Assembly (NCBI GenBank): GCA_040221055.1
Contig: JAVJVN010000014.1
Coordinates: 239,001-303,000 of the forward strand
Direction: 5' to 3'
Length of the DNA: 64,000 bases
Origin: Rhodothermales bacterium
GTDB taxonomy: Bacteria > Bacteroidota > Rhodothermia > Rhodothermales > UBA10348
This document shows positions 1-64,000 of this stretch, piece after piece (position 1 is the first letter of the stretch; every line of letters starts with the position of its first letter). The translations under genes were made by a program, and so were the position numbers. The notes under the pieces are model-generated. The model was not told where the DNA came from and ran no database searches. It saw only the letters and a program-made list of their open reading frames with translations.

Positions 1-977
1 AAGACGCCCATGAGCCCGGACGTCGGGTGCTCGAAGAGGGCGCTTTCCGGGACGAGGGTCGCCTGTTGCGATTCGCCATACAGGACGTCCACGGCAACGA
101 ACATGCCCGGTCGCAGGACACGTCCGGGATTCGGTACGTCGATTTCAGCCGATGCGCTGAAACTACCCGCCTCCAGGAACGGCGAAATCCGGGACATGCG
201 CGCGGTGATGAGCGTATCCGGGCGGCCATCAATGGAAATCAGGGCCGTCTGCCCGCGTTCAATGCGTGACATCATTCCGTCGGTAATGGAGACCTCCACC
301 CGGACTTCGTCGAAATCACCGATCATGAAGAGCGGTGTGTTGGTGTCCACGCGTTGCCCGGCATCCACATTCCGCTGACCGACCATGCCGGAAAAGGGTG
401 CCCGGACGATCGTTCTGCGGAGTGCCTCCTGGCGTTCCCGCACCGTGGATTCCGCCTGTGCAATGCGGGCGAGTGCTTGCAGGTGCGCCGCGCGGGCCGA
501 CGCGACGTCGGTCATGGCCGCGTCGAATTGTTGCTGGCTCTGCAATTCTTTCTTGAACAGTTCCTCGGCGCGTGCAAACCGGGCTTCGGCCTCGTTGAGG
601 GCCGCCTGTGTGCGCTCGGCGTCGGCTTCATTCAACTGGAGCTGAGCTTCGGCCTGCCGAAGCTGATCCTGGAACTGCTGGTCGCGCAAGTAGACCAACG
701 CATCGCCGGCCTGGACGGTGTCGCCGTTCCGGACGGCCACTCGTTCCACCGGCGCCGAAATTTCGGGGTAGATCATGACCTGGTTGACCGCGCGAACAAT
801 ACCGGACAGGCGCTGCTCCAGCGGGAGGGAGCCTACGCGCGCCTGGATGACTTCCACGGCCGGAGTGGTCGGTGCACCGAACCGACCCATGGGTCCGCCC
901 CCCGAAGGGCTTTCAGAGCCGCAGCCGGAAAAAAGCAGGAAAACAGCGGCCGCGGTAAAAACAAAACGTGGGGACAT
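1..977 (-). CDS. RND efflux periplasmic adaptor (HlyD/MFP family) lipoprotein, 3' end cut off
   Basis: This is the membrane-fusion subunit that links an inner-membrane RND pump to an outer-membrane channel. Reading the minus strand from the ATG at 977 gives a lipoprotein signal ending in LLFSGC, then a biotinyl-lipoyl-like half (EISAPVERVAVRNGDTVQAG), a long alpha-hairpin rich in Q, A and E, the second lipoyl half with RAPFSGMVGQRNVDAGQRV, and a beta-barrel segment with RPDTLITARMSRISPFLE. The frame is open to the window edge, so about 325 residues are visible and the C-terminal membrane-proximal domain is missing. The pump gene would be expected further left on the same strand. Family assignment is secure; substrate cannot be told. 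Confidence 0.9.
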   Translation of the reverse strand, partial: MSPRFVFTAAAVFLLFSGCGSESPSGGGPMGRFGAPTTPAVEVIQARVGSLPLEQRLSGIVRAVNQVMIYPEISAPVERVAVRNGDTVQAGDALVYLRDQQFQDQLRQAEAQLQLNEADAERTQAALNEAEARFARAEELFKKELQSQQQFDAAMTDVASARAAHLQALARIAQAESTVRERQEALRRTIVRAPFSGMVGQRNVDAGQRVDTNTPLFMIGDFDEVRVEVSITDGMMSRIERGQTALISIDGRPDTLITARMSRISPFLEAGSFSASAEIDVPNPGRVLRPGMFVAVDVLYGESQQATLVPESALFEHPTSGLMGV

Positions 978-1193
978 GTCGAATTTGGCAGGTAGAAACG
1001 TTCAGATCAGAACTTTGAATGATTCTGTAAGTGTTAGACGCCCGGACGGTTCTGTCCATTCCATCGAAATGACGACGTTTATCGTAAAGAATCGGGGAAG
1101 TTGACGCCTCAGAGGGTACATCCCGATCGTTGAACGGTTTGCAAACGGATGATCATATCCGAAACTCACATTCCACCAGTCATGCAGCGCATC

Positions 1194-1742
1194 ATGAAAC
1201 CTTTCATCGCAGCTTGTCTCCTGGCCGTATCATTCGTGGTGCCGGTCCAGGCCCAACCGGCTTCCGCCGTCCGGACGGCATCGTTCGTCGACGCCTCCGG
1301 CGATACGCCGGTCTTCTATTCATTGGAATCCAATACGCCGGTTTCGGCGACTCAAGCTGAGTTCGGCGGATGGGACATCTCCATGAAAGGCACGGAGTTG
1401 CGTGTGAACGGGGGTGTTGTCATGGTCGATTCGGCATTTGCTGAAGTCACCGAAGCCCCCGCTGACGGTTACGTCTCCGATACGCCTGAACAGACGGCCA
1501 TTCCCGGCGGCAGCGGGAAGGGGTGGTTCAATTACGATCCGACCACACACATCATTACGCCGGTCGAGAACCGGACGTTCGTGCTGAAACTGAAGAACGG
1601 TCGCTATGCCAAACTGCGTGTGACGGACTACTACCGCCAGGAGTTCACGGCCGCGGGACCGCAGCCGGTCCCGCGCCACTGGTCGTTCCGGTTCGAACTG
1701 GCCCCGGAAGGTTCGCGGCAGTTCGAGGCAGCGAAGGACTGA
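1194..1742 (+). CDS. HmuY-like exported protein
   Basis: This 182-residue protein has a clear signal peptide (MKPFIAACLLAVSFVVPVQAQ). The C-terminal half carries the pattern of HmuY-like proteins: a WFNYDPTTHIITPV segment, a strand FVLKLKNGRYAKLRVTDYY and a closing WSFRFEL strand. Characterised HmuY binds haem at the cell surface, but many family members lack the haem ligands and the ligand here cannot be predicted. The start at 1194 is preferred over in-frame ATGs at 1149 and 1182 because it places the signal peptide at the N-terminus. It is divergent from the efflux adaptor, with a 216-bp shared upstream region in which I see no clear operator. Confidence 0.75.
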   Translation: MKPFIAACLLAVSFVVPVQAQPASAVRTASFVDASGDTPVFYSLESNTPVSATQAEFGGWDISMKGTELRVNGGVVMVDSAFAEVTEAPADGYVSDTPEQTAIPGGSGKGWFNYDPTTHIITPVENRTFVLKLKNGRYAKLRVTDYYRQEFTAAGPQPVPRHWSFRFELAPEGSRQFEAAKD

Positions 1743-1790
1743 CGGGCATGGCTGGTTCGTCCGGAACCAGCCTGCTCACGCGTCAAGCAT

Positions 1791-1827
1791 AAAAAAAGGG
1801 GGCGTCCTCACGGACGCCCCCTTTTTT
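1791..1827. terminator. Bidirectional intrinsic terminator
   Basis: A perfect 10-bp G+C stem (1798-1807 with 1812-1821) with a TCAC loop is flanked by seven A on the left and six T on the right. It therefore works in both directions between the convergent HmuY-like and azurin genes, which end at 1742 and 1846. Confidence 0.95.
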
Positions 1828-1845
1828 ACATCAGCCTGTTGAGGC

Positions 1846-2346
1846 TTATTCGACGATCATGACACCGCGCATGGTGCCATAGTGACCGGGGAACGTGCAA
1901 AGGAACTCATAACGTCCCGGCTCGCTCGGAGCCATGAACGTGATGGTGTCTTCCTCGCCCGGGCCCAGGAGGGCCGTGTGTGCCAGGGTCTGGCTCATGT
2001 CCATTGGAAGGTACTCGTTGTCGGCATTGGCCATGGCACCGGTGGCGTATTCGACCAGGTCGACACCCGCGTTCAGGAATACCAGGTTATGGCCGAACGT
2101 TTCTTTCGGCAGCGAGCCGACGTTCTGCAGCGTGACCGTGACTTCTTCGCCCGCCGCAACCGTGAACTCGGTTACACTGAACTGCAGCTGGTCGTTGGCT
2201 TCAATGACAATGGCGTCAGACGCCGCTTCTTCCATGGCCGGAGCCTGCTCTTCAGCCGTTTCGGCGGATTCGCCACCGCAACCGATGAGGGCGACAGACA
2301 GGAACAGCGCAAAAAAGAGCGTTGTCGGGGTAGAAAACAATTTCAT
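1846..2346 (-). CDS. Azurin-family blue copper lipoprotein
   Basis: This is a periplasmic or membrane-anchored electron-transfer cupredoxin. The 166-residue product has a lipoprotein signal with lipobox Cys at residue 23 (VALIGC), an acidic Ala/Glu-rich linker to about residue 45, then a complete azurin domain. Copper ligands of the family are all visible: His86 in FGHN, Cys150 in FLCTFPGH, His155 and Met159. The central YLPMDMSQTLAHTALLGPGE stretch is typical of azurin rather than plastocyanin. It stands alone between a terminator and the AbgT gene. It probably feeds electrons to a terminal oxidase or reductase; the partner is not in view. Confidence 0.93.
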   Translation of the reverse strand: MKLFSTPTTLFFALFLSVALIGCGGESAETAEEQAPAMEEAASDAIVIEANDQLQFSVTEFTVAAGEEVTVTLQNVGSLPKETFGHNLVFLNAGVDLVEYATGAMANADNEYLPMDMSQTLAHTALLGPGEEDTITFMAPSEPGRYEFLCTFPGHYGTMRGVMIVE

Positions 2347-2467
2347 GATAGTGGGTTTTGGTAGGATGGGACAACACCGGTCCTACCGGAAATCCGAGGG
2401 ACAGATCCTCCCTGATTGCCTGTTCGGGCGAATTCGGGAATGGTTCACACTCACGTGTCGACAGGCC

Positions 2468-4021
2468 CTACATCGGCGGATAGGTATAGGAAGCCCCGAA
2501 CCCGAGCGGGATACCCAGTGTCCAGTACAACAGCAGGAAGGCCGTCCAAAGCACCAGGAAAACGATGGTATAGGGCAGCATCATGGACGTGAGGGTGCCG
2601 ATACCCGTCCGTTTCACATACCGCTGGCAATACACCACGACCAACGGGAAGTACGGCAAGAGCGGCGTGATGATGTTCGTGGACGAATCTCCAATCCGGT
2701 AGGCGGCCTGCGTAAGGTCCGGAGAGATGCCCACCTGCATGAGCATGGGAACGAAAATGGGGGCGAGGAGCGCCCACTTGGCCGATGCCGAACCCACGAA
2801 CAGGTTTACAAAGCCGGCCAGGAAGATGATGCCGATCATGGTGACGGATCCGGGGAGGGCGAGGGCTTGCAACAGGGAAGCGCCCTTGAGTGCGAGCAGC
2901 GCCCCGATGTTCGATGCGCCGAACGCATACACGAACAATGAACAGAAGAAGGCCATGACAATGTAGTAGGACATGCCGTGCATGGCCTTGGTCATGGCAT
3001 CCACCATGTCCTTTGCCTTGGTGAAAACGCCGGCGACGTATCCGTAAACGACACCCGGAAGCAGGAACAGCAGGAAGATGAGGGGCACGATGGACTGCAT
3101 GATGGGCGCGGAGAACGAATTCAGCGAGCCCGTCGCATCCCGCATGGGAGAACTCTCGGGAATGAGCACAAGGACCAACAGGGCCACGCCGGCCAGCAGC
3201 GTGGCGGTGCCGGCGAAGAAGGCCCTGCGCTCGCGCGGACCAATGGTGTCCATGTCACCCGAGCCCTCGGCATCGGTGTCGACCGGGGTATTCCGGTTCA
3301 GCCGCGGCTCAATGATCCGATCGGTCACGAACCAGCCCATGAGCACCACGGGAATACTGGAGATGGCCGTAAAGAAGTAGTTGTTCAGCGGATTGACCAA
3401 CATGTCGGGGTCAATGAGCTGCGCTGCCGGTTGGGTAAAGCCCTGCAACAGGGGATCGAGTGCGCCGGGAATGGGATTGGCACTGAATCCACCCGATACG
3501 CCCGCGAAGGCGGCTGCAATGCCCGCGAGCGGATGGCGACCGGCTGCATGGAAGATGATGCCACCAAGCGGAATGACCAGCACATAGCCGGCATCGATGG
3601 CGCTGTGGCTGATGAGTCCGACCAGGATGACGGCCGGAGTCAGCAAGGCGTCGGGGGTGACCCGAAGCATCAACTTGATGCTGGTATTGAAATACCCGGC
3701 CTCGTCTGCCACGCCGACGCCGAGCATGGCCACCAGCACGACGCCCAGTGGAGCGAAACTGGTGAAAATGGTCACCATCTGGGACAGGAACGTAGCCAAG
3801 GCCGAACCCGTGAGCAGGTTGATGACACTCAGAGGCTCACCGGAACGGGGGTCGATTTCACTGAAGGATATGGGCGCGAGCAAGGCCGAAAGGACCCAGA
3901 CCACGAACAGGGAAATCAGGAACAGCATGGCCGGATCGGGCAACTTGTTGCCGATCGTTTCGATGTGACCGAGACTTCGGTTCACCCACCCGTTCTGTTT
4001 GGCGGACGCGTTGTTGGACAT
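2468..4021 (-). CDS. AbgT-family transporter
   Basis: This 517-residue polytopic inner-membrane protein matches the AbgT family in length and sequence, with about a dozen hydrophobic segments. Recognisable stretches are SHSAIDAGYVLVIPLGG, SGGFSANPIPGALDPLLQG near residues 175-195 and SSTNIITPLLPYFPL near the C-terminus. Characterised members take up p-aminobenzoyl-glutamate (AbgT) or export sulfonamides and p-aminobenzoate (MtrF). Which applies cannot be read from sequence. It is divergent from the choice-of-anchor gene with a 115-bp intergenic region, and it lies 121 bp upstream of azurin on the same strand, so co-transcription is possible but unproven. Confidence 0.9.
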   Translation of the reverse strand: MSNNASAKQNGWVNRSLGHIETIGNKLPDPAMLFLISLFVVWVLSALLAPISFSEIDPRSGEPLSVINLLTGSALATFLSQMVTIFTSFAPLGVVLVAMLGVGVADEAGYFNTSIKLMLRVTPDALLTPAVILVGLISHSAIDAGYVLVIPLGGIIFHAAGRHPLAGIAAAFAGVSGGFSANPIPGALDPLLQGFTQPAAQLIDPDMLVNPLNNYFFTAISSIPVVLMGWFVTDRIIEPRLNRNTPVDTDAEGSGDMDTIGPRERRAFFAGTATLLAGVALLVLVLIPESSPMRDATGSLNSFSAPIMQSIVPLIFLLFLLPGVVYGYVAGVFTKAKDMVDAMTKAMHGMSYYIVMAFFCSLFVYAFGASNIGALLALKGASLLQALALPGSVTMIGIIFLAGFVNLFVGSASAKWALLAPIFVPMLMQVGISPDLTQAAYRIGDSSTNIITPLLPYFPLVVVYCQRYVKRTGIGTLTSMMLPYTIVFLVLWTAFLLLYWTLGIPLGFGASYTYPPM

Positions 4022-4136
4022 GGCAGCAGGGGATTGTGACGATCGCCAAACCTACGGAATCGGTTCGATGGATGCGAACCGGAATTTCACAATGGAGTAT
4101 GTTCCATCCGGCAACCCATCAACCTGACCGAAGATC

Positions 4137-6542
4137 ATGATATCCACATTTCGGGCGTTCACCGCCCTTTTTCTTTTCCTGGCCGTTCCGGCCGCCCCGA
4201 CGGCCATGGCCCAGACCTTTCCGGGCTCGTCCGCGGAGTACATGACCGGCCTTGGTTTTGGCGGTGCGTTGGCCGCCGGAGAGCATGAGATTTTCGCCGG
4301 TTCGGCGCCCGTGGGCTGGCCCCGTGGTGACGAGCCCGCCGGCGAGGTGTACCAGTTTGTGCTTTCTGAAGGCGCATGGACCGAGGCAGCGCGCATGACG
4401 GCCCCCGAGGCATCCATCGGCGATGATTTCGGCCGCACCATCGCGCTCCAGGGAGATCGCCTGGTGGTCGGTGCACCGGGTCTGGCGACCGCGTATGTCT
4501 ACGCCCGTGCTTCTGACGGCTCCTGGACCGTGGAGGGACGCTTGACGCCCTCGATCCTGGAAGGCGATGCGGAATTCGGTGGTGCCTACGCCCGTGGTGG
4601 TGCCCGGCGTCAGAATATTGCCATCGGCGACGGGTTCATTGCCGTTACGGCCTATGATGCGACGGTCAATTCCGGAGCGGTCCACGTGTTTGTTCACCAG
4701 GGAGATGGTTGGCATGAGACGGCCCGTCTGGATGTGGACGGGGGTGAGGCCGACCGGTTCGCATTTGCCATTGCCGCACATGGTGCCCACCTCGTGATCG
4801 GTGCGCCCGGTGAGGACGAGCGTAAAGGCGCCGTGCACGCGTTCCGCATTGACGTGGCCTCGGGAGCCGCCGAGCCCCTGGCGCGCATGGTGCTGGAGGG
4901 CGTTGACGGTCCTGCAGGATTGGGCAGCAGTCTGGGCATGCATCTGGACCATGTCGTGGTGGGCGCCCCCATGCTGGACCGCACGGGAGCCCTGGTCGTA
5001 TTCGACGGTTACAATGGCTGGGTGGAAATGGCCCGTGCCGCGGCGCCCGACATGGAGGGCGTCCGCATGTTCGGATTCGGATCGGGTCTTGCCGTCTCGC
5101 GGACCGATGTGGCGGTGAGCACGTCCACAGGTGCCGTCCTGGTGTCTCCGTTCGCGGCCGAACCCCGGTTCTCGCTGATCACGGCACCCGACGAGCGCCG
5201 TACGCCGAGCTTCGGTACCGGCTTGGCCATCCACGGCGATGTGCTGGCCATAGGTTCACCGGGTGCGGATTTCGAGGCCGGTGTGGCCTCGGCCTATGAG
5301 CGGAGCGCGGCCTCCGGGCGCTGGATGGACGCCGGCATCCTGACCAGCGACGTGTCGTATCTGGATGCGATCACCGGAGGCGAGGTGAAGTGTGAGGATG
5401 GCAAGGCCGGTACTTTCGGATGCGAGGGGGTGGACCTGGTCGCCTTCCTGCCCATTTCGGACGTGTCATCCAACCGGGGCGTCGGCATGACCGACATCTG
5501 GGGATGGACCGATCAGGAGACCGGTAAGGAGTGGGTGCTCGCCGGTCGTACGGAGGGCATTTCCTTCATCGACATCAGCAATCCGTCGAATCCGGTCTAC
5601 GTGGGCGAATTGCCCAAGACAGCCACGTCTCCCGGAAGCGGCTGGCGCGACGTGAAAGTGTACAGGGACCATGCATATGTGGTCGCCGATGGCGCGCGTC
5701 ACCACGGTGTCCAGATTTTTGACCTGCGGCAACTCCGTGATGTGGATCCGGCCGACATGCCGGTTACGTTCATGCAGACGAACTGGTACGGTGGCGTGGC
5801 CAGCACGCACAACTTCGTGATCAACGAGGAGTCCGGTTTCGGATTCGCCGTCGGGAACGGTTCGGGCGGTGAAACCTGTAACGGGCAGCTGCACATGCTG
5901 GACCTTCGCGATCCAGCCAACCCCGTGTTCGCCGGGTGCTATTCACACCCGGAGGCGGGCGGCACGCACGATTCGCAGTGTGTGAACTATCACGGACCCG
6001 ATGCGGAGTATCAGGGCCGTGAAATCTGCCTCAACTCCAATGGATCATCGTTCATCGTGGCGGACGTGACCGACAAGGCGAATCCGGTCACCGTAGCGCG
6101 GGCCACGTATCCCCTGACGGCCTACACGCACCAGGGGTGGCTTACGGAAGACCACCGGTATTTCTACATGAATGATGAGCTCGACGAGTTGAACAACCTC
6201 GTTTCCGGCACGCGTACGCTCATCTGGGACATGCAGGACCTGGACGATCCGCTGCTGGTGGGTGAATACACCGCCGACAACAATGCGAGTGATCACAATC
6301 TGTATGTCCGCGGGAATCTGATGTATCAGGCCAATTACCAGGCCGGCCTGCGGATCCTGGACATATCAGACCCGCTGAACCCGATTACGGTCGGACACTT
6401 CGACACCGTCCCTTTCGGCGAGAACGAGGCTGGCTTCGGCGGCGCGTGGAGTGTGTTTCCGTATTTCGAGAGTGGCGTGTTGCCCGTCACGAGCCGCGGC
6501 GAGGGCCTGTTCCTGCTGCGCAAACAGGAGCAGGATCTGTAG
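4137..6542 (+). CDS. Choice-of-anchor B family secreted beta-propeller protein
   Basis: This is an 801-residue exported protein with a signal peptide ending in PTAMAQ. Residues about 30-400 are FG-GAP-like repeats (ALQGDRLVVGAPGLATAY, AAHGAHLVIGAPGEDER), typical of integrin-alpha-like propellers. Residues about 440-800 are LVIVD-like repeats (ISFIDISNPSNPVYVGELP, NLMYQANYQAGLRILDISDP). This combination is the choice-of-anchor B architecture of marine Bacteroidota and gammaproteobacteria. The protein ends in LLRKQEQDL, so no T9SS tail or obvious membrane anchor follows. Function is unknown; an extracellular binding or metal-dependent hydrolytic role is only a guess. Confidence 0.85.
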   Translation: MISTFRAFTALFLFLAVPAAPTAMAQTFPGSSAEYMTGLGFGGALAAGEHEIFAGSAPVGWPRGDEPAGEVYQFVLSEGAWTEAARMTAPEASIGDDFGRTIALQGDRLVVGAPGLATAYVYARASDGSWTVEGRLTPSILEGDAEFGGAYARGGARRQNIAIGDGFIAVTAYDATVNSGAVHVFVHQGDGWHETARLDVDGGEADRFAFAIAAHGAHLVIGAPGEDERKGAVHAFRIDVASGAAEPLARMVLEGVDGPAGLGSSLGMHLDHVVVGAPMLDRTGALVVFDGYNGWVEMARAAAPDMEGVRMFGFGSGLAVSRTDVAVSTSTGAVLVSPFAAEPRFSLITAPDERRTPSFGTGLAIHGDVLAIGSPGADFEAGVASAYERSAASGRWMDAGILTSDVSYLDAITGGEVKCEDGKAGTFGCEGVDLVAFLPISDVSSNRGVGMTDIWGWTDQETGKEWVLAGRTEGISFIDISNPSNPVYVGELPKTATSPGSGWRDVKVYRDHAYVVADGARHHGVQIFDLRQLRDVDPADMPVTFMQTNWYGGVASTHNFVINEESGFGFAVGNGSGGETCNGQLHMLDLRDPANPVFAGCYSHPEAGGTHDSQCVNYHGPDAEYQGREICLNSNGSSFIVADVTDKANPVTVARATYPLTAYTHQGWLTEDHRYFYMNDELDELNNLVSGTRTLIWDMQDLDDPLLVGEYTADNNASDHNLYVRGNLMYQANYQAGLRILDISDPLNPITVGHFDTVPFGENEAGFGGAWSVFPYFESGVLPVTSRGEGLFLLRKQEQDL

Positions 6543-6546
6543 GAGC

Positions 6547-6571
6547 CAGGGCGTAGTGTGAACACGCCCTG
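6547..6571. terminator. Possible weak terminator hairpin
   Basis: An 8-bp perfect stem (CAGGGCGT with ACGCCCTG) and a 9-nt loop follow the choice-of-anchor stop codon by a few bases. There is no run of T after it, so intrinsic termination is uncertain. Confidence 0.35.
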
Positions 6572-6660
6572 ATTGAACCCGGCAACCTGACGCTCTGGCC
6601 CGGCACGGCCCGTAGGCGATCTCCCCGCATGGCATGGGCCAATTCCCCCCCTGTTGCGGG

Positions 6661-6720
6661 TCGGGCAGCATGTGTATGCTTCCGTTCGGTAAACCAAACG
6701 GAAAAACACATGCTGCCCGA
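6661..6720. promoter_or_regulatory. 60-nt nested inverted repeat enclosing the start of the DUF2231 gene
   Basis: The outer arms, 6661-6675 and 6706-6720, are perfect 15-nt inverted copies (TCGGGCAGCATGTGT and its complement). Inside, 6680-6690 pairs with 6693-6703 over 11 bp with one mismatch. The DUF2231 start codon (6710-6712) lies in the right arm and the only Shine-Dalgarno-like GGA (about 6700) lies in the inner stem. In RNA this would fold into a long hairpin hiding both, so it may be a translational switch. A replication-template-switch relic or an assembly artefact is the alternative. Confidence 0.6.
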
Positions 6721-7162
6721 CCCGCTTCACCCCGCAGTGGTCCACATGCCGATCGCGATGGCTGTCCTGGCTCCCGTGTTGGTCCTTGTGGCGTTGGTCC
6801 TGATCCGGAAAACCGGATCCATCGTGGCCCCATGGCTGCCCGTGGTGGTCGTCGCCCTCATGATGGGTGGCTCGGCGTATATGGCTCTTGAAACCGGCGA
6901 AGACGAGGAAGACCGTGTCGAGCAGGTGGTCTCCCGGGACGCCATCCACGAACATGAGGAGCGCGCCGAACTCTTCCTGTGGTCTGCGGTCGTCCTGGCC
7001 GTGGTCGCACTCGGCGGACTGCTGAAGGGGAAATGGGGATCCATGTTTCGATGGACCGCCCTGGCCGTATGTCTCGTCGCCCTCGTCCTGGCCGTCCGGG
7101 TCGGCGGCTCGGGTGGCGAACTCGTCTATGATCACGGAGCGGCGTCGGCCTACGTCGAGTAG
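6710..7162 (+). CDS. DUF2231-like small membrane protein
   Basis: This 150-residue protein has four hydrophobic segments and opens with LPDPLHPAVVHMPIAM, the histidine-containing HP-x-VHxP start typical of DUF2231 membrane proteins. A charged cytoplasmic or periplasmic loop (GEDEEDRVEQVVSRDAIHEHEE) separates helices two and three. DUF2231 proteins are often found with haem or redox proteins, but the function is not established. The start at 6710 is chosen because the conserved HP motif follows it directly; the longer upstream reading crosses the inverted repeat. The gene is convergent with the Rof-like gene. Confidence 0.75.
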   Translation: MLPDPLHPAVVHMPIAMAVLAPVLVLVALVLIRKTGSIVAPWLPVVVVALMMGGSAYMALETGEDEEDRVEQVVSRDAIHEHEERAELFLWSAVVLAVVALGGLLKGKWGSMFRWTALAVCLVALVLAVRVGGSGGELVYDHGAASAYVE

Positions 7163-7187
7163 CCCCTTGTCCTGCCTGGAAGATTGT

Positions 7188-7472
7188 TTACCGGATTCGA
7201 CATGTCGGGTCCGGAGGGAGGGGGATACCGTTCACGGACCGGATCCGGTCCAGACGGATGGTTTCAGTCCCGGTTGCGGTCTGAAGGACCATCCAATCGG
7301 CCCCGTCGCGGGCAAACACGTCTGTGATCAGCCCGCTGACGGCGACCTTTTCAAGAACTACGTCCACAGGAACCCGTCGGACGGCATAGTCCTCCAACCG
7401 ATCATGGAAACCACAATCGATGGGTGTGTAGGGGACGGTTGCGTTCGGGTCACTTCTGTTCAGGGATTTCAC
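7188..7472 (-). CDS. Rof-like Rho-binding antiterminator
   Basis: This 94-residue protein matches the Rof/Rho-binding antiterminator family: YTPIDCGFHDRLEDYAVRR at the N-terminus followed by a small barrel with DGADWMVL and IRLDRI. Escherichia coli Rof binds Rho and blocks its RNA loading. The start codon is GTG at 7472, overlapping the VOC stop as GTGA, so translation is probably coupled. It is the last gene of the seven-gene minus-strand run, which is an unusual place for a global termination inhibitor. Confidence 0.82.
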   Translation of the reverse strand: MKSLNRSDPNATVPYTPIDCGFHDRLEDYAVRRVPVDVVLEKVAVSGLITDVFARDGADWMVLQTATGTETIRLDRIRSVNGIPLPPDPTCRIR

Positions 7473-7960
7473 GAAGTTGCCTCTTTCAGGAGCGCATCCA
7501 GGTCGAGCGGGCGGGTGTACATGCGCAGCGTGCCGTCAGCCTCCCGGGGCCATTCGGATTCCGGTCGATCGCGGTACAGTTCCACCCCGTTCTCGTCCGG
7601 ATCGCGCAGGTAGATGGCCTCGCTGACTCCGTGATCCGCGGCGCCATCAATGATGATCCCGGCCTCGAGGACACGGTGCACGGCGGCGGCCAGGGCGGCC
7701 CGGTCCGGGTACAGGATGGCGGTATGGAAGAGTCCGGTCGATCCACGCGGAGGAGGATGCCCCCCGAGGCTTTCCCAGGTATTGAGTCCGATGTGGTGGT
7801 GATACCCGCCAGCGCCCAGGAAGGCAGCCTGGTTGCCCATCCGCTGGGAAACCTCGAAGCCAAGCACACCGACGTAGAACGCCAGGGCGCGGTCAAGATC
7901 GGCAACCTTCAGGTGCACATGACCAATCCGGGTGTCAGGATGGATGGGCCGGTTTTTCAT
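7469..7960 (-). CDS. VOC (glyoxalase/extradiol dioxygenase fold) protein
   Basis: This 163-residue protein has the vicinal-oxygen-chelate signature: IGHVHLKVADLDRALAFYV at residues 12-30, a GGYHHHIGLNTW segment around residue 52, and DPDENGVELYRDR near 125. These carry the candidate metal ligands (His in GHVH, His in HHHI, Glu in VELY). It resembles the N-terminal half of catechol-2,3-dioxygenase-like CatE proteins. The substrate is unknown. It overlaps the SulP gene by 4 nt (ATGA) and the Rof gene by 4 nt, so it belongs to the same transcript. Confidence 0.88.
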   Translation of the reverse strand: MKNRPIHPDTRIGHVHLKVADLDRALAFYVGVLGFEVSQRMGNQAAFLGAGGYHHHIGLNTWESLGGHPPPRGSTGLFHTAILYPDRAALAAAVHRVLEAGIIIDGAADHGVSEAIYLRDPDENGVELYRDRPESEWPREADGTLRMYTRPLDLDALLKEATS

Positions 7961-9621
7961 GGGGCAGTAAATTCAGGCAGCAGGGATTTCGCGCGGTCGA
8001 CGGCCTGTTCGAACGCACTGTGTACGTTTTCCGGTCCAATCCGGTCCATGAATCCGGAGCGTTCCAGCAGGACGAGCGGTTGGGCATGGATGCCCGACAG
8101 GACCACCGACGTTCCATGCTTTGCGGAATCGGACAGGAACTCTTCCAGTACGCGAAGGCCCGTTGCGTCGAGCGCCAATACGTGGCGCATCCGGATGATG
8201 AGTACGGCGGGTCGACGCTGTATGGCGGACAGGGCCGTGGCAAACTTGTGCGCCGCACCGAAGAAGAACGGGCCGTTGACCTCATACACCTCGACGCCGG
8301 AAGGCAGGGACCGGAGCAATTCGGCCTCGGCCGGGGGCAGGTCTGTCTCATCATCCCCCAGGGAACGGATCTGGGCGACTTCCGACATGCGTTTCATGAA
8401 GAGGAAGGCCGCCAGCACCACGCCCACCTGGATGGCGACGGTAAGGTCGACGAAAACGGTCAGCCCGAACGTCACCAGAAGGACGAGCGCGTCCCCGCGT
8501 GTGCTGCCCAGGATCCGCTTGAAGAGGTGGGTTTCCGCCATATTCCATGCCACAACGAGCAGGATACCTGCGAGGACGGGCATGGGTATGAGGCTGGCCA
8601 GATCGCCCGCTGCCACCAGGAAGACGAGCAGCACGAGCGCATGCACGAGGCCCGCGACCGGACTGGCGGCTCCGCTCTTCACGTTGGTCGCCGTCCGCGC
8701 GATGGCACCGGTTGCCGGAAGGCCTCCAAAAAAGGGCGTCACGATGTTGGCAATGCCCTGGCCGACCAACTCGGCGTTCGATCGATGCCGGCGTCCGGTC
8801 ATTCCGTCGGCAACGACGGCCGACAACAGGCTCTCAATCCCGGCCAACAATGCGATGGATACACTGGCCGAGACCAGCCCAGGCATGACGGCCCAGTCCA
8901 CTTGCGGAAGATGCAGTGATGGGAGCGCGGAGGGCACACCGCCGAGTTGGGAGCCGATGGTCGCCACGGGCAAATGGAAAAGATGCGTTGCAGCCGTGGC
9001 CCCTACCAGGGCTATCAGCGACGCCGGAATCCGGCGCACGATCTTCGGCCACATCAGCAGCGTGAGGACGGTCACCGCAGTCAATACTACACTCCAGGGG
9101 TTGAATGCCGTGGCAACCTCGGCGTAAGCAACGAACTTTGCGATGAAAGCGGCCGGGATATCACCCATGGGCAGACCGAATGCATCCTTGATCTGACTGG
9201 ATGCAATGACGACCGCAATGCCTGACGTGAAGCCCACCGTGACCGGATAGGGCACGTATCGGATGAGCGTCCCCATGCGGGACAGCCCCAGGGCAACGAG
9301 CAGGATCCCTGCCATGATGGTGGCGACCGCCAACCCGTCGTACCCGAATTCCTGCACGACGGCGTAGACGAGGACAATGAAGGCCCCGGTCGGGCCACCG
9401 ATCTGGAACCGGCTTCCGCTGAACAAGGAAATCAGGAAACCGGCAATGATGGCCGTGTAGAGTCCCTGTTCGGGCTTCACACCCGAGGCAATTCCGAAGG
9501 CGATGGCGAGGGGAAGGGCCACGACGCCCACCACGATTCCTGCCACGAGGTCCCGGGAAAACATGTCCCGGGTGTACCCTTCATGGAGGACCGTAAAGAA
9601 TTTCGGCGTGAGTGAGGACAC
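7957..9621 (-). CDS. SulP-family anion transporter with STAS domain
   Basis: This 554-residue inner-membrane protein has the SulP transport domain (GVVALPLAIAFGIASG at residues 33-48, GFLISLFSGSRFQIGGPTGA after it) and a C-terminal STAS domain at about 440-550 (LIIRMRHVLALDATGLRVLE). The family moves sulfate, bicarbonate or dicarboxylates. A beta-carbonic anhydrase in the same gene run favours bicarbonate, as for BicA-type carriers, but this is inference. The start is GTG at 9621, 2 bp after the upstream stop. It overlaps the VOC gene by 4 nt. Confidence 0.92.
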   Translation of the reverse strand: MSSLTPKFFTVLHEGYTRDMFSRDLVAGIVVGVVALPLAIAFGIASGVKPEQGLYTAIIAGFLISLFSGSRFQIGGPTGAFIVLVYAVVQEFGYDGLAVATIMAGILLVALGLSRMGTLIRYVPYPVTVGFTSGIAVVIASSQIKDAFGLPMGDIPAAFIAKFVAYAEVATAFNPWSVVLTAVTVLTLLMWPKIVRRIPASLIALVGATAATHLFHLPVATIGSQLGGVPSALPSLHLPQVDWAVMPGLVSASVSIALLAGIESLLSAVVADGMTGRRHRSNAELVGQGIANIVTPFFGGLPATGAIARTATNVKSGAASPVAGLVHALVLLVFLVAAGDLASLIPMPVLAGILLVVAWNMAETHLFKRILGSTRGDALVLLVTFGLTVFVDLTVAIQVGVVLAAFLFMKRMSEVAQIRSLGDDETDLPPAEAELLRSLPSGVEVYEVNGPFFFGAAHKFATALSAIQRRPAVLIIRMRHVLALDATGLRVLEEFLSDSAKHGTSVVLSGIHAQPLVLLERSGFMDRIGPENVHSAFEQAVDRAKSLLPEFTAP

Positions 9622-9623
9622 GG

Positions 9624-11591
9624 TCAGAATCGGCCCATCATGCCATCAATCAGGGTTTGTACCAGTTGTTCATCGTCGGGCAGCAGCTCCGCCTCCGGCA
9701 AACGGCGTATGAGTTCCGCCCAGCGTTCATCCTGGAGATACGCCCGTCGCAGATACGGAATGGCCTCGTCCAGTCGGTCCACGCTGGCGAGAGTTGCGCC
9801 GACCCAGAAGGGGGCCTCGCCGTTCGTGGCTGCGTCCGGCAGATACGACATGGCCAGGTTGTACTGTTCCAGCGCTGCTTCCATCTCGCCCACGGTCAGG
9901 AAATCATCCCCGGCCCGCATGGCATTGTAGGCGCGTTGCAGGGTGACGAGCCGCCGGAGTTCTGCGACCGGCTCCGGGTGATCCTCGACCCGCAGATCGA
10001 ACACCCGGTCTACCCACGGGCGACCCGTGTTTTCGGCAGAAACGATGACCATGGCCGCGGATTGCTTTCCGCGGATGTCACCGCCCTCGGCCTCGGCAGC
10101 CTCCAGGGCCGCCAGCAATCGTTCGGCCAGGTCACCCTCGGTTGCTTCGTATGCGTGGGCCATGGCGGGCCAGACCGTGTCATTTTCCATCATGTTGGCC
10201 TGGACCGTGTACTGATCACCCACGTGGTGACCTGCCGCGCGGATGGCCAGCCGGCCGGTATGGGCTGCTGACCGGCCCAGCGCGTCGACCATGCCGACCT
10301 GACGGACCGCCTCGCCGGTATCGGTCGAGACCAGGGCCGCGAGGGCTTCCGGAGCAGAGCGTCCGGTACGCATGAGTTCCAGCCCGAGCGGCCCGTACCG
10401 GGGGTCCACGAACGACTGGGTGGCCACGGCGCCTACTCCGGCTTCGGCGAAGGGAACAATGGGACCGACAGAGAACCAATGTGATTGGACCGCCACGCCC
10501 ATCTGGCCGGTCTCCGGGTCGCGGGCTACGATGGAGTACGTGGCGACAGGGCGGTAGGGGGAATACCCGGACGTTGGCGTGGCCATATTGTCCGGTTCCA
10601 CGAGTGCCGGATCGGCGAGAGACGCACTCATGGTTGGCTGCCCTTCAACCCTCCGCATGTAGGCCTGGATGGCCGCGGCGAAGGCTTCCGGTTGGTCCAC
10701 CATCGAGACGTGCCCGGCATCAGGCAGGATTTCAACCGTGGCGTCCGGAATGAGCGCCGCGAATTCATGCATGGTTTCGGGGCGTGCCTCGTCCCATTCG
10801 CCCGCCAGCAACAGGACCGGAAGGTCTATTTCGTGCAGTCGATCGGTCCGGTCGTACTCCAGGAGTGTGCCGGTGGCCGTGAACTCACTCGGGCCCCACA
10901 TGGCCTGGTACATATCGGAATTTCCGTCCACACCGTTGCACTCCGGGACCTCCCGCCGGGGCTGCTGATGGTACAGGAAGCGGGCGTAGAACGAATCGGT
11001 GGCGGCCACGTAGGCTGGATCGTCGAACGTCCCGGCCGCCTCATGCGTCCGGATGACCGTCTGGAGATTTTCCGGCAACAGACCGACGAGGTAGTTCGCA
11101 TCCTCCAGCCAACGGGGGGTACTCAGCAGCGGACCGGCAAGGATGAGGGATTCCACCCCCGTGGGCTCGGCGGTGAGGGCGTACTCCGCGGCCACCGTGC
11201 CGCCCCAGGAGGAGCCCAGGATGTGCAACGTATCCAGGGCGAGGGCGTCCCGCAGCATATCGACTTCCGAAACGAACCACGGCAGGTTCCACCAATCCCG
11301 TCCCGCCGGCCGGTCCGAACGCCCGGTCCCCAGCTGGTCGTAACGGATGATGGGCCGATCGGTGATTTCTTCATCGATCAGACCGAAATAGCAGCTCGTC
11401 GAGCCCGGCCCGCCATGGATGAGCAGCAACGGTACACCTGGAGCCGCGGGGTGGTACATCTCATAAAAGATGCGTCCCTTCCCCGTTTCGACGAAGCCGG
11501 TTACGGATCGGGGCGTCTCCTGATCGGCCGGTTGACAGCCCGTCTGGACGACAAGCAGGAGGCACGTGGCAAGCAGGGCAAATCGTTTCAT
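9624..11591 (-). CDS. Lipoprotein fusion: proline iminopeptidase-like hydrolase plus DUF1028
   Basis: This 655-residue protein has three parts. After a lipoprotein signal (Cys19 in LVVQTGC), residues 30-315 are an alpha/beta hydrolase of the prolyl aminopeptidase type: HGGPGS oxyanion motif at 59-64, nucleophile Ser128 in GSSWGG, Asp267 in GEWDEA and His294 in AGHVSM. Residues about 349-545 are a DUF1028 domain, an Ntn-hydrolase-like fold (TYSIVARDPETGQMGVAVQS). The last 100 residues are helical and TPR-like (LEQYNLAMSYLPDAATNGEA, VDRLDEAIPYLRRAYLQDE). The parts are normally separate proteins. It probably acts on peptides in the periplasm; DUF1028 activity is unknown. The gene lies 48 bp after the acyltransferase and 2 bp before SulP. 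Confidence 0.88.
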   Translation of the reverse strand: MKRFALLATCLLLVVQTGCQPADQETPRSVTGFVETGKGRIFYEMYHPAAPGVPLLLIHGGPGSTSCYFGLIDEEITDRPIIRYDQLGTGRSDRPAGRDWWNLPWFVSEVDMLRDALALDTLHILGSSWGGTVAAEYALTAEPTGVESLILAGPLLSTPRWLEDANYLVGLLPENLQTVIRTHEAAGTFDDPAYVAATDSFYARFLYHQQPRREVPECNGVDGNSDMYQAMWGPSEFTATGTLLEYDRTDRLHEIDLPVLLLAGEWDEARPETMHEFAALIPDATVEILPDAGHVSMVDQPEAFAAAIQAYMRRVEGQPTMSASLADPALVEPDNMATPTSGYSPYRPVATYSIVARDPETGQMGVAVQSHWFSVGPIVPFAEAGVGAVATQSFVDPRYGPLGLELMRTGRSAPEALAALVSTDTGEAVRQVGMVDALGRSAAHTGRLAIRAAGHHVGDQYTVQANMMENDTVWPAMAHAYEATEGDLAERLLAALEAAEAEGGDIRGKQSAAMVIVSAENTGRPWVDRVFDLRVEDHPEPVAELRRLVTLQRAYNAMRAGDDFLTVGEMEAALEQYNLAMSYLPDAATNGEAPFWVGATLASVDRLDEAIPYLRRAYLQDERWAELIRRLPEAELLPDDEQLVQTLIDGMMGRF

Positions 11592-11639
11592 GGTCGTGAA
11601 GGAAGGTGAAGAACGACGGACAGATGGAACGCAGTCGCA

Positions 11640-12986
11640 TCAAATCTTGAGATAAATCCTGACCCGGTCAAGTTGCCAGGCCACAACGGCCCAGAAGGCT
11701 ACGAACAGCAGGCCGAACAGCATGGAAGCGAACGTCGGCGAGCCAGGAAGGGCGTGCCAGGCCGCGGTCGTGAACCATGTGCCGTCAGGGGTCCTGAGTT
11801 GGCCCAGGGTGACGGCCATCATGCCCGATGCCACGAATGCGAAAATCGCATTCCGCCCGTAGGCGACCCACGGATACGCCCACCGTCGCCAGCCGCGCAT
11901 ATCGATGGCCCAGTACAACATACCCAGCGACAAGAGCGCCATTCCGGCAGTGAAAACGGTATACGAACTGGTCCACAACCGCTTGTTGATGGGCATCCAG
12001 ATGCTGAACACCAGGCCCGCCAACAGCAGCAGGCAGCCCGCCACGAACAGCCCATTCAGGCGCTCGGCAGACGTCATGTCGTCGCGGCGCATCCACCAGC
12101 CGGTGAGCACCCCGAACAGCACACTGCACGTGGCCGGCACGGTGCTTATGAGTCCCTCGGGGTCGAACGACCACACCAGTCGACCTGCATCATCATACAA
12201 TTGACGATAACTCCAGGTATGTTCGCCGAACACGTGGTAGTCGATGTAGAAGGCCCAATTGGAGAACAGTTCGCCCGGTGGGGTCGACGCGGTCGGAAAT
12301 CCCCGGGAAAGATCGGGCATGCCGTACCCGGGGACCGGAATGAGCATCATCCAGACGGCATAAGCGCCCAGGAGTCCGGCAATCCACCAGGCAATGGCCC
12401 GCGGGGTTGGTGTCAGGAACCAGATGGCGCTCGCCAGGGCATAACACCAGCCAATACGAACCAGGACACCGGGAATACGCAGTCCGGACAGCCGTGCCAG
12501 CAGCGCATCGGTGGGCGGAAGCAGGGAGGCGGCCACGGCGAACAGGAGGATACCCACGCCCAGCATCACCCCCCAACGGCGCATATGGGACGTGCCTGCC
12601 AGCAGAACGACGGCACTGAGAACGGCCACGACATATCCGACGCGAAGTACCCCGCCCACCGCCGAGCTGTCACTGAACACCACCGGGGACCACGATGCCC
12701 CCCACCAGCCCAGGATCATGAGCGCCAGCGCGCGGCGCAGGACGTGCCCGAACAGTGACCGCCTCGATTGCCCCTGGGCCATCCGCTTCGGGAAGGAATA
12801 CATCATGGCGATGCCCACCATGAACAGAAAGAACGGGAAGACAAGGTCGGTGAAGGTCCAGCCATTCCACGCCGCGTGCGCAAGGGGCCCGTAGATGTGG
12901 CTCCATGACCCGGGATTGTTGACCAGAAGCATGGAGGCGATGGTCAATCCCCGGAGCGCATCGAGGGAGTCCAGGCGGTCATTCAT
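11640..12986 (-). CDS. NagX/HGSNAT-like membrane acyltransferase (DUF5009 type)
   Basis: This 448-residue polytopic protein starts with the family signature RLDSLDALRGLTIASMLLVN and has about ten to twelve membrane helices, including GWTFTDLVFPFFLFMVGIAM. Relatives include human heparan-alpha-glucosaminide N-acetyltransferase and bacterial NagX, which sits in N-acetylglucosamine loci. A sugar or cell-envelope acyl transfer is therefore likely. No other amino-sugar gene is nearby. It overlaps the carbonic anhydrase gene by 8 nt and is read in the same run. Confidence 0.85.
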   Translation of the reverse strand: MNDRLDSLDALRGLTIASMLLVNNPGSWSHIYGPLAHAAWNGWTFTDLVFPFFLFMVGIAMMYSFPKRMAQGQSRRSLFGHVLRRALALMILGWWGASWSPVVFSDSSAVGGVLRVGYVVAVLSAVVLLAGTSHMRRWGVMLGVGILLFAVAASLLPPTDALLARLSGLRIPGVLVRIGWCYALASAIWFLTPTPRAIAWWIAGLLGAYAVWMMLIPVPGYGMPDLSRGFPTASTPPGELFSNWAFYIDYHVFGEHTWSYRQLYDDAGRLVWSFDPEGLISTVPATCSVLFGVLTGWWMRRDDMTSAERLNGLFVAGCLLLLAGLVFSIWMPINKRLWTSSYTVFTAGMALLSLGMLYWAIDMRGWRRWAYPWVAYGRNAIFAFVASGMMAVTLGQLRTPDGTWFTTAAWHALPGSPTFASMLFGLLFVAFWAVVAWQLDRVRIYLKI

Positions 12987-13593
12987 GGAAGAAGGTCACC
13001 ACGCCTGTGTCCAACGCGTATTCAGCCCCCACGATCACCAATCCGTCATTCGCAATCAGACCGTCCAGGATGGGAGAATCCTGTCGCAACTGGCGGACCG
13101 ATGCATGCACATTGGCCCGGACCGCCATCTCCAGCAGATGATCGCGGTCCAGGTCCGGGTTGGCATCCTTGAGGGTCCGGATGGTCGGCCAGACCCGTTC
13201 CTCGATGGAGCGCACGCTCGGGGAGCGTACGACGCCCGGATGCTGCATGTCGTCCAGGGAGGCCGATACGAGGCCGCATTTCGAGTGGCCAAGGACCACG
13301 ACCAGGCGCGTTCCCAGGGCTTCTGCGGCGAACTCGACACTTCCCGTCACCGAGGGGCCCACGATGTTGCCGGCCACACGGATGACGAACAGATCTCCCA
13401 AACACTGGTCGAACACGATTTCAGCCGGAACGCGGGAATCGGAACACCCCAGGATGATGGCGAACGGTTCCTGTCCGGCCACGAGTTCAATGCGTTTGGT
13501 GTCGTCGGTCAGGATGCAGCGGGACAATTGGTCGTTGACGAACCGCTCGTTGCCTTCCCGCAGGAGTTGGAGTGCTTCCCGGGCTTTTATCAT
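12979..13593 (-). CDS. Beta-class carbonic anhydrase
   Basis: It interconverts CO2 and bicarbonate. The 204-residue product has all expected zinc and active-site residues: ILGCSDSRVPAEIVFDQ, with the Cys ligand and the Asp-Arg pair, and VVLGHSKCGLV, with the His and second Cys ligands. RVAGNIV in between is also typical. The start is placed at 13593 (MIKAREALQLLREGNERFV) because that N-terminus is standard for the family and because it overlaps the antiporter stop as ATGA. An in-frame extension to 13632 would overlap further. No signal peptide is seen, so it is cytoplasmic. Confidence 0.94.
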   Translation of the reverse strand: MIKAREALQLLREGNERFVNDQLSRCILTDDTKRIELVAGQEPFAIILGCSDSRVPAEIVFDQCLGDLFVIRVAGNIVGPSVTGSVEFAAEALGTRLVVVLGHSKCGLVSASLDDMQHPGVVRSPSVRSIEERVWPTIRTLKDANPDLDRDHLLEMAVRANVHASVRQLRQDSPILDGLIANDGLVIVGAEYALDTGVVTFFHE

Positions 13594-15656
13594 ACTTCTG
13601 GTGGGGTTTCTTTCCGGAAAAGCCCGGCGCAATGGGCGAAGCGGTCGGCGGTTCCGACCATCACCAACCGGTCCCCGGCCCGGACACGGAAATCACCGGC
13701 CGGGCTTGAAATGGTATGACCGTCGCGCCGGACGGCGAGTACGGTCAGGGCGTGCTCGCGACGCAATGCCAGTTCTTCCAGTGTCCTTCCATCTGCCGGT
13801 GTGCCCTCCCGGACCGCGACGGCGCGGGTATGCATGCCGTCCTCGTCCAGGCCCTGCAGCACCATGAGATGGGCTTCCTGGATACTGCCCCGCATGATGC
13901 CGTAATCCTGGGACCGGATGATGCCGATTTGACGTTCCACTTCTTCCCGCGGAATCATGTAGGCGCCGAGCACGTGGGAGAAAATCCGCACCGTGGTTTC
14001 CATCTCCTCGGGCACCACGATATCCGCACCCGCCTTCTGGAGGCCATCCATGGTTTCCAGGTACCGTGTTCGGGCAATGATCTGGAGGGTCGGATTCATG
14101 TAGCGTGCCACCCGGATGATCATGGGCGTGATCGTGGCATCGTTGATGATGAGTACGCACAGCTTCGCTTCAGAAATGTGGGCTGCTTCCAGGATGTGGC
14201 TTCGCGATGCGTCGCCGAAGACCACGCGGATGCCCTGCTTGCGGAGTTCCGAGACCGACTCCGGATTCATCTCAACGACCACGAACGGGATTTGCCGGTC
14301 CTGCAGGACCTGGACCAGACGGCGTCCTGCCGCTCCGTAACCGACGACCACCACATGATCCTCGAGGTGGTCGACCTGCGCGGACGCGTCCGGCAAGGAG
14401 TCGTTGTCGTCCCGTCGGCCGGGAATGGGGAGTCGTGCCACGAAGGCGCCGAACCGATGCGAAAACTGCATCTGGAAAGGGGTGAGCAGCATGAGCAGGA
14501 CTGTGGCGGCAATGAAGGTCTGGGCCCCCGGCTCGCCCATTCCCGCCGGGGAAAGTCCCTCCAGGCGACCCGCCCGTTCCAGAACGAACGAAAACTCGCC
14601 GATCTGGGCGAGGGCCAGTCCGGTGGCTGCGGCAATCCTGAGCGGATACCCCAGGATGACCACACTTCCCATCGTAAGCAGGATCTTGACCACGATGACG
14701 GCGGCTGCGGCCGCCAGGACCAGAAGGGCGTGTTCAGCGAGGAAGGAGACATCCAACAGCATGCCCACCGACACGAAGAAGACGGCGTTGAATATGGTCC
14801 GGAGTGGCAGGATCTCGCTGATGGCGTGGTCGCTGTACTCGCTCTCACTGACGACCAGACCGGCCAGGAAGGCGCCGAGTGCCAGGCTGACACCGGCCAT
14901 GCTCGACGCTGCGGCCGTACCGAAACAGATGGCGACCACGGTCAGCAGGAACAGCTCCTGTCGCCCCGTGCGGGCTACAATGCCGAGCAGCCATGGGACC
15001 ACCTTGCGGGCCAGGACGAGGATGCCCACGATGAGCAGGACGGCCTTGCCCAGGATGAGTCCGATTTCGACAGCCGAGCTCCCTTCGCCGGCCAGGATCG
15101 GGATGATGAGCACCATCAAGATGATGGCCAGATCCTGGAAAATCAGGATGGCCAGGGACAGTCGGCCCGTGGGGGAGTCGGTTTCCCCCCGTTCGGACAG
15201 CAATCCGAGTACAATGGCCGTGGAACTCAGCGCAACCAGGCATCCGGTATAGATGCCTGCCTTGATGTCCAGTCCGAAGGCCAGCATGACCCCGACGACC
15301 AACACAATGGTGGCACCGACCTGCATCCCGCCGCCCAGGAATATCGAACGACTGATTTTCGACAACTTGGCCAGGCTGAATTCCATGCCGATGGTAAACA
15401 GCAGCAGGATGACTCCGATCTCGGCCAGGATATCCACCAGTTCCTGGTTCTGCACGAGCCCGAGCGCGCTTGGTCCAATGATCACTCCGGCAATCAGGAA
15501 GCCCACGATGGGGACCAGCCTGAACCGGTACGAAACGTACGCAATGAGGACGGCCACCACGAACAGGGCCACCAACTCATTCAGGAACGGAAGGGTTACG
15601 GCAAAGTGAGGCGTGAACACTGAAGCGAGCAGGGATGGAGTGGCGGCAGGAATCAC
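13590..15656 (-). CDS. CPA2-type cation:proton antiporter with TrkA-N and TrkA-C domains
   Basis: This 688-residue protein has an Na+/H+-exchanger domain at about 25-400 (GFLIAGVIIGPSALGLV, ILLLFTIGMEFSLAKL, LSSTAIVLGLLSERGE), a nucleotide-binding TrkA-N (RCK) domain at about 430-545 (VVVVGYGAAGRRLVQVL, then VVFGDASRSHILEAA) and a TrkA-C domain near 605-685. This is the KefB/YbaL layout for K+ or Na+ efflux coupled to proton entry. The start codon is GTG at 15656. It is the first gene of the seven-gene run and would support pH and ion balance with the carbonic anhydrase and SulP downstream. Confidence 0.93.
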   Translation of the reverse strand: MIPAATPSLLASVFTPHFAVTLPFLNELVALFVVAVLIAYVSYRFRLVPIVGFLIAGVIIGPSALGLVQNQELVDILAEIGVILLLFTIGMEFSLAKLSKISRSIFLGGGMQVGATIVLVVGVMLAFGLDIKAGIYTGCLVALSSTAIVLGLLSERGETDSPTGRLSLAILIFQDLAIILMVLIIPILAGEGSSAVEIGLILGKAVLLIVGILVLARKVVPWLLGIVARTGRQELFLLTVVAICFGTAAASSMAGVSLALGAFLAGLVVSESEYSDHAISEILPLRTIFNAVFFVSVGMLLDVSFLAEHALLVLAAAAAVIVVKILLTMGSVVILGYPLRIAAATGLALAQIGEFSFVLERAGRLEGLSPAGMGEPGAQTFIAATVLLMLLTPFQMQFSHRFGAFVARLPIPGRRDDNDSLPDASAQVDHLEDHVVVVGYGAAGRRLVQVLQDRQIPFVVVEMNPESVSELRKQGIRVVFGDASRSHILEAAHISEAKLCVLIINDATITPMIIRVARYMNPTLQIIARTRYLETMDGLQKAGADIVVPEEMETTVRIFSHVLGAYMIPREEVERQIGIIRSQDYGIMRGSIQEAHLMVLQGLDEDGMHTRAVAVREGTPADGRTLEELALRREHALTVLAVRRDGHTISSPAGDFRVRAGDRLVMVGTADRFAHCAGLFRKETPPEV

Positions 15657-15728
15657 ATGAACTGCGGTCTGTGGTTACCAGGGCAACATACGAAACGACC
15701 GTCGCACCACGATGTCGGGGATTACCGG

Positions 15729-16757
15729 CTATGGTAACGTCGCCTTGCCCAGGTAATTGGTGTCCGTGCCGAACCAGATGGCCCCTTCTGCTGCGTCATA
15801 GTACATGTGGCGCACGGTGCCGCCACCGCTGGGGACGGGTCCAGGGCTCAGAAAGGTCTCCGTGGCGGTGTCGAAGGCCACGAAAAGATTCGGGTCCACA
15901 CCGGTTTCCACTACCCATACGCGATCCTCCTCGTCCACCTGCATGGCGTACGGCCGCGACGACGCACCGCTCGGCAAGGCCCACTCGGCGTACGATCCGT
16001 CTGCCGGATTGTACGCGCCCAAGTAACCGCGCGTATAGTCGCCTACCCAGACACGGTCGTCCGACGTGACGACCAGGCGCCGAGGGCGGGTATCTTCGTG
16101 CGGCAGTTCGATTTCCGTCAGTGTCAATGTTGCCGGCTCCACATGCGCCAGTTTGTTGGTCCCGAACAGGGCAACCCAGGGCTCATGGTTGGAATCCAGC
16201 CAGATACCATAGGGGCGGGCACCTTCGGTGGGCACATCCAGGAGCTGCACCTCACCCGTTGTGCGATCCAGATGACCGACCATGTTCGATCCTTGGAGCG
16301 TGAACCAGATGTTTCCGTCGGGCGCCCAGATGAGCGTGTGGGGGTCGCGGGCATCCTCACGGGGCATGGCGTACTGTGTGATTTCGCCGGTTTCCGGGTT
16401 CAGCATGCCAATGTGGGCGCGCCGGTTTCCGGCGTACCAGACCATGCCTGCATCATCCACAATCAGATTGTGCGGTCCGGCCCCTTCGCCCAGGTCGTAT
16501 TTGGTCATTTCGCCGGTCGCCGGGTCGAATACCGCGAGGTATCCACTGCGTTGGCCACAGAACCACACGCGGCCGTCTGGCGCCACGTAGGGATCCCGGG
16601 GGCGGGAGTCCTGCCATTCGACCGGCCATTCCTGGATGGTCAGGGACGTGGCTTCGGCCGGGGTTTCCTCCATGGCAGGGGTATCCGTGCCCGATCCGCA
16701 CGCTGTGAGCAGGGCAACCGTGAAAATCGTTGAAAGGACTCGGGTGGTGCTGTTCAT
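15729..16757 (-). CDS. Vgb-like (streptogramin lyase family) beta-propeller lipoprotein
   Basis: This 342-residue lipoprotein (lipobox LLTAC, Cys at about residue 19) is built from repeats such as GRVWFCGQRSGYLAVFDPAT, GMVWYAGNRRAHIGMLNPET and GNIWFTLQGSNMVGHLDRTT, the seven-bladed propeller of the virginiamycin B lyase family. Resistance is not implied: most members are of unknown function and the anchored location argues against antibiotic inactivation. The start is set at 16757, giving the signal peptide and an ATGA overlap with the next gene upstream. It is the last gene of a four-gene chain. Confidence 0.85.
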   Translation of the reverse strand: MNSTTRVLSTIFTVALLTACGSGTDTPAMEETPAEATSLTIQEWPVEWQDSRPRDPYVAPDGRVWFCGQRSGYLAVFDPATGEMTKYDLGEGAGPHNLIVDDAGMVWYAGNRRAHIGMLNPETGEITQYAMPREDARDPHTLIWAPDGNIWFTLQGSNMVGHLDRTTGEVQLLDVPTEGARPYGIWLDSNHEPWVALFGTNKLAHVEPATLTLTEIELPHEDTRPRRLVVTSDDRVWVGDYTRGYLGAYNPADGSYAEWALPSGASSRPYAMQVDEEDRVWVVETGVDPNLFVAFDTATETFLSPGPVPSGGGTVRHMYYDAAEGAIWFGTDTNYLGKATLP

Positions 16758-17152
16758 GGCATGTAGGGGGAAGGGTTCCGTGGATCGGTATCTGTGTCGG
16801 ATGCGGGCTCCGCGTCGAGCAAAGCCAACGCCTGGGTCGTCAGGACGCGCACTCGTTCCCCCTCGCGATTCCACACCGCCAGGAACAGGAGAGCTGCACC
16901 GATGGCAATGATCCCCATGACCAGGTCGGAAGTCCTGCCGCCAGCACCGTAATCAATCAAGTTCAGGATGCCATTGAAAGAAAACGTGATGGCCAGTCCA
17001 ATGCCAAGCCAGACCTGGATGCGGGCCCGACGCTGCATGCTGTGGGCAAAACCGTGCAGATCCCCGGCGGCCAATTGCTGCTTGTCCTTGTACAGCAGCG
17101 TCGTGTGTACGCCTTGCAGCAATTCCAGGGCAATGTCGCGTCGTTCACTCAT
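16754..17152 (-). CDS. Unknown small protein with two membrane helices
   Basis: I do not recognise this 132-residue protein. It has a helical cytoplasmic N-terminus (ERRDIALELLQGVHTTLLYK), two hydrophobic segments (VWLGIGLAITFSFNGILNLI and LVMGIIAIGAALLFLAVW) and an Asp/Pro-rich tail. The ATG at 17152 is preferred over the in-frame GTG at 17161. It overlaps both neighbours by a few bases (4 nt downstream, 8 nt upstream), which supports it as a real translated gene of the chain. Confidence 0.72.
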   Translation of the reverse strand: MSERRDIALELLQGVHTTLLYKDKQQLAAGDLHGFAHSMQRRARIQVWLGIGLAITFSFNGILNLIDYGAGGRTSDLVMGIIAIGAALLFLAVWNREGERVRVLTTQALALLDAEPASDTDTDPRNPSPYMP

Positions 17153-17513
17153 GTCTGGCACTCTTTCCTACCGTAATGCGATGGTTGACCTCGAAAACGA
17201 ATTCCCGTGAGGTCATCCGGTGTTTGCGCCAGACCTTGAGGCACAACTCGCCGAGGTGCTTCCCGGGCACGGTGTCCAGCAATTCCCGGGTTTTCGGGAT
17301 GATATGGATTTTGTCCTTGAGCAGCCCGGTTTCAAAGTGGATGCTTCGGAGCGCCGTCGGCTCGATCTTGACGATGCGGTCCTCCTTGGATATCTCACCG
17401 AACAGGGCCGCCTCGACCTCCAGGGTCAGGAATTCATCATCCAGATAGGCCACGCCTTTCACTTCGGTGAAGCCCATGTCGATATCCGGCAACGTGAATG
17501 GCAGTGGGCTCAT
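17145..17513 (-). CDS. Unknown cytoplasmic protein
   Basis: This 122-residue protein has no signal or membrane segment and no family I can name. It reads as a mostly beta domain (FTEVKGVAYLDDEFLTLEVE, SKEDRIVKIEPTALRSIHFE) followed by a basic segment (LCLKVWRKHRMTSREFVFEV). The pattern vaguely recalls bacterial pleckstrin-like domains, which is only an impression. It overlaps the DUF2164 gene by an ATGA and the two-helix gene by 8 nt, so it is part of the same operon. Confidence 0.7.
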   Translation of the reverse strand: MSPLPFTLPDIDMGFTEVKGVAYLDDEFLTLEVEAALFGEISKEDRIVKIEPTALRSIHFETGLLKDKIHIIPKTRELLDTVPGKHLGELCLKVWRKHRMTSREFVFEVNHRITVGKSARHE

Positions 17514-17770
17514 GGCGTCCTGTGGCGTCTTGAAAGCGGGAATTCGCTTTCATTGAGTTCAAGGTCCACTTCGGCAATCCGTGCATGCAGGTGCTCCTGA
17601 ACGGCGCGCACACCGGCATTGTAGATGCTGGGACCAATGTCCGTGACGATATGGTCCAGCAGATTGTCGGCTGCCAATGATCCGGCTTCAATGTCGAACT
17701 CGTCCAGCAAGTACTGCCGGAGGGACGCATTGGCCTCTTCGCGGGCCTCGTCGGTCAATTCCAGGGACAT
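17510..17770 (-). CDS. DUF2164 family protein
   Basis: This 86-residue protein matches DUF2164: LELTDEAREEANASLRQYLL at the N-terminus, then EAGSLAADNLLDHIVTDIG and SIYNAGVRAVQEHLHARIAE. Function of the family is unknown; it is short, helical and cytoplasmic. The start at 17770 is chosen because the family begins there; an in-frame start at 17821 would add 17 unrelated residues. It is the first gene of the chain ending in the Vgb-like lipoprotein and is divergent from the beta-helix gene across about 100 bp. Confidence 0.8.
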   Translation of the reverse strand: MSLELTDEAREEANASLRQYLLDEFDIEAGSLAADNLLDHIVTDIGPSIYNAGVRAVQEHLHARIAEVDLELNESEFPLSRRHRTP

Positions 17771-17873
17771 GGGAAGAAATTCTGCGGTTTGGGCAAATCC
17801 ATGATACATTATCGGATCCATTCATTCCATCCTGCCGGCGGGGTCCGTCCTGCTGGCCCCGTCCCCCGGAATC

Positions 17874-20057
17874 ATGATACGCCTGGTCCTGTCCTGCCTT
17901 TTCTTCGTCATGGCGCCCGCCCTGCTGGCACACGCCCAGTCGATCGATACGGTGCCGCTGACCCCGGGAATGATCATTGAACGCTCGGTCACGATCACGC
18001 CAGGCCACTATGTCATCCCCGCGGACAGTACCGGTGCCATCATCATCCGCGGAGACGGAATCGAGGTGGATTTCGGGGGCGCCGTCCTGGACGGCGCCCC
18101 GCAAGGAACGCTTCCGGATGCCTTCTTCGGCACGGGAATCCGCGTGGAGGGGGGGGCGGACATCATCATCCGGAATGCGGTGGTAAGGGGCTACAAGGTC
18201 GGCCTCTGGGCCATGGACACCCCCGGTATCCGGATTACGGAGAGTGACTTCAGCTACAACTGGCGGCAGCGTCTGAAAAGCACCATCGAACGGGAGCATC
18301 TGGATGATTGGATGAGCTACCACAACAACGAGAACGATGAGTGGATGCGGTATGGAGCCGCCCTTTATCTGCGGCGCGCGGACGGTGCACAGGTGGATCA
18401 TGTGACCGTGACCGGCGGGCAGAATGCGCTGATGCTCACAGAGGTCAATGACGGGTTGTTCTACAACAATACGTTCACGTTCAACTCGTCGCTCGGAATC
18501 GGGATGTACCGGAGCAGTCGCAATCGTGTACAGCACAACCAATTCGACTGGAGTGTGCGGGGATACAGCCACGGCGTCTACAACCGCGGGCAGGATTCGG
18601 CCGCCATCCTTCTGTACGAGCAGTCCAATGAGAATATCTTCGCTTACAATTCAGCCACCCACTCCGGAGATGGACTGTTCCTGTGGGCCGGACAGACCAC
18701 CATGGATACGGGCCAGGGCGGGTGCAACGACAACATCATTTACGGGAATGATTTCTCCTTCGCCCCCACGAATGGCATCGAGGTGACCTTCAGCAGGAAT
18801 CACATCGAGCGGAACCGGATGGAGGGGTGCTGGCACGGCATCTGGGGTGGCTACTCCTACGATACGGCCATCATCGACAATATTTTCGTGGACAACGATG
18901 AGCACATCGCCATCGAACACGGCCAGGATATCCACATTGAGGGCAATACCTTCGCAGGGGGCGAACTGGGTTTGTACGCCTGGGAACGCCCGACGCAACC
19001 GGCCGACTGGGGGTATGCGGAACACCGCGACGTCCGGAGTCGCGATTATACCGTGGTGGAGAACACCTTCGACGGCGTCACCAAACCTTTCCAGGTGCGG
19101 CAAACGACCGGGGTCCGCCTGGCAGACAATCACCTGAGGGAATTCGCGGAACTGGAGATGACGGGTGCAAGCGGGAACTGGGATGTGGACCAGGACGCCG
19201 GTGGGGAGGTGGAAAGGGAGGCAGGTGGCCCGCCCCGTGTGGCTCCTCCGGCCACGATTCCGGGAGCCATGGACGTTTCCTGGCCTGAGGCACATCCGTG
19301 GACGCGGGAATACATCCTGGTGGATGAATGGGGACCCGTTGATTTCCGGTCCCCTGTTCTGTGGCCCCGTTCACCCCGGAAAGATCGGGTCCAGGAATTC
19401 GAGCTCGTCGGGCCTCCCGGTCGGGTGAGCCTGGTGTCGGCCTCGGGCGTGGATTCCATTGCGTTCCATGGAGGGAGCGTCCCCGGACGCGCCACGGTAT
19501 GGCTGGCGGACCGTGACGTCGTGGATCTGGATATCCAACTGGCGTTCCGCGGTGCTGAGGTGGTAGACAGATTCGGAAACGTGACACCCGCCGGCGCGCC
19601 ATACCGGTTCGGCTACCGCTACTTTTTTGTACCCATCACATGGGATGTGGCCTGGTTCAATTATGACGAATCCACGGATCCACGTGAGCAGCCCGACGCT
19701 TTCCGGGAGTTGATAGCCGGTTCGCCATCCGTAACGGCCACGGTCCAGGACCTGGGATACCAGTGGTACCGCGCTCCTGCGGAGGGTATAGGGCAGGACC
19801 ACTTTGCCACAGTGGCAACGGGCCGGTTGTCCGTGCCGGACGGACACTACGTCATGGATTTGACGAGTGACGACGGCGTCCGGGTGTGGGTCGACGGGCA
19901 ACTCGTGCACGACGACTGGACGTATCATGCACCCCGGCTCGAACAGATCGGACTGGATCTGGGGGGAACGCACGAAATCCGCATTGAACACTTTGAAATC
20001 ACGGGCTACTCGACGCTTGTCGTGTCCCTTCAACGTGTGTCGGGCCGGGATAGATGA
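17874..20057 (+). CDS. Secreted right-handed beta-helix (NosD-like) protein with C-terminal PA14-like domain
   Basis: This 727-residue exported protein has a signal peptide (MIRLVLSCLFFVMAPALLAH). Residues about 40-430 are parallel beta-helix repeats with the NosD/pectate-lyase look (IIIRGDGIEVDFGGAVLDGA, DGLFYNNTFTFNSSLGIGMY, FVDNDEHIAIEHGQDIHIEG). A linker region follows, then about 580-727 resembles a PA14-like carbohydrate-binding fold (GHYVMDLTSDDGVRVWVDGQ). It may bind or modify a polysaccharide; no catalytic site can be assigned. There is no T9SS tail. Its last 28 nt overlap the convergent Na/Pi gene. Confidence 0.82.
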   Translation: MIRLVLSCLFFVMAPALLAHAQSIDTVPLTPGMIIERSVTITPGHYVIPADSTGAIIIRGDGIEVDFGGAVLDGAPQGTLPDAFFGTGIRVEGGADIIIRNAVVRGYKVGLWAMDTPGIRITESDFSYNWRQRLKSTIEREHLDDWMSYHNNENDEWMRYGAALYLRRADGAQVDHVTVTGGQNALMLTEVNDGLFYNNTFTFNSSLGIGMYRSSRNRVQHNQFDWSVRGYSHGVYNRGQDSAAILLYEQSNENIFAYNSATHSGDGLFLWAGQTTMDTGQGGCNDNIIYGNDFSFAPTNGIEVTFSRNHIERNRMEGCWHGIWGGYSYDTAIIDNIFVDNDEHIAIEHGQDIHIEGNTFAGGELGLYAWERPTQPADWGYAEHRDVRSRDYTVVENTFDGVTKPFQVRQTTGVRLADNHLREFAELEMTGASGNWDVDQDAGGEVEREAGGPPRVAPPATIPGAMDVSWPEAHPWTREYILVDEWGPVDFRSPVLWPRSPRKDRVQEFELVGPPGRVSLVSASGVDSIAFHGGSVPGRATVWLADRDVVDLDIQLAFRGAEVVDRFGNVTPAGAPYRFGYRYFFVPITWDVAWFNYDESTDPREQPDAFRELIAGSPSVTATVQDLGYQWYRAPAEGIGQDHFATVATGRLSVPDGHYVMDLTSDDGVRVWVDGQLVHDDWTYHAPRLEQIGLDLGGTHEIRIEHFEITGYSTLVVSLQRVSGRDR
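18076..18100. repeat. Perfect 12-bp inverted repeat inside the beta-helix gene
   Basis: GGGGCGCCGTCC at 18076-18087 is followed after a single T by its exact complement at 18089-18100. It encodes a G-A-V-L-D-G-A-P stretch and so is compatible with the protein. It is one of three perfect intragenic inverted repeats in this window. Confidence 0.8.
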
Positions 20058-21529
20058 TGCGCGCATCGCCAGGCATGGTAGGCCACCCGATCGCGCCAGG
20101 CTTCCATGAGCAGTCTGTCCTGCGCGGCGTCCGGTGACACTTCACCCAAGGCAGTCTGCTCCAGGGTTTTCTCCCGACTCGTCCGGCGCTGTTCGGCTTG
20201 CCCTTGGGAGCGGATGCGCAATTCGTCAAGAGCGGCCGGTGAAACCGTTCCATCCGTGTCCAGGAGCGCATGGGCCGACTGGAACTCCCGTATGAACGGG
20301 GGGATGTCAGCGTCCGGAAACGGCACGTCCAGTCGAGCCCGGGTGAGTCGCTGCAAGTGGTCCCCTGCATGTACCAGGTCCAGTCTATGCTTGGTCAATT
20401 CGGGGTCGTCCACGTTGTGGCCCAGCGACGCAATGAATTCAAGAACGGTCCGGACATCGGCCCGAAGCGCGAACAGGGCGTCCCGGTCGGGTTCGTGAAG
20501 CGCCTGCCGGAGGCCGTTGTGAAGGGCACGGTGGGCCGCTTCAATGGCAACCGCCGGTGTGAGCAGCAGGGATTTGTCCAGATTCCGGGCGATGGATGGC
20601 GTCCGGTCCGGTACGAGGTGGACCACCAGCCAGACCAGCGCGGACAACAGGGGAAGCGCCACGATCGCACCCAACACATTGAACGTGGTGTGGAATGCGG
20701 CAATCCGGATGGCCATGTCCTGTGTCCCGCCCGTCAGCCATCCGGTGAAATCAACGAGGGGGGCGGCCAGCACGAAAGCGAGCGTGCCCGTGACCAAATT
20801 GAATATGATATGCCCTGTTGCGGCACGTCGTGCCGGAACCGATGCGCCGACGGCCGCAAGCGCGGCGGTGATGGTCGTACCCAGATTCTGCCCGATGACC
20901 AGGAATACGGCATGATGAAGCCCGATCGCTCCGCTTGCCAGCGCCGTCAATGTGAGGGCGATGGCCACGGAGGAGGACTGGACGATGGCCGTCAGGCCCA
21001 TGCCGACCAGAACCAGGACCAACTGTTCTCCGACGGTGCCGGCGCCGAAATCAGAAAGATCCACACGCGTGGCAACACCGGACATGGCGGTCTGGAGGAC
21101 GTCAATACCGATGAATATGATGCCGAAACCGGCCAACGCCATCCCCAAATGGGCGCGTCGACCGTGAAGGAGGAAATTACCCAGCGCTCCCATGCCGATC
21201 AGCGGGAGCGCCAGGGCACCCACACTGACCTTGAACCCGAGGAGGGAGACCAACCATCCGGTGCTCGTCGTGCCGACGTTTGCGCCCACGATGACCCCGA
21301 GAGAGCCGTTCAGCGTCAGGAGCCCCGCACTCACGAATCCGATGGTAGCGACCGTGGTAGCGCTCGAAGACTGGATGAGTGCCGTAATGCCGAGGCCCGA
21401 GAAGAAGGCTGAAATACGCGATGTGGTCCATCGCTCCAGGACTGTATGCAAGGCGCTGCCTGCCGCCGCCTTGAGGCCGTCGGACAGGAGCTTCATTCCG
21501 ATCAGGAATAGCCCGACTCCGCCCAACAA
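20030..21529 (-). CDS. Na+/phosphate cotransporter family protein (NptA-like) with PhoU-like tail
   Basis: This 499-residue protein has the duplicated Na/Pi cotransporter core with two QSSS motifs (TALIQSSSATTVATIGFVSA near residue 50 and TAIVQSSSVAIALTL near 185) and the opening GGVGLFLIGMKLLSDGLKAA. Residues about 340-499 are a helical PhoU-like regulatory region. It should import phosphate or a similar anion. No ATG or GTG precedes the conserved N-terminus; the frame is open back to 21571 and the best start is TTG at 21529 or the next codon, which is also TTG, so the exact start is uncertain. The end overlaps the convergent beta-helix gene. Confidence 0.88.
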   Translation of the reverse strand: MLGGVGLFLIGMKLLSDGLKAAAGSALHTVLERWTTSRISAFFSGLGITALIQSSSATTVATIGFVSAGLLTLNGSLGVIVGANVGTTSTGWLVSLLGFKVSVGALALPLIGMGALGNFLLHGRRAHLGMALAGFGIIFIGIDVLQTAMSGVATRVDLSDFGAGTVGEQLVLVLVGMGLTAIVQSSSVAIALTLTALASGAIGLHHAVFLVIGQNLGTTITAALAAVGASVPARRAATGHIIFNLVTGTLAFVLAAPLVDFTGWLTGGTQDMAIRIAAFHTTFNVLGAIVALPLLSALVWLVVHLVPDRTPSIARNLDKSLLLTPAVAIEAAHRALHNGLRQALHEPDRDALFALRADVRTVLEFIASLGHNVDDPELTKHRLDLVHAGDHLQRLTRARLDVPFPDADIPPFIREFQSAHALLDTDGTVSPAALDELRIRSQGQAEQRRTSREKTLEQTALGEVSPDAAQDRLLMEAWRDRVAYHAWRCAHHLSRPDTR

Positions 21530-21574
21530 ATGCGATATGACAGCGGTTTCTGGCGTAGCGTTGACAGGCCCTTA

Positions 21575-22681
21575 TCAGGCCCAGGCTTCGGTCTGGTCAG
21601 GATGGGTTTCCCGACCGAACTTGCGGAGCATGCGCTGATGGGAGCGGATGGCCGCCGTCAAGGTCGGATTGTAGTGGTACGGTACGCCATATTCATGGGC
21701 CGTCTCCCGCACGATCCGGCCGATGACCGGATAGTGGATGGAACAGATCTGGGGGAAAAGATGATGCTCGATCTGGTAATTCAACCCCCCGATGTACCAG
21801 GACAACAACCGGTTGTCGGCCGCGAAATTGGCCGTGGTGTGCATTTCGTGGATGAGCCAGTTGTATTCCATGTTGCCATGTTCGTCCGGCTCCGGGAATT
21901 CAGGACCTTCGACGACGTGGGCCAACTGGAAAATGACTCCCAGGATGACCCCGGCCGTCAAGTGGGTGGCCAGGAGTCCGATGAGGTACTGCCACCACGT
22001 GATGTCCAGGACAAAGAGGGGCGCAACTACGATGGTGATGGCCACAACCTTGCCAATGAGAAGGGTGGCCCATTCCTTGGCCGGATGCTTCTTGTCGGTA
22101 TACGGTCCGATGTTCTTCTTGGTGAACTGCTGGAAATCCTTGACAAAGAGCCAGTTGAGCGTCGCCATGCTGTAGGCGGGAAAACAATACCAGGTCTGGA
22201 ACCGATGATACCACTTCAGCGGGGCTTCCGGGGACAGACGCAGGATGGGAGAAACCGTCAGGTCCTCGTCAATGCCCTGGATGTTCGTATACGTATGGTG
22301 GATGACGTTGTGGGTGATCTTCCACATGTATCCATTGGCACCCAGCAAGTCGAAAGTATACCCCAGAAGACGGTTCACGGTATCGTTGGACGAGTAGGCC
22401 CCGTGCAACGCATCGTGGGCGACGGAAAATCCGATCCCGGCAATTCCGATACCCAGGAGGATGCAAAGGAAAAGCATCTGCAAGGGGGTGAACCATCCGG
22501 AAAGCAGGAGCGCGTAGGTCAGGACGGACCCCCCGAGGATGATGATCGTCTTCAGGACCATCCGCCAATCGGCGTGCTTGCTTTTCCCGGTTTCGTCGAA
22601 CCAGGCATTCACACGGGCACGTACTTCAGGGACGAAGTCGGCAACCTGCTTGTTGTTGAATTTGACGCGTCGGTTGGACAT
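21575..22681 (-). CDS. Membrane fatty-acid desaturase
   Basis: This 368-residue di-iron membrane desaturase has the three histidine boxes of the family: HDALHGAY, HNVIHHTYTNI and the C-terminal QIEHHLFPQ. Two hydrophobic pairs flank the first box and lie before the third. The sequence is of the acyl-CoA/acyl-lipid (front-end or delta-9) type and acts in adjusting membrane fluidity. The start at 22681 (MSNRRVKFNNKQVADF) is preferred over the in-frame 22705 because the family begins there. It is the downstream neighbour of the YjdF-like gene on the same strand. Confidence 0.92.
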   Translation of the reverse strand: MSNRRVKFNNKQVADFVPEVRARVNAWFDETGKSKHADWRMVLKTIIILGGSVLTYALLLSGWFTPLQMLFLCILLGIGIAGIGFSVAHDALHGAYSSNDTVNRLLGYTFDLLGANGYMWKITHNVIHHTYTNIQGIDEDLTVSPILRLSPEAPLKWYHRFQTWYCFPAYSMATLNWLFVKDFQQFTKKNIGPYTDKKHPAKEWATLLIGKVVAITIVVAPLFVLDITWWQYLIGLLATHLTAGVILGVIFQLAHVVEGPEFPEPDEHGNMEYNWLIHEMHTTANFAADNRLLSWYIGGLNYQIEHHLFPQICSIHYPVIGRIVRETAHEYGVPYHYNPTLTAAIRSHQRMLRKFGRETHPDQTEAWA

Positions 22682-22718
22682 GGATTTCAATGCGTGTGGG
22701 ACCACGCAATGTACGTGC

Positions 22719-23375
22719 TCAACGCTTGAAAAACCGTGGGTTACGCGTAATGAAGTCGTGAATCCAGCGCTCCAGGAAGGACTCCCGCCGGTCGTTGCGG
22801 ATGTAATAATATCCGAATACGGCTATGGCCAACCCACCCAGCGCATCGACGATCAAGTCCCACATGGTATCGCTCAGTCCGGACGGGTCGCTCAGCATCT
22901 GCTTCTGCATGCTCATTCCGAACAGCTGATCCATGGCAAATTCGAAGATCTCCCACATCGTACCCATGCCGACCGCAAACAGGAAGGCAAAGAACGCGAC
23001 GAATCCCGGCTTGAGGGTCACATTGACCCGTTCTGTCTCATTCAGGATATAGACCAGCAGGAATCCCACGATTCCCAGCAGTACGCCGGAACCGGCGTGC
23101 AGCACGGTGTCCCACCACCAGAACCGGTAGTAATAGTCCCGGACCTCCCCGAGGAAGAGCGTCGCAAATACGAAGACCAGCGCCAGGAGCTCGATTTCGG
23201 CGGGAATGTACACGTTGAAGTGTCGTTCCACCACGATGGGGAGGAGGGTCAGCAGCACGATCCCGAAGGTCGTGAATGCCATGAGCCATTCCCCCTGCCA
23301 CAAGGCCAGGCCCATCCCGGCCAGAAGGATGCCCTGGAGTGTGAAGCTGACGCGTCGATGGATGATCTCGTTCAT
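22719..23375 (-). CDS. YjdF/DUF2238-like membrane protein
   Basis: This 218-residue inner-membrane protein has six or so helices and the DUF2238 pattern: WWDTVLHAGSGVLLGIVGFL, GTMWEIFEFAMDQLFG and DTMWDLIVDALGGL. The conserved H, E and D in these motifs suggest a metal- or proton-linked function, but none is established. The long open frame upstream (to 24080) is an antisense shadow of the GMC oxidoreductase, so the start is set at 23375, where a good membrane N-terminus begins. It lies 37 bp before the desaturase start and may be co-transcribed with it. Confidence 0.82.
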   Translation of the reverse strand: MNEIIHRRVSFTLQGILLAGMGLALWQGEWLMAFTTFGIVLLTLLPIVVERHFNVYIPAEIELLALVFVFATLFLGEVRDYYYRFWWWDTVLHAGSGVLLGIVGFLLVYILNETERVNVTLKPGFVAFFAFLFAVGMGTMWEIFEFAMDQLFGMSMQKQMLSDPSGLSDTMWDLIVDALGGLAIAVFGYYYIRNDRRESFLERWIHDFITRNPRFFKR

Positions 23376-23459
23376 GCCCTGAATATAGCGGTCCGGCATG
23401 CATGGGTGTCGCGTGCTACATTGGGCGTCATGAACCGAACGTGAAACAGTCGGGTGAAC

Positions 23460-25172
23460 ATGGAAGAATTCGATGTCTGTATAGTCGGCTCCGGTGCCGG
23501 CGGCGGAATGGCGGCCAAAACCCTCACGGAGGCCGGTGCGAAAGTGGTTCTGCTGGAGGCCGGTCAGGACTGGGATGCGGTGCGCGACGGCGCCATGCTG
23601 ACGTGGAACTACGAATCGCCCCGTCGTGGCAAATCCACCAAAGACCGGCCGTTCGGGGAATTCGATGCGTGCATTGGCGGGTGGCAGATTCCCGGCGAGC
23701 CCTATACCACCACCGAAGGAACGACCTGGGACTGGTGGCGGGCCCGGATGCTTGGCGGTCGGACGCACCACTGGGGCCGGATTTCGCTCCGGTTCGGCCC
23801 TGATGATTTCCGGCGCAAGTCGATTGATGGCAAGGGGGATGATTGGCCCATTACCTATGACGACCTGAAACCGTACTACGATCGCGTGGATCGGATGATC
23901 GGAATATTCGGGAATGCCGATGGTGTCTACAACGAGCCGGACGGGATATTCCTTCCGCCCCCCAAGCCCCGCTGCTACGAACAGCTCATCAAACAGGGGG
24001 CCGAGCGGGCCGGGGTACCGGTCATTGCGTCCCGGCTGTCCATTTTGACGCAGCCGCTCGGCGGTCGTCCTGCCTGCCACTATTGCGGACAGTGCAACCG
24101 GGGCTGTTCCACCCGGTCGAATTTCTCGTCACAGTCCGTCCTGTTGCCGCCGGCCCTCGAAACCGGCAATCTGACGCTCGTTACCAACGCCATGGCGCGA
24201 GAGGTGCTGACAAACGACAAGGGCCTGGCGAGCGGCGTATCGTACGTCGACACGGTAACCCGCAAGGAATACCAGGTGCGGGCGAAGGTCGTCGTCCTGG
24301 CGGCCAGTGCGTGCGAGTCGGCCCGCCTGCTGCTGAACTCCGTGTCGCATCGCTTTCCGAATGGTCTTGCGAATTCCAGCGACGTCGTGGGCCGGTATCT
24401 GACCGATTCCACCGGCGGCGACGCCATGGGATTCTTTCCGCAACGGGTGGATCAGCAGGCGCACAACGAGGACGGGGTGGGTGGCATGCACATCTACATT
24501 CCCTGGTGGCGTGAAAAGGACCGCAGCCTGCCGTTTTCCCGGGGTTACCACATTGAGGTCTGGGGCGGACGCGGCATGCCGGGGTATGGATTCGGCGGGG
24601 GCATTCACCGGATAAACGGGAAATTGCAGGGGGGCGACCGGTCACGCGGAGGTGGCGGATTCGGTGCCCAGCTGAAGGACGATTATCGCCGCACCTGGGG
24701 ATCGTTCATCGGTATGTCCGGTCGGGGCGAAATGATTGCCCGGTATGAGAACCGGTGCAGCATTGACCCGGACGTGGTCGACCAATACGGGATTCCTGTC
24801 CTGAAATTCGATGTGTCGTGGAGCGACGAGGAATTGCTGCAGATGAAGCATTTCCATGAAACGGCCCACGAAATCATCCACGCGTCCGGAGGCGAGCCCG
24901 TGTGGGACATGCCGACGGCCGAAGACAACTGGGGCATCACACGGCCGGGCCAGATCATCCATGAAGTCGGGACAACGAGGATGGGGAACGATGCGCGCAC
25001 GTCCGTGCTGAATGCGAACTGCCAGGCGCATGACGTCAAGAACCTGTTCGTGGCCGATGCGGGTCCGTTCGTATCGCAGGCCCACAAGAATCCGACCTGG
25101 AGCATCCTGGCCCTGTCCATGCGGACGAGCGAGTACCTGATTGACGAAATGAAACGGGGGAACCTGTCATGA
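23460..25172 (+). CDS. GMC-family dehydrogenase, large (FAD) subunit
   Basis: This 570-residue flavoprotein is of the gluconate 2-dehydrogenase type, oxidising an alcohol or sugar acid. The FAD-binding GSGAGGGMAAKTL lies at residues 10-22, the dinucleotide-fold Glu at the end of the second strand in VVLLEAG, and a Cys-rich segment HYCGQCNRGCSTRS near 205. The C-terminus has the family NPTWSILALSMRTSEY. The ATG at 23460 is chosen; a GTG two codons upstream is possible. The next gene overlaps it by ATGA and encodes the small partner subunit. No dedicated cytochrome subunit follows. Confidence 0.92.
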   Translation: MEEFDVCIVGSGAGGGMAAKTLTEAGAKVVLLEAGQDWDAVRDGAMLTWNYESPRRGKSTKDRPFGEFDACIGGWQIPGEPYTTTEGTTWDWWRARMLGGRTHHWGRISLRFGPDDFRRKSIDGKGDDWPITYDDLKPYYDRVDRMIGIFGNADGVYNEPDGIFLPPPKPRCYEQLIKQGAERAGVPVIASRLSILTQPLGGRPACHYCGQCNRGCSTRSNFSSQSVLLPPALETGNLTLVTNAMAREVLTNDKGLASGVSYVDTVTRKEYQVRAKVVVLAASACESARLLLNSVSHRFPNGLANSSDVVGRYLTDSTGGDAMGFFPQRVDQQAHNEDGVGGMHIYIPWWREKDRSLPFSRGYHIEVWGGRGMPGYGFGGGIHRINGKLQGGDRSRGGGGFGAQLKDDYRRTWGSFIGMSGRGEMIARYENRCSIDPDVVDQYGIPVLKFDVSWSDEELLQMKHFHETAHEIIHASGGEPVWDMPTAEDNWGITRPGQIIHEVGTTRMGNDARTSVLNANCQAHDVKNLFVADAGPFVSQAHKNPTWSILALSMRTSEYLIDEMKRGNLS

Positions 25173-25780
25173 CGCTGACCCGGCGGGAATCCATGAAACT
25201 GATGGCCCTGGCGGGCCTCGCCACCACCATTCCGGGGTGCATGCCGTCCGATGTGGACCGCGCGGCGGAGCGCGTGGCGGAGGCTTCCCGGCAACTGCCC
25301 CTGGCCGACCGGGTGCCCACCGTGTTGACGGCCCACGAATACCGTACAGTTGAAGTGTTGGTGGACTACATCATTCCGGCGGATGATCGCTCCGGCAGTG
25401 CGACCGATGCGGGCGTTCCGGCCTTCATCGACTTCATTCTGGAGGATACGGACGACGTGGAAACGCCTTTCCGGGGAGGTCTGTCCTGGTTGGATTACCA
25501 GTGCACCCGTCGCTACGGGGGCGTTTTTGTGGATGCGTCACCGGATGATCAAGTGGACATGCTGAACGCCATTGCCTGGCCGGAAAATGTGGAGCCGGGG
25601 ATGGAGCCCGGGGTGCGGTTCTTTACGATGCTTCGCGATCTGACAGCGTCGGGCTTCTGGTCCAGCCGCATGGGCGTGGAGGATCTGGGATACACCGGCA
25701 ATCGTCCGCAGGCCTCCTGGGACGGCTGCCCACCGGAAGCCATGGCCCATCTCGGGCTTGGGCACGTCGACACGACCTGA
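25169..25780 (+). CDS. Gluconate 2-dehydrogenase subunit 3-like protein with Tat-type signal
   Basis: This 203-residue partner of the GMC subunit starts with a twin-arginine-like signal (LTRRESMKLMALAGLATTIP) followed by a Gly-Cys that could be lipidated. The subunit-3 domain follows: LTAHEYRTVEVLVDYIIPAD, then DAGVPAFIDFILED and a C-terminal WSSRMGVEDLGYTGN. The Tat signal could carry the folded FAD subunit to the periplasm as a hitchhiker. Gene overlap by 4 nt indicates coupled translation. The final electron acceptor is not encoded here. Confidence 0.9.
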   Translation: MTLTRRESMKLMALAGLATTIPGCMPSDVDRAAERVAEASRQLPLADRVPTVLTAHEYRTVEVLVDYIIPADDRSGSATDAGVPAFIDFILEDTDDVETPFRGGLSWLDYQCTRRYGGVFVDASPDDQVDMLNAIAWPENVEPGMEPGVRFFTMLRDLTASGFWSSRMGVEDLGYTGNRPQASWDGCPPEAMAHLGLGHVDTT

Positions 25781-25800
25781 ACCCGGGGAACGGCGCGGCG

Positions 25801-26427
25801 CTATTTCTGCGTCGCGCCTTTGCGTTCCATGATGGCCAGGACTTCCTCGATGGTCGTTCGTCCGGCATCCTCGTCGTACCATGCGCCCTTTTCTTTCACG
25901 AAGGTGCCCGAGTCCAGATCGGCCCCGGCAGTCAGGGCCCATTCCTGCAGCGGCGCCGGGCGTTCAATGAACACCCCGATCTCGTTGAAGTCGGCGTCCA
26001 GGACCACCACGGTAGGGGTGGCTGCACGGCCGTCCGGTGTGCGATGGGCTTCCATGATTTCCCGTCCGGCGTCGGGCGGGATGATCCGGAGCTCCAGTCC
26101 ATCCACGGCCGCCGCGAGACGGGCCAGGTAGGGAATGGTGTTGACCGAGTCGCTGCAGGCATCCACGGCCACGGCCAGCAGATACGTGGGTCCCTGAACG
26201 GTCCGGACATGGGCACGGGCGCTTTCAAGCAGGGCATCGGGGATTTCACCGTAGTTCTGGTTGCGTTCCCACAGGGCGCGCCGTGCCTTGGCCTGCCCCA
26301 TGAAGATCTCGACCGGGGTGCCGCTCTCGTACAGGGCTTTGTAGTCCGGGTCGGGGCCGGGACAGGGGCCTGTGGAGGGCCCCACACCGCTTGCCAAGGT
26401 GGCCAAAAGGGCGATCATGTACAGCAT
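25801..26427 (-). CDS. Thioredoxin-fold protein lacking a CXXC motif
   Basis: This 208-residue protein has a short N-terminal hydrophobic stretch, a helical region with MGQAKARRALWERN, and a thioredoxin-fold core with AVDACSDSVNTIPYLARLAA and the cis-proline strand AATPTVVVLDADFNEIG. Only one cysteine is present where redox thioredoxins have CXXC, so a classical disulfide exchange role is unlikely. The N-terminus may be a signal peptide (MIALLATLASGVG from 26418), so the true start could be 26418 rather than 26427. It is convergent with the GMC pair. Confidence 0.75.
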   Translation of the reverse strand: MLYMIALLATLASGVGPSTGPCPGPDPDYKALYESGTPVEIFMGQAKARRALWERNQNYGEIPDALLESARAHVRTVQGPTYLLAVAVDACSDSVNTIPYLARLAAAVDGLELRIIPPDAGREIMEAHRTPDGRAATPTVVVLDADFNEIGVFIERPAPLQEWALTAGADLDSGTFVKEKGAWYDEDAGRTTIEEVLAIMERKGATQK

Positions 26428-26482
26428 GGGGAATCCGTGTCAGGGAGCAGGGTCTGTAAGGGCAGGGACTGGGAGAGCACGT

Positions 26483-27253
26483 TCAATCCGAAGTGTACAA
26501 ATCGTCGGGGTCGAGGGCCGCAAGTTCTTCGAAGAATCCCGAAAGGCGGTCCGAGACCTGCGCCAGGTAAGCCGCGCCCCTGTCGGCGGTGGCACGGGCG
26601 GGATTTCCGACGCCCGAGTCGTCGGTGACCTGTCCCCAGTCCCGTGGTGCCCATGCCCATCCTTCCCTCAGGGCCCGGACCCGGAAGGAACGTCCGTTGC
26701 CCGGGCCGGCTTCGCTCAATGGGCGGACCAGATCCGGATGGATGTGCTGCATGACGCTCGTTTCCAGTTCACCGGCATGATCCCCCGGCTCGTCGAACGT
26801 CGAGTTTGCGTCGCCCACCGTCCACCAGTTCACGACGGTCAGGAACACCTCCGTGCGGGCCTGCAACTCACGGACCATCTGGCGGAAGTCATTCCCGCCA
26901 TGACCGTTGAGGATGACCAGGTTGGGGACTCCGTGCGCGGCAAGGCTTTCCACGATGTCCTCCAGGACCAGCGCCTGGGTGGACGGATTCATGTTCACCG
27001 TGAGCGGGAAAGCCATCTGTTGCGCATTCACGCCAAAGGGCACGGCAGGCAGTACGGTGACGTGGGTTCCGGCCTCCCAGGCTTTCCGTGCGGACTCCGC
27101 CGCCACATGTTCGGCCTGGAACGTGTCGGTTCCGTACGGCAAATGGAGATTATGGGCCTCGGTGGCTCCCCAGGGCAGGACCGCCACCTGCCAGGAATGG
27201 GCCCCGGCTTGCGGCAACACGGCTTCTTTCAGGATGTAGGGGCGTCCAGGCAT
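26483..27253 (-). CDS. Creatininase family amidohydrolase
   Basis: This 256-residue protein has the metal-site motifs of the creatininase family: LPWGATEAHNLHLPYGTD (Glu, His and Asp ligands), VILNGHGGNDF and DEPGDHAGELETSVMQH. Members hydrolyse cyclic or linear amides, for example creatinine, mycofactocin precursors or 3-dehydro-scyllo-inosose. The substrate here is unknown. The start at 27253 (MPGRPYILKEAVLPQ) fits the family N-terminus; in-frame starts at 27307 and 27319 would overlap the upstream gene. Confidence 0.88.
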   Translation of the reverse strand: MPGRPYILKEAVLPQAGAHSWQVAVLPWGATEAHNLHLPYGTDTFQAEHVAAESARKAWEAGTHVTVLPAVPFGVNAQQMAFPLTVNMNPSTQALVLEDIVESLAAHGVPNLVILNGHGGNDFRQMVRELQARTEVFLTVVNWWTVGDANSTFDEPGDHAGELETSVMQHIHPDLVRPLSEAGPGNGRSFRVRALREGWAWAPRDWGQVTDDSGVGNPARATADRGAAYLAQVSDRLSGFFEELAALDPDDLYTSD

Positions 27254-27266
27254 GGTGGGGCAAGGC

Positions 27267-28157
27267 TCAGTGGGTTCGGGAACGGGAAACGGTAGATCCG
27301 GAGCCATCGGTCTGATCATCGATGAGCGGGTCCAATCGAACGGCTGGCCCGCCTTCGTGTGCTGGGTGGGCCATGCGTTCCGCTTGGGCGGACGGCAGCT
27401 GAACGAGTGGAGCGCTATCGCTCAACAACACCGAAACCTCATCGGCCAGTTCAGCCAGCTGTCGGTGCTTGGAGGCGCGCCAGCGGGTGTCCAGCAAGAA
27501 GACCAGCGGAGCAAACAAGGCCAGCGCCGCCAAGAAGGAAAGCACGCCCAGTCCGCCCGAATCCAGCGCCGCGGCGCTGACGAGGGCGGCAAAGAACGAG
27601 AGGATGCCTCCATAGAGCATGGACTCCACAATGGGACTTGCCAGGCCCACCCGCTGGCTGAATCGGACATGCATGGCCTCCTCACGCACCCGGACGAGTA
27701 CGCGGGTTTCGATACCCGACAGGCTGGTGTGTTTCCACTCGATGTTCCGGCCAATGCGATCGACGGAACTGGCGCCATAGGTGCTTCCCATCGCGGACCC
27801 CAGGTCCGTATCGAAGCGATGCCTGAGATGGGCCACCATGTTTTCGAGCGCGTCGTCGGTGCATGCACCCGGGACCACCCGGTCGATATAATTGTGCGTT
27901 GAATTCGTGGATTCGCCTACCTTGACAGAGGCCAGTCCCCGCACACCGGTCGCGGAGCCGATAGTCGCCATTTCCCGGGCAGCCGTCCGGAGCAACTGCG
28001 GATCGAGTCCGGCCTCCTCTGCAATCTGCTCCAACTCGCTCAGGGTGAGTCCTGGTCGTCCGTCGTGTTGTCGGCTTTGCTGCAATTGAAGTTCGGCGGT
28101 ACGCTCCAGCAGGGCCGCGACTTCCTCCTTCGTGAACGTATTTTCATTCTCGGACAT
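27267..28157 (-). CDS. Unknown protein with helical N-terminus and two membrane helices
   Basis: I do not recognise a named family for this 296-residue protein. Its N-terminal 60 residues are helical (FTKEEVAALLERTAELQLQQ, then LSELEQIAEEAGLDPQLLRT), a pattern seen in many Rhodothermales and Bacteroidota membrane proteins. A mixed domain follows (residues 70-175), then two hydrophobic segments (YGGILSFFAALVSAAAL and GVLSFLAALALFAPLVFLL) and a cytoplasmic tail. The start at 28157 gives this N-terminus. It lies just upstream of the creatininase gene and is divergent from the amidohydrolase gene with only about 35 bp between. Confidence 0.7.
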   Translation of the reverse strand: MSENENTFTKEEVAALLERTAELQLQQSRQHDGRPGLTLSELEQIAEEAGLDPQLLRTAAREMATIGSATGVRGLASVKVGESTNSTHNYIDRVVPGACTDDALENMVAHLRHRFDTDLGSAMGSTYGASSVDRIGRNIEWKHTSLSGIETRVLVRVREEAMHVRFSQRVGLASPIVESMLYGGILSFFAALVSAAALDSGGLGVLSFLAALALFAPLVFLLDTRWRASKHRQLAELADEVSVLLSDSAPLVQLPSAQAERMAHPAHEGGPAVRLDPLIDDQTDGSGSTVSRSRTH

Positions 28158-28192
28158 AACCGCATACCGGGCGTACCGGCTTGGATGATTCC

Positions 28193-29464
28193 ATGGCAAG
28201 AAACGAAAGAACGGCATCCGGAGCATACAGATCAGGTCGTGCAGCGTGGCCTTTTTCGGGATGGTTGTCGCGCGGTCGCATTGTCGGCTGCATGTTGCTG
28301 CTGTCCGGACTGCACCCGGTCAGTCTCCTGGCCCGCCAGGTGGCCGATCCGACCACCTTTGTCCGGTTGGAGGTCGGAGGCCTGCCCATCCTGTTGAGTG
28401 CCCCTCATGGCGGAGGGGAGGAGCCTGCCTGGATGGCCGACCGGACCTGCGCCAATTGCGTGACGGTCACCGATGCGTTCACGACGGAGTTGACGGATGA
28501 AATTGCCAGGGCCCTGGAAGAGCGTACCGGTCGACGCCCATGGGTGGTGGCCAGCCTGCTTCGACGCACCAAACTCGATCCGAACCGGGAAATCGGGGAA
28601 GCCGCAGACGGCGATCCACATGCCGAGGCCGTCTGGCACGTCTATCACGGCACCATGGCGGCGTGGCGGGATTCCATTGCTGTTCATTTCGGTACCGGAC
28701 TGGTGCTGGACATCCATGGGCATGGCCATGCCATTCCGCGCCTCGAGTTGGGTTATCTGGCCAGCGCCGGGGATCTGCGCGCGACCAACACGGATCTGAA
28801 TGCCCTGCGCGGAACGCGGAATTCCATGAATCACCTGGTAGCCACGCATCCCGCGGGGATGTCCTTCGCCGAAATCATCCGGGGTCCGCAGTCGCTGGGT
28901 GCCCTGTTCGAGGCGGGGGGCTATCCGGCCGTACCCAGCCCCTCCACATTGACGCCATTGGCTGGCGAGGCGTATTTCTCCGGCGGGTATATCACGCAGC
29001 AGTATGGGTCCCGGAATGGTGGTGTGGTCGATGCGGTGCAGATCGAAGCCAACCGGAACGGCGTGCGATCCACGGAGGCGGAACGCCGGGCCTTCGGATT
29101 GGCTGCCGCGGATGCGCTCGTGGCGTTCTTCCGCGTCCATTACGGGATGGATCTGGAGGCCTTGTCCACCGGCGTCGATGGTCGCGCGACGTGGAGCATG
29201 CCCGGGATGTCCGTGTGGCCGAACCCCGTCCCTGCCGGTGCTGTCGGTCCGGTCCGTATCCAATTCCGGATGGAGTCCGCCGGCCCTGCCAGAATTTCCA
29301 TCCACGACGTGCTTGGCCGCACCCAGAATGAAATGGGGGCCGGGCTCCTTGAGCCCGGCCCCCACACATTCCACTGGGAGCCCGGAGGGCTGCCCGCGGG
29401 CGTCTATCTGGTCCGAGTGACCACGCCGTCAGGAGCGGCCGTCCGTCGGATCGTTCTCAACTGA
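28193..29464 (+). CDS. N-formylglutamate amidohydrolase-like T9SS cargo
   Basis: This 423-residue exported protein has an N-terminal hydrophobic signal, an amidohydrolase core related to N-formylglutamate deformylase (LLSAPHGGGEEP, LVLDIHGHGHAIPRLELGY with candidate zinc ligands) and a C-terminal T9SS-like sorting domain (VWPNPVPAGAVGPVRIQFRM ... GLPAGVYLVRVTTPSG). Exporting such an enzyme suggests extracellular peptide or amide cleavage rather than histidine degradation. The start at 28193 is an ATG after an in-frame TTG. A perfect 13-bp inverted repeat lies inside the sorting-domain coding part. It ends directly against the convergent LVIVD gene. Confidence 0.85.
   Translation: MARNERTASGAYRSGRAAWPFSGWLSRGRIVGCMLLLSGLHPVSLLARQVADPTTFVRLEVGGLPILLSAPHGGGEEPAWMADRTCANCVTVTDAFTTELTDEIARALEERTGRRPWVVASLLRRTKLDPNREIGEAADGDPHAEAVWHVYHGTMAAWRDSIAVHFGTGLVLDIHGHGHAIPRLELGYLASAGDLRATNTDLNALRGTRNSMNHLVATHPAGMSFAEIIRGPQSLGALFEAGGYPAVPSPSTLTPLAGEAYFSGGYITQQYGSRNGGVVDAVQIEANRNGVRSTEAERRAFGLAAADALVAFFRVHYGMDLEALSTGVDGRATWSMPGMSVWPNPVPAGAVGPVRIQFRMESAGPARISIHDVLGRTQNEMGAGLLEPGPHTFHWEPGGLPAGVYLVRVTTPSGAAVRRIVLN
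29335..29363. repeat. Perfect 13-bp inverted repeat in the amidohydrolase sorting domain
   Basis: GGGGGCCGGGCTC at 29335-29347 pairs exactly with 29351-29363 across a CTT loop. There is no T run, and the coding frame continues about 100 nt beyond, so it is not a normal terminator. It would be a very stable RNA hairpin late in the message. Confidence 0.85.
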
Positions 29465-31417
29465 TTACAGCGCGCGCAGCACGCCGGCCAATGCCTGGGC
29501 TTTCGCGCTGCCACCGGCAAAATCAGCGGCCAGTGAGCTCAGCGCTGTCCGGCGCGCATTGCCCGAAGACTGCTCTGCACGGTTCAGGGCCTCACGCGTG
29601 GATGCCACCTCGGCGCGGGACAGTTCGCCGGAACGCTCCATCTGGTCCACGTAGGCGCGGGCCAGGTGGAACGTGTTGGGCCACGTCATCTGCGGCTGTC
29701 CTTGTGGGTTCAGATAGTCAAACACCACCGTCTTGGCTGCGGCTATTTCGTTTTCCGAGAGGAAGCCGCTCGGCGTCAGTTCAAAGATGTCCAATCCACG
29801 GGCAATCTCCGAACTCACAATGAGGCCATTGTACCAGTAGACCGACCATGAACCGCCGTTGCCCATTGCGTTCGCATCGACCGGGCCCCGGTCGTGGAAG
29901 GCGATTTCGTAGGGATTCATGGGGTCCGTCCAGTCGAAGACGGAGATGCCGCCCTGGTACCAGGCCTGGACCATGATATCCCGGCCCGGAATCGGAATCA
30001 TGGAGCCGTTGTGGGCAACACAGTTCTCCACCGACGTCTGCGGTGCGGGCAGCTTGTAATAGGTCTGGAACTTCATCTTGCCGTTTTCGAGCGTGAAAAT
30101 GGCATTGGCGCCCCACTCTTTCGGATCGTCCTCACGGCACTTGGGCTGGCCACCGCCACCCCACTCGTCCGTGAAGAGCACCTTGGTGCCATCGTTGTTG
30201 AACGTTGCCGAGTGCCAGTACGAGAAATTGGAATCGGCCACGGCGTCCATGCGGTACGGGTTGGTCGGGTCCTTGATGTCCAGGAGCAGTCCGTACCCTT
30301 CGCAGGCGCCACCAGCCATGCCGATTTCCGGATATAGCGTGATGTCATGGCACTGCGTCGGTCCCGGGCGGGGGCGATCGGAATCCTCGTCCTGGTTGCG
30401 TGCACCGAAGCGTGCTGCCAGGATGCCGGGAAGGGCTTCGCGGAATGCTGCGCTGTCCGCGGCCGTGACCTCATCGCGGCCCTGCTCTTTCACAAAGGAT
30501 TCGAGCATGGGGCGGACCATGCGGGCGGGAATGACCCGCTCCTGGCCGAACAGTTCAGCCACAAACTCACCGCGGGCCTTGGCCTCCTGGATTTCCCGGA
30601 TATCGGCCGGGGACATGCCATGCTGCGGAGGAGCTGTCAGGTCCTCGAAAATCCGGGGGGACGACACGATGGCGGCCTGCTCGGGATGCGCCAACGGCAC
30701 CTTGATGACCTCAATCCGGAAGAGGGCCGAATTCGGGTCCTCCCAGGGAGCGGCGGCTACACAACCGGGCAGCTCTTCTTCGGGGCGTACGGAAGCCGAG
30801 CCGGAAATGTAGATATAGATGTTCTCATCGTCATTCGGGTCCTTCAGGACCGAATGCGTGTGCGATCCACGGCAGGTCTGGACATTGGAGACGTAGGCCG
30901 GGTTCTTGACATCCGAGATGTCAAAAATGCGGATGCCGCGCAGGCGATCGTGGCTGACCGCTTCTTCAATGCCTTCATCGCCACAGTCCAGGCGACCACT
31001 CAGGCCTTCACCCGAAATGAACAGCAGATTGCCGTACACACTCACGTCGCTCTGCGAAGCGGGGCACACATATTCGGCCACCAACTGCGGGCGCGCCGGG
31101 TTCGTGATGTCCCACACCATGACGCCGTTGTAGTTGCCCTGGAACACGTAGTTGCCCTGGAAGGCGAGATCGGAACTCGTCACACCCAGGAACGCCTCTG
31201 CGGGAGGGGTCGTGGAGACCATGTTCAGGTTCCAGAAGGCCTCCTCTGCATCGAAAAGGCCCGCTCCGAGGCCGATGCGTGGATCCGGTGATGGAGGTGT
31301 GGTGGACATGCCGGACGACATGCTTGTCGACCCGGTCGGGGCGGACATCTGTTCGGGCGAGCATCCAGTGGCAGCCACAAGGACGACGGCCGCAAAAAGG
31401 GAAAACAGTTTATTCAT
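29465..31417 (-). CDS. LVIVD-repeat surface lipoprotein
   Basis: This 650-residue lipoprotein (MNKLFSLFAAVVLVAATGC) is dominated by LVIVD-type propeller repeats such as GVMVWDITNPARPQLVAEY, RLRGIRIFDISDVKNPAYVS and ISVFDWTDPMNPYEIAFHD. Blades like this occur in surface proteins of Bacteroidota and archaea with unknown ligands. The last 60 residues are a Ser/Ala-rich helical domain. The start at 31417 gives a clean lipobox; an extension to 31477 has none. It is the last gene of the minus-strand group serine hydrolase, DUF305, LVIVD. Confidence 0.85.
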   Translation of the reverse strand: MNKLFSLFAAVVLVAATGCSPEQMSAPTGSTSMSSGMSTTPPSPDPRIGLGAGLFDAEEAFWNLNMVSTTPPAEAFLGVTSSDLAFQGNYVFQGNYNGVMVWDITNPARPQLVAEYVCPASQSDVSVYGNLLFISGEGLSGRLDCGDEGIEEAVSHDRLRGIRIFDISDVKNPAYVSNVQTCRGSHTHSVLKDPNDDENIYIYISGSASVRPEEELPGCVAAAPWEDPNSALFRIEVIKVPLAHPEQAAIVSSPRIFEDLTAPPQHGMSPADIREIQEAKARGEFVAELFGQERVIPARMVRPMLESFVKEQGRDEVTAADSAAFREALPGILAARFGARNQDEDSDRPRPGPTQCHDITLYPEIGMAGGACEGYGLLLDIKDPTNPYRMDAVADSNFSYWHSATFNNDGTKVLFTDEWGGGGQPKCREDDPKEWGANAIFTLENGKMKFQTYYKLPAPQTSVENCVAHNGSMIPIPGRDIMVQAWYQGGISVFDWTDPMNPYEIAFHDRGPVDANAMGNGGSWSVYWYNGLIVSSEIARGLDIFELTPSGFLSENEIAAAKTVVFDYLNPQGQPQMTWPNTFHLARAYVDQMERSGELSRAEVASTREALNRAEQSSGNARRTALSSLAADFAGGSAKAQALAGVLRAL

Positions 31418-31473
31418 GGTGGATTGGTTCCGTGGGGAGTCTGTTGGAGGAAGAGTCATACAATTGAAGACGG

Positions 31474-32178
31474 TCAATTCGGGGGCGAGAGCGATTCGAG
31501 CATGCGCTCCATTCGGGCAATCTCGGTAATTTGGTCAACGTTGATGTCGGTTGCAAGCCGGAATGCATCTTCGTCCTGCCCGGCACCGTCCGTGCTGAAC
31601 AGTTTTTCGACCATCGTGACCGCACCCCGGTGGTGCTGGATCATATACGTCAGGTACAGTCGATCGAACTCGGCACCTCGTGCCGCCGCCAGTTCGGTGA
31701 GCTGTTCCGCGCTCAGCATGCCGGGCATGTGCATGTGGTGGGCGTGATCCGTGGCCGCGGCCATGGCGTCCGGGACGTCCTGCCCGCGCAGACGCAACCA
31801 GCGTTCCATGGTCGCGATTTCATCCTTTTGTGCGTTGATGATCCGGGCCGCGAGGATCTGCAATTCCGGGCTGGCCCCGTTCGGTTCGGCATAGTCCGAC
31901 ATGATGAGCGCCTGTGCGTGGTGGCCGATCATCCCGGTCATGAAATCCACGTCCGCCTGCGTGAACTTGCTCCGGTCGGCTTCAATGCGTGCCCAGTACA
32001 GCTGCTCCAGGCGGGCCGTGTTGGAGCTGTCCTGCATTTCTGTTTCGGGTGTAGCCGTTCCCGTACCCCGTGGGCTTGAGCCGGCGCATCCCGTCAAAAC
32101 CAGGACCAGGAATACAGGCAGGAACGATTGAAGAGACGTGTACACGGCGGGTTGATCGCGAAAAATGGGGTGCTTCAT
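31474..32178 (-). CDS. DUF305 lipoprotein
   Basis: This 234-residue lipoprotein (lipobox VLTGC at residue 31) contains two ferritin-like helical repeats rich in Met and His: DVDFMTGMIGHHAQALIM and YLTYMIQHHRGAVTMVEKLF, plus a DHAHHMHMPGM loop. This is the DUF305 pattern, often linked to copper or silver binding, and the His/Met loop here fits metal handling. It lies 16 bp after the serine hydrolase gene and 56 bp before the LVIVD gene, so all three are likely one transcript. Confidence 0.9.
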   Translation of the reverse strand: MKHPIFRDQPAVYTSLQSFLPVFLVLVLTGCAGSSPRGTGTATPETEMQDSSNTARLEQLYWARIEADRSKFTQADVDFMTGMIGHHAQALIMSDYAEPNGASPELQILAARIINAQKDEIATMERWLRLRGQDVPDAMAAATDHAHHMHMPGMLSAEQLTELAAARGAEFDRLYLTYMIQHHRGAVTMVEKLFSTDGAGQDEDAFRLATDINVDQITEIARMERMLESLSPPN

Positions 32179-32194
32179 GATCCGTTCAGGTGGT

Positions 32195-33511
32195 TCATTT
32201 CGCCTGGAGCAACCGGGCGGCTTGTTTCATGAGACTGGAAAAGGCGAGTTGGTCGACATTGGCGTCGGGATCGGACTGGCTGGCCGTGAGCACGTACCAG
32301 TCGCCGGAAGACGATTGCAGCAAAAAGGACATGTTCAGGACGCCGGGTTCCGAACCGCCTTTGTACCCAATGTACGGCCACGCCGACACATCGAAATCCA
32401 GTCCGGGGTTCACGGCCATGATGCTCCGGGCCACGGCCCTGGCTGGAGTCTCTTTCGTGAACCACGCCAGTACGCGGCCCATGTCGGCGGCACTGGCAAA
32501 CCATTCAATGGTGTCGATATGTGTCGGCGACGTGGGGAAGGATGCGCCGTCCGGCTGCGCGTCGGCAATGGAATGGAGCATGTCGCGACGCGCAGCCGGA
32601 CCGGCGGCGGCGAAGGCCGCGGCCATCGATGCGTCGCTCTTGATGACGAACAATTCCCGTGTGGTCAGGAACGGGTCGTTGAGGCTGGCATGCTCATGGC
32701 CCATGTCGGTCTGGAAGGCGGCAACGCGGTCCCGCCCCATGACATGGACCAGCACATCGGTGGCCGTATTGTCACTCATGGAGATCATGAGGGTGGCCAG
32801 GGTGTGGAGCGTCACGGGAGACCGGTCCGGCCAGGCCTGTGAAATGCCCGAGGGGAGGGACTTCGCACGAGGGTCGAGCTCGACCACATCGCTCCAGGAC
32901 CGGTCTCCCGCCTCGATATCGGCGGCCAGTCGACCCAGTACGAACAACTTGAACGCCGAGCCGAGTCCCAGAGCCTGTTCTGCCTCATAGCTACCGAACA
33001 TCTCTGTGCTCCCTTCCGCAGCCACGCGACCGGCCATGAAGGAAACCGACCCCGGAAGCGCTGCGAACGACTCCGCGACGGCTGCAAGGTCCACGGCTTG
33101 TTCCACGGGCTCGGGCAGGCCCAACAACAGGCCGGTAATCAAATGGGGAGGCTCGGCGGCTACGGCAATGCCTTTCACGGGCACCTGGATGCCCTTCTCG
33201 AATACGAGCATGAAAACGCCTTCCAGCGGTCCCCGCTTCGAGGTCGTTTCGGTGGAAACGACGGCACCACCCTGCGACCAGTACTGTCGGAAAATGGCGG
33301 TCAACTGGGCGTCGGGAACGGCGTTCCGGAAGGTCGGGGCGAACAGCTCGGCGTATCCTCCGGGCAGTACGCTCGCGGGCTCAGCGGTGAACAGGGACGT
33401 CACGCGCGCGAGTTGTGCATCCACCGGATCCTGGGCCATGGCGATCGAGACGGTCGGCGCCGGGGCGACCGTCAGGATCAGCAGGATGAGAGCAGGAAGA
33501 AGAGGTCGCAT
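32195..33511 (-). CDS. Class A beta-lactamase-like serine hydrolase
   Basis: This 438-residue exported protein has a signal peptide (MRPLLPALILLILTVAPAP). An N-terminal domain of about 140 residues resembles a DUF3887/NTF2-like module (FTAEPASVLPGGYAELFAPT). The serine hydrolase domain follows with SAFK as the SXXK box, SDN in MISMSDNTATDVLVHVM and GYKGGSEPG in place of KTG. Class A relatives include true beta-lactamases and transpeptidase-like hydrolases; the extra N-terminal domain and the altered KTG make antibiotic hydrolysis unlikely but not excluded. It heads a likely three-gene transcript. Confidence 0.87.
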   Translation of the reverse strand: MRPLLPALILLILTVAPAPTVSIAMAQDPVDAQLARVTSLFTAEPASVLPGGYAELFAPTFRNAVPDAQLTAIFRQYWSQGGAVVSTETTSKRGPLEGVFMLVFEKGIQVPVKGIAVAAEPPHLITGLLLGLPEPVEQAVDLAAVAESFAALPGSVSFMAGRVAAEGSTEMFGSYEAEQALGLGSAFKLFVLGRLAADIEAGDRSWSDVVELDPRAKSLPSGISQAWPDRSPVTLHTLATLMISMSDNTATDVLVHVMGRDRVAAFQTDMGHEHASLNDPFLTTRELFVIKSDASMAAAFAAAGPAARRDMLHSIADAQPDGASFPTSPTHIDTIEWFASAADMGRVLAWFTKETPARAVARSIMAVNPGLDFDVSAWPYIGYKGGSEPGVLNMSFLLQSSSGDWYVLTASQSDPDANVDQLAFSSLMKQAARLLQAK

Positions 33512-33609
33512 GGTGGTGGGCGCGATCAGGCATGGATATCTCATTTGACGATCAGGTCAACGGGCGCATTCCATGGCGTGGAACGAATTCACACTACAGA
33601 CGACCGGGG

Positions 33610-34683
33610 TCAGTCGCGTTCTTCTGCCGGTGTGATGCCAAGGGCTTCTGCCCGGTCCGTCCACAGTTTCCGGGCCCAGGCGCGCATGTCATCCACTTTG
33701 TCACTTTCGTCCATGATTTCGGCGCCGATGAGCGTCTCGAGCACGTCCTCGAGCGTGACCAGTCCCCGCGTTCCTCCGTATTCGTCCACCACGAGGGCCA
33801 GGTGCCGCCGGTCCTTGAGCAGTTGTTCAAGGAGTTGGGAAAGGGAGACCATCTCGGGCACCACCAGCACGTCGCGCCGGAGCGGATGCAGGGAGGGCAA
33901 GGTTTCGCCCCGTGCCATGCGAAGCAGGATGTCGTCCTTCAGCACGAACCCCAGGATGTCGTCGCTGTCCTCGCCGTACAGCGGGTAGCGGGAGAAGGGC
34001 AACTGGGTCACGTCATCGAACGCTTCCCGGAGGGACTGATCGACGGCCAATGCCGACATGACCGGACGGGGGGTCATGACGTCCCGTGCCTGCAGCCCGT
34101 CCAGCCGGAACAGGTTCCGGATGACCCGGAACTCGTTCATGTTGATGAGCCCCGCCTGTTCGCCCACCCGGGACATGGCAATGAACTCCTCCCGACTGAA
34201 GATATGGGTGGATTTGCCGCCCGCAATCAGTTTGGTGAGTCGTTCCGACACCCAGACCAGCGGGTACATGGTCAGGATCAGGATGCGGACAAACACCGCC
34301 GTTGGCCGCGCAAGGGTCGTCCAGTAGACCGCACCGATGGTCTTGGGAACGATCTCCGACAGGAAAAGGATGAGCAGTGTCATCACGGCCGAAAACACGC
34401 CGAACCATGCGCTTCCGAAGACGACGTTCGCCTGTGCGCCGGCCCCGATGGCGCCGACGGTGTGGGCAATGGTGTTCAGCGTCAGGATGGCCGCAAGCGA
34501 CTGGTCGATGTTGTCCTGCTTCAGCTTGCGGAGCAACTCGGCGAAGCCCGGGCGGGCGGATTTCTGCGCCTCGATATAGGACGGTGTTATGCTGAGCAAT
34601 ACGGCCTCGGCAATGGAGCACATGAAGGAAAAGCCCAGTGCTGCCGAGACGTAGACCAGAAGGAGAAGAAGGTCGGTATCCAT
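33610..34683 (-). CDS. CNNM/DUF21 and CBS-pair membrane protein (short form)
   Basis: This 357-residue protein has the DUF21/CNNM transmembrane domain (residues 1-190, with MCSIAEAVLLSITPSYIEAQ and LFLSEIVPKTIGAVYWTTLA) and a tandem CBS pair at about 200-330 (LALVVDEYGGTRGLVTLEDV). Family members move or sense Mg2+ and other divalent cations. Typical bacterial CorC/HlyC-type proteins are about 430 residues with a C-terminal CorC_HlyC domain; this one ends about 30 residues after the CBS pair, so that domain is missing. The start at 34683 begins the first membrane helix directly. It lies 98 bp before the serine hydrolase start. Confidence 0.9.
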   Translation of the reverse strand: MDTDLLLLLVYVSAALGFSFMCSIAEAVLLSITPSYIEAQKSARPGFAELLRKLKQDNIDQSLAAILTLNTIAHTVGAIGAGAQANVVFGSAWFGVFSAVMTLLILFLSEIVPKTIGAVYWTTLARPTAVFVRILILTMYPLVWVSERLTKLIAGGKSTHIFSREEFIAMSRVGEQAGLINMNEFRVIRNLFRLDGLQARDVMTPRPVMSALAVDQSLREAFDDVTQLPFSRYPLYGEDSDDILGFVLKDDILLRMARGETLPSLHPLRRDVLVVPEMVSLSQLLEQLLKDRRHLALVVDEYGGTRGLVTLEDVLETLIGAEIMDESDKVDDMRAWARKLWTDRAEALGITPAEERD

Positions 34684-34718
34684 GATGGTGCATCCATACC
34701 CCGATCCGTGAATTCTGT

Positions 34719-35354
34719 TCACCGATCCCGGATGAGCCGCACCGACATGCCGTAGTAGGTGCTGCTTTCTCCCTGGTATAGTTCTGTGTAATCCGTACCC
34801 ACGCCCCGGAAGTACACGTACCAATCGTCATCCGAACGGACCGTCGTGGTCCACCAGCTGCCATAGGTGCCTTGTCCGTCATACTCCCCGGTATAGTGCC
34901 GGAACCCGTCCAGTGTCGCGCGGAAGTCGTTGTGTTGCAGTCGCCAGCCGGCACTGTCCGCGCCCAGGGTTTCAGCCAGTGCACTCCAGTCCTCGTTCGA
35001 GGGGGCCCGCCATCCGGGTGGTCCGAGGCCACGCGGGTCCATGAACGCATGCCAGTTGTAGAGAACCGTTCCGTCTGCCTGGCGCATGAATGCGCCCTCG
35101 CCGGCCTCACCGGCTGACCAAAGTTCGTCGGCGGTCGCGGCATGCGGAATCGGGTCGCCGTTCCGGTAGAGCGTATCGGCCAGATTGGTGGCCATCCACG
35201 TCTGTCGGCCGAAGGTTACGGATTCGGGCACCCGATCCTGTTCTGGCTCCGGAGCGCATCCTCCCTGGAACAGAACACTGATCATCCAGACGGCAAGGAG
35301 CGGAATCGCCCCGGGGTGCAACACACGCACCCGCTTTTCTGTACTTTCATCCAT
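34719..35354 (-). CDS. FISUMP-domain lipoprotein
   Basis: This 211-residue lipoprotein has a long signal ending in SVLFQGGC and a full Fibrobacter succinogenes major paralogous (FISUMP) domain: VTFGRQTWMATNLADT, YNWHAFMDPRGLGPPGWRAP, WSALAETLG and a closing GMSVRLIRD. These domains occur in exported proteins of Bacteroidota and Fibrobacteres with unknown function. Only 16 bp separate its start from the divergent PCYCGC gene, so the two promoters must overlap each other's coding ends. The CNNM gene follows 35 bp downstream. Confidence 0.88.
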   Translation of the reverse strand: MDESTEKRVRVLHPGAIPLLAVWMISVLFQGGCAPEPEQDRVPESVTFGRQTWMATNLADTLYRNGDPIPHAATADELWSAGEAGEGAFMRQADGTVLYNWHAFMDPRGLGPPGWRAPSNEDWSALAETLGADSAGWRLQHNDFRATLDGFRHYTGEYDGQGTYGSWWTTTVRSDDDWYVYFRGVGTDYTELYQGESSTYYGMSVRLIRDR

Positions 35355-35370
35355 CCAACCATTCTACGAC

Positions 35371-35778
35371 ATGGCCGACATGCATTCACGGCGAACCTTC
35401 CTGGGCCTCTTCCTGGGCGCATCGGCGGTTTCTGCCGTCAAGAAGGGGGCATTCGCCCGATCCATCCACCCCGAACCCCGGGAAGGCATCACCGCCGAGC
35501 TCGTCCGGCCCGACGAGGAAATCGCCCACATGGGTGAGAAGGTCGTGGAGGTCTTCCGGATGGTACGCGAAATCCCGCACGTCGTGGACGGCATAGGATG
35601 CCATTGCGGATGCTCGACGCGGGAGGGGTACTACTCCCTGCTGACGTGCTTCCACGAAGACGGCCGCGCGTGGGGCTGTCCCATCTGTCAGGGCGAGGCC
35701 AGGCTCGCCTATCGCCGCCACAACGAGGGGCAGACCCTCGATCAGATCCGGCGGGCCATCGATGCCCGTTTCGGATGA
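35371..35778 (+). CDS. PCYCGC-motif exported protein
   Basis: This 135-residue protein starts with a Tat-like signal (SRRTFLGLFLGASAVSAV) and carries a Cys-rich core: DGIGCHCGCSTREGYYSLLT, then TCFHEDGRAWGCPICQGEA. This fits the PCYCGC family, small exported Cys-rich proteins thought to bind a metal. The C-terminal helix (EGQTLDQIRRAIDARFG) is also conserved in the family. It ends as ATGA, overlapping the start of the DUF2911 gene, so the two are translationally coupled. Confidence 0.83.
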   Translation: MADMHSRRTFLGLFLGASAVSAVKKGAFARSIHPEPREGITAELVRPDEEIAHMGEKVVEVFRMVREIPHVVDGIGCHCGCSTREGYYSLLTCFHEDGRAWGCPICQGEARLAYRRHNEGQTLDQIRRAIDARFG

Positions 35779-36719
35779 TGCGCGCTGCGGCCTTCCGTCA
35801 CCGGACCGATAGCTCTGGGTCGTGGTGGGGTGTACTTGGGGTTTTTCTGCTTCTCGGCTCTGCGCCCACCGATGCGAGCGCGCAGGTCCTCATGAGTCCC
35901 AGGGGAAGTGTCTCGCAGACCATTGACGGTACGACCATTGACCTTGCGTACGGCCGTCCAGCCTTGCGTGGACGGGAAGGCCTGTTCGGCGGACAGGTTT
36001 TCTGGGGTCACATCTGGACGCCGGGCGCGGACGAAGCCACGACGTTGACCATCAACAAGGATATTGTTGTGGACAGCGTGGCCGTTCCGGCTGGTAAATA
36101 CTCGGTATGGTTCGTGGTGGCGCCCGGAGACTGGGAGCTCGTCCTGAACCCGGAATGGGACCTGTATCATGTTCCGGAGCCGGAGCGTGCCGACGATTGG
36201 ATATCCATCCACGTGACGCCGGACACTACCGCACCGAAGACGGAAGTCCTGACGTTCGACTTCCCGGAGAATGAGGCGTTTTCCACAGTGCTCCGATTCC
36301 GATGGGACACGCGGGAGGTGCGATTGCCCATCGCCGTGGAGCCGAGCCTGGACCTGGAGGTGAGCGCCGAGGAGGTGGCCCCTTACGCAGGGGTATATGA
36401 GACCGAGATGATGGAAGGGGAATGGAACGCCGAGGCATTCACGTACCGCCTCCGGTTCCACTACACGGACGGCGGGTTCTTCGCGAACATGCACTGGCAG
36501 AAGCCCGCCGATCCCGAAAATCCCGACGGAGGCCAGGATTGGCAATTGTTGCCCCGTGTGCCTCAGATCTTCCACCCGGTGTTCTTCGAGAACGGACGCC
36601 TGTTGGCGTCGGCTCCCATTTTCTTCGAGTTCCTGATGGGCGACGACGGTCGCGCCGCATCCTTCGAGTTCCGGGACCAGACGGACGAACTCATCATGCG
36701 CGGGGAGCGGGTGGAGTAG
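35775..36719 (+). CDS. DUF2911 exported protein
   Basis: This 314-residue protein has a signal peptide and a DUF2911 domain (residues about 40-180): LMSPRGSVSQTIDGTTIDLA, GRPALRGREGLFGGQVFWGH and TLTINKDIVVDSVAVPAGKY, with YSVWFVVAPGDWELVLNPEW. A second mixed domain fills the rest. DUF2911 is common in Bacteroidota secretomes and has no known role. The start is ATG at 35775, or the next codon at 35778; both overlap the PCYCGC stop. Confidence 0.85.
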   Translation: MMRAAAFRHRTDSSGSWWGVLGVFLLLGSAPTDASAQVLMSPRGSVSQTIDGTTIDLAYGRPALRGREGLFGGQVFWGHIWTPGADEATTLTINKDIVVDSVAVPAGKYSVWFVVAPGDWELVLNPEWDLYHVPEPERADDWISIHVTPDTTAPKTEVLTFDFPENEAFSTVLRFRWDTREVRLPIAVEPSLDLEVSAEEVAPYAGVYETEMMEGEWNAEAFTYRLRFHYTDGGFFANMHWQKPADPENPDGGQDWQLLPRVPQIFHPVFFENGRLLASAPIFFEFLMGDDGRAASFEFRDQTDELIMRGERVE

Positions 36720-36796
36720 GAGATCAGGCGACTCGCCGCCGACCTGCTCAAGCGAACGTTTCACACAGGCTTTGGTTGACGCCCGTTTGGTTCTTG

Positions 36797-36829
36797 TTTG
36801 GACCAGGTCTAAATTAGACTGAGTCTAAA
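36797..36829. promoter_or_regulatory. Tandem palindromic operator
   Basis: Two 17-nt palindromes sit 16 bp apart, centre to centre: TTTGGACCAGGTCTAAA (36797-36813) and ATTAGACTGAGTCTAAA (36813-36829), sharing one base. They precede the exported CbiX-like gene by about 54 bp. The first differs from the complement of a third copy at 50426-50442, upstream of the FTR1 permease, only at the centre base. A common repressor, probably metal-sensing (DtxR- or Fur-type), is inferred. Confidence 0.8.
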
Positions 36830-36883
36830 CAAGCCTGTCCGACCGGTCCCATGTCGCTATGTTGCCGCCGGCCTGTCCACCCG

Positions 36884-37828
36884 ATGACCTCCATTCAGCC
36901 TCTGCTTATGTGGCTGTTGTTGCGGCTTGTGGTGGTGCTGATTCTTGTATTTGCTGCATCCCGGCCGTCCCATGCACAAGCCGTTCCTGAAGGGCTGACC
37001 CGGGACGAAATCGGCGTGGTGTTCATGCCGCACGGCGCTGATTCCAGCTGGAACGCGGCCATGCAAAGCGCGCTGGCGCCGCTCTCCGAGCACTACACAA
37101 CGGCCGATGCCTACAGCATGGCGGACACCGACAAGGTGGAGGCCGCCCTCCGCGAGCTTGAGGCCAAGGGGATGCGTGCCGCTGTGATCGTGCGGATTTT
37201 CTCGCTGGAAAGCAGTTTTCGGGCCGCAACGGAGTATATGATCGGGTTGGGGCCGGACCGGGACCACGCCAACCACACCACTCACACGCGGTCAGGCGGT
37301 CGCGGCGGGCATCATATGTCCCCGCATCGACGCATCGACACGCCGCTTGCGGTCGTCACGACGGGGGGAATGGAGGCGCATCCATTGCTTGGACAGGCCA
37401 TGGCGGATCGCGTCCGGGCGCTCAGCACGCATCCGGAGCAGGAAACCGTCATCCTGACGGGTCACGGGGCGGCGACGGATGCTGACGACGCGCATTGGAT
37501 GGACAATCTGGCGACCCTGGCGCGCATCATCCGGGAAGACACCGGTTTGCCCTTCCGTGACATCCGGATGGGCACATGGCGTGAGGACTGGCCAGAGAAG
37601 CGGGACTCCAGTGTGGTGCGCATCCGGCGTCTGGTCGAGGACGCCACACAGGATGGCGGAACGGCCCTGGTCATTCCGGTCCGGACCATCGGGCAGGGTC
37701 CGGAGGACCGCTGGCTGGAGGGCCTGGACTACCGGCTCGGCGAAGGCTTCGCCCCACACCCGGCATTCGTCAAATGGGTGGCCTCTGAAATCGAGGAAGG
37801 CGTCGCGGAATTGCTCTTCGATCAGTAG
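36884..37828 (+). CDS. Exported CbiX-like protein with histidine-rich insert
   Basis: This 314-residue protein matches the two-half CbiX/SirB chelatase fold: first half VVFMPHGADSSWNAAMQSAL (His50 of the mature fold core), second half VILTGHGAATDADDAHWMDN (His194). Cytoplasmic CbiX inserts Co2+ or Fe2+ into sirohydrochlorin. Unusually, this one begins with a signal peptide (LLRLVVVLILVFAASRPSHA) and carries a His-rich stretch at about 128-148 (HANHTTHTRSGGRGGHHMSP). An extracytoplasmic metal carrier or sensor role is more plausible than tetrapyrrole synthesis. It lies behind the tandem operator shared with the FTR1 gene. The start at 36884 gives the signal; 36851 is in frame but adds a Cys/Arg-rich stretch. 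Confidence 0.78.
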   Translation: MTSIQPLLMWLLLRLVVVLILVFAASRPSHAQAVPEGLTRDEIGVVFMPHGADSSWNAAMQSALAPLSEHYTTADAYSMADTDKVEAALRELEAKGMRAAVIVRIFSLESSFRAATEYMIGLGPDRDHANHTTHTRSGGRGGHHMSPHRRIDTPLAVVTTGGMEAHPLLGQAMADRVRALSTHPEQETVILTGHGAATDADDAHWMDNLATLARIIREDTGLPFRDIRMGTWREDWPEKRDSSVVRIRRLVEDATQDGGTALVIPVRTIGQGPEDRWLEGLDYRLGEGFAPHPAFVKWVASEIEEGVAELLFDQ

Positions 37829-38670
37829 GTCCCGTTGTACGCAGCGGCACGTTGTTCGGGGGAGAGTCCCGGAACGGCGTTCAGGAACGCCACAGACCGG
37901 GCGCTCAATGCGTCATCTCCGGTTCGCCGGGCCATGGACGTGGCCTGACGGAACAGCGCCATGGCCGAAGAACGGCCCATGAAAACCGGGTGGCGTTCCG
38001 GGTTGAATTGGTTCATGGCGTTGTACGCCCGGTCGGCCGATGCGAGTTCAGTGTAAAGCAGCTCGACGTTGGCGTGATAATGTCCGGCGTCAGCCAGTTC
38101 TTCCAGTGTTTCCAGCGCAGCGGCTTCGTTCACCTCAAGTCCGCTTTCCTCGGTCCAAATGGATTGGGTGCGCTCGGCGACGGCCCGCAGGTACCGTGCA
38201 TCTGCGTCCGTCGCGGCTGAGATGGCCGACCAGTCAAGTCCGCCGTCAGCGTCCCGGTATGCCGTAAATGATGGTCTCATGAGCACGTCCGTCAGCCATG
38301 CCGTGTAGATTCCGGCCTCACAGCCTCCGTTCCGGATGGAGCGCTCCATGAAGCGCCGCGCGACTTCGTGGTCGGGTGTTATTCCGGTATACCAGGATCC
38401 CGGACGCCCGCGGCCATATCGGCTGAGGGCCTCCGTCCGAGCGTAGCGGGTGTGCAGGTATGCGGCCGTTTCCTGCGCGCAGGCATCGCCCTGTGCTGCC
38501 CGGCGCATGATCCACACGGTTTCTGCGCGCTTGACGACCCAGTGGCCGTACTCCAATACGTGAGAGGGCGCTTCGAGCGCCACTTCCGTCGCGCGGTCCG
38601 GGGACGACGCCCCGTACCCGAGGACGACCAGGAGCGTGGACAGCAGGGCAAGCATCTTGAATTGGGTCAT
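37822..38670 (-). CDS. Unknown exported helical protein
   Basis: I do not recognise this 282-residue protein. It has a short N-terminal hydrophobic stretch (MTQFKMLALLSTLLVVLGYG), then a mostly helical domain with several Ala-rich segments that recall Sel1/TPR-like repeats (ARRFMERSIRNGGCEAGIYT, ETLEELADAGHYHANVELLY). Two cysteines (GDACAQE, NGGCEAG) could pair in the periplasm. It is convergent with the CbiX-like gene, overlapping by 7 nt, and the 178 bp upstream holds nothing I can name apart from the palindrome at 38821. Confidence 0.65.
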   Translation of the reverse strand: MTQFKMLALLSTLLVVLGYGASSPDRATEVALEAPSHVLEYGHWVVKRAETVWIMRRAAQGDACAQETAAYLHTRYARTEALSRYGRGRPGSWYTGITPDHEVARRFMERSIRNGGCEAGIYTAWLTDVLMRPSFTAYRDADGGLDWSAISAATDADARYLRAVAERTQSIWTEESGLEVNEAAALETLEELADAGHYHANVELLYTELASADRAYNAMNQFNPERHPVFMGRSSAMALFRQATSMARRTGDDALSARSVAFLNAVPGLSPEQRAAAYNGTY

Positions 38671-38820
38671 GTCAGCCGGTCTTCAGGTGATTCCATGGAA
38701 TCGGTATCGGCGGGTTTCGGCGGATTTTCAAGGATGCGTGAAGGTGCCTGCGTATTTGCGTGTTGAGGCGAATGACTTCATAGGGCTTACGCATAGTGGC
38801 GCAGGTGCGCGCCGACGTGT

Positions 38821-38836
38821 ATGATGAGGGCATCAT
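38821..38836. promoter_or_regulatory. Short inverted repeat, possible Crp/Fnr-type site
   Basis: ATGATGAGGGCATCAT is a perfect inverted repeat of six bases with a 4-nt spacer, ending 12 nt before the start of the first small membrane protein gene. The spacing and the TGAT/ATCA cores resemble Crp/Fnr family boxes. One short site is weak evidence. Confidence 0.35.
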
Positions 38837-38848
38837 TCCACGCACGCC

Positions 38849-39217
38849 ATGCCGCTGCTCAGCCGCCTCCTCATAAAGACCGCCTTCGTTAATCTGTTTG
38901 CCGGACTGCTGTTGGGCGTGGTTTGGTCACATCCTTCCGTATTCCACCTGCTCACGGTGGGATGGCTCACACAGCTCATTTTTGGCGTGGCCTACTGGCT
39001 GTTTCCCCGGCACTCCAAGGAGGCGCCATTCGGCCGGTTCCGCCTGGTGGGAGCGGCCTGGGGACTGCTGAATGTCGGCCTCCTCCTGAGAGTCACCGCC
39101 GAGCCCCGCGCCAATGAAGCATACTGGGGCGGTGTTCTGGTTGCGTCAGCGGCGCTTCAGGCCGCTGCGTCCTTGCTGTTTGTGGTCTACTTCTGGAGCC
39201 GTGTGAGGACCAAATAA
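38849..39217 (+). CDS. Small four-helix membrane protein, oxidase/NnrS-like
   Basis: This 122-residue protein is almost all membrane (about four helices). Its motif HPSVFHLLTVGWLTQLIFGV with AYWLFPRH matches the pattern in NnrS-like and haem-copper oxidase-like subunits, where the histidines may bind haem or copper. The gene 2 bp downstream encodes a second protein of the same design, so the pair looks like two half modules. The role is unknown; nitric-oxide or respiratory functions are guesses from resemblance. Confidence 0.7.
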   Translation: MPLLSRLLIKTAFVNLFAGLLLGVVWSHPSVFHLLTVGWLTQLIFGVAYWLFPRHSKEAPFGRFRLVGAAWGLLNVGLLLRVTAEPRANEAYWGGVLVASAALQAAASLLFVVYFWSRVRTK

Positions 39218-39219
39218 CC

Positions 39220-39633
39220 ATGCCGAAGCACAGCGTTCTTCTCGTGCGATGCGCGCTCCTCTGGTTCCTGGTGGGGGTTGGCCTGGGCGTGGCCATGCTC
39301 TTGTCCCGGGCGGACTTGGGCTGGTCCGGCGTGTGGCTCCTGCGCCCTGACCACGGCTGGATCATGCTCGCCGGGTTCATGGTGCAGCTGGCGCTCGGCG
39401 TCGCCCACTGGATTCTGCCTCGGACCCGCCACGTATCGCCCCCCGGCGCAGCTCGGTTGTGGACGGCCCTCGTGCTGTTGAATGCAGGGGTGCTGGTGTT
39501 GGTGGCTGGCCCGCTCATGCCCATCGGGCCGACACCCGGGCTCCTTTTGCACGCCGCCGGCATAGCCCTCATGGTCCACAGCCTCTGGCCGCGGATTCAG
39601 TCCATCGAGGTGCTGCGAGGGGAGGGTTCCTGA
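39220..39633 (+). CDS. Second small four-helix membrane protein of the pair
   Basis: This 137-residue protein has about four helices and the motif RPDHGWIMLAGFMVQLALGV with AHWILPRT, clearly parallel to the preceding protein (TVGWLTQLIFGV, AYWLFPR). It starts 2 bp after its partner stops, so they are co-translated. The Smr gene begins 4 bp after its end. Function is unknown. Confidence 0.7.
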   Translation: MPKHSVLLVRCALLWFLVGVGLGVAMLLSRADLGWSGVWLLRPDHGWIMLAGFMVQLALGVAHWILPRTRHVSPPGAARLWTALVLLNAGVLVLVAGPLMPIGPTPGLLLHAAGIALMVHSLWPRIQSIEVLRGEGS

Positions 39634-39636
39634 TTC

Positions 39637-40104
39637 ATGCCCCAATCTCCATCATCCCGAAACGACGACATCTGCACGGATTGTGGCAATCCGGTGCCGG
39701 TGTCCGCGGCCCTGTGCCCATACTGTGGAGCCGTGGGCCGCGCTGAATTGGCGCGGGTCGACTTCGTGGAGTTGGATATCGGGCATGCCAATATGACGTG
39801 GAAAGAGGCATCCGAGACGTTGCACGTTTTATTGGTTGATGCGCGCTCGGCGGCGATCCCGATTCTGCTCGTTATACACGGATATGGATCCAGTGGCCAA
39901 GGGGGAAGCATCCGGCAACACGTTCGGAAGTTGTGCCGCACACTGCAGAGCGATGGATCTATCGCCGGATGGATGCGCGGAGAAGACTTCGGTGCATCGT
40001 CAAGCTGGGCCACGGAATTGATCAAACGCTACCCCGGGCTCCGCCAGACACCGCATTGGAATGCCGCCAATCCAGGTATCACCCTGATCTCGCTTCCCGG
40101 ATAG
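39637..40104 (+). CDS. Zinc-ribbon and Smr domain protein
   Basis: This 155-residue protein begins with a zinc ribbon (Cys13, Cys16, Cys27, Cys30 in ICTDCGN and LCPYCGA) joined to a Smr domain (VELDIGHANMTWKEASETLH, then ILLVIHGYGSSGQGGSIRQH with the HGxG loop). Smr domains act on nucleic acids, as in MutS2 and SmrA endonucleases. The usual LDLHG box is changed to LDIGH, which shifts the first histidine and may alter catalysis. The zinc ribbon suggests RNA or ribosome binding. It follows two membrane proteins in a tight run; the link is not obvious. Confidence 0.8.
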   Translation: MPQSPSSRNDDICTDCGNPVPVSAALCPYCGAVGRAELARVDFVELDIGHANMTWKEASETLHVLLVDARSAAIPILLVIHGYGSSGQGGSIRQHVRKLCRTLQSDGSIAGWMRGEDFGASSSWATELIKRYPGLRQTPHWNAANPGITLISLPG

Positions 40105-40144
40105 GGCGCTGACTTCACGGACGTGACAAATCCCTGACGACACC

Positions 40145-40176
40145 TGCCAATGCGCGCACTGGGGCTGCAAATGCGC
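40145..40176. promoter_or_regulatory. 21-bp-phased direct repeat, candidate AraC-type binding site
   Basis: TGCCAATGCGC (40145-40155) and TGCAAATGCGC (40166-40176) are direct repeats with one mismatch, starting exactly 21 bp apart. They precede the TSP3/T9SS protein start by 82 bp. Two-turn phasing is typical of AraC-family sites, and an AraC-type hybrid regulator is encoded just downstream at 42208. A matching arrangement, with different sequence, occurs at 56885-56915. Confidence 0.6.
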
Positions 40177-40257
40177 ATTTTATCGGGGTATCTAGTGCTC
40201 GTCCCGCCGGAATGGTGGGCCACTGAACTCTCCCCTCATTCAGCAGCAAGCACTACA

Positions 40258-42159
40258 ATGCGTTTCTTCCCCTCCATCATGGTCGCCGTATTCCTGGTAG
40301 CGGTCGGCGTGGCCCCAGCGACTGTTCATGCTCAATCGACTACCGGTGTCTATTGGCTGGATTCCGGGCCAGAGCGTGGTCCCTACAATGACCAGACGCT
40401 GCGCCACGGTCATTATTCGGCCAGTGACGTCTTCTCGAATTCGGTTTTCTTGAGCCTTCCGAACTACAACGTTCCGATGGGGCTCGCTGTTGATGCTGGC
40501 GAAGGCAAGGTCTATACCAATCACCGCAGCCTCTTTACCGGAATTATCACCATCCGGAAAATGAACCTCGACGGCTCTGGCCTGGAGACGCTTCACACCT
40601 TCCCGGGTGGGGCATACGGCCAAATGGAGTTCAATCCGGCTGACGGCAAGTTGTACATTTTCAACGGTGCCAGCTTCGCGAGGATGAATGCCACTTCTGC
40701 CGCCATTGCGGCTGGCGGAGGCGTGAACGTCGAGCAAATCCCTTTTCCAGCTGGTTATTCAGTCACGCGAGGAGATATTGACCTTGTCAACGGTACGCTG
40801 GTCGTGATGAATACGGCTGCCCCCGGGAACTGGCCGTTCGTAGCCATCGATTTTGACGGATCCAACCCGACCCCGCTGGGAGCTGTTTGCCCTCCACATA
40901 CCTGCTATCAGGGTTTTACGGTCGATGCCCGTTCCGAGAAGATCTATTACTCCCGCCGCGGACAAGGTGCTGACCCACTGGGCTACGTCTACGTCCAGAA
41001 TTATGACGGCACGGATAACGTCCAACTCTTCGGTCCTTCGGGAAGCAATCAGTACCTGAATGCGGTGAGTTTGGCCATCGATTTCGAGGACGACAGGCTG
41101 TACATGGGAGTCGGTCGTGAAGGATTTGGCGCATACATGAGTCGGGGCAAGCTGGACGGCAGCCAGTTCGAGCTCCAGTACAATACAGGAGGGCTTGACG
41201 CGGCACCTGTGTTCGTTGCCCTTGGCTCAGTCCCGAGCGGCGGCGGCGGTGGTGGCCCGGTCGATACCGACGGTGACGGCGTTCCGGACGACGAAGACGC
41301 TTTCCCGAACGATCCGACGGAATCGGCGGACACGGATGGTGACGGCGTTGGCGACAACGGTGACGCATTCCCGAACGACCCGACGGAATCGGTTGACACA
41401 GACGGCGACGGCGTTGGCGACAACGGTGACGCATTCCCGAACGATCCGACGGAATCGGCGGACACGGATGGTGACGGCGTTGGCGACAACGGTGACGCTT
41501 TCCCGAACGATCCGACGGAATCGGCGGACACGGATGGCGACTCGGTCGGTGACAATGGAGACCTTTGTGCGGTCACCGTATACGACACGATGGAGCTCAA
41601 CCCCAACCAGTGGGCGCTTCGAGAAGGGTCGACCAACTTCATTCAGGGAGTGAACCGGAAGGGCAAGTCGTCGGGTGGCTCCTACTCCATTACTGAGACA
41701 GGAGGCTGTTCCTGCTCGGACATCGTGGAGGCTGCTGGTCTTGGCCAGGGACACCTCAAGAAGGGTTGCTCGAACAGTGTCATGGCGGACTGGGCCGCGC
41801 ACGTGGCCAGCACCTTGGGCAAAGGCGGTACGCCGTCCGCACCGCTGAGCCAGCGTCTGGATGCGAACCAGGAGCCTGCCAACGGTGCGCTTCCGACGGA
41901 ATTCGTGCTGACCGGCAACTACCCGAACCCGTTCAATCCGCAGACCAGCATCCAATTCGGTCTGCCGGAAGCGGCCCACGTCACGCTCGCGGTCTATGAC
42001 CTCATGGGTCGTCGGGTGCGGGTCTTGATTGACGGCACGATGTCGGCCGGTATGCACCAGGCGAGCTTCGATGCCGGGTCTCTGCCGAGCGGGGCGTATC
42101 TGTATCAGCTCACGACGCCTGCCGGAAGCATCACCAAAACCATGATGCTGCTGAAATAA
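40258..42159 (+). CDS. T9SS cargo with YWTD-like propeller and TSP3 calcium repeats
   Basis: This 633-residue secreted protein has a signal peptide (MRFFPSIMVAVFLVAVGVAP), a propeller region to about residue 325 (VDAGEGKVYTNHRS, FNPADGKLYIFNG, IDFEDDRLYMGVG), four and a half 22-residue TSP3-like repeats at 336-435 (DTDGDGVGDNGDAFPNDPTE), a Cys-rich ~70-residue domain (TGGCSCSDIVEAAGLGQGHL, KKGCSNSVMADW) and a full T9SS type A tail (NYPNPFNPQTSIQFGLPEAA). The Asp-rich repeats should bind Ca2+ once outside the cell. The start at 40258 gives the signal peptide. Hybrid regulator 1 lies 48 bp downstream on the same strand. Confidence 0.9.
   Translation: MRFFPSIMVAVFLVAVGVAPATVHAQSTTGVYWLDSGPERGPYNDQTLRHGHYSASDVFSNSVFLSLPNYNVPMGLAVDAGEGKVYTNHRSLFTGIITIRKMNLDGSGLETLHTFPGGAYGQMEFNPADGKLYIFNGASFARMNATSAAIAAGGGVNVEQIPFPAGYSVTRGDIDLVNGTLVVMNTAAPGNWPFVAIDFDGSNPTPLGAVCPPHTCYQGFTVDARSEKIYYSRRGQGADPLGYVYVQNYDGTDNVQLFGPSGSNQYLNAVSLAIDFEDDRLYMGVGREGFGAYMSRGKLDGSQFELQYNTGGLDAAPVFVALGSVPSGGGGGGPVDTDGDGVPDDEDAFPNDPTESADTDGDGVGDNGDAFPNDPTESVDTDGDGVGDNGDAFPNDPTESADTDGDGVGDNGDAFPNDPTESADTDGDSVGDNGDLCAVTVYDTMELNPNQWALREGSTNFIQGVNRKGKSSGGSYSITETGGCSCSDIVEAAGLGQGHLKKGCSNSVMADWAAHVASTLGKGGTPSAPLSQRLDANQEPANGALPTEFVLTGNYPNPFNPQTSIQFGLPEAAHVTLAVYDLMGRRVRVLIDGTMSAGMHQASFDAGSLPSGAYLYQLTTPAGSITKTMMLLK
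41263..41562 (+). repeat. 66-bp tandem repeats (TSP3 coding)
   Basis: Copies begin at 41263, 41329, 41395 and 41461, each 66 bp, with a partial fifth from 41527. Copies 2-4 differ at only a handful of positions, so copy number could change by slippage or recombination in frame. Confidence 0.93.
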
Positions 42160-42207
42160 TCGAGGCCCTGAGGGGCACCGGTTCGCGGGCACACGCTACA
42201 TTCCACC

Positions 42208-45200
42208 ATGCGTATTCCCGCACAGCATCTGCTTTCGACGTGCTTATTGTGGATCCTGGCCAGCCTGGCGCCCATCGGGCGCCAGGCTGGCGCACAGGAT
42301 ACCACGGCCTTCCACACGATTGGAACGGACGAGGGCTTGTCCCACAATACGGCAGTCTCCCTGGAAATCACCGCACGGGGCGAGGTCTGGGTCGGGACGC
42401 TTCGCGGGTTGAACCGGTACGAGGGCACGAGGGTCGTTTCCTACTTCTCGGTATCGAACGACTCCAGGAGCCTTCCCGCATTCCGGGTCGATGCCATCAA
42501 GGAAACGTCAGCGGGCGATCTGTGGGTAGGCCTGTCTGGCGGCTTTGCCAAATACAGTGCACAGACAAATGATTTTGATCGGTTCGAGCTCGATACTCCG
42601 TTTCCGCCCATCGTCCACGATATCGAGGAGGGTCCGGACGGCATCCTGTACCTGGCCACGTGGACCGACGGACTCATAAAGTTCGACCCCGCAACCGGCG
42701 CGTCCGAACGGGTCTTCAAGGTGCCGCACGCGCAGCTGGACGGTCCCACCCAGGACGGACTGACCATCCGGGAAATTACCTTCACGGATCAAGGGACGGC
42801 CTGGGTAAGCAGCTACACCGGGGTCTATACGTTCCATGCGGACTCGGGCACCCTCGGCCACCCTGCATGGCCAACCGCCACGCTGGATCGGCTTGCGCGT
42901 ATTCAATCCTTGTCTGTTCTGGACCTGGAGCAGGTCGTGCTTTTCGCGTCATTGAATGGCGTGGTAGCGGTCGACAAGGAAACCGGGCGGGCCGTCGATT
43001 ACCTCATTCACCCGGATCCCCGGAATGACTGGAACTACGTCGGGGACATGAAGCAGGCATCGGACGGCAGCATCTGGTTGGCGACGGGCGGCGGTGTGGC
43101 CCGCTGGGTCCTGAATGAATCCCGAATCGATCGACTTGTCCCAAGCTCCCAGACGGGTGCGCTGCTGGACACCGGGAGGACGTTCGCTTTGGAATTGGAT
43201 GACATCGGAGATGTCTGGGTCGGCACGTCGCGCGCCGGACTGCTGCAAATGGACCGGACATCCTACCCCGTTCCACGGGTCGAGACGGGGAATACGGAAG
43301 ACCGTTCGTTGCCGGACGGTCATGTCTGGGCGGCCGCAGCGGGGTCTCCAACCGAAAACGGTTTCTGGCTGGGTATGCCCGAGGCGTTTGGATTCTGGGA
43401 CGCACAAACGAATACGTTCCAGGAAACCCGGTTTGGCGGGCTCGGCGCATCGGGCGTCTCGGCCATTCATACGCAGGGTGACGGGACGTACATCCTGGCT
43501 ACACGACGCCACGGCGTATGCCGGTTCAACCCCGCCACGCGTGCGTGCGGATCCCTTTTCAAAACAGCAGGGACGATCTACGCCATTGCACGGACGCCGG
43601 ATGGCGATCTGTGGTTTGCCCTGTTCGGCCATTTGTACCGCTACACGCCAGAGACCGGCCTGCGCCGCGACTACATTGGCGCGCTGGGCGGATTGGGCTC
43701 GGCCGTGCCCTTGGTGATGGCCCTGCATGTGGACAAGAACGGCGTCCTGTGGGTGGGTATGGAATACGGTCTGGCGAAGTATGACGCTGCAAGCGACACA
43801 TTCGTGCCCGAAGCCACGCAGCAGGACCGGCTCGTGGTGTCGGGTATCCATGAGGCCGGGGACGGAAGGCTTTGGCTCTCGGGGAACGATATTTTCCTGT
43901 ACGATCCGGCAACCCGCACGCTGACACCCCGGTCGCTCCGCCCGGGAGAATTGTCAACCGGACAACTGACGGCCGCGGTTACCGACCTCCATGGGACGCT
44001 CTGGGTGGACATGGGCAGCTATTTATTGGCTCTCGAGGCGGATGGTGTCCGTGAGACCGGTCGCATTCCGCTGGCGACGGTCCGCCGGAATGTGGACTTC
44101 ACGACAAGCGCTGCCATTCGTGCGCCCGATGGTCGCGTCCTGTTCGGATACCAAGGTGGTTTCCACATCTTCGACCCCGAGTCGGACTACACGCCGAAGC
44201 GGGACAGCCGGGTATCGATCGTGTCTTACACGGCGAATGGACAGGAGCACCGGCTGCTGGGAGGAGAAACTGTCCACGTGGACCACGGGACGCGGGTCAT
44301 TTCCTTCACGTTTGCCACCACGGGTTACCTGCCGCCCTCAGAGCGCGCATTTGAAATACGCCTGGACGGATTCGAGTCGGAGTGGCGGGCAGTCCGGTCG
44401 TCCGACGTCACCTATACCAACCTCCCGCCGGGCCTCTTCACGCTTCATGTCCGGCGGATGGGCCTGATCCCGGGATCCGATGTGGCGGGAACTACGGTCA
44501 CAATACAAGTCGCGCCTCCATGGTGGAGTCGTCCATGGTTCATCTTGCTGGTCGCGGTGTCCGGAATTGCGCTTTTGGTTGGCGTTGTCAAATGGCGCGA
44601 GCGGGACCTGGTCCAGCGGGGCGACATGTTGAATGCACTTGTTGTGCAGCGAACCGCTGAACTGGCCGAAAAGGCCGACGAGTTGCAGCGGGCCAACGAA
44701 TTGAAGTCCCGGTTTTTCTCGAACGTCAGTCACGAGTTGAGGACGCCGCTTACCCTCATCAAAGGGTACCTGGAGGATGCGGAATCCACGGCACCCGATC
44801 CCCGGCTGCAGCGCGCCATCGGGCTGTCGGAGCGGCTCGATGCGCTCGTATCGCAACTGCTGGACCTGGCCCGCTCCGATGGCAAACGCCAGAAGCTGGA
44901 AGCGGCCGATGCGGACCTGGTGGCGTTCACGCATCGCATTGTATCGCATTTTTCGCATGCCGCGCGAAAGAAGGGCATCGACTTGACCTTCGAGCACGAT
45001 CAGGCGGCGCTGTGGTCCCGGTTCGATGCCATCAAAATGGACCAGATCCTGTCCAATCTCATCGGGAACGCACTGAAATTCACGTCGAGTGGTGGATCCA
45101 TCTGGGTCATTCTGAACGCGGTGGAGGAACGTACAGTGCGTTTGACGGTCGCCGACAGTGGTGAAGGCATACCGCCGACCCTGGTAGACCGGGTCTTTGA

Positions 45201-46158
45201 GCGGTTCTTCCAGGTGGATGACGAGCTGACGCGCACGCACGAGGGACTGGGGATCGGACTGGCGCTGACCCGCGATTTTGTGGAGCTTCACGGTGGTCGC
45301 ATATCCGTTCAGTCCGAAGTCGGCTCGGGTTCGGTCTTCACCGCCGAGTTCCCCCAAATGCTGCTGCACGAGGGGCTGGCCGCATCGCACGCCCTGTACC
45401 ACGATCTGTCCGAGTATGAACCGGGCCTGTCCGGTCCGAAAAAGAAATTGCTTGTGGTCGAAGACAATGCTGAACTGCGGGGCGTGCTTGCCCGGCAGTT
45501 GTCGGTGGACTTCGACGTCAGTACGGCTGCGGATGGTAGGGAGGGATGGTCGTTCATTCGTTCCAACGAGGTGGACCTGGTCCTTAGCGACGTCATGATG
45601 CCGGGCATGAGTGGGTTGGACTTGCTCAGGGAAGTCCGGGCGTCAGAAGCGCATGCCCACCTGCCCTTCGTCCTGCTCACGGCCCGATCGGGCGAGGATG
45701 CGCAGGTGGAAGGATTGACCGCACTCGCCGATGACTTTGTAGCCAAGCCGTACAGCTCACGCGTCCTGAAGGCCCGTTTGCTGAATCTGGCGCAGCGCGG
45801 CCGGGCCATTGCGCCAGCTGCGGCCGCGGCCGCCGCTGCCCAGCACCCCCTGTTGATTCAAATCCACGCGTACGTGCTTGAGCATATGGCAGACACCGAT
45901 GTATCCGTACAGGACGTGGCCGATGCCGTGTTCATGAGTCCGCGTACGTTCCAGCGTCACGTCAAGGAGATCACGGGGGAATCGGCGGCATCCCACATCC
46001 GGTCCGTTCGTCTGGAGCATGCCCGAGAGCTGCTGGAGGAGGGGCATCTGTCCTCGGTGTCGGAAGCGGCGCATCGTACGGGGTTTGCGAATGTATCGCA
46101 CTTCTCCAAAGTGTTCGAGGAGACGTACGGGTTGAACCCGAAATCGTACATGTCGTGA
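42208..46158 (+). CDS. Hybrid two-component regulator 1 (propeller, HisKA, REC, AraC-type HTH)
   Basis: This 1316-residue one-piece system senses outside and binds DNA inside. Order: signal peptide; Reg_prop propeller repeats to about 690 (GLSHNTAVSLEITARGEVWV, GDLWVGLSGGFAKY); Y_Y_Y domain about 705-752; membrane helix about 777-795; HisKA with His842 in NVSHELRTPLTLI; HATPase about 931-1051 (LIGNALKFTSSGG, GLGIGLALTRDFVELHGG); receiver with Asp1128 in SDVMMPG; an Ala-rich linker; AraC-type HTH about 1215-1315 (SVQDVADAVFMSPRTFQRHV). All catalytic residues are present. Relatives control polysaccharide use, but no SusC/D genes are near. The adjacent TSP3 cargo is the likely target. A 15-bp perfect hairpin lies in the signal-peptide codons. 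Confidence 0.95.
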   Translation: MRIPAQHLLSTCLLWILASLAPIGRQAGAQDTTAFHTIGTDEGLSHNTAVSLEITARGEVWVGTLRGLNRYEGTRVVSYFSVSNDSRSLPAFRVDAIKETSAGDLWVGLSGGFAKYSAQTNDFDRFELDTPFPPIVHDIEEGPDGILYLATWTDGLIKFDPATGASERVFKVPHAQLDGPTQDGLTIREITFTDQGTAWVSSYTGVYTFHADSGTLGHPAWPTATLDRLARIQSLSVLDLEQVVLFASLNGVVAVDKETGRAVDYLIHPDPRNDWNYVGDMKQASDGSIWLATGGGVARWVLNESRIDRLVPSSQTGALLDTGRTFALELDDIGDVWVGTSRAGLLQMDRTSYPVPRVETGNTEDRSLPDGHVWAAAAGSPTENGFWLGMPEAFGFWDAQTNTFQETRFGGLGASGVSAIHTQGDGTYILATRRHGVCRFNPATRACGSLFKTAGTIYAIARTPDGDLWFALFGHLYRYTPETGLRRDYIGALGGLGSAVPLVMALHVDKNGVLWVGMEYGLAKYDAASDTFVPEATQQDRLVVSGIHEAGDGRLWLSGNDIFLYDPATRTLTPRSLRPGELSTGQLTAAVTDLHGTLWVDMGSYLLALEADGVRETGRIPLATVRRNVDFTTSAAIRAPDGRVLFGYQGGFHIFDPESDYTPKRDSRVSIVSYTANGQEHRLLGGETVHVDHGTRVISFTFATTGYLPPSERAFEIRLDGFESEWRAVRSSDVTYTNLPPGLFTLHVRRMGLIPGSDVAGTTVTIQVAPPWWSRPWFILLVAVSGIALLVGVVKWRERDLVQRGDMLNALVVQRTAELAEKADELQRANELKSRFFSNVSHELRTPLTLIKGYLEDAESTAPDPRLQRAIGLSERLDALVSQLLDLARSDGKRQKLEAADADLVAFTHRIVSHFSHAARKKGIDLTFEHDQAALWSRFDAIKMDQILSNLIGNALKFTSSGGSIWVILNAVEERTVRLTVADSGEGIPPTLVDRVFERFFQVDDELTRTHEGLGIGLALTRDFVELHGGRISVQSEVGSGSVFTAEFPQMLLHEGLAASHALYHDLSEYEPGLSGPKKKLLVVEDNAELRGVLARQLSVDFDVSTAADGREGWSFIRSNEVDLVLSDVMMPGMSGLDLLREVRASEAHAHLPFVLLTARSGEDAQVEGLTALADDFVAKPYSSRVLKARLLNLAQRGRAIAPAAAAAAAAQHPLLIQIHAYVLEHMADTDVSVQDVADAVFMSPRTFQRHVKEITGESAASHIRSVRLEHARELLEEGHLSSVSEAAHRTGFANVSHFSKVFEETYGLNPKSYMS
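42259..42291. repeat. Perfect 15-bp inverted repeat in the signal-peptide codons of hybrid regulator 1
   Basis: GCCAGCCTGGCGCCC (42259-42273) pairs exactly with 42277-42291 across an ATC loop, encoding residues 18-28. In the mRNA it would be a very stable hairpin starting about 50 nt after the start codon and could slow early elongation. Confidence 0.88.
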
Positions 46159-46247
46159 GAGGGTATGCGGCCACGCTGTTTGTATCTACGGTGGAACAAA
46201 GAATTCATTGCCGACATCAAGTGGTGACAATAATGATGCATAACCCT

Positions 46248-46445
46248 ATGCGAACCACCATAAATCTTGACGACGCCCTGCTTGCAGAAGCACAGCGACT
46301 GACGGGAGAAACAGAGCGCACGTCCTTGGTCCGGGAAGGACTGAGGGCGCTGATTGAGCGCGAGAGTGCCCGTCGGCTGGCGGCCCTGGGGGGCTCGGCG
46401 CCCGAACTGGAAGACATTCCGCGTCGCAGGTCCCGCGAGTCATGA
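46248..46445 (+). CDS. vapB: VapB-family antitoxin
   Basis: This 65-residue protein begins with the ribbon-helix-helix pattern of VapB (MRTTINLDDALLAEAQRLTG) and has a helical tail for toxin binding (LREGLRALIERES-like core). It should neutralise the VapC toxin and repress the operon. The start at 46248 is preferred over ATGs at 46233 and 46236 because MRTTINLDD is the standard family N-terminus. It overlaps vapC by ATGA. The 89 bp upstream, after hybrid regulator 1, must hold the promoter. Confidence 0.88.
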   Translation: MRTTINLDDALLAEAQRLTGETERTSLVREGLRALIERESARRLAALGGSAPELEDIPRRRSRES

Positions 46446-46789
46446 TTCTGGTCGACACCAGCGTGTGGACTGACCACTTCCGGAAGCTCAACGCCCGCCT
46501 TGTCCATCTGCTTCAACTGAATCAGGTAGCCATTCATCCTTTTGTCGTCGGCGAATTGGCGTGTGGCAATTTGCCGGATCGGGTTGAAACGTTGCGCTTG
46601 CTGGATAGCCTTCCAACGGCGCCGGTGGCATCGGACCAGGAAGTGCGACAGATGATAGAACAACGTTCGTTTTACGGTATCGGTCTGGGTTGGGTTGACA
46701 TGCACTTGATGGCCTCTGTGCTGCTTTTGCAAAACGGGCAGCTCTGGACCTTGGATCGTCGTTTGGCGGACGCGATACCCAAGGGATGA
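46442..46789 (+). CDS. vapC: VapC-family PIN-domain toxin
   Basis: This 115-residue PIN-domain ribonuclease has the expected acidic residues: Asp5 in MILVDTSVW, Glu in VVGELACGN, and Asp in GWVDMHLMAS with a downstream LDRRLADA. Substrates of VapC are usually tRNA or rRNA. It is coupled to vapB by a 4-nt overlap. The pair appears intact. Confidence 0.92.
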   Translation: MILVDTSVWTDHFRKLNARLVHLLQLNQVAIHPFVVGELACGNLPDRVETLRLLDSLPTAPVASDQEVRQMIEQRSFYGIGLGWVDMHLMASVLLLQNGQLWTLDRRLADAIPKG

Positions 46790-46899
46790 TTTTTTACCCC
46801 GATTTTTGGTCGTTGCATCGCGATCTGGCGGGATCCGAGCGCAGGGGCACGGGTAGGGCCGGGTCGGAAACACCCGACCAAAATCGTTCAATACCCGAT

Positions 46900-47322
46900 A
46901 TGCCGATGTCCTGGACCCGATTCATGGGGTCAACCCTTTTGTTCGCCGCATCCCTGTTCATGGTGTCCTGCTCCTCCGATTCCGGAGCCGACAATCCCGA
47001 TGAGGCCGTTTTCCGGGTGGAGGCCTGCGGCGACGAATCGTTCCGCATTTTACTGAGGGATCCGGATCTGATCGCCCAGGCCGAGGCCCAGATCGGCGCC
47101 GAAAACCCGAAGATCGTGAATGGTGCCCTCGTGGCCGGCGATGGAGGGTTCAACGAACCCTGGAGTTGGCACATGGACCCGACGTCCATTGAATTCGTGG
47201 ACATGACCATAGAAGTCTGCGACGGCTGCCCCCATATGGTCGAAGAGGATCTGGATCAATGGATCAACGTGGTTGGGCGCTACTGCTCGTGGTCGTCCAA
47301 GGTGGTGGAGCGCATCCGCTGA
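46900..47322 (+). CDS. BP74-like lipoprotein
   Basis: This 140-residue lipoprotein (MVSC lipobox near residue 23) resembles the N-terminal domain of the Dictyostelium BP74 protein: VFRVEACGDESFRILLRDPD, then LVAGDGGFNEPWSWHMDPTS and EFVDMTIEVCDGCPHMVEED with closing YCSWSSKVV. Such bacterial proteins are scattered, small and exported; a calcium- or protein-binding role is suggested only by the eukaryotic relative. The start at 46900 or 46906 is used because both fit the signal. It is convergent with the WYL regulator, overlapping by about 43 nt. Confidence 0.7.
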   Translation: MPMSWTRFMGSTLLFAASLFMVSCSSDSGADNPDEAVFRVEACGDESFRILLRDPDLIAQAEAQIGAENPKIVNGALVAGDGGFNEPWSWHMDPTSIEFVDMTIEVCDGCPHMVEEDLDQWINVVGRYCSWSSKVVERIR

Positions 47323-48338
47323 CTTGCCCCGTCCCCGTTCTCGTCCCTTGACCAGGTGCGAGTCGTGTAAAGAGCCTGCATCTTTTCCACTTCGTACGAT
47401 ACGGTTCGCCGCAGGAAGTCCGGTTCCAGGACTTCCGCATCGCTCCCGAAGGACAGGATCCAGCGACGCACGTCCACAATGCCGGTGACGGTCAGATCGA
47501 CCTGCAACGAGCCGTCCGGAAGGTCCGTCATGACCTGTGAGTCGTGCCAGCGGTCCTCTTTTATCCACCGGGCCACCCACGGACTGAAGCGGACCTTGAC
47601 CGGGTAGGACTCCTTGTCCTTGAACATGCCGAACATGGACCCGAGGAAGGCCTCCAGGTCGAATCCCTCCTGGACGTCGAAATACACATCCAGGGGTTCG
47701 ATGGAGCGGATCCGGTCCATGCGGAAGATGAGGACATCTTGTCGCGTATGGCAAAAGGCAATCAGGTAGCCTCGTCCATCGCGGGAAACCAGTCGGTACG
47801 GGTCCACATCCCGCTCCGACTCGGCATCCCGGTACATGGTGAAATAGCGGATCCGCACCGTCTGCGTTTGTTCTATGCACGCGCTGAAATCTTCCAGCCA
47901 TGGGAGGGGCGTTTCGGGCGCGGGGCCCCGCAGGATGGACAGGCTGGGCGCAAACGTTCCGAGATCCGGGTCGGCCAGGTCGGGCATGAGCTCACGGACC
48001 CGCTGGAGAACCCGGTCCACGGCCTCGGCGAAGGGGGCGGCACCGAAGGTGGTCAGCACTTCCTTCGCTACACGTATGGCGGCCAGTTCGGATTTGCGGA
48101 TCCGGGGTACGGGGAGTTCCCCGGTTGCTTCGGTGAGTTCGAAGCTCCGCGTCTGGTAATTGTATTCGATGGCGTGTCCGAGCGCGCGCATCTGTTCCAG
48201 GTCCTGCATGACCGTACGACGGCTGACCTGGAACTCCTCGGCGGCATCGTTGGCATTGAACCGGCGGCCAGCCACCAGCCATTCACGCAATTGCAGTTGA
48301 CGCCATGCTTGTGGATGCGTCAGAGTATTTCGGGGCAT
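47280..48338 (-). CDS. YafY-type WYL-domain transcriptional regulator
   Basis: This 352-residue protein has an N-terminal HTH (FNANDAAEEFQVSRRTVMQD at about 27-46) and a WYL domain (DPYRLVSRDGRGYLIAFCHT, with RIRSIEPLDVYFD) plus a C-terminal WCX-like extension. WYL regulators often respond to nucleotides or DNA damage and frequently control defence or stress genes. The start at 48338 (MPRNTLTHPQAWRQLQLREW) is chosen; in-frame starts at 48371 and 48647 extend into non-coding sequence. It lies 107 bp after the FTR1 gene on the same strand. Confidence 0.88.
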   Translation of the reverse strand: MPRNTLTHPQAWRQLQLREWLVAGRRFNANDAAEEFQVSRRTVMQDLEQMRALGHAIEYNYQTRSFELTEATGELPVPRIRKSELAAIRVAKEVLTTFGAAPFAEAVDRVLQRVRELMPDLADPDLGTFAPSLSILRGPAPETPLPWLEDFSACIEQTQTVRIRYFTMYRDAESERDVDPYRLVSRDGRGYLIAFCHTRQDVLIFRMDRIRSIEPLDVYFDVQEGFDLEAFLGSMFGMFKDKESYPVKVRFSPWVARWIKEDRWHDSQVMTDLPDGSLQVDLTVTGIVDVRRWILSFGSDAEVLEPDFLRRTVSYEVEKMQALYTTRTWSRDENGDGASQRMRSTTLDDHEQ

Positions 48339-48445
48339 GAGGGGAGGGTTGAGGGATGATGGCCGATCCATCAACCTATGCAACCAGGTGTACAGCCCGA
48401 CTTCACACCCGGAAACGTCCCTGTTTGATGGACCAATCCAACTCC

Positions 48446-50407
48446 CTAAACGGAACTTCCCCGTGAAATACGACGCGCCAGGACCGTGGCCAGCAAAATG
48501 GTGACCACAACGAGTTGCGCCGCGACGGTCTCCATGCTCGGATAGACACCCAGAAGGGAAAACCGGAGCGGCGCATCGAGGACCGTGACCGACACCATAC
48601 CTGCCTCCTGCAGGGCGTGGATGCCCTTGCCGGCGAGCATCACACACAGGACCGCCATCACGAGCGACGAGTACCGGAAGACCTGGCGGACCGGCAAGCG
48701 CATGGAATGCCGGAGGGCCAGGGGAGCCAGCGCAAGGATGAGCGCAATGGCCGACACGGCGCCACCCACGACCGCCAGTTTGTGCCCGTCTCCCTGCTCC
48801 AGTGTCAGGGCCGACAGGAACAGGACCGATTCGAACGCCTCCCGGAATACGGCGAAGAAGGCAATGGAGGCCAATCCGACCAGGCTTCCTGTCCCCAGTT
48901 TGTGGAGGATGCGCTCTTCAATGAAGGCCCGCCATTTCTTCGATTCGGTCATGCTGTGCAGCCACAGGCCGACATACATGAGCACCCCGACCGCCAGTAG
49001 CGCAATCACTCCTTCCATGATTTCACGCTGCGCCGCACCGATCTGGAGCAGCCAGTCCGAAAGGACCCACCCGGCGACACCGACGCCGACGGCGGCCATC
49101 CACCCGGCATGCACCCACCGGGCCGCGCGGGCCTGATTCGCCGCCTGAAGCACACTCAGAATGGCCAGGATGATCAGGAACGCCTCAAGTCCCTCGCGCA
49201 GCAGGATGGAGGCCGCCACCAGGAACGAGAACCAATACGACCGCGGCCCCGAATCCAGGACGTCCCGTGTCGCTTCAATGGTCGCATGGGCCCGGGCCAC
49301 GGCAGCCGCGACATCACCCGCGTCCGCGAGCTGTTCGATTCCCGACCGGACGTCCATCATCCGACTCTCCAGCTCGATGAGCAGCGTCCTGTCCCGGGCT
49401 CCGATGGCCGGCTCGACGGGTTCAATGCCTTCCAGGTACGCCGCCAGTGCATGCTGGCGCGCCGCACCCGGATTTCCGGACCGGTAGGCGGCCAGCGCCT
49501 GGTCCAATTGCTGGGCGGCCAGGTCCAATCCGGTGCCGGATTCGAGCGTGGGCGTATGGGTCCGGAGCGCGGACACCGCCGCTTCTGCAGGAATGGCCGT
49601 TGGACGGTCCGCGGTCGCCAGATGCGCCGCCAGCGCCACGTCATCCAGCATGGCTACCTGTTCGAGCGTCGCCGGGATTTCGGACACATCCCCGAGCGGA
49701 TCGTTATTCCCATCATCACCCGATCCTGCAGTCCCGCTGTGCGCCAGGGATTTGACGAAGAACGCCACGTCCCAGACCTCCTGATCGGAAAGCATGGAGT
49801 ACGCAACCATGGAGGTGCCGTCAACGCCGAGACGGATGGTATTGTAGGCCTGGAAAGGAGATATGGATGCGATGCGCTCGCCGCTGTTGAACACCGTGGG
49901 TGCCGGGTCCAATCCGGCTGCCTGGACCCCGTCTGCGGCACCCCCGGCGCCGTGGCACGCCGCGCAATACTGCTGGTAGATACGTTCCCCGGATGCCAGG
50001 TCAGGCCATGCGGCAGGCGCCCGAAGGACATCCGTTCGTCTGAGGATTTCGTTCCGTATGGAGCGCGCCAGGCTCGCTACCGAGTCCGGATGCGCCTTCG
50101 CGTCTACCTGACCGGCCAATCGATCGAGCCGGGTCTGCAGTGCATGGGCCTCGTCGAGCGCGTCCGCTTCCACCAGATCGTCGAGAAGTGCCCGCGCCGT
50201 TGCCGCGAAACTGACCATTTCTGCGAACTCGGCCTCGTTGACGATGTCGCCATCCTGAACCGCCACGGCGTAATCGGCAGCCATGTAATCCAGGACATGC
50301 ACCAGCGAACGGGTAACGGACTCCGGGGACTGTGCTGCGGCGTGGTCGGGACGCCCCGCAGAAGCGGCCAGCACGAGCAGGAGCAAACAACAGGAAGGGA
50401 GACGCAC
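48446..50407 (-). CDS. Cytochrome c-FTR1 fusion iron permease
   Basis: This 653-residue protein should take up ferrous or ferric iron across the inner membrane. After a signal peptide, a helical domain (about 25-125) is followed by a class I cytochrome c domain at about 139-220 with haem motif Cys148-x-x-Cys151-His152 (YCAACHG) and a candidate axial Met200. The FTR1 permease fills about 390-653, with REGLEAFLIILAIL near 403 and FREAFESVLF near 525, the two Glu motifs for iron. The fused cytochrome could oxidise Fe2+ during uptake. The start is GTG at 50407. A palindromic operator lies 19 nt upstream. Confidence 0.92.
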   Translation of the reverse strand: MRLPSCCLLLLVLAASAGRPDHAAAQSPESVTRSLVHVLDYMAADYAVAVQDGDIVNEAEFAEMVSFAATARALLDDLVEADALDEAHALQTRLDRLAGQVDAKAHPDSVASLARSIRNEILRRTDVLRAPAAWPDLASGERIYQQYCAACHGAGGAADGVQAAGLDPAPTVFNSGERIASISPFQAYNTIRLGVDGTSMVAYSMLSDQEVWDVAFFVKSLAHSGTAGSGDDGNNDPLGDVSEIPATLEQVAMLDDVALAAHLATADRPTAIPAEAAVSALRTHTPTLESGTGLDLAAQQLDQALAAYRSGNPGAARQHALAAYLEGIEPVEPAIGARDRTLLIELESRMMDVRSGIEQLADAGDVAAAVARAHATIEATRDVLDSGPRSYWFSFLVAASILLREGLEAFLIILAILSVLQAANQARAARWVHAGWMAAVGVGVAGWVLSDWLLQIGAAQREIMEGVIALLAVGVLMYVGLWLHSMTESKKWRAFIEERILHKLGTGSLVGLASIAFFAVFREAFESVLFLSALTLEQGDGHKLAVVGGAVSAIALILALAPLALRHSMRLPVRQVFRYSSLVMAVLCVMLAGKGIHALQEAGMVSVTVLDAPLRFSLLGVYPSMETVAAQLVVVTILLATVLARRISRGSSV

Positions 50408-50425
50408 GAGCGTTTTCGGGGCTTA

Positions 50426-50442
50426 TTTAGACCGGGTCCAAA
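50426..50442. promoter_or_regulatory. Palindromic operator upstream of the FTR1 permease
   Basis: TTTAGACCGGGTCCAAA is a near-perfect palindrome. Its complement matches the site at 36797-36813 at every position but the centre. It lies 19 nt before the permease start codon, in a good place to block transcription or overlap the promoter. Iron-dependent control is inferred from the gene. Confidence 0.78.
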
Positions 50443-50562
50443 TATACGTCGGGGCTGCCCGTCATGCCATCCGCAACACACAGGTGGCACTCATCCCGAA
50501 CCGACATCCCGCTCGCGGCGCCTCCGTAGGGCGCGGGACCAGACAATCACACGAGTTCCGAC

Positions 50563-52704
50563 ATGCGCACACGCATCGCATCCTTTGCATTCCTGCTGTT
50601 CCTTGCATCATCCGCCACGGCGCAGGAGTCCATCACGGCCGTCTATGCCGAGACGCCTCCCCGCATTGACGGTGTGCTGGACGACCCCATCTGGGATCTG
50701 GCCCCCGTTGCCGACCGCTTCGTGCAACGCGAGCCGAATGACGGAGCGGAGCCGACGCATCCGTCGGCCATGCGGATTGCCTTCGATGAAGAGAACCTCT
50801 ATTTCGGGCTCAGCTTCTACGATTCGGAACCGGAGCTCATCCGGGCGCGCAACCTGGAGCGGGGCGGTCCCAACGGAAACGATGACATGTTCTGGTTGCT
50901 CATCGATACGTACAACGATGATCGCAACGCCTACCTGTTCGAAACGAACGTTCTGGGGACGCAGGACGATGCCATCATTTCGGACGAGAGTATGCAGCAC
51001 AGCGACTGGCAGTGGGACGGCATTTATCACAGCGAGGGGCGGATAGCAGAGGACGGCTGGCATGTCGAGCTGGCCATCCCGTTCAAGACCATCCGGTTCG
51101 ACAACAAGGAGGAGTTGACCATGGGCGTGGCGCTCATGCGGTTCCTGAACCGCACCGGTGAACGATCCATGTGGCCGCATATTCCCCGCTCGTACTCCGC
51201 CGGAATTTTCCAGGTGTCCCAATATGCGGATCTGAGAGGGGTCCGCAATGTCGAGCGTGGCCGGAACGTGCTCATCAAACCCTTCATCATCACGGGAGCG
51301 CAGGATGTGCGCACGTCGGGCACGTCGGTGACGGACACGCAGCAGGACGTTGGATTGGACGTGAAGTGGGCCGTCAATCCGAACGTGACGGTCGACGTTA
51401 CCCTGAATACGGATTTTGCCCAGGTCGAGTCCGACAACGTGCAGCTGGACCTGACCCGGTTCAACCTTTTCTTTCCCGAGAAACGGGAATTCTTCCTGGA
51501 GCGTCAGGCCCTGTTCACGCTCGGCAATACCGGGGAGACCGAAACCTTCTTCTCCCGTCGGATAGGCATTTCGAATGATATCCTGGCCGGGGCCCGGGTC
51601 GTGGGCCAGTTCGACCGGTTGTCCGTGGGCGTCATGAACATCCAGACGGAAGCCAATGATATCCTGGATGCGACGAACAATACCGTCCTGCGCCTGCGCG
51701 CCGATGTGTTCGGGCGTACCACCGTCGGTGGCATCCTGACCAACCTTGAGCAGGGCGACCGGTTCAATCGGGCGTTCGGGGTCGATGCGCGCAGTCGTTT
51801 CATGGGCAACAGTGAGGCATCCGCCTGGTATACGCGGGTGGAAGACTCCAATCCGCTGGCATCCGATGCCGCAGGTGCGATTGCCCTGTCGTGGCGCCGC
51901 GCAGACTACCAGATCGGGGTGAATCATACGCAGGTCGGCAAACGGTTCAATCCGGCGCTGGGCTTTGTCAGCCGTCGGGACATGAAGCGGTACCAGGTCA
52001 ACGCTGGATACAACCCGCAGGTAAACGGGAAATGGGTGCGGGCCTGGTCGGTTTCGGGTGTCGGTGCGCTTGTGAATGGCCAGGACAACGAGCTGCAATC
52101 ATCGGACGTGCAGTTGAACGGCCAGGTCCACCTGCAGTCCAACGACATGCTGCTGTTCAACGCCGGGCAGAACTTCGAACGGCTCGAACACTCGTTTTTC
52201 GTACGTCCCGATGCCGAAATCCTGGCGGGAGATTACACGGCACGTACCGTGGCAGCCGGGATCCAATCCGACAACAGCCGATTCCTGTCCGGTCGGGCCA
52301 TTGTCCGGACGGCCGAGTTCTTCGGGGGCGACCGGATGGCGTATCAGTTCGGGTTTGGTGTTCGGACGGGAAAGTACTTGAACTTCGACGCCATCATGAC
52401 GCACAACCGGTTCGATCTGCCCATCCCGAACGGCGAGTTCACGGCGACCTCATTCGGCATGAACATCAACGCGGCCTGGAGCCGGAAGCTGTTCGCCAAG
52501 GCACTCATCCAGTACGACAACTTCTCCGGCAACGTGCAGGCCAACATCCGGATTGACTGGATCCATTCGCCTGGCGCGGACCTGTTCCTCGTTTTCAACA
52601 CCAACTACAACATGCTGAACGCCGAAGACCAATTCGACGTGCGCGCCGCCACGCTCAACAACCGGGTCGGCGTCGCCAAGCTGACATACGTGGTGCAGTT
52701 GTAA
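50563..52704 (+). CDS. DUF5916 protein with N-terminal CBM9-like domain
   Basis: This 713-residue exported protein (signal MRTRIASFAFLLFLASSATA) starts with a family 9 carbohydrate-binding-like domain, residues about 25-210 (PPRIDGVLDDPIWDLAPVAD, MRIAFDEENLYFGLSFYDSE), followed by a DUF5916 region with many amphipathic strands (NLFFPEKREFFLERQALFTL, and repeated alternating hydrophobic strands to the C-terminal LTYVVQL). The C-terminal part is probably an outer-membrane barrel. The family is frequent in Bacteroidota; its substrate is unknown. It is divergent from the FTR1 gene across 155 bp. An orphan T9SS tail begins 23 bp after its stop codon. Confidence 0.9.
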   Translation: MRTRIASFAFLLFLASSATAQESITAVYAETPPRIDGVLDDPIWDLAPVADRFVQREPNDGAEPTHPSAMRIAFDEENLYFGLSFYDSEPELIRARNLERGGPNGNDDMFWLLIDTYNDDRNAYLFETNVLGTQDDAIISDESMQHSDWQWDGIYHSEGRIAEDGWHVELAIPFKTIRFDNKEELTMGVALMRFLNRTGERSMWPHIPRSYSAGIFQVSQYADLRGVRNVERGRNVLIKPFIITGAQDVRTSGTSVTDTQQDVGLDVKWAVNPNVTVDVTLNTDFAQVESDNVQLDLTRFNLFFPEKREFFLERQALFTLGNTGETETFFSRRIGISNDILAGARVVGQFDRLSVGVMNIQTEANDILDATNNTVLRLRADVFGRTTVGGILTNLEQGDRFNRAFGVDARSRFMGNSEASAWYTRVEDSNPLASDAAGAIALSWRRADYQIGVNHTQVGKRFNPALGFVSRRDMKRYQVNAGYNPQVNGKWVRAWSVSGVGALVNGQDNELQSSDVQLNGQVHLQSNDMLLFNAGQNFERLEHSFFVRPDAEILAGDYTARTVAAGIQSDNSRFLSGRAIVRTAEFFGGDRMAYQFGFGVRTGKYLNFDAIMTHNRFDLPIPNGEFTATSFGMNINAAWSRKLFAKALIQYDNFSGNVQANIRIDWIHSPGADLFLVFNTNYNMLNAEDQFDVRAATLNNRVGVAKLTYVVQL

Positions 52705-52727
52705 GGAGATCGTGTAACCGCGTACAG

Positions 52728-52820
52728 GTGGACCTGTCAGGTCTGGCCAGTGGGGTCTATATTTACAGGCTCAGTGCTGGCGCTTCAGTCCTGACTCGAA
52801 CCTTGCAATTGCTGAAATAG
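52728..52820 (+). pseudogene. Orphan T9SS type A sorting-tail remnant
   Basis: Reading 52728-52820 in one frame gives VDLSGLASGVYIYRLSAGAS and then VLTRTLQLLK followed by a TAG stop, which is the last 30 residues of a type A T9SS tail. No start codon or upstream body in this frame continues it; the preceding DUF5916 gene ends at 52704 in a different frame. It is most likely the remains of a deleted secreted-protein gene. It ends 56 bp before hybrid regulator 2. Confidence 0.8.
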
Positions 52821-52876
52821 GCACGGCAGAGCTTTTCGACGTCCCGATGGGCGTAACCCCCTAACCAATCTCCATT

Positions 52877-55800
52877 GTGAGAACACACGCCGCGCTGCTG
52901 TGCATGGTGTTCGTTGCCGCCTTCGCGGCGGGAACGGCATCGGCGCGCCAGGTTCCTGTGTTCGAGCGGTTGTCCGTGACAGATGGGTTGTCGCATCCCA
53001 AAATCAACGGCCTTGCGTTGGATGAACAGGGGTTCCTTTGGATAGCCACCGGGGGCGGACTTGATCTGTACGACGGAATCCGTGTTCGCCATCTTGCAAC
53101 GGGAAAGCCGCCTGGTGGGTATTCCTCGTCGGTCGGGCCGCTTCTGCTTGGCCGCGAAGGGATGATGTTCGCAGGGACGGAATGGGGGATCATGATGATC
53201 GACCCTTCAACGTTCACGTCAACCAGATTTCCGTATTCGTTTCCCAGCGGCGGCGCGCCCGTGGCGCTTGCAGAAGACGCCAACGGGGGAATCTGGGTTG
53301 CCGCGTGGACGGACGGATTGCAGATCCTGGATCCGGATTCGGGGGTGTTCACGCGCAAAATGTCCGACTCGCTGCAGGCCCTGGACGTGGTACGTGGACA
53401 GGATGACTCCATGTGGATTGCGACGGCGACCGGCCTGGCCAGGCTCATGCCGGATGCCGATGAATTCACGTTCATGCGGTACGATTCAGAAAGGCCGCAT
53501 TCCATCCGGTCGGACCGGGTCCGCCGAATAACGGTGTCGGACGATGGCCGGATATGGGTTGGAACGGAGTCAGGTCTGGACGTACTTGATCCACGGAGCG
53601 GGGTGTTTTCACCTGTGGATGTTGGAACCCGGTCGGACAAGATGATCGCCGATCTGACGTGGGACGTCTCCGGCACGCTCTGGATTGGCTACGATGACGC
53701 ATTGGTTTCGCTGGACGCGGACTCGGGTGACTATCATGTGTTTGAACATGCCCCGGGTGACCCTGAACGTATGGTGGCCGGTCGGATTACGGCCATCCAG
53801 ACCCTTTCGGGCGGAGGGCTGGCGGTCGGCTCCGATAGATCGGGGTTGAGTCTGTCGTCACTGAATGCAGCTGCCTTGACCCGGGTGTCGAAGACGAGTG
53901 ACGCAAGGTGGGAATTCCTCGGCTTGGTGGGCGCATTCTCTGAACTTCCGGATGGCAATGTGCTGGTCGGCGGAAGCGAAGGATTGTTCAAATACCGCCC
54001 GGCCGACGGGTCGGTCGAAATGCTGGCAGACGTAGTAACATTGACCGGGGGATCATCCATCAACGTGCTGCACGTCACGCGCGACGGGCACGTATGGATG
54101 GGCACGGAGGGCGCGGGGTTCGGACAGTTGGACATGGTTTCCCTGACCTTCAACTCGATTCCCTCTACCCGTCGGGACGAAGCCTTCGTCTATGATATCC
54201 AGGAAGATCCGGACGGCATTATCTGGGCCGGCACGTTCGGCGGCTTGATTTCCGCCGCGTCACACGGGGAACGATTGGATGCGTATCGCCATGATGACGG
54301 ATCCGGTCTGGCCGCCAACTGGGTGTCCCAGTTGGACTTGGACGCAAACGGCAATCTGTTGATAGGCACAAATCTTGGATTGAGCATTCGTGGCCGGACA
54401 TCGGGTACGTTTCGTCACATTGGATACGGTGAGGGCGTGACGCTTCGGAATGCAGGTATTGTCAGCGGGTTGTGGGCGACGCCAGAGGGCATCTTCCTGG
54501 CGACGGGAGGCGCGGGACTGATCGAATTGAACCCATCCGATTGGACGGGGCGACAGTGGGACGTCGATGCCGAGCTCTCCGCGGTGATCGAAGACCGGAA
54601 CGGGTACATTTGGCTCCAGAGCCCTTCCGGATTCACGCGTCTGGACCGGTCATCCGGAGAAACCATCCGGATCGCGTCAGACGTGGGTGTCATGCCCTTT
54701 GATTTTGCATTGGGTGCGTATACCGCCACGACGGGTGGCGATCTGCTTTTTGGAACACAGAACGGATTTTTTGTCCTCGACCCTGAACAATTGGCCGGCA
54801 ACAATGACGTTCCGCGAGCCAGCCTGGCCGGTGTAACCGTACGGGGTGCGCATGTGCGTACGGAAAATGGTCAGTTGGTCGCTCCGGTTGCCAGCGGAGA
54901 CATGCCCGTTGTTTTCCAGTATGCTCCCGACATCTATCCAGGCAACAAGCCCTTTGCGCTCGTCTACCGTCGTGCCGATGCTTCGGAGCCCTGGATTCGT
55001 CTGGAGGGTCCAGTCGGAGATCTGACATTCAATTCGTTGCCCACAGGAGAATTGGTCTATGAAGCGGCATTTCAATCCGTTGACGGCCGGGTCGGGGTCC
55101 CGGCCACCATCGCACTTACGGTCCTTCCGGTGTGGTACCGGAGTTGGTGGTTCACCACACTGTCGTTCTTCGGCGTGGCCCTGGCCGGATCCGGCGCAGT
55201 GGCGTACCGTGTACGAAGCATCAAACGTGACAATATCCGCCTGGAGCAGGTCGTAATAGATCGGACGGCGGAACTGGAGGACAAGCGCCTGCAGCTGGCA
55301 GAGCGGAACGACCAGTTGGCCGCATTGGACGAAATGAAGTCCCGGTTTTTCATCAATATCAGCCATGACTTCAGGACACCTCTTACGTTGATCCTCGGAC
55401 CCCTTCAGGATTTGATCGACGCATCCGAAGGGGAAGAAAAGCAGTCCATCGAACGCGCGTTGCGGAACGGTCAGCGCCTGTTGCGACTCATCAATCAGGT
55501 CATGGACCTCGCCAGACTGGAGGCCGGAGCATTCACACTTGAGGTCGTGCCGACGGACGTGCGTGACCTGGCGCGCAAGACGCTGGGGGCGTTTGAGAGT
55601 ATTGGTGCGCTGCGCCGCATCCAGACCGGGCTGTCAGGAGGTGACGAGCCCTTGGTGGTCGGCGTAGACCCGGCACAGGTGGAGGTTATTCTCCTGAATC
55701 TGCTTTCAAATGCCTTCAAGTATACCGAACCGGGTGGAACGGTATGGGTGGACGTGCGTGCGGTCCATGAGGACGGCGTGTCGATCTCAGTCACGGATTC

Positions 55801-56863
55801 AGGGATCGGCATACCCGAAGAGCATTTGCCGTATCTGTTTGATCGGTACTACCGGGTACGAGCGCCCATGGGAGACCTGCTGCCCGGGTCGGGCGTCGGC
55901 TTGGCGTTGGTGCATGAGTTGGTTGAATTGCACCAGGGCAGCATTTCCGTTGTCAGTCGCGTGGGTGAGGGGAGTGGGACGACGTTCACGATTACCCTTC
56001 CGTCCCTGCCTTGGGAGCACGGTCCGAGACCTTCCGCGCGTCCCGAGTACGAGGGGTATTACGATGTTTTCGGCGCTGCCAGTGACGCTCGGGATGTAGC
56101 TCATGAAGGCGATCGTCCGACGGTCCTGGTCGTGGAGGATCACGGCGACTTGCGGGCCTACATCCGTGAGCATCTGGATACTGCATATGCCGTCGCTGAG
56201 GCTGCGGACGGTGAGGATGGACTTGCCTTGGCCATTGAACTGGTGCCTGATTTGATCATTTCGGACATCATGATGCCGCGCAAAGACGGACTGACCCTGG
56301 TTCGCGAGCTCCGGAGCGATACACGAACCAGCCACATTCCGGTCATCCTGCTCACCGCGCGCGCCGATGTGGAGAGTCACATTGAGGGTGTGGAAACCGG
56401 AGCCGATTCGTTTCTGCCAAAACCGTTCAACGCGCGCGTCCTGAAAGCGCAGATCGCTTCCTTGCTGGAGCGTCGAAACCTGCTCTGGAATGCGTACAGG
56501 CAAGGAACGCTGCACGAACCTGACGACCCCGTCGTTTCCGCCCTGGATACGGCATTGGTGGAGCAGATTTCGTCTTTCGTGGCGTCGCGGTTGTCCGACC
56601 CCGATTTCAGCGTGGATGAACTGGCCGAGTATTGCGGGATGAGTTCGCGACAGCTCTCCAGGAAAATGGCGGTCGTGTTGGATACGTCGCCTGGTTCCTA
56701 CATCCGGACGCAACGAATGCGCGAGGCTCAGCAGTTGTTGTCGGACCCGAATTCATCTGTAAAGGAGGTATCGTTCCGTGTCGGATTCCGGAGCGAGACG
56801 CATTTCTCGAAGCAGTTCAAAGAAGCGTACGGTGTGACGCCAGGCAACTGGTCCCGGCGTTGA
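52877..56863 (+). CDS. Hybrid two-component regulator 2 (propeller, HisKA, REC, AraC-type HTH)
   Basis: This 1328-residue regulator has the same plan as the one at 42208. A GTG start (52877) leads to a signal peptide (LLCMVFVAAFAAGTASARQ), Reg_prop repeats (GLSHPKINGLALDEQGFLWI), Y_Y_Y about 682-750, a membrane helix about 755-775, HisKA with His830 in NISHDFRTPLTLILG (SHDFRTP rather than SHELRTP), HATPase about 925-1045, a receiver with Asp1130 in ISDIMMPRKDG, and AraC-type HTH about 1238-1328 (FSVDELAEYCGMSSRQLSRK). It is complete. The giant T9SS protein follows after about 330 bp, with a 21-bp-phased direct repeat between them, so it is the likely target. Confidence 0.95.
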   Translation: MRTHAALLCMVFVAAFAAGTASARQVPVFERLSVTDGLSHPKINGLALDEQGFLWIATGGGLDLYDGIRVRHLATGKPPGGYSSSVGPLLLGREGMMFAGTEWGIMMIDPSTFTSTRFPYSFPSGGAPVALAEDANGGIWVAAWTDGLQILDPDSGVFTRKMSDSLQALDVVRGQDDSMWIATATGLARLMPDADEFTFMRYDSERPHSIRSDRVRRITVSDDGRIWVGTESGLDVLDPRSGVFSPVDVGTRSDKMIADLTWDVSGTLWIGYDDALVSLDADSGDYHVFEHAPGDPERMVAGRITAIQTLSGGGLAVGSDRSGLSLSSLNAAALTRVSKTSDARWEFLGLVGAFSELPDGNVLVGGSEGLFKYRPADGSVEMLADVVTLTGGSSINVLHVTRDGHVWMGTEGAGFGQLDMVSLTFNSIPSTRRDEAFVYDIQEDPDGIIWAGTFGGLISAASHGERLDAYRHDDGSGLAANWVSQLDLDANGNLLIGTNLGLSIRGRTSGTFRHIGYGEGVTLRNAGIVSGLWATPEGIFLATGGAGLIELNPSDWTGRQWDVDAELSAVIEDRNGYIWLQSPSGFTRLDRSSGETIRIASDVGVMPFDFALGAYTATTGGDLLFGTQNGFFVLDPEQLAGNNDVPRASLAGVTVRGAHVRTENGQLVAPVASGDMPVVFQYAPDIYPGNKPFALVYRRADASEPWIRLEGPVGDLTFNSLPTGELVYEAAFQSVDGRVGVPATIALTVLPVWYRSWWFTTLSFFGVALAGSGAVAYRVRSIKRDNIRLEQVVIDRTAELEDKRLQLAERNDQLAALDEMKSRFFINISHDFRTPLTLILGPLQDLIDASEGEEKQSIERALRNGQRLLRLINQVMDLARLEAGAFTLEVVPTDVRDLARKTLGAFESIGALRRIQTGLSGGDEPLVVGVDPAQVEVILLNLLSNAFKYTEPGGTVWVDVRAVHEDGVSISVTDSGIGIPEEHLPYLFDRYYRVRAPMGDLLPGSGVGLALVHELVELHQGSISVVSRVGEGSGTTFTITLPSLPWEHGPRPSARPEYEGYYDVFGAASDARDVAHEGDRPTVLVVEDHGDLRAYIREHLDTAYAVAEAADGEDGLALAIELVPDLIISDIMMPRKDGLTLVRELRSDTRTSHIPVILLTARADVESHIEGVETGADSFLPKPFNARVLKAQIASLLERRNLLWNAYRQGTLHEPDDPVVSALDTALVEQISSFVASRLSDPDFSVDELAEYCGMSSRQLSRKMAVVLDTSPGSYIRTQRMREAQQLLSDPNSSVKEVSFRVGFRSETHFSKQFKEAYGVTPGNWSRR

Positions 56864-56884
56864 AACGCGCATTTGGAGCCAATC

Positions 56885-56915
56885 TGTCCGGATACCATAG
56901 GCATTTGTCCGGATA
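56885..56915. promoter_or_regulatory. 21-bp-phased direct repeat, candidate AraC-type binding site
   Basis: TGTCCGGATA occurs perfectly at 56885-56894 and 56906-56915, starting 21 bp apart. It sits just after hybrid regulator 2 and about 280-310 bp before the giant gene, or 50-80 bp before the small coupled frame at 56965. This spacing is as seen upstream of the TSP3 protein at 40145, but the sequence differs, as expected for a different regulator. Confidence 0.6.
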
Positions 56916-56964
56916 GCAGAGGCCTTCAGCCGGCGGAGAGGAGACCTGGGGGAGTAGACTATGC

Positions 56965-57201
56965 ATGCCGTTTCCCGGCACCCGCATTTGCGGTTCACCC
57001 CCTCTGGAAATTCTGTTGGCTTCCGACGAAAACGAACCCCGAAAGAACGAATCTGCTCCGGTATCGGAAGCCGTTCGATTGGAACTGGAAGCATTGGCCG
57101 CCGACCTGGCGGAGCAGAACGAGAGGGAGAATCGCAAGACATCGTCCAGCGACGAAGCTGGATCCGAAGAATTGCCTCCAACCAATCGATCCCCTCGATG
57201 A
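56965..57201 (+). CDS. Possible small protein coupled to the giant T9SS gene
   Basis: This 78-residue reading frame has a Glu/Ala-rich helical middle (VSEAVRLELEALAADLAEQN) and a charged Ser/Arg tail, with no recognised family. Its stop overlaps the start of the giant gene as ATGA, the coupling seen for many real genes in this window. It could instead be chance. If it is not coding, the stretch 56916-57197 holds only the 5' leader of the giant gene. Confidence 0.4.
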   Translation: MPFPGTRICGSPPLEILLASDENEPRKNESAPVSEAVRLELEALAADLAEQNERENRKTSSSDEAGSEELPPTNRSPR

Positions 57202-60200
57202 AACGCTTTCCCCTCCTCATCGCCCTGCTGTTTTCTGCCACTTTGCTGATCGCATGGGCCGGTCCTGGCGACCCCGGCTCCCTCGAGGTGACCAATCGTG
57301 ATGGAGAATCGCTTCACCTTGGCGACGCGGGGACGTCTATTGTCAACGGCGTCTATCTCCCGAATGGGACAGCGAATGGGTACCCTAAATACCAGAAGGA
57401 CAACTCAATTTTCGTGTACAAGGTGGCCAATGGGCGCTGGTACATATCGATGGTGGACGGCAGTGAGGTCGAAAGCGATGTCTATTACTACAGCCGTCCG
57501 GCCAGCACAGTGGATTTCGTCACAGACGGACGTGTATTCTTGGATTGGGTGGGTTGGGCCAATGGAGCTAACCCGGCTCCCGAACGGTGGTTGGACGGCT
57601 TTGGGCAGGACGTCATATTGGTGAACGATGAAGTTTCATCCTACGTTAACGAGGACGACGAAGGCAGTCGCAACCTAACCGTATTGATGCCGTCTCCGTC
57701 AAGCAACGATGTGACGGTGAACCTCAGCTATGCAGGCACCGCGACCGGCGGCGGCGTCGATTATACCGCTCCGGCATCGGTCATCATTCCGGCCGGCCAA
57801 AAGACGGCGACCGTCACGATCACGGCGGTGGACGATGCTATCGAAGACACGGATGAAACCATCGACGTCAGTATCGGCTCCGTCACAAATGGGACGTTCC
57901 AGGCGCCGAACACACAGACACTGACCATATACGATGATGACGCCCCGTTTCCCACGGTATTGATTGCGTCTGGTGCTGCTGTCGGCGGCACGGGAGTGAC
58001 GGTGAACGGAACGTACACGCAGGTTGGGACCCGCAATGGTGTTCCGGAATACTACCGTCCCGATCCCGGTATCTACCTTTTCATGGATGCGGATGAATTT
58101 TGGTACTTCAACACTGAGGACGGCGATTACGATGCGGGTAGATCCCTGTACTCGACCGATGACAATTTCCGGCGCCCCTACCTGGAGGACGATCCTGCAC
58201 CCGACAATTGGGTACCCGGAGACGTGTCTCCCGGGGCGCCCGGACCAACCATGTCGATCGGCGCGACGCCGCCACCGGCACCCGTCCTGGTCGAGTGCTT
58301 GATCAACGGGAGTTTTGAACTGCCAGCCGAAAACGACTACATCGGGTCACCGTCCGAAGATACCGTTCCCGGGTGGATGACGGTCAATTTCGACTATTTT
58401 GAGTATTGGCAAGTGCCATTGGCACCGTCCGTACCTGATGGTGTCCAAGTCATTGAACTGTATTCCGGCGGCCAGGAGACCATCTATCAAGATTTCCAGA
58501 CCACGCCGGGTGAGGTGCTGTCGTATTCGTTCTACCATCGCCAACGGGACTCCGCCCAGGAATTGGCCAATGTTGCATTTGGTGCACCGGGTGCCACAAC
58601 TGTTGTAGGCACCACAGAGGGCAGCACGACGTCGGCGTGGACGGAATTCACGGGGACCTACACGGTGCCGAGCGGCCAGACGCTTACCCGATTTGAAATC
58701 CAGGGTGCCGTCGCGTCTGTCAACTATAGTGGAACGGGAGGCAATCTCATTGATGCGGTGTCTGTTCAGGGCACATCCTGTCCGCCACCGGCAGCTGCTT
58801 CGCCCACCATCTGGTTTACCACATCGTCATCGTCCCTGGATGGCATGCCAGAAGGTTCATTCGGTGAAGAAGAAGGCACGATGACGCTCAGTGCCACGGT
58901 TCTGGACAACGAGCCGGTGGTTTCCGACGTCACCGTCGACTTCACGTTTGCCGACGTGACGGCGACCCGCGGCGAAGTGTACGACTACTCCGCGCCTATG
59001 AGTGTCACGATTCCGGCCGGTGAGTACTACGCAGAACTGGTCGTGTCGCTCTTCGACGATGATGTGTATGAAGGGGACGAGACCTTTACGGTTCAGATGG
59101 GATCGGGTAGCGGCTATGACGTAGACGATGACACGCCGCAGACCATCACCATCGTGGACGATGAAACTTCCCCGGTCATCTCGTTGGCCGCAACGCCATT
59201 GACCGTGATCGAAGGGAATAAAAAGGGGGGCACTGTGGAGTTGACGGTATCCCTGTCCGGCAAAAGCGCGTCGGTAACGGGGGTGGAGCTCAATTACGGA
59301 GGAACGGCAACCAAATCTGACTTCACCGGCGCAGGTGTCATCAAGATTGGGGCCGGAGCGCTGTCGGCCGTGACGACCTTGCAGATTGTGGGTGATCTGC
59401 TCGATGAGCCGGATGAGACGATCGTCGTGGCGTTGGCCTCACCCAGAGGCGGCACGATTTCGCCGGACGCCAGTTTGAATACGCAGACCATCACCATCAC
59501 GGACGATGATGATGCGCCGGTCGCTACACTGACGCTGGACCCGCCTGGAAAGGACGAGGGACTCCGCATATTCACGATCGATGAAAATGGTGGCGAGACC
59601 ACAGGAAAGGTGAAGGTCATAGCCACGCTCGACGCGCCCAGTGGATTCAATATCCAGATTCCATTGACCTTTCCGGACTTGCAGGAGGGTGGACTGACAC
59701 TCGCCGTACCCGTTGTGGAGTGTGGAGCCTCAAAGAACTGCTCACCGGGAGCCGGCGACTACAGCATCTCACAGAACTTCATTTACATCCCGGCCGGACA
59801 GACCGCTGGTGCGGTCACCATTCTGGCGATTGACAACGCCGACTATGCGGGCGACCGGAATGCGTACGTCGTGGTCGGATCGCCATTGAGCAATGTAACC
59901 GCCAAGGCCTCTCCTGACGACCGTGTTACGGTGACCGTGAAGGAGGATGAAGCGTTCCCATTGAGCGCGAACACCTATTCGCAGGTCATCCAGGAGAATG
60001 CCACCCTCGTCATTGATCTGCTGACGATTGCTGCCGGCGCCACGAGCGTCACTGAGGTCACGAATCCGAACAACGGAGGCACGGCAACCCTGGATGTGGC
60101 GACGGGCAAGGTCACGTATACGCCGAAGGCCAATTACGTGGGAACGGAGAAATTCAGCTACACCGCATCCGGTGGCGGTCAGAACCGTTCCGGCGATGTG

Positions 60201-63200
60201 TACATCACCATTACGGCAGTTCCGGACAATCCCGTTGCTGTCGACGTGGCCCTGACCGGCTCGGACTACAAGGAAGACACCCCGTTCCAGGTGGCCCTTA
60301 CAGAAATGGCGACCGATCCCGACGTCGGCGATGTGCTCACGTTCACCTTCGAAAGCCAACCGGCGAACGCCACGGTGACCGTTGATGGAAATGTGATCAA
60401 GGTGGTTCCGACGGCAAACGCGAACGGTGCCGATCAATTCACGTTCTCGGCAAAGGATCAGACGGGACTTGCATCGGAGACGAAAACCGTGTCATGGACG
60501 CTTGCTGCGGTGTATGACACCCCGACGTTTGCGAATGGCTCGACCTTCGATGTTGAGCTGGGCAAGAGTCGTGCATTGAATATCAATGACATCCTGAATG
60601 GGGTGGATGGTCCGTCCACGGTGTACCGGATTTACGCGATCACGAGCCCTGATCCCGGGCCGAAGCCGTGGGTGGCTGGAATCGATGTCACAATGAAGAC
60701 CACGAATGGAAATGGTCTTGTGATGGACAAGGATCAGAAGACACTGACCTATACCGCCTCATCGGACTTTGAGGGATCTGAGGAGGTCACGGCTATTGTC
60801 GTCAACACCCTCCCGGGTCCGTTTGTACTGAATGATATCAACAATCCGTTGAAGTCGTTCGGTGCGGACTTCGTCACGCTGACTTTCAAGGTCGTCTCGC
60901 CGTCGACGGTTGTCGCACTGACGGCCCCTGACGGAGACCCGGCCCAGTATCCGATCTACCGGACGGACGGTGGAACCGGATCTCCGAATACGCGGACATA
61001 CGCGCTGGATGCCGGCTCGGCCGTGGGCCTTGAAACCACGGTTGTCCTCGAATCCACCGGTTCGGCGGTACTCGGCACCGACTTCAGGATCACGGACATG
61101 AATGGCGCCGAAACGACGACGTTCAAGATTGCCGCGGGCTCGAAAAGTGCATCGTTCAAGATTCTGGCACTGCCGGGGACTGAGTCCCGTGTCATTGGAC
61201 TGTCCATCAAGTCCGTCACACCGGGCTCGGCCTCGACGACGGCCAAAACGCTGACTATTCCGCTTGTTGCCGGGAAGGCTCCGACGGTTGAGATCGCCGA
61301 ATCGAATTCCTCGTCCACCAGCATTCACGAGGGCGGTCCGCTGACCGACGGCGGTGCCGGAACGTCATTGAAATGGGTTGGACTGCGTTTGGCCGATGGT
61401 GCCACCGCTGCGGCGGACATCCCGGTTACCGTTTCATTTTCCGGAGCGACGCAAGGTGTGGACTTTGAAGTCCGTTACCACAAGAACAGGGTCGAAGGTT
61501 CAGTCGGAGTCCTTTCGAATGGTTCCATGTTCGAAATCGGGAAAGGCCTGAAGGATGCGTGGTTGGAAATCCGTGCACTGGACGATGAGATGTACGAAGG
61601 CGACGAGACGCTGATGATTACGATCGTTTCGGCCGTGGGCGCGCAGCCCGCCATGTCCTTCACTTCACTCGCCATCAAGATTGTGGATAATGACGTGGCT
61701 TCGATCGAGACCTTCGATGACTACGTGTCTGTACAGATGGAACTCCAGTGCCCCGACTGTCCATTCCCGACCCCGGACATTGGCGAGGTGGTGATTGACC
61801 CCGCTGACCTGCTGGCCAACGACTCGCAGGCCGGTCGAAGTGTCAACATGCTGCAGGTGACCTCGTTGACCAGAGGCACGGATCGATCATCAAGTGTGGA
61901 TGTGGACATCGTGATTGGCAAGGAAGGGAGCACGTATCGGGTTCGCGTGGAAAGGGGCCCTGGTGGCGAGTTTGGTACGCCTGTGCTTGACTACCGGGTG
62001 ATTGGCACGGAAGGTGCAGCTACGTTCCCGTTCAATGGCACAGAGGCTGATAAATCAGCGTGGTATACGGCGAATGCTGAATTGTGGGCAACGGGCCACG
62101 TGGTAATCGAAGAAGGCGTAAGGTCGAATCGCGCGACGGTTAGTGTCACCCAGACCGGAGCCTACCAGAACCAGCCGATTCAGCTTGAGTCGCCGCTAAA
62201 CACAACGCTTGAAGCCGTGCAGAGCACGACCAATCCGTCTCCCAAGCCGCTTCCTGCGGGCGTGGAGTCGCCCGTCGGATTCCTGCGATTCAATATCACC
62301 AACGTTCAGAACGGTGCCGCGCGGGTCGCAGTGACACTTCCACCCGGCGCTACGGTGTCGGAGTATTGGAAATACGGTCCTCGCGTGGGAGCCAATGTTG
62401 AATGTCCTGCCGCCGCCGCATCTGCCGCCAATAGCGCCTGTGAGAAGGGGAAGGAAGCCAACTGGTATAAATGGGACTACGACGAGGCCAAGGGTTACGG
62501 CGCAAGGCAGGAGTCAATCCCAGGCGGCAAAGTACTCGCCTTGTACTTCAAGGATGGCCAGCTCGGCGACTTCGACATGGAAGTCAACGGCGTCATCGTT
62601 GACCCGGGTGTGCCGGTATTCACGACCAATGTCGCTCCCGTCGTCGTATTGGACAGCGCAGTCGTTGTGGAAGACAACGCGGTCGATATCGACTTCCTGA
62701 CCAATGATTCAGACGCTGATGGCGATGCGTTGGTCTATGCCATTACAACCGATCCTGCCAATGGTACATGGTCCGATAACGGTGACGGCACGGGTACCTA
62801 CACACCGAACGCCGACTTCTTCGGCACGGACTCATTCACGTACACGATTGACGATGGCTACGCCAACGCTGAAGTTGGTACAGTGACTATCGAGGTGACC
62901 GGCACGCCGGACCTTCCGATTGCCATTGATGATGCCGCAACGACCGCTTCGGGCGTCAAGGTGTCGGTGAATGTCTTCGCCAACGACTACGACCCGGACG
63001 GAGACGAGCCGTTCTACCTGTCGGCCATCAGCAATCCAGCGAACGGTGTGGCGGCTTTCATGTCGGATGGAACGGTGACCTACACGCCGAACACCGGCTT
63101 TGTGGGCCAGGACACGATAACGTATTCCATCACGGACGGCGTATCGGGCATCTTTGCGCAGGCTACAGTGTCGATCACGGTAACCGGTACCGCGGCAGGC

Positions 63201-64000
63201 CCCGTGGCGTCTGCTGATGTATCCACGACCGCCGAGGAAACGGCGGTCAATGTGGATGTATTGGCGAACGACATCAATCCGCAGGGAAATGCCCTGGCAG
63301 TCGCGTCGTTCACGCAGGGCGCCAACGGTACGGTCACGGCAGGAGAGGGCGGAACGCTCGTCTACACGCCGGCGGCTGACTTCAACGGCACGGACACGTT
63401 TACCTACACGGTCACGGATGGCGGAGTCACGAGCGGCGCGGTCACGGTTACCATTTCCGTTACGGCGGTGAACGATGCACCGGTCTTTGAGACCGGCGCT
63501 GCCATATCCGGTACGGAAGGTGGGGTCGTGATTGGCGGCGCGGTGCATCCAGAAGCATCTGAAGCCCAATATCAGGTGACGTTCTCTGGAACTGCCAGCG
63601 ACGTGGACGACGCGGAGCTGACGTACAGCTACCAGTTGGCCTCGCGGACAGACTTCACGGAAGTGCTCCTGACGGCACCCGCATCGGCCGAGGGAGCGTC
63701 CATTCCCTGGACGGACATCCTGGATGCGCTCGCCGCAGCCAATATGGTGCCCGGAGCCGAGATCACGATCGCCCAGCGCATGGTGGTGACGGATACCGGA
63801 GGACTTTCCGCACGCACGGAAGCCCAGGAAATCACGTTCATCCGCGGATTCATAACGGCCAACGGAGAGATCGGGGAGTTGCCGACGGAATACTTCCTTG
63901 ATGGCAACTACCCGAATCCATTCAATCCAGTGACGACCATTCGTTTTGGATTACCCGCATCGGGCGATGTCAGCGTGGTGGTCTACGATTTAATGGGTCG
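57198..64000 (+). CDS. Giant multidomain T9SS surface protein (3' end beyond window)
   Basis: At least 2267 residues are open from the ATG at 57198 to the edge. After a signal peptide (FPLLIALLFSATLLIAWAGP) come a ~100-residue module (about 35-141), a Calx-beta domain (about 148-251), a second copy of the module (about 255-348), a CBM4/9-like domain with NGSFELPAEN (about 365-531), further Calx-beta-type domains to about 920, cadherin/tandem-95-like domains to about 1105, more Calx-beta-like units to about 1501, a choice-of-anchor U domain with GFLRFNITNVQNGAARVAVT (about 1688-1808), four tandem-95/cadherin-like domains (SDADGDALVYAIT, ADFNGTDTFTYTVTDG), and the T9SS tail from about 2227 (NYPNPFNPVTTIRFGLPASG). 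Only about 45 residues are missing. An adhesin-like calcium-stiffened surface protein is inferred. Confidence 0.9.
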   Translation, partial: MKRFPLLIALLFSATLLIAWAGPGDPGSLEVTNRDGESLHLGDAGTSIVNGVYLPNGTANGYPKYQKDNSIFVYKVANGRWYISMVDGSEVESDVYYYSRPASTVDFVTDGRVFLDWVGWANGANPAPERWLDGFGQDVILVNDEVSSYVNEDDEGSRNLTVLMPSPSSNDVTVNLSYAGTATGGGVDYTAPASVIIPAGQKTATVTITAVDDAIEDTDETIDVSIGSVTNGTFQAPNTQTLTIYDDDAPFPTVLIASGAAVGGTGVTVNGTYTQVGTRNGVPEYYRPDPGIYLFMDADEFWYFNTEDGDYDAGRSLYSTDDNFRRPYLEDDPAPDNWVPGDVSPGAPGPTMSIGATPPPAPVLVECLINGSFELPAENDYIGSPSEDTVPGWMTVNFDYFEYWQVPLAPSVPDGVQVIELYSGGQETIYQDFQTTPGEVLSYSFYHRQRDSAQELANVAFGAPGATTVVGTTEGSTTSAWTEFTGTYTVPSGQTLTRFEIQGAVASVNYSGTGGNLIDAVSVQGTSCPPPAAASPTIWFTTSSSSLDGMPEGSFGEEEGTMTLSATVLDNEPVVSDVTVDFTFADVTATRGEVYDYSAPMSVTIPAGEYYAELVVSLFDDDVYEGDETFTVQMGSGSGYDVDDDTPQTITIVDDETSPVISLAATPLTVIEGNKKGGTVELTVSLSGKSASVTGVELNYGGTATKSDFTGAGVIKIGAGALSAVTTLQIVGDLLDEPDETIVVALASPRGGTISPDASLNTQTITITDDDDAPVATLTLDPPGKDEGLRIFTIDENGGETTGKVKVIATLDAPSGFNIQIPLTFPDLQEGGLTLAVPVVECGASKNCSPGAGDYSISQNFIYIPAGQTAGAVTILAIDNADYAGDRNAYVVVGSPLSNVTAKASPDDRVTVTVKEDEAFPLSANTYSQVIQENATLVIDLLTIAAGATSVTEVTNPNNGGTATLDVATGKVTYTPKANYVGTEKFSYTASGGGQNRSGDVYITITAVPDNPVAVDVALTGSDYKEDTPFQVALTEMATDPDVGDVLTFTFESQPANATVTVDGNVIKVVPTANANGADQFTFSAKDQTGLASETKTVSWTLAAVYDTPTFANGSTFDVELGKSRALNINDILNGVDGPSTVYRIYAITSPDPGPKPWVAGIDVTMKTTNGNGLVMDKDQKTLTYTASSDFEGSEEVTAIVVNTLPGPFVLNDINNPLKSFGADFVTLTFKVVSPSTVVALTAPDGDPAQYPIYRTDGGTGSPNTRTYALDAGSAVGLETTVVLESTGSAVLGTDFRITDMNGAETTTFKIAAGSKSASFKILALPGTESRVIGLSIKSVTPGSASTTAKTLTIPLVAGKAPTVEIAESNSSSTSIHEGGPLTDGGAGTSLKWVGLRLADGATAAADIPVTVSFSGATQGVDFEVRYHKNRVEGSVGVLSNGSMFEIGKGLKDAWLEIRALDDEMYEGDETLMITIVSAVGAQPAMSFTSLAIKIVDNDVASIETFDDYVSVQMELQCPDCPFPTPDIGEVVIDPADLLANDSQAGRSVNMLQVTSLTRGTDRSSSVDVDIVIGKEGSTYRVRVERGPGGEFGTPVLDYRVIGTEGAATFPFNGTEADKSAWYTANAELWATGHVVIEEGVRSNRATVSVTQTGAYQNQPIQLESPLNTTLEAVQSTTNPSPKPLPAGVESPVGFLRFNITNVQNGAARVAVTLPPGATVSEYWKYGPRVGANVECPAAAASAANSACEKGKEANWYKWDYDEAKGYGARQESIPGGKVLALYFKDGQLGDFDMEVNGVIVDPGVPVFTTNVAPVVVLDSAVVVEDNAVDIDFLTNDSDADGDALVYAITTDPANGTWSDNGDGTGTYTPNADFFGTDSFTYTIDDGYANAEVGTVTIEVTGTPDLPIAIDDAATTASGVKVSVNVFANDYDPDGDEPFYLSAISNPANGVAAFMSDGTVTYTPNTGFVGQDTITYSITDGVSGIFAQATVSITVTGTAAGPVASADVSTTAEETAVNVDVLANDINPQGNALAVASFTQGANGTVTAGEGGTLVYTPAADFNGTDTFTYTVTDGGVTSGAVTVTISVTAVNDAPVFETGAAISGTEGGVVIGGAVHPEASEAQYQVTFSGTASDVDDAELTYSYQLASRTDFTEVLLTAPASAEGASIPWTDILDALAAANMVPGAEITIAQRMVVTDTGGLSARTEAQEITFIRGFITANGEIGELPTEYFLDGNYPNPFNPVTTIRFGLPASGDVSVVVYDLMG

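Follow-up and report, generated by a model that had tools for sequence, protein, structure and literature searches.

In the stretch of 64,000 nucleotides analysed here (the window), a direct repeat located between a hybrid two-component regulator (HTCS2) and a giant T9SS cargo gene is probably the operator through which HTCS2 activates that downstream gene, a prediction well supported by geometry and comparison. An earlier note on this DNA had reported a perfect repeat with 21-bp spacing between the two genes, and this observation is correct and significant: TGTCCGGATA was found without mismatch at 56885-56894 and again at 56906-56915, the starts being 21 bp apart, and the two exact copies form the core of a longer tandem pair (ATCTGTCCGGATACCATAGGC / ATTTGTCCGGATAGCAGAGGC, 56882-56923) identical at 18 of 21 positions. 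The features of this locus are the following.

52722..52820, +, apparent T9SS C-terminal tail remnant from another gene (...GLASGVYIYRLSAGASVLTRTLQLLK, stop), recognised by inspection
52877..56863, +, HTCS2, hybrid two-component regulator, with Pfam matches over cut-off
56882..56902, +, predicted operator unit 1, core half-site TGTCCGGATA at 56885-56894
56903..56923, +, predicted operator unit 2, core half-site TGTCCGGATA at 56906-56915, 21 bp after unit 1
56927..56947, +, candidate third half-site, degenerate (CAGCCGG) and in 21-bp phase with units 1 and 2; weak from the sequence by itself
56955..56960, +, -10-like box TAGACT, with the box form TAnnnT picked once sister loci had been inspected
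57198..64000, +, giant T9SS cargo gene, running past the window to C14:303148; signal peptide by inspection, domain matches

The repeat and its flanking genes

The pair at 56882-56923 is the top 21-bp-offset repeat of the 64-kb window, the runner-up 21-mer elsewhere reaching 15/21. When the intergenic sequence of the window was shuffled with an order-1 Markov model, a score of at least 15 was obtained at offset 21 in none of 60 sets and at any offset from 12 to 45 in 4 of 60. Perfect 10-mer pairs at offsets of 10 to 44 occur at several other places within the window, and since such pairs are not rare there, a 10-mer pair by itself is weak evidence. The genome (3.32 Mb in 22 contigs, 61% GC) was scanned with the pair at up to three mismatches, which returned three matches, namely the exact focal site and two sites with three mismatches. 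The regulon search with the full focal pair thus gave nothing besides the focal site within two mismatches in this genome, and the scan for rival pairs that the earlier note had proposed revealed no competitor at that level. The focal core begins 22 bp past the last base of the HTCS2 gene and the repeat ends 283 bp upstream of the most likely start of the giant gene, the ATG at 57198, which was chosen from the signal peptide by inspection. An HTCS operator is expected to be a direct repeat whose half-sites lie about 21 bp apart close to the regulator, and the focal repeat has this form.

It was verified that HTCS2 carries Reg_prop (propeller sensor), HisKA, HATPase_c, Response_reg and HTH_18 (AraC) domains, all over Pfam cut-offs, and it belongs to the HTCS class, in which a propeller sensor, a histidine kinase, a receiver and an AraC-type HTH are joined in one protein. 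A Y_Y_Y domain between propeller and membrane is common in this class; it was reported in HTCS1, the other regulator of the window, and none was reported for HTCS2 (E 0.001). Over their best segments, Bacteroides matches of HTCS2 are 24-35% identical to it. Family, order and named-genome searches, with five candidates scored per genome at the order level, found no HTCS2 ortholog and gave distant relatives of which the best full-length ones are 28-33% identical, so that the focal site has no footprint of its own.

The giant protein contains Calx-beta and cadherin-like/Ig repeats and ends in a C-terminal sorting domain (PF18962, 39.2 bits, C14:302909-303133), and the genome holds one SprA_N match (286.4 bits) and 72 T9SS-tail matches, 62 of them marked over cut-off. 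With a sorting domain in the protein and a T9SS marker in the genome, the giant gene is a T9SS cargo gene. One of its modules (58251-58787, 182 positions) is 50% identical to one in the T9SS protein beside the HTCS1 ortholog of genome G002 and weakly resembles DUF642 (23 bits, under cut-off). The orphan tail remnant just before HTCS2 suggests the loss or replacement of a former cargo gene at this place.

Downstream of the repeat, the TAGACT box begins 70 nt after the start of the first perfect half-site, 49 nt after that of the second and 28 nt after that of the degenerate third, the 49 nt being equal to 28 plus 21. CAGCCGG at 56927 keeps four of the seven core bases (CCGG alone), and a half-site at this position would overlap the -35 region. 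A consensus scanner for sigma-70 promoters found none between 56700 and 57300, and TAnnnT boxes occur in the gaps at a density of 0.0071 per position (114 of 16010).

The leader also contains an open reading frame (56965-57201), which was considered as a coupled small gene and rejected, given that no coding signal was detected (codon log-odds of 0.008 per codon, with 0.048 in another frame). Its third-position GC is 0.56 versus 0.68 in the neighbours, it has no Pfam match, and its ATG would fall at the predicted transcript start. The 78-codon product would be acidic, and its stop overlaps the giant-gene ATG (ATGA).

The 21-bp offset at other HTCS loci

Seven HTH_18 matches were found in this genome, five of them in reading frames of HTCS size: HTCS1, HTCS2, C11, C14b and C14c, the last three named after their contigs. 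The earlier note had suggested looking across the genome for HTCS genes next to T9SS cargo, and a T9SS-tail gene does lie within two genes of the regulator at all five loci; the giant gene directly follows HTCS2, and at C14c a small receiver gene, recognised by eye, stands between the repeat and the T9SS gene. Repeat scores at the 21-bp offset in the flanking gaps were 17 for pair 2 (HTCS2 and the giant gene), 10 for pair 1 (HTCS1 and its T9SS gene; at 40144), 10 for C11, 13 for C14b and 12 for C14c. Against mononucleotide shuffles, offsets 20-22 gave p values of 0.000-0.010 at the five loci, each being the best per locus among 13 segments scored in this genome. The half-sites vary from locus to locus. 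It had been claimed that both regulator/surface-protein pairs of the window share the 21-bp geometry with different half-sites, and this is borne out (TGCCAATGCGC / TGCAAATGCGC versus TGTCCGGATA); however, the picture of just two such pairs was too narrow, as five loci each combine a repeat with a nearby T9SS gene.

The features of pair 1 are the following.

40124..40175, +, predicted operator of pair 1, three tandem half-sites 21 bp apart
40189..40194, +, -10-like box TATCTA, which follows the three half-sites of pair 1 by 65/44/23 nt
40258..42159, +, T9SS cargo gene 1, with Por_Secre_tail; likely start at 40258
42208..46158, +, HTCS1, hybrid two-component regulator, with domain matches

The three tandem half-sites of pair 1 read TGACAAATCC (40124), TGCCAATGCG (40145) and TGCAAATGCG (40166), the TGCCAATGCGC / TGCAAATGCGC pair being found at 40145 and 40166, 21 bp apart, and a search of this genome with this pair matched its own site alone. 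HTCS1 orthologs are present in G002, G003, G008 and G017 (57, 55, 40 and 39% identical, respectively). In all three regions scored upstream of the ortholog T9SS genes (G002, G003 and G008; 341-513 bp), GCCA is paired at a spacing of exactly 21 bp, compared with at most two GCCA pairs altogether at the other spacings from 8 to 45 in the same regions, the motif having been picked after their inspection. G017 was left out of this count and inspected by eye alone because its HTCS lies at a contig edge. The pair 1 region of the window has no exact GCCA pair at 21 bp since its flanking half-sites read GCAA and GACA. At the G002 ortholog, the plain repeat score was null in three of three segments (p 0.24-0.92), and its GCCA pair was noticed by comparison only. 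The distances from half-sites to the TAnnnT box are 64/43 in G002, G003 and G008 and 65/44/23 in the window. A 21-bp repeat upstream of orthologous putative target genes was seen for the HTCS1 orthologs and for C14b and its ortholog in G003, the searches having given no ortholog of HTCS2.

Other observations were made around this pair. A further repeat at a 22-bp offset (GCCAGCCTGGCGCCCA / GCCAGGCTGGCGCACA, 42259-42296) falls within the start of the HTCS1 gene and is probably coding. A gene pair encoding a VapB antitoxin (61.7 bits) and a VapC-like PIN-domain protein (26 bits) directly follows HTCS1 at 46248-46789, and a gene at 48446-50407 (-) fuses cytochrome c domains with an FTR1 iron permease.

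The 21-bp offset was also counted in relatives, in a first set of 51 loci (five from this genome) with 49 regulator-like ORFs, 40 of which have an AraC-type end, and in 27 held-out loci, which exclude this genome and include a few from genomes also represented in the first set. Counts were filtered by leaving out 11 ORFs without an AraC-type end (9 of 49 in the first set and 2 of 29 in the held-out set). Among the 70 first-set gaps touching the 40 regulators, a score of at least 9 was reached at offset 21 in seven (three in this genome, four in others) and at offset 22 in three, the remaining offsets having a mean of 0.90 and a maximum of 2. Without this genome, offset 21 was found at this score in 4 of 60 gaps versus 0.87 (p 0.012), and at a score of at least 10 in two versus 0.48 (p 0.085). 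In first-set gaps far from HTCS genes, offsets that are multiples of three, 21 included, were also frequent, which probably reflects coding sequence missed by the simple gene caller; the held-out set was therefore taken. In its 50 gaps touching 27 AraC-type regulators, seven had offset 21 at a score of at least 9 (Poisson 7e-6), compared with a mean of 0.68 and a maximum of 3 for the other offsets and a mean of 1.09 for multiples of three, and 43 of the 50 had no 21-bp repeat at this score. At a score of at least 10, offset 21 was observed in five gaps versus a mean of 0.23 (Poisson 4e-6), and the unfiltered 52 gaps gave the same seven and five.

As for the neighbouring genes, a T9SS-tail gene was found within two called ORFs of 14 of the 40 first-set AraC-type HTCS; adding the HTCS1 and HTCS2 of this genome, whose tails fall outside the extracted locus, gives 16 of 40 with such a gene and 24 of 40 without. 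Individual loci also drew attention: in L114 (G047), a perfect 17-bp repeat (TGAGACAAAGGGGCAAG, about 965-1002) stands at 21 bp beside another HTCS and is a clean candidate operator, and in L226 (G082), two similar TGACA-GCTCAG arrays with 21-bp spacing occupy neighbouring gaps beside one HTCS, at 7440 and 7908.

Half-sites, recognition helices and competing readings

Exact TGTCCGG pairs with start spacings of 11-41 number 14 in this genome; two of them are spaced at 21 bp and both adjoin HTCS genes, one being the focal site and the other that of C14b. This census indicates that HTCS1 and HTCS2 differ in half-site and that HTCS2 and C14b share the core. The earlier note had proposed that HTCS1 and HTCS2 are paralogs with diverged specificity, which agrees with their HTH parts (37% identical) and their differing recognition helices (SPRTFQRHV versus SSRQLSRKM). 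The accompanying suggestion that the two pairs may be independent units is open to doubt, since the TGTCCGG core at 21 bp is also found at C14b, a third regulator whose recognition helix is similar to that of HTCS2, so that cross-binding is possible.

C14b and its G003 ortholog are 43% identical over 1384 aligned positions, and both loci retain two TGTCCG copies spaced at 21 bp as well as a lipoprotein-like gene downstream, the spacer having diverged. In G001, the order is an HTCS, a 21-bp TGTCCT pair and a gene that extends for 793 codons or more, with DUF642 and a cadherin-like match below threshold; the contig end cuts this gene, so that any sorting tail would lie outside the sequence. In C14b, G003 and G001, the distance from the second half-site to the start of a TAnnnT box is exactly 28 nt; C14b and G003 are not independent, and the box form was settled after the first loci. 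Other TGTCC-like repeats are off this register (boxes at 50 and 55 in L214, none in L212 and L221), and a search for it in C11 and C14c gave no convincing result.

A link between the first recognition helix and the half-site is suggestive. R-Q is found in this helix in 28 of 67 regulators with an AraC-type end, and an R-Q-x-x-R helix is common to HTCS2, C14b and the remaining two HTCS that have TGTCCG-N15-TGTCCG without mismatch. Within 500 bp, 4 of 28 RQ regulators have an exact TGTCCG pair at 21 bp versus none of 39 others (p 0.027; before filtering, 4/28 versus 0/48, p 0.016), the idea having come from two of these four positive cases; 24 of the 28 lack such a pair. With one mismatch, the counts are 5/28 versus 1/39 (p 0.042), and with two the association fades (10/28 versus 8/39, p 0.135). 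Before filtering, no exact TGTCCG pair was found in the RQ group at 12 other spacings from 15 to 27. Additionally, L113 and L117 share both the helix core QSRASLYRRF and the half-site AGCGTCTCA. Pairs of the looser TGTCCG 6-mer abound in the 27 family genomes, which makes that search too unspecific, and among the matches listed several 21-bp pairs sit away from known HTCS loci.

The similarity between HTCS2 and C14b raises an alternative in which the focal repeat is bound mainly by the C14b regulator, or by both, the giant gene then belonging to a shared regulon. The TGTCCGG core is also that of the putative 21-bp operator of C14b, whose recognition helix (STRQFRRKL) resembles that of HTCS2 (SSRQLSRKM); nevertheless, 22 bp separate the repeat from the end of HTCS2, where a cognate site would be likely, and the outer parts of the units differ (CA.AGGC in the focal repeat versus GT.GCGG in the C14b operator), as would be expected if two different second helices read them. 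Binding of this kind is considered unlikely. Since TCCGGA is self-complementary, the two copies could instead form an RNA hairpin ending the HTCS2 message, as a terminator or stability element, and it was found that a 49-nt stretch folds into a stem (z -2.15) and that the whole 334-nt leader folds as well (z -3.46), with L212 (z -1.89) and C11 (-1.38) intermediate. However, the sister 21-bp repeats of C14b, G003, G001 and pair 1 show no such trend (z -0.49, 1.39, 0.52 and -0.16), and a hairpin would not demand a 21-bp spacing. A hairpin or terminator was rejected and is regarded as very unlikely, as these four sister repeats fold no better than shuffles and neither a terminator-like site nor an Rfam match (up to E 1) was found.

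It is even less probable that the repeat is a neutral 21-bp tandem duplication or a product of chance, devoid of function. Identity at 18 of 21 positions over exactly two units is what slippage gives, and perfect 10-mer pairs exist at other offsets in the window, but the same offset recurs with unrelated sequences at the five HTCS loci and at held-out loci, and a -10-like box stands at a fixed distance. The preferred explanation for the focal repeat is thus an operator of HTCS2.

A proposed switch and its relation to known systems

In such an operator, the HTCS2 sensor would detect a ligand outside the inner membrane and its histidine kinase would hand a phosphate to its own receiver, whereupon the AraC-type end, with two helix-turn-helix motifs per monomer, may dock as a head-to-tail dimer. 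The dimer would occupy both half-sites, which face the same side of the DNA at a distance of two helix turns (21 bp), and the degenerate third half-site, in register, would end at the -35 region; because it reaches this region, the bound array could contact RNA polymerase. Transcription would then begin at the TAGACT box, leading to production of the giant T9SS-exported surface protein. We infer activation rather than repression, and the surface role of the protein is likewise predicted.

The 21-bp geometry follows a published HTCS rule and is not a peculiarity of this window, since Ravcheev et al. 2013 (PMC3878776) describe 16 predicted Bacteroides HTCS motifs as direct repeats with an average distance of 21 bp. 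The same paper proposes a dimer on one DNA face and reports paralogs with different half-sites. The regulator class, the direct-repeat operator, the 21-bp distance and the differing half-sites of paralogs are thus shared with the Bacteroides operators described there; those were sought at SusC/SusD polysaccharide-use loci, whereas the neighbours here are T9SS surface-protein and lipoprotein-like genes. The half-site TGTCCGG distinguishes the present case from the Bacteroides operators as described there, and both the three-site array and the -10 register are additions of the present analysis. The lineage of this bacterium looks distant from Bacteroides, judging by its 61% GC and by the 24-35% identity of the Bacteroides matches of HTCS2. 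According to PMC3404733, ChIP-seq of the HTCS BT1754 showed the highest enrichment at the 3' region of its own gene, a position that matches that of the focal repeat, just 3' of the HTCS2 gene. The word "motif" is absent from the part of PMC6874557 that was available. In PorXY-SigP of Porphyromonas gingivalis, two-component control is also connected with T9SS, but PorXY is reported to control secretion-machine genes, while here each regulator is near a cargo gene. A literature search on HTCS with T9SS and on HTCS direct-repeat operators, whose coverage largely excluded subscription papers, found no operator paper outside Bacteroides polysaccharide loci.

A comparable layout exists in a simpler regulator. 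At araBAD, AraC binds I1-I2, a tandem of half-sites spaced by about 21 bp, of which the proximal one lies over the -35 region. AraC is a one-component cytoplasmic sugar sensor that acts with looping; HTCS proteins are alike in the tandem half-site layout but, unlike AraC, are membrane-bound and controlled by phosphorylation.

The HTCS operator kind is already known, and the fresh elements are the T9SS-cargo targets and the promoter register. Through the analysis, a repeat noticed by eye becomes a candidate operator that can be tested, together with a predicted promoter, and the 21-bp HTCS rule is extended to T9SS surface-protein targets. More tentatively, HTCS regulators here might have been redeployed from polysaccharide uptake to switches of one regulator and one surface protein, with 21-bp-phased arrays of two or three half-sites, a fixed -10 distance and a helix-readable half-site. 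Under this redeployment, an S-x-R-Q-x-x-R first recognition helix would give TGTCCG, and since the half-site would be partly readable from that helix, regulons would, if this is true, be predictable from protein sequence. If the helix link and the 28-nt register hold, the targets of uncharacterised HTCS would become predictable from sequence, and the way in which membrane-bound sensors choose surface proteins would become testable.
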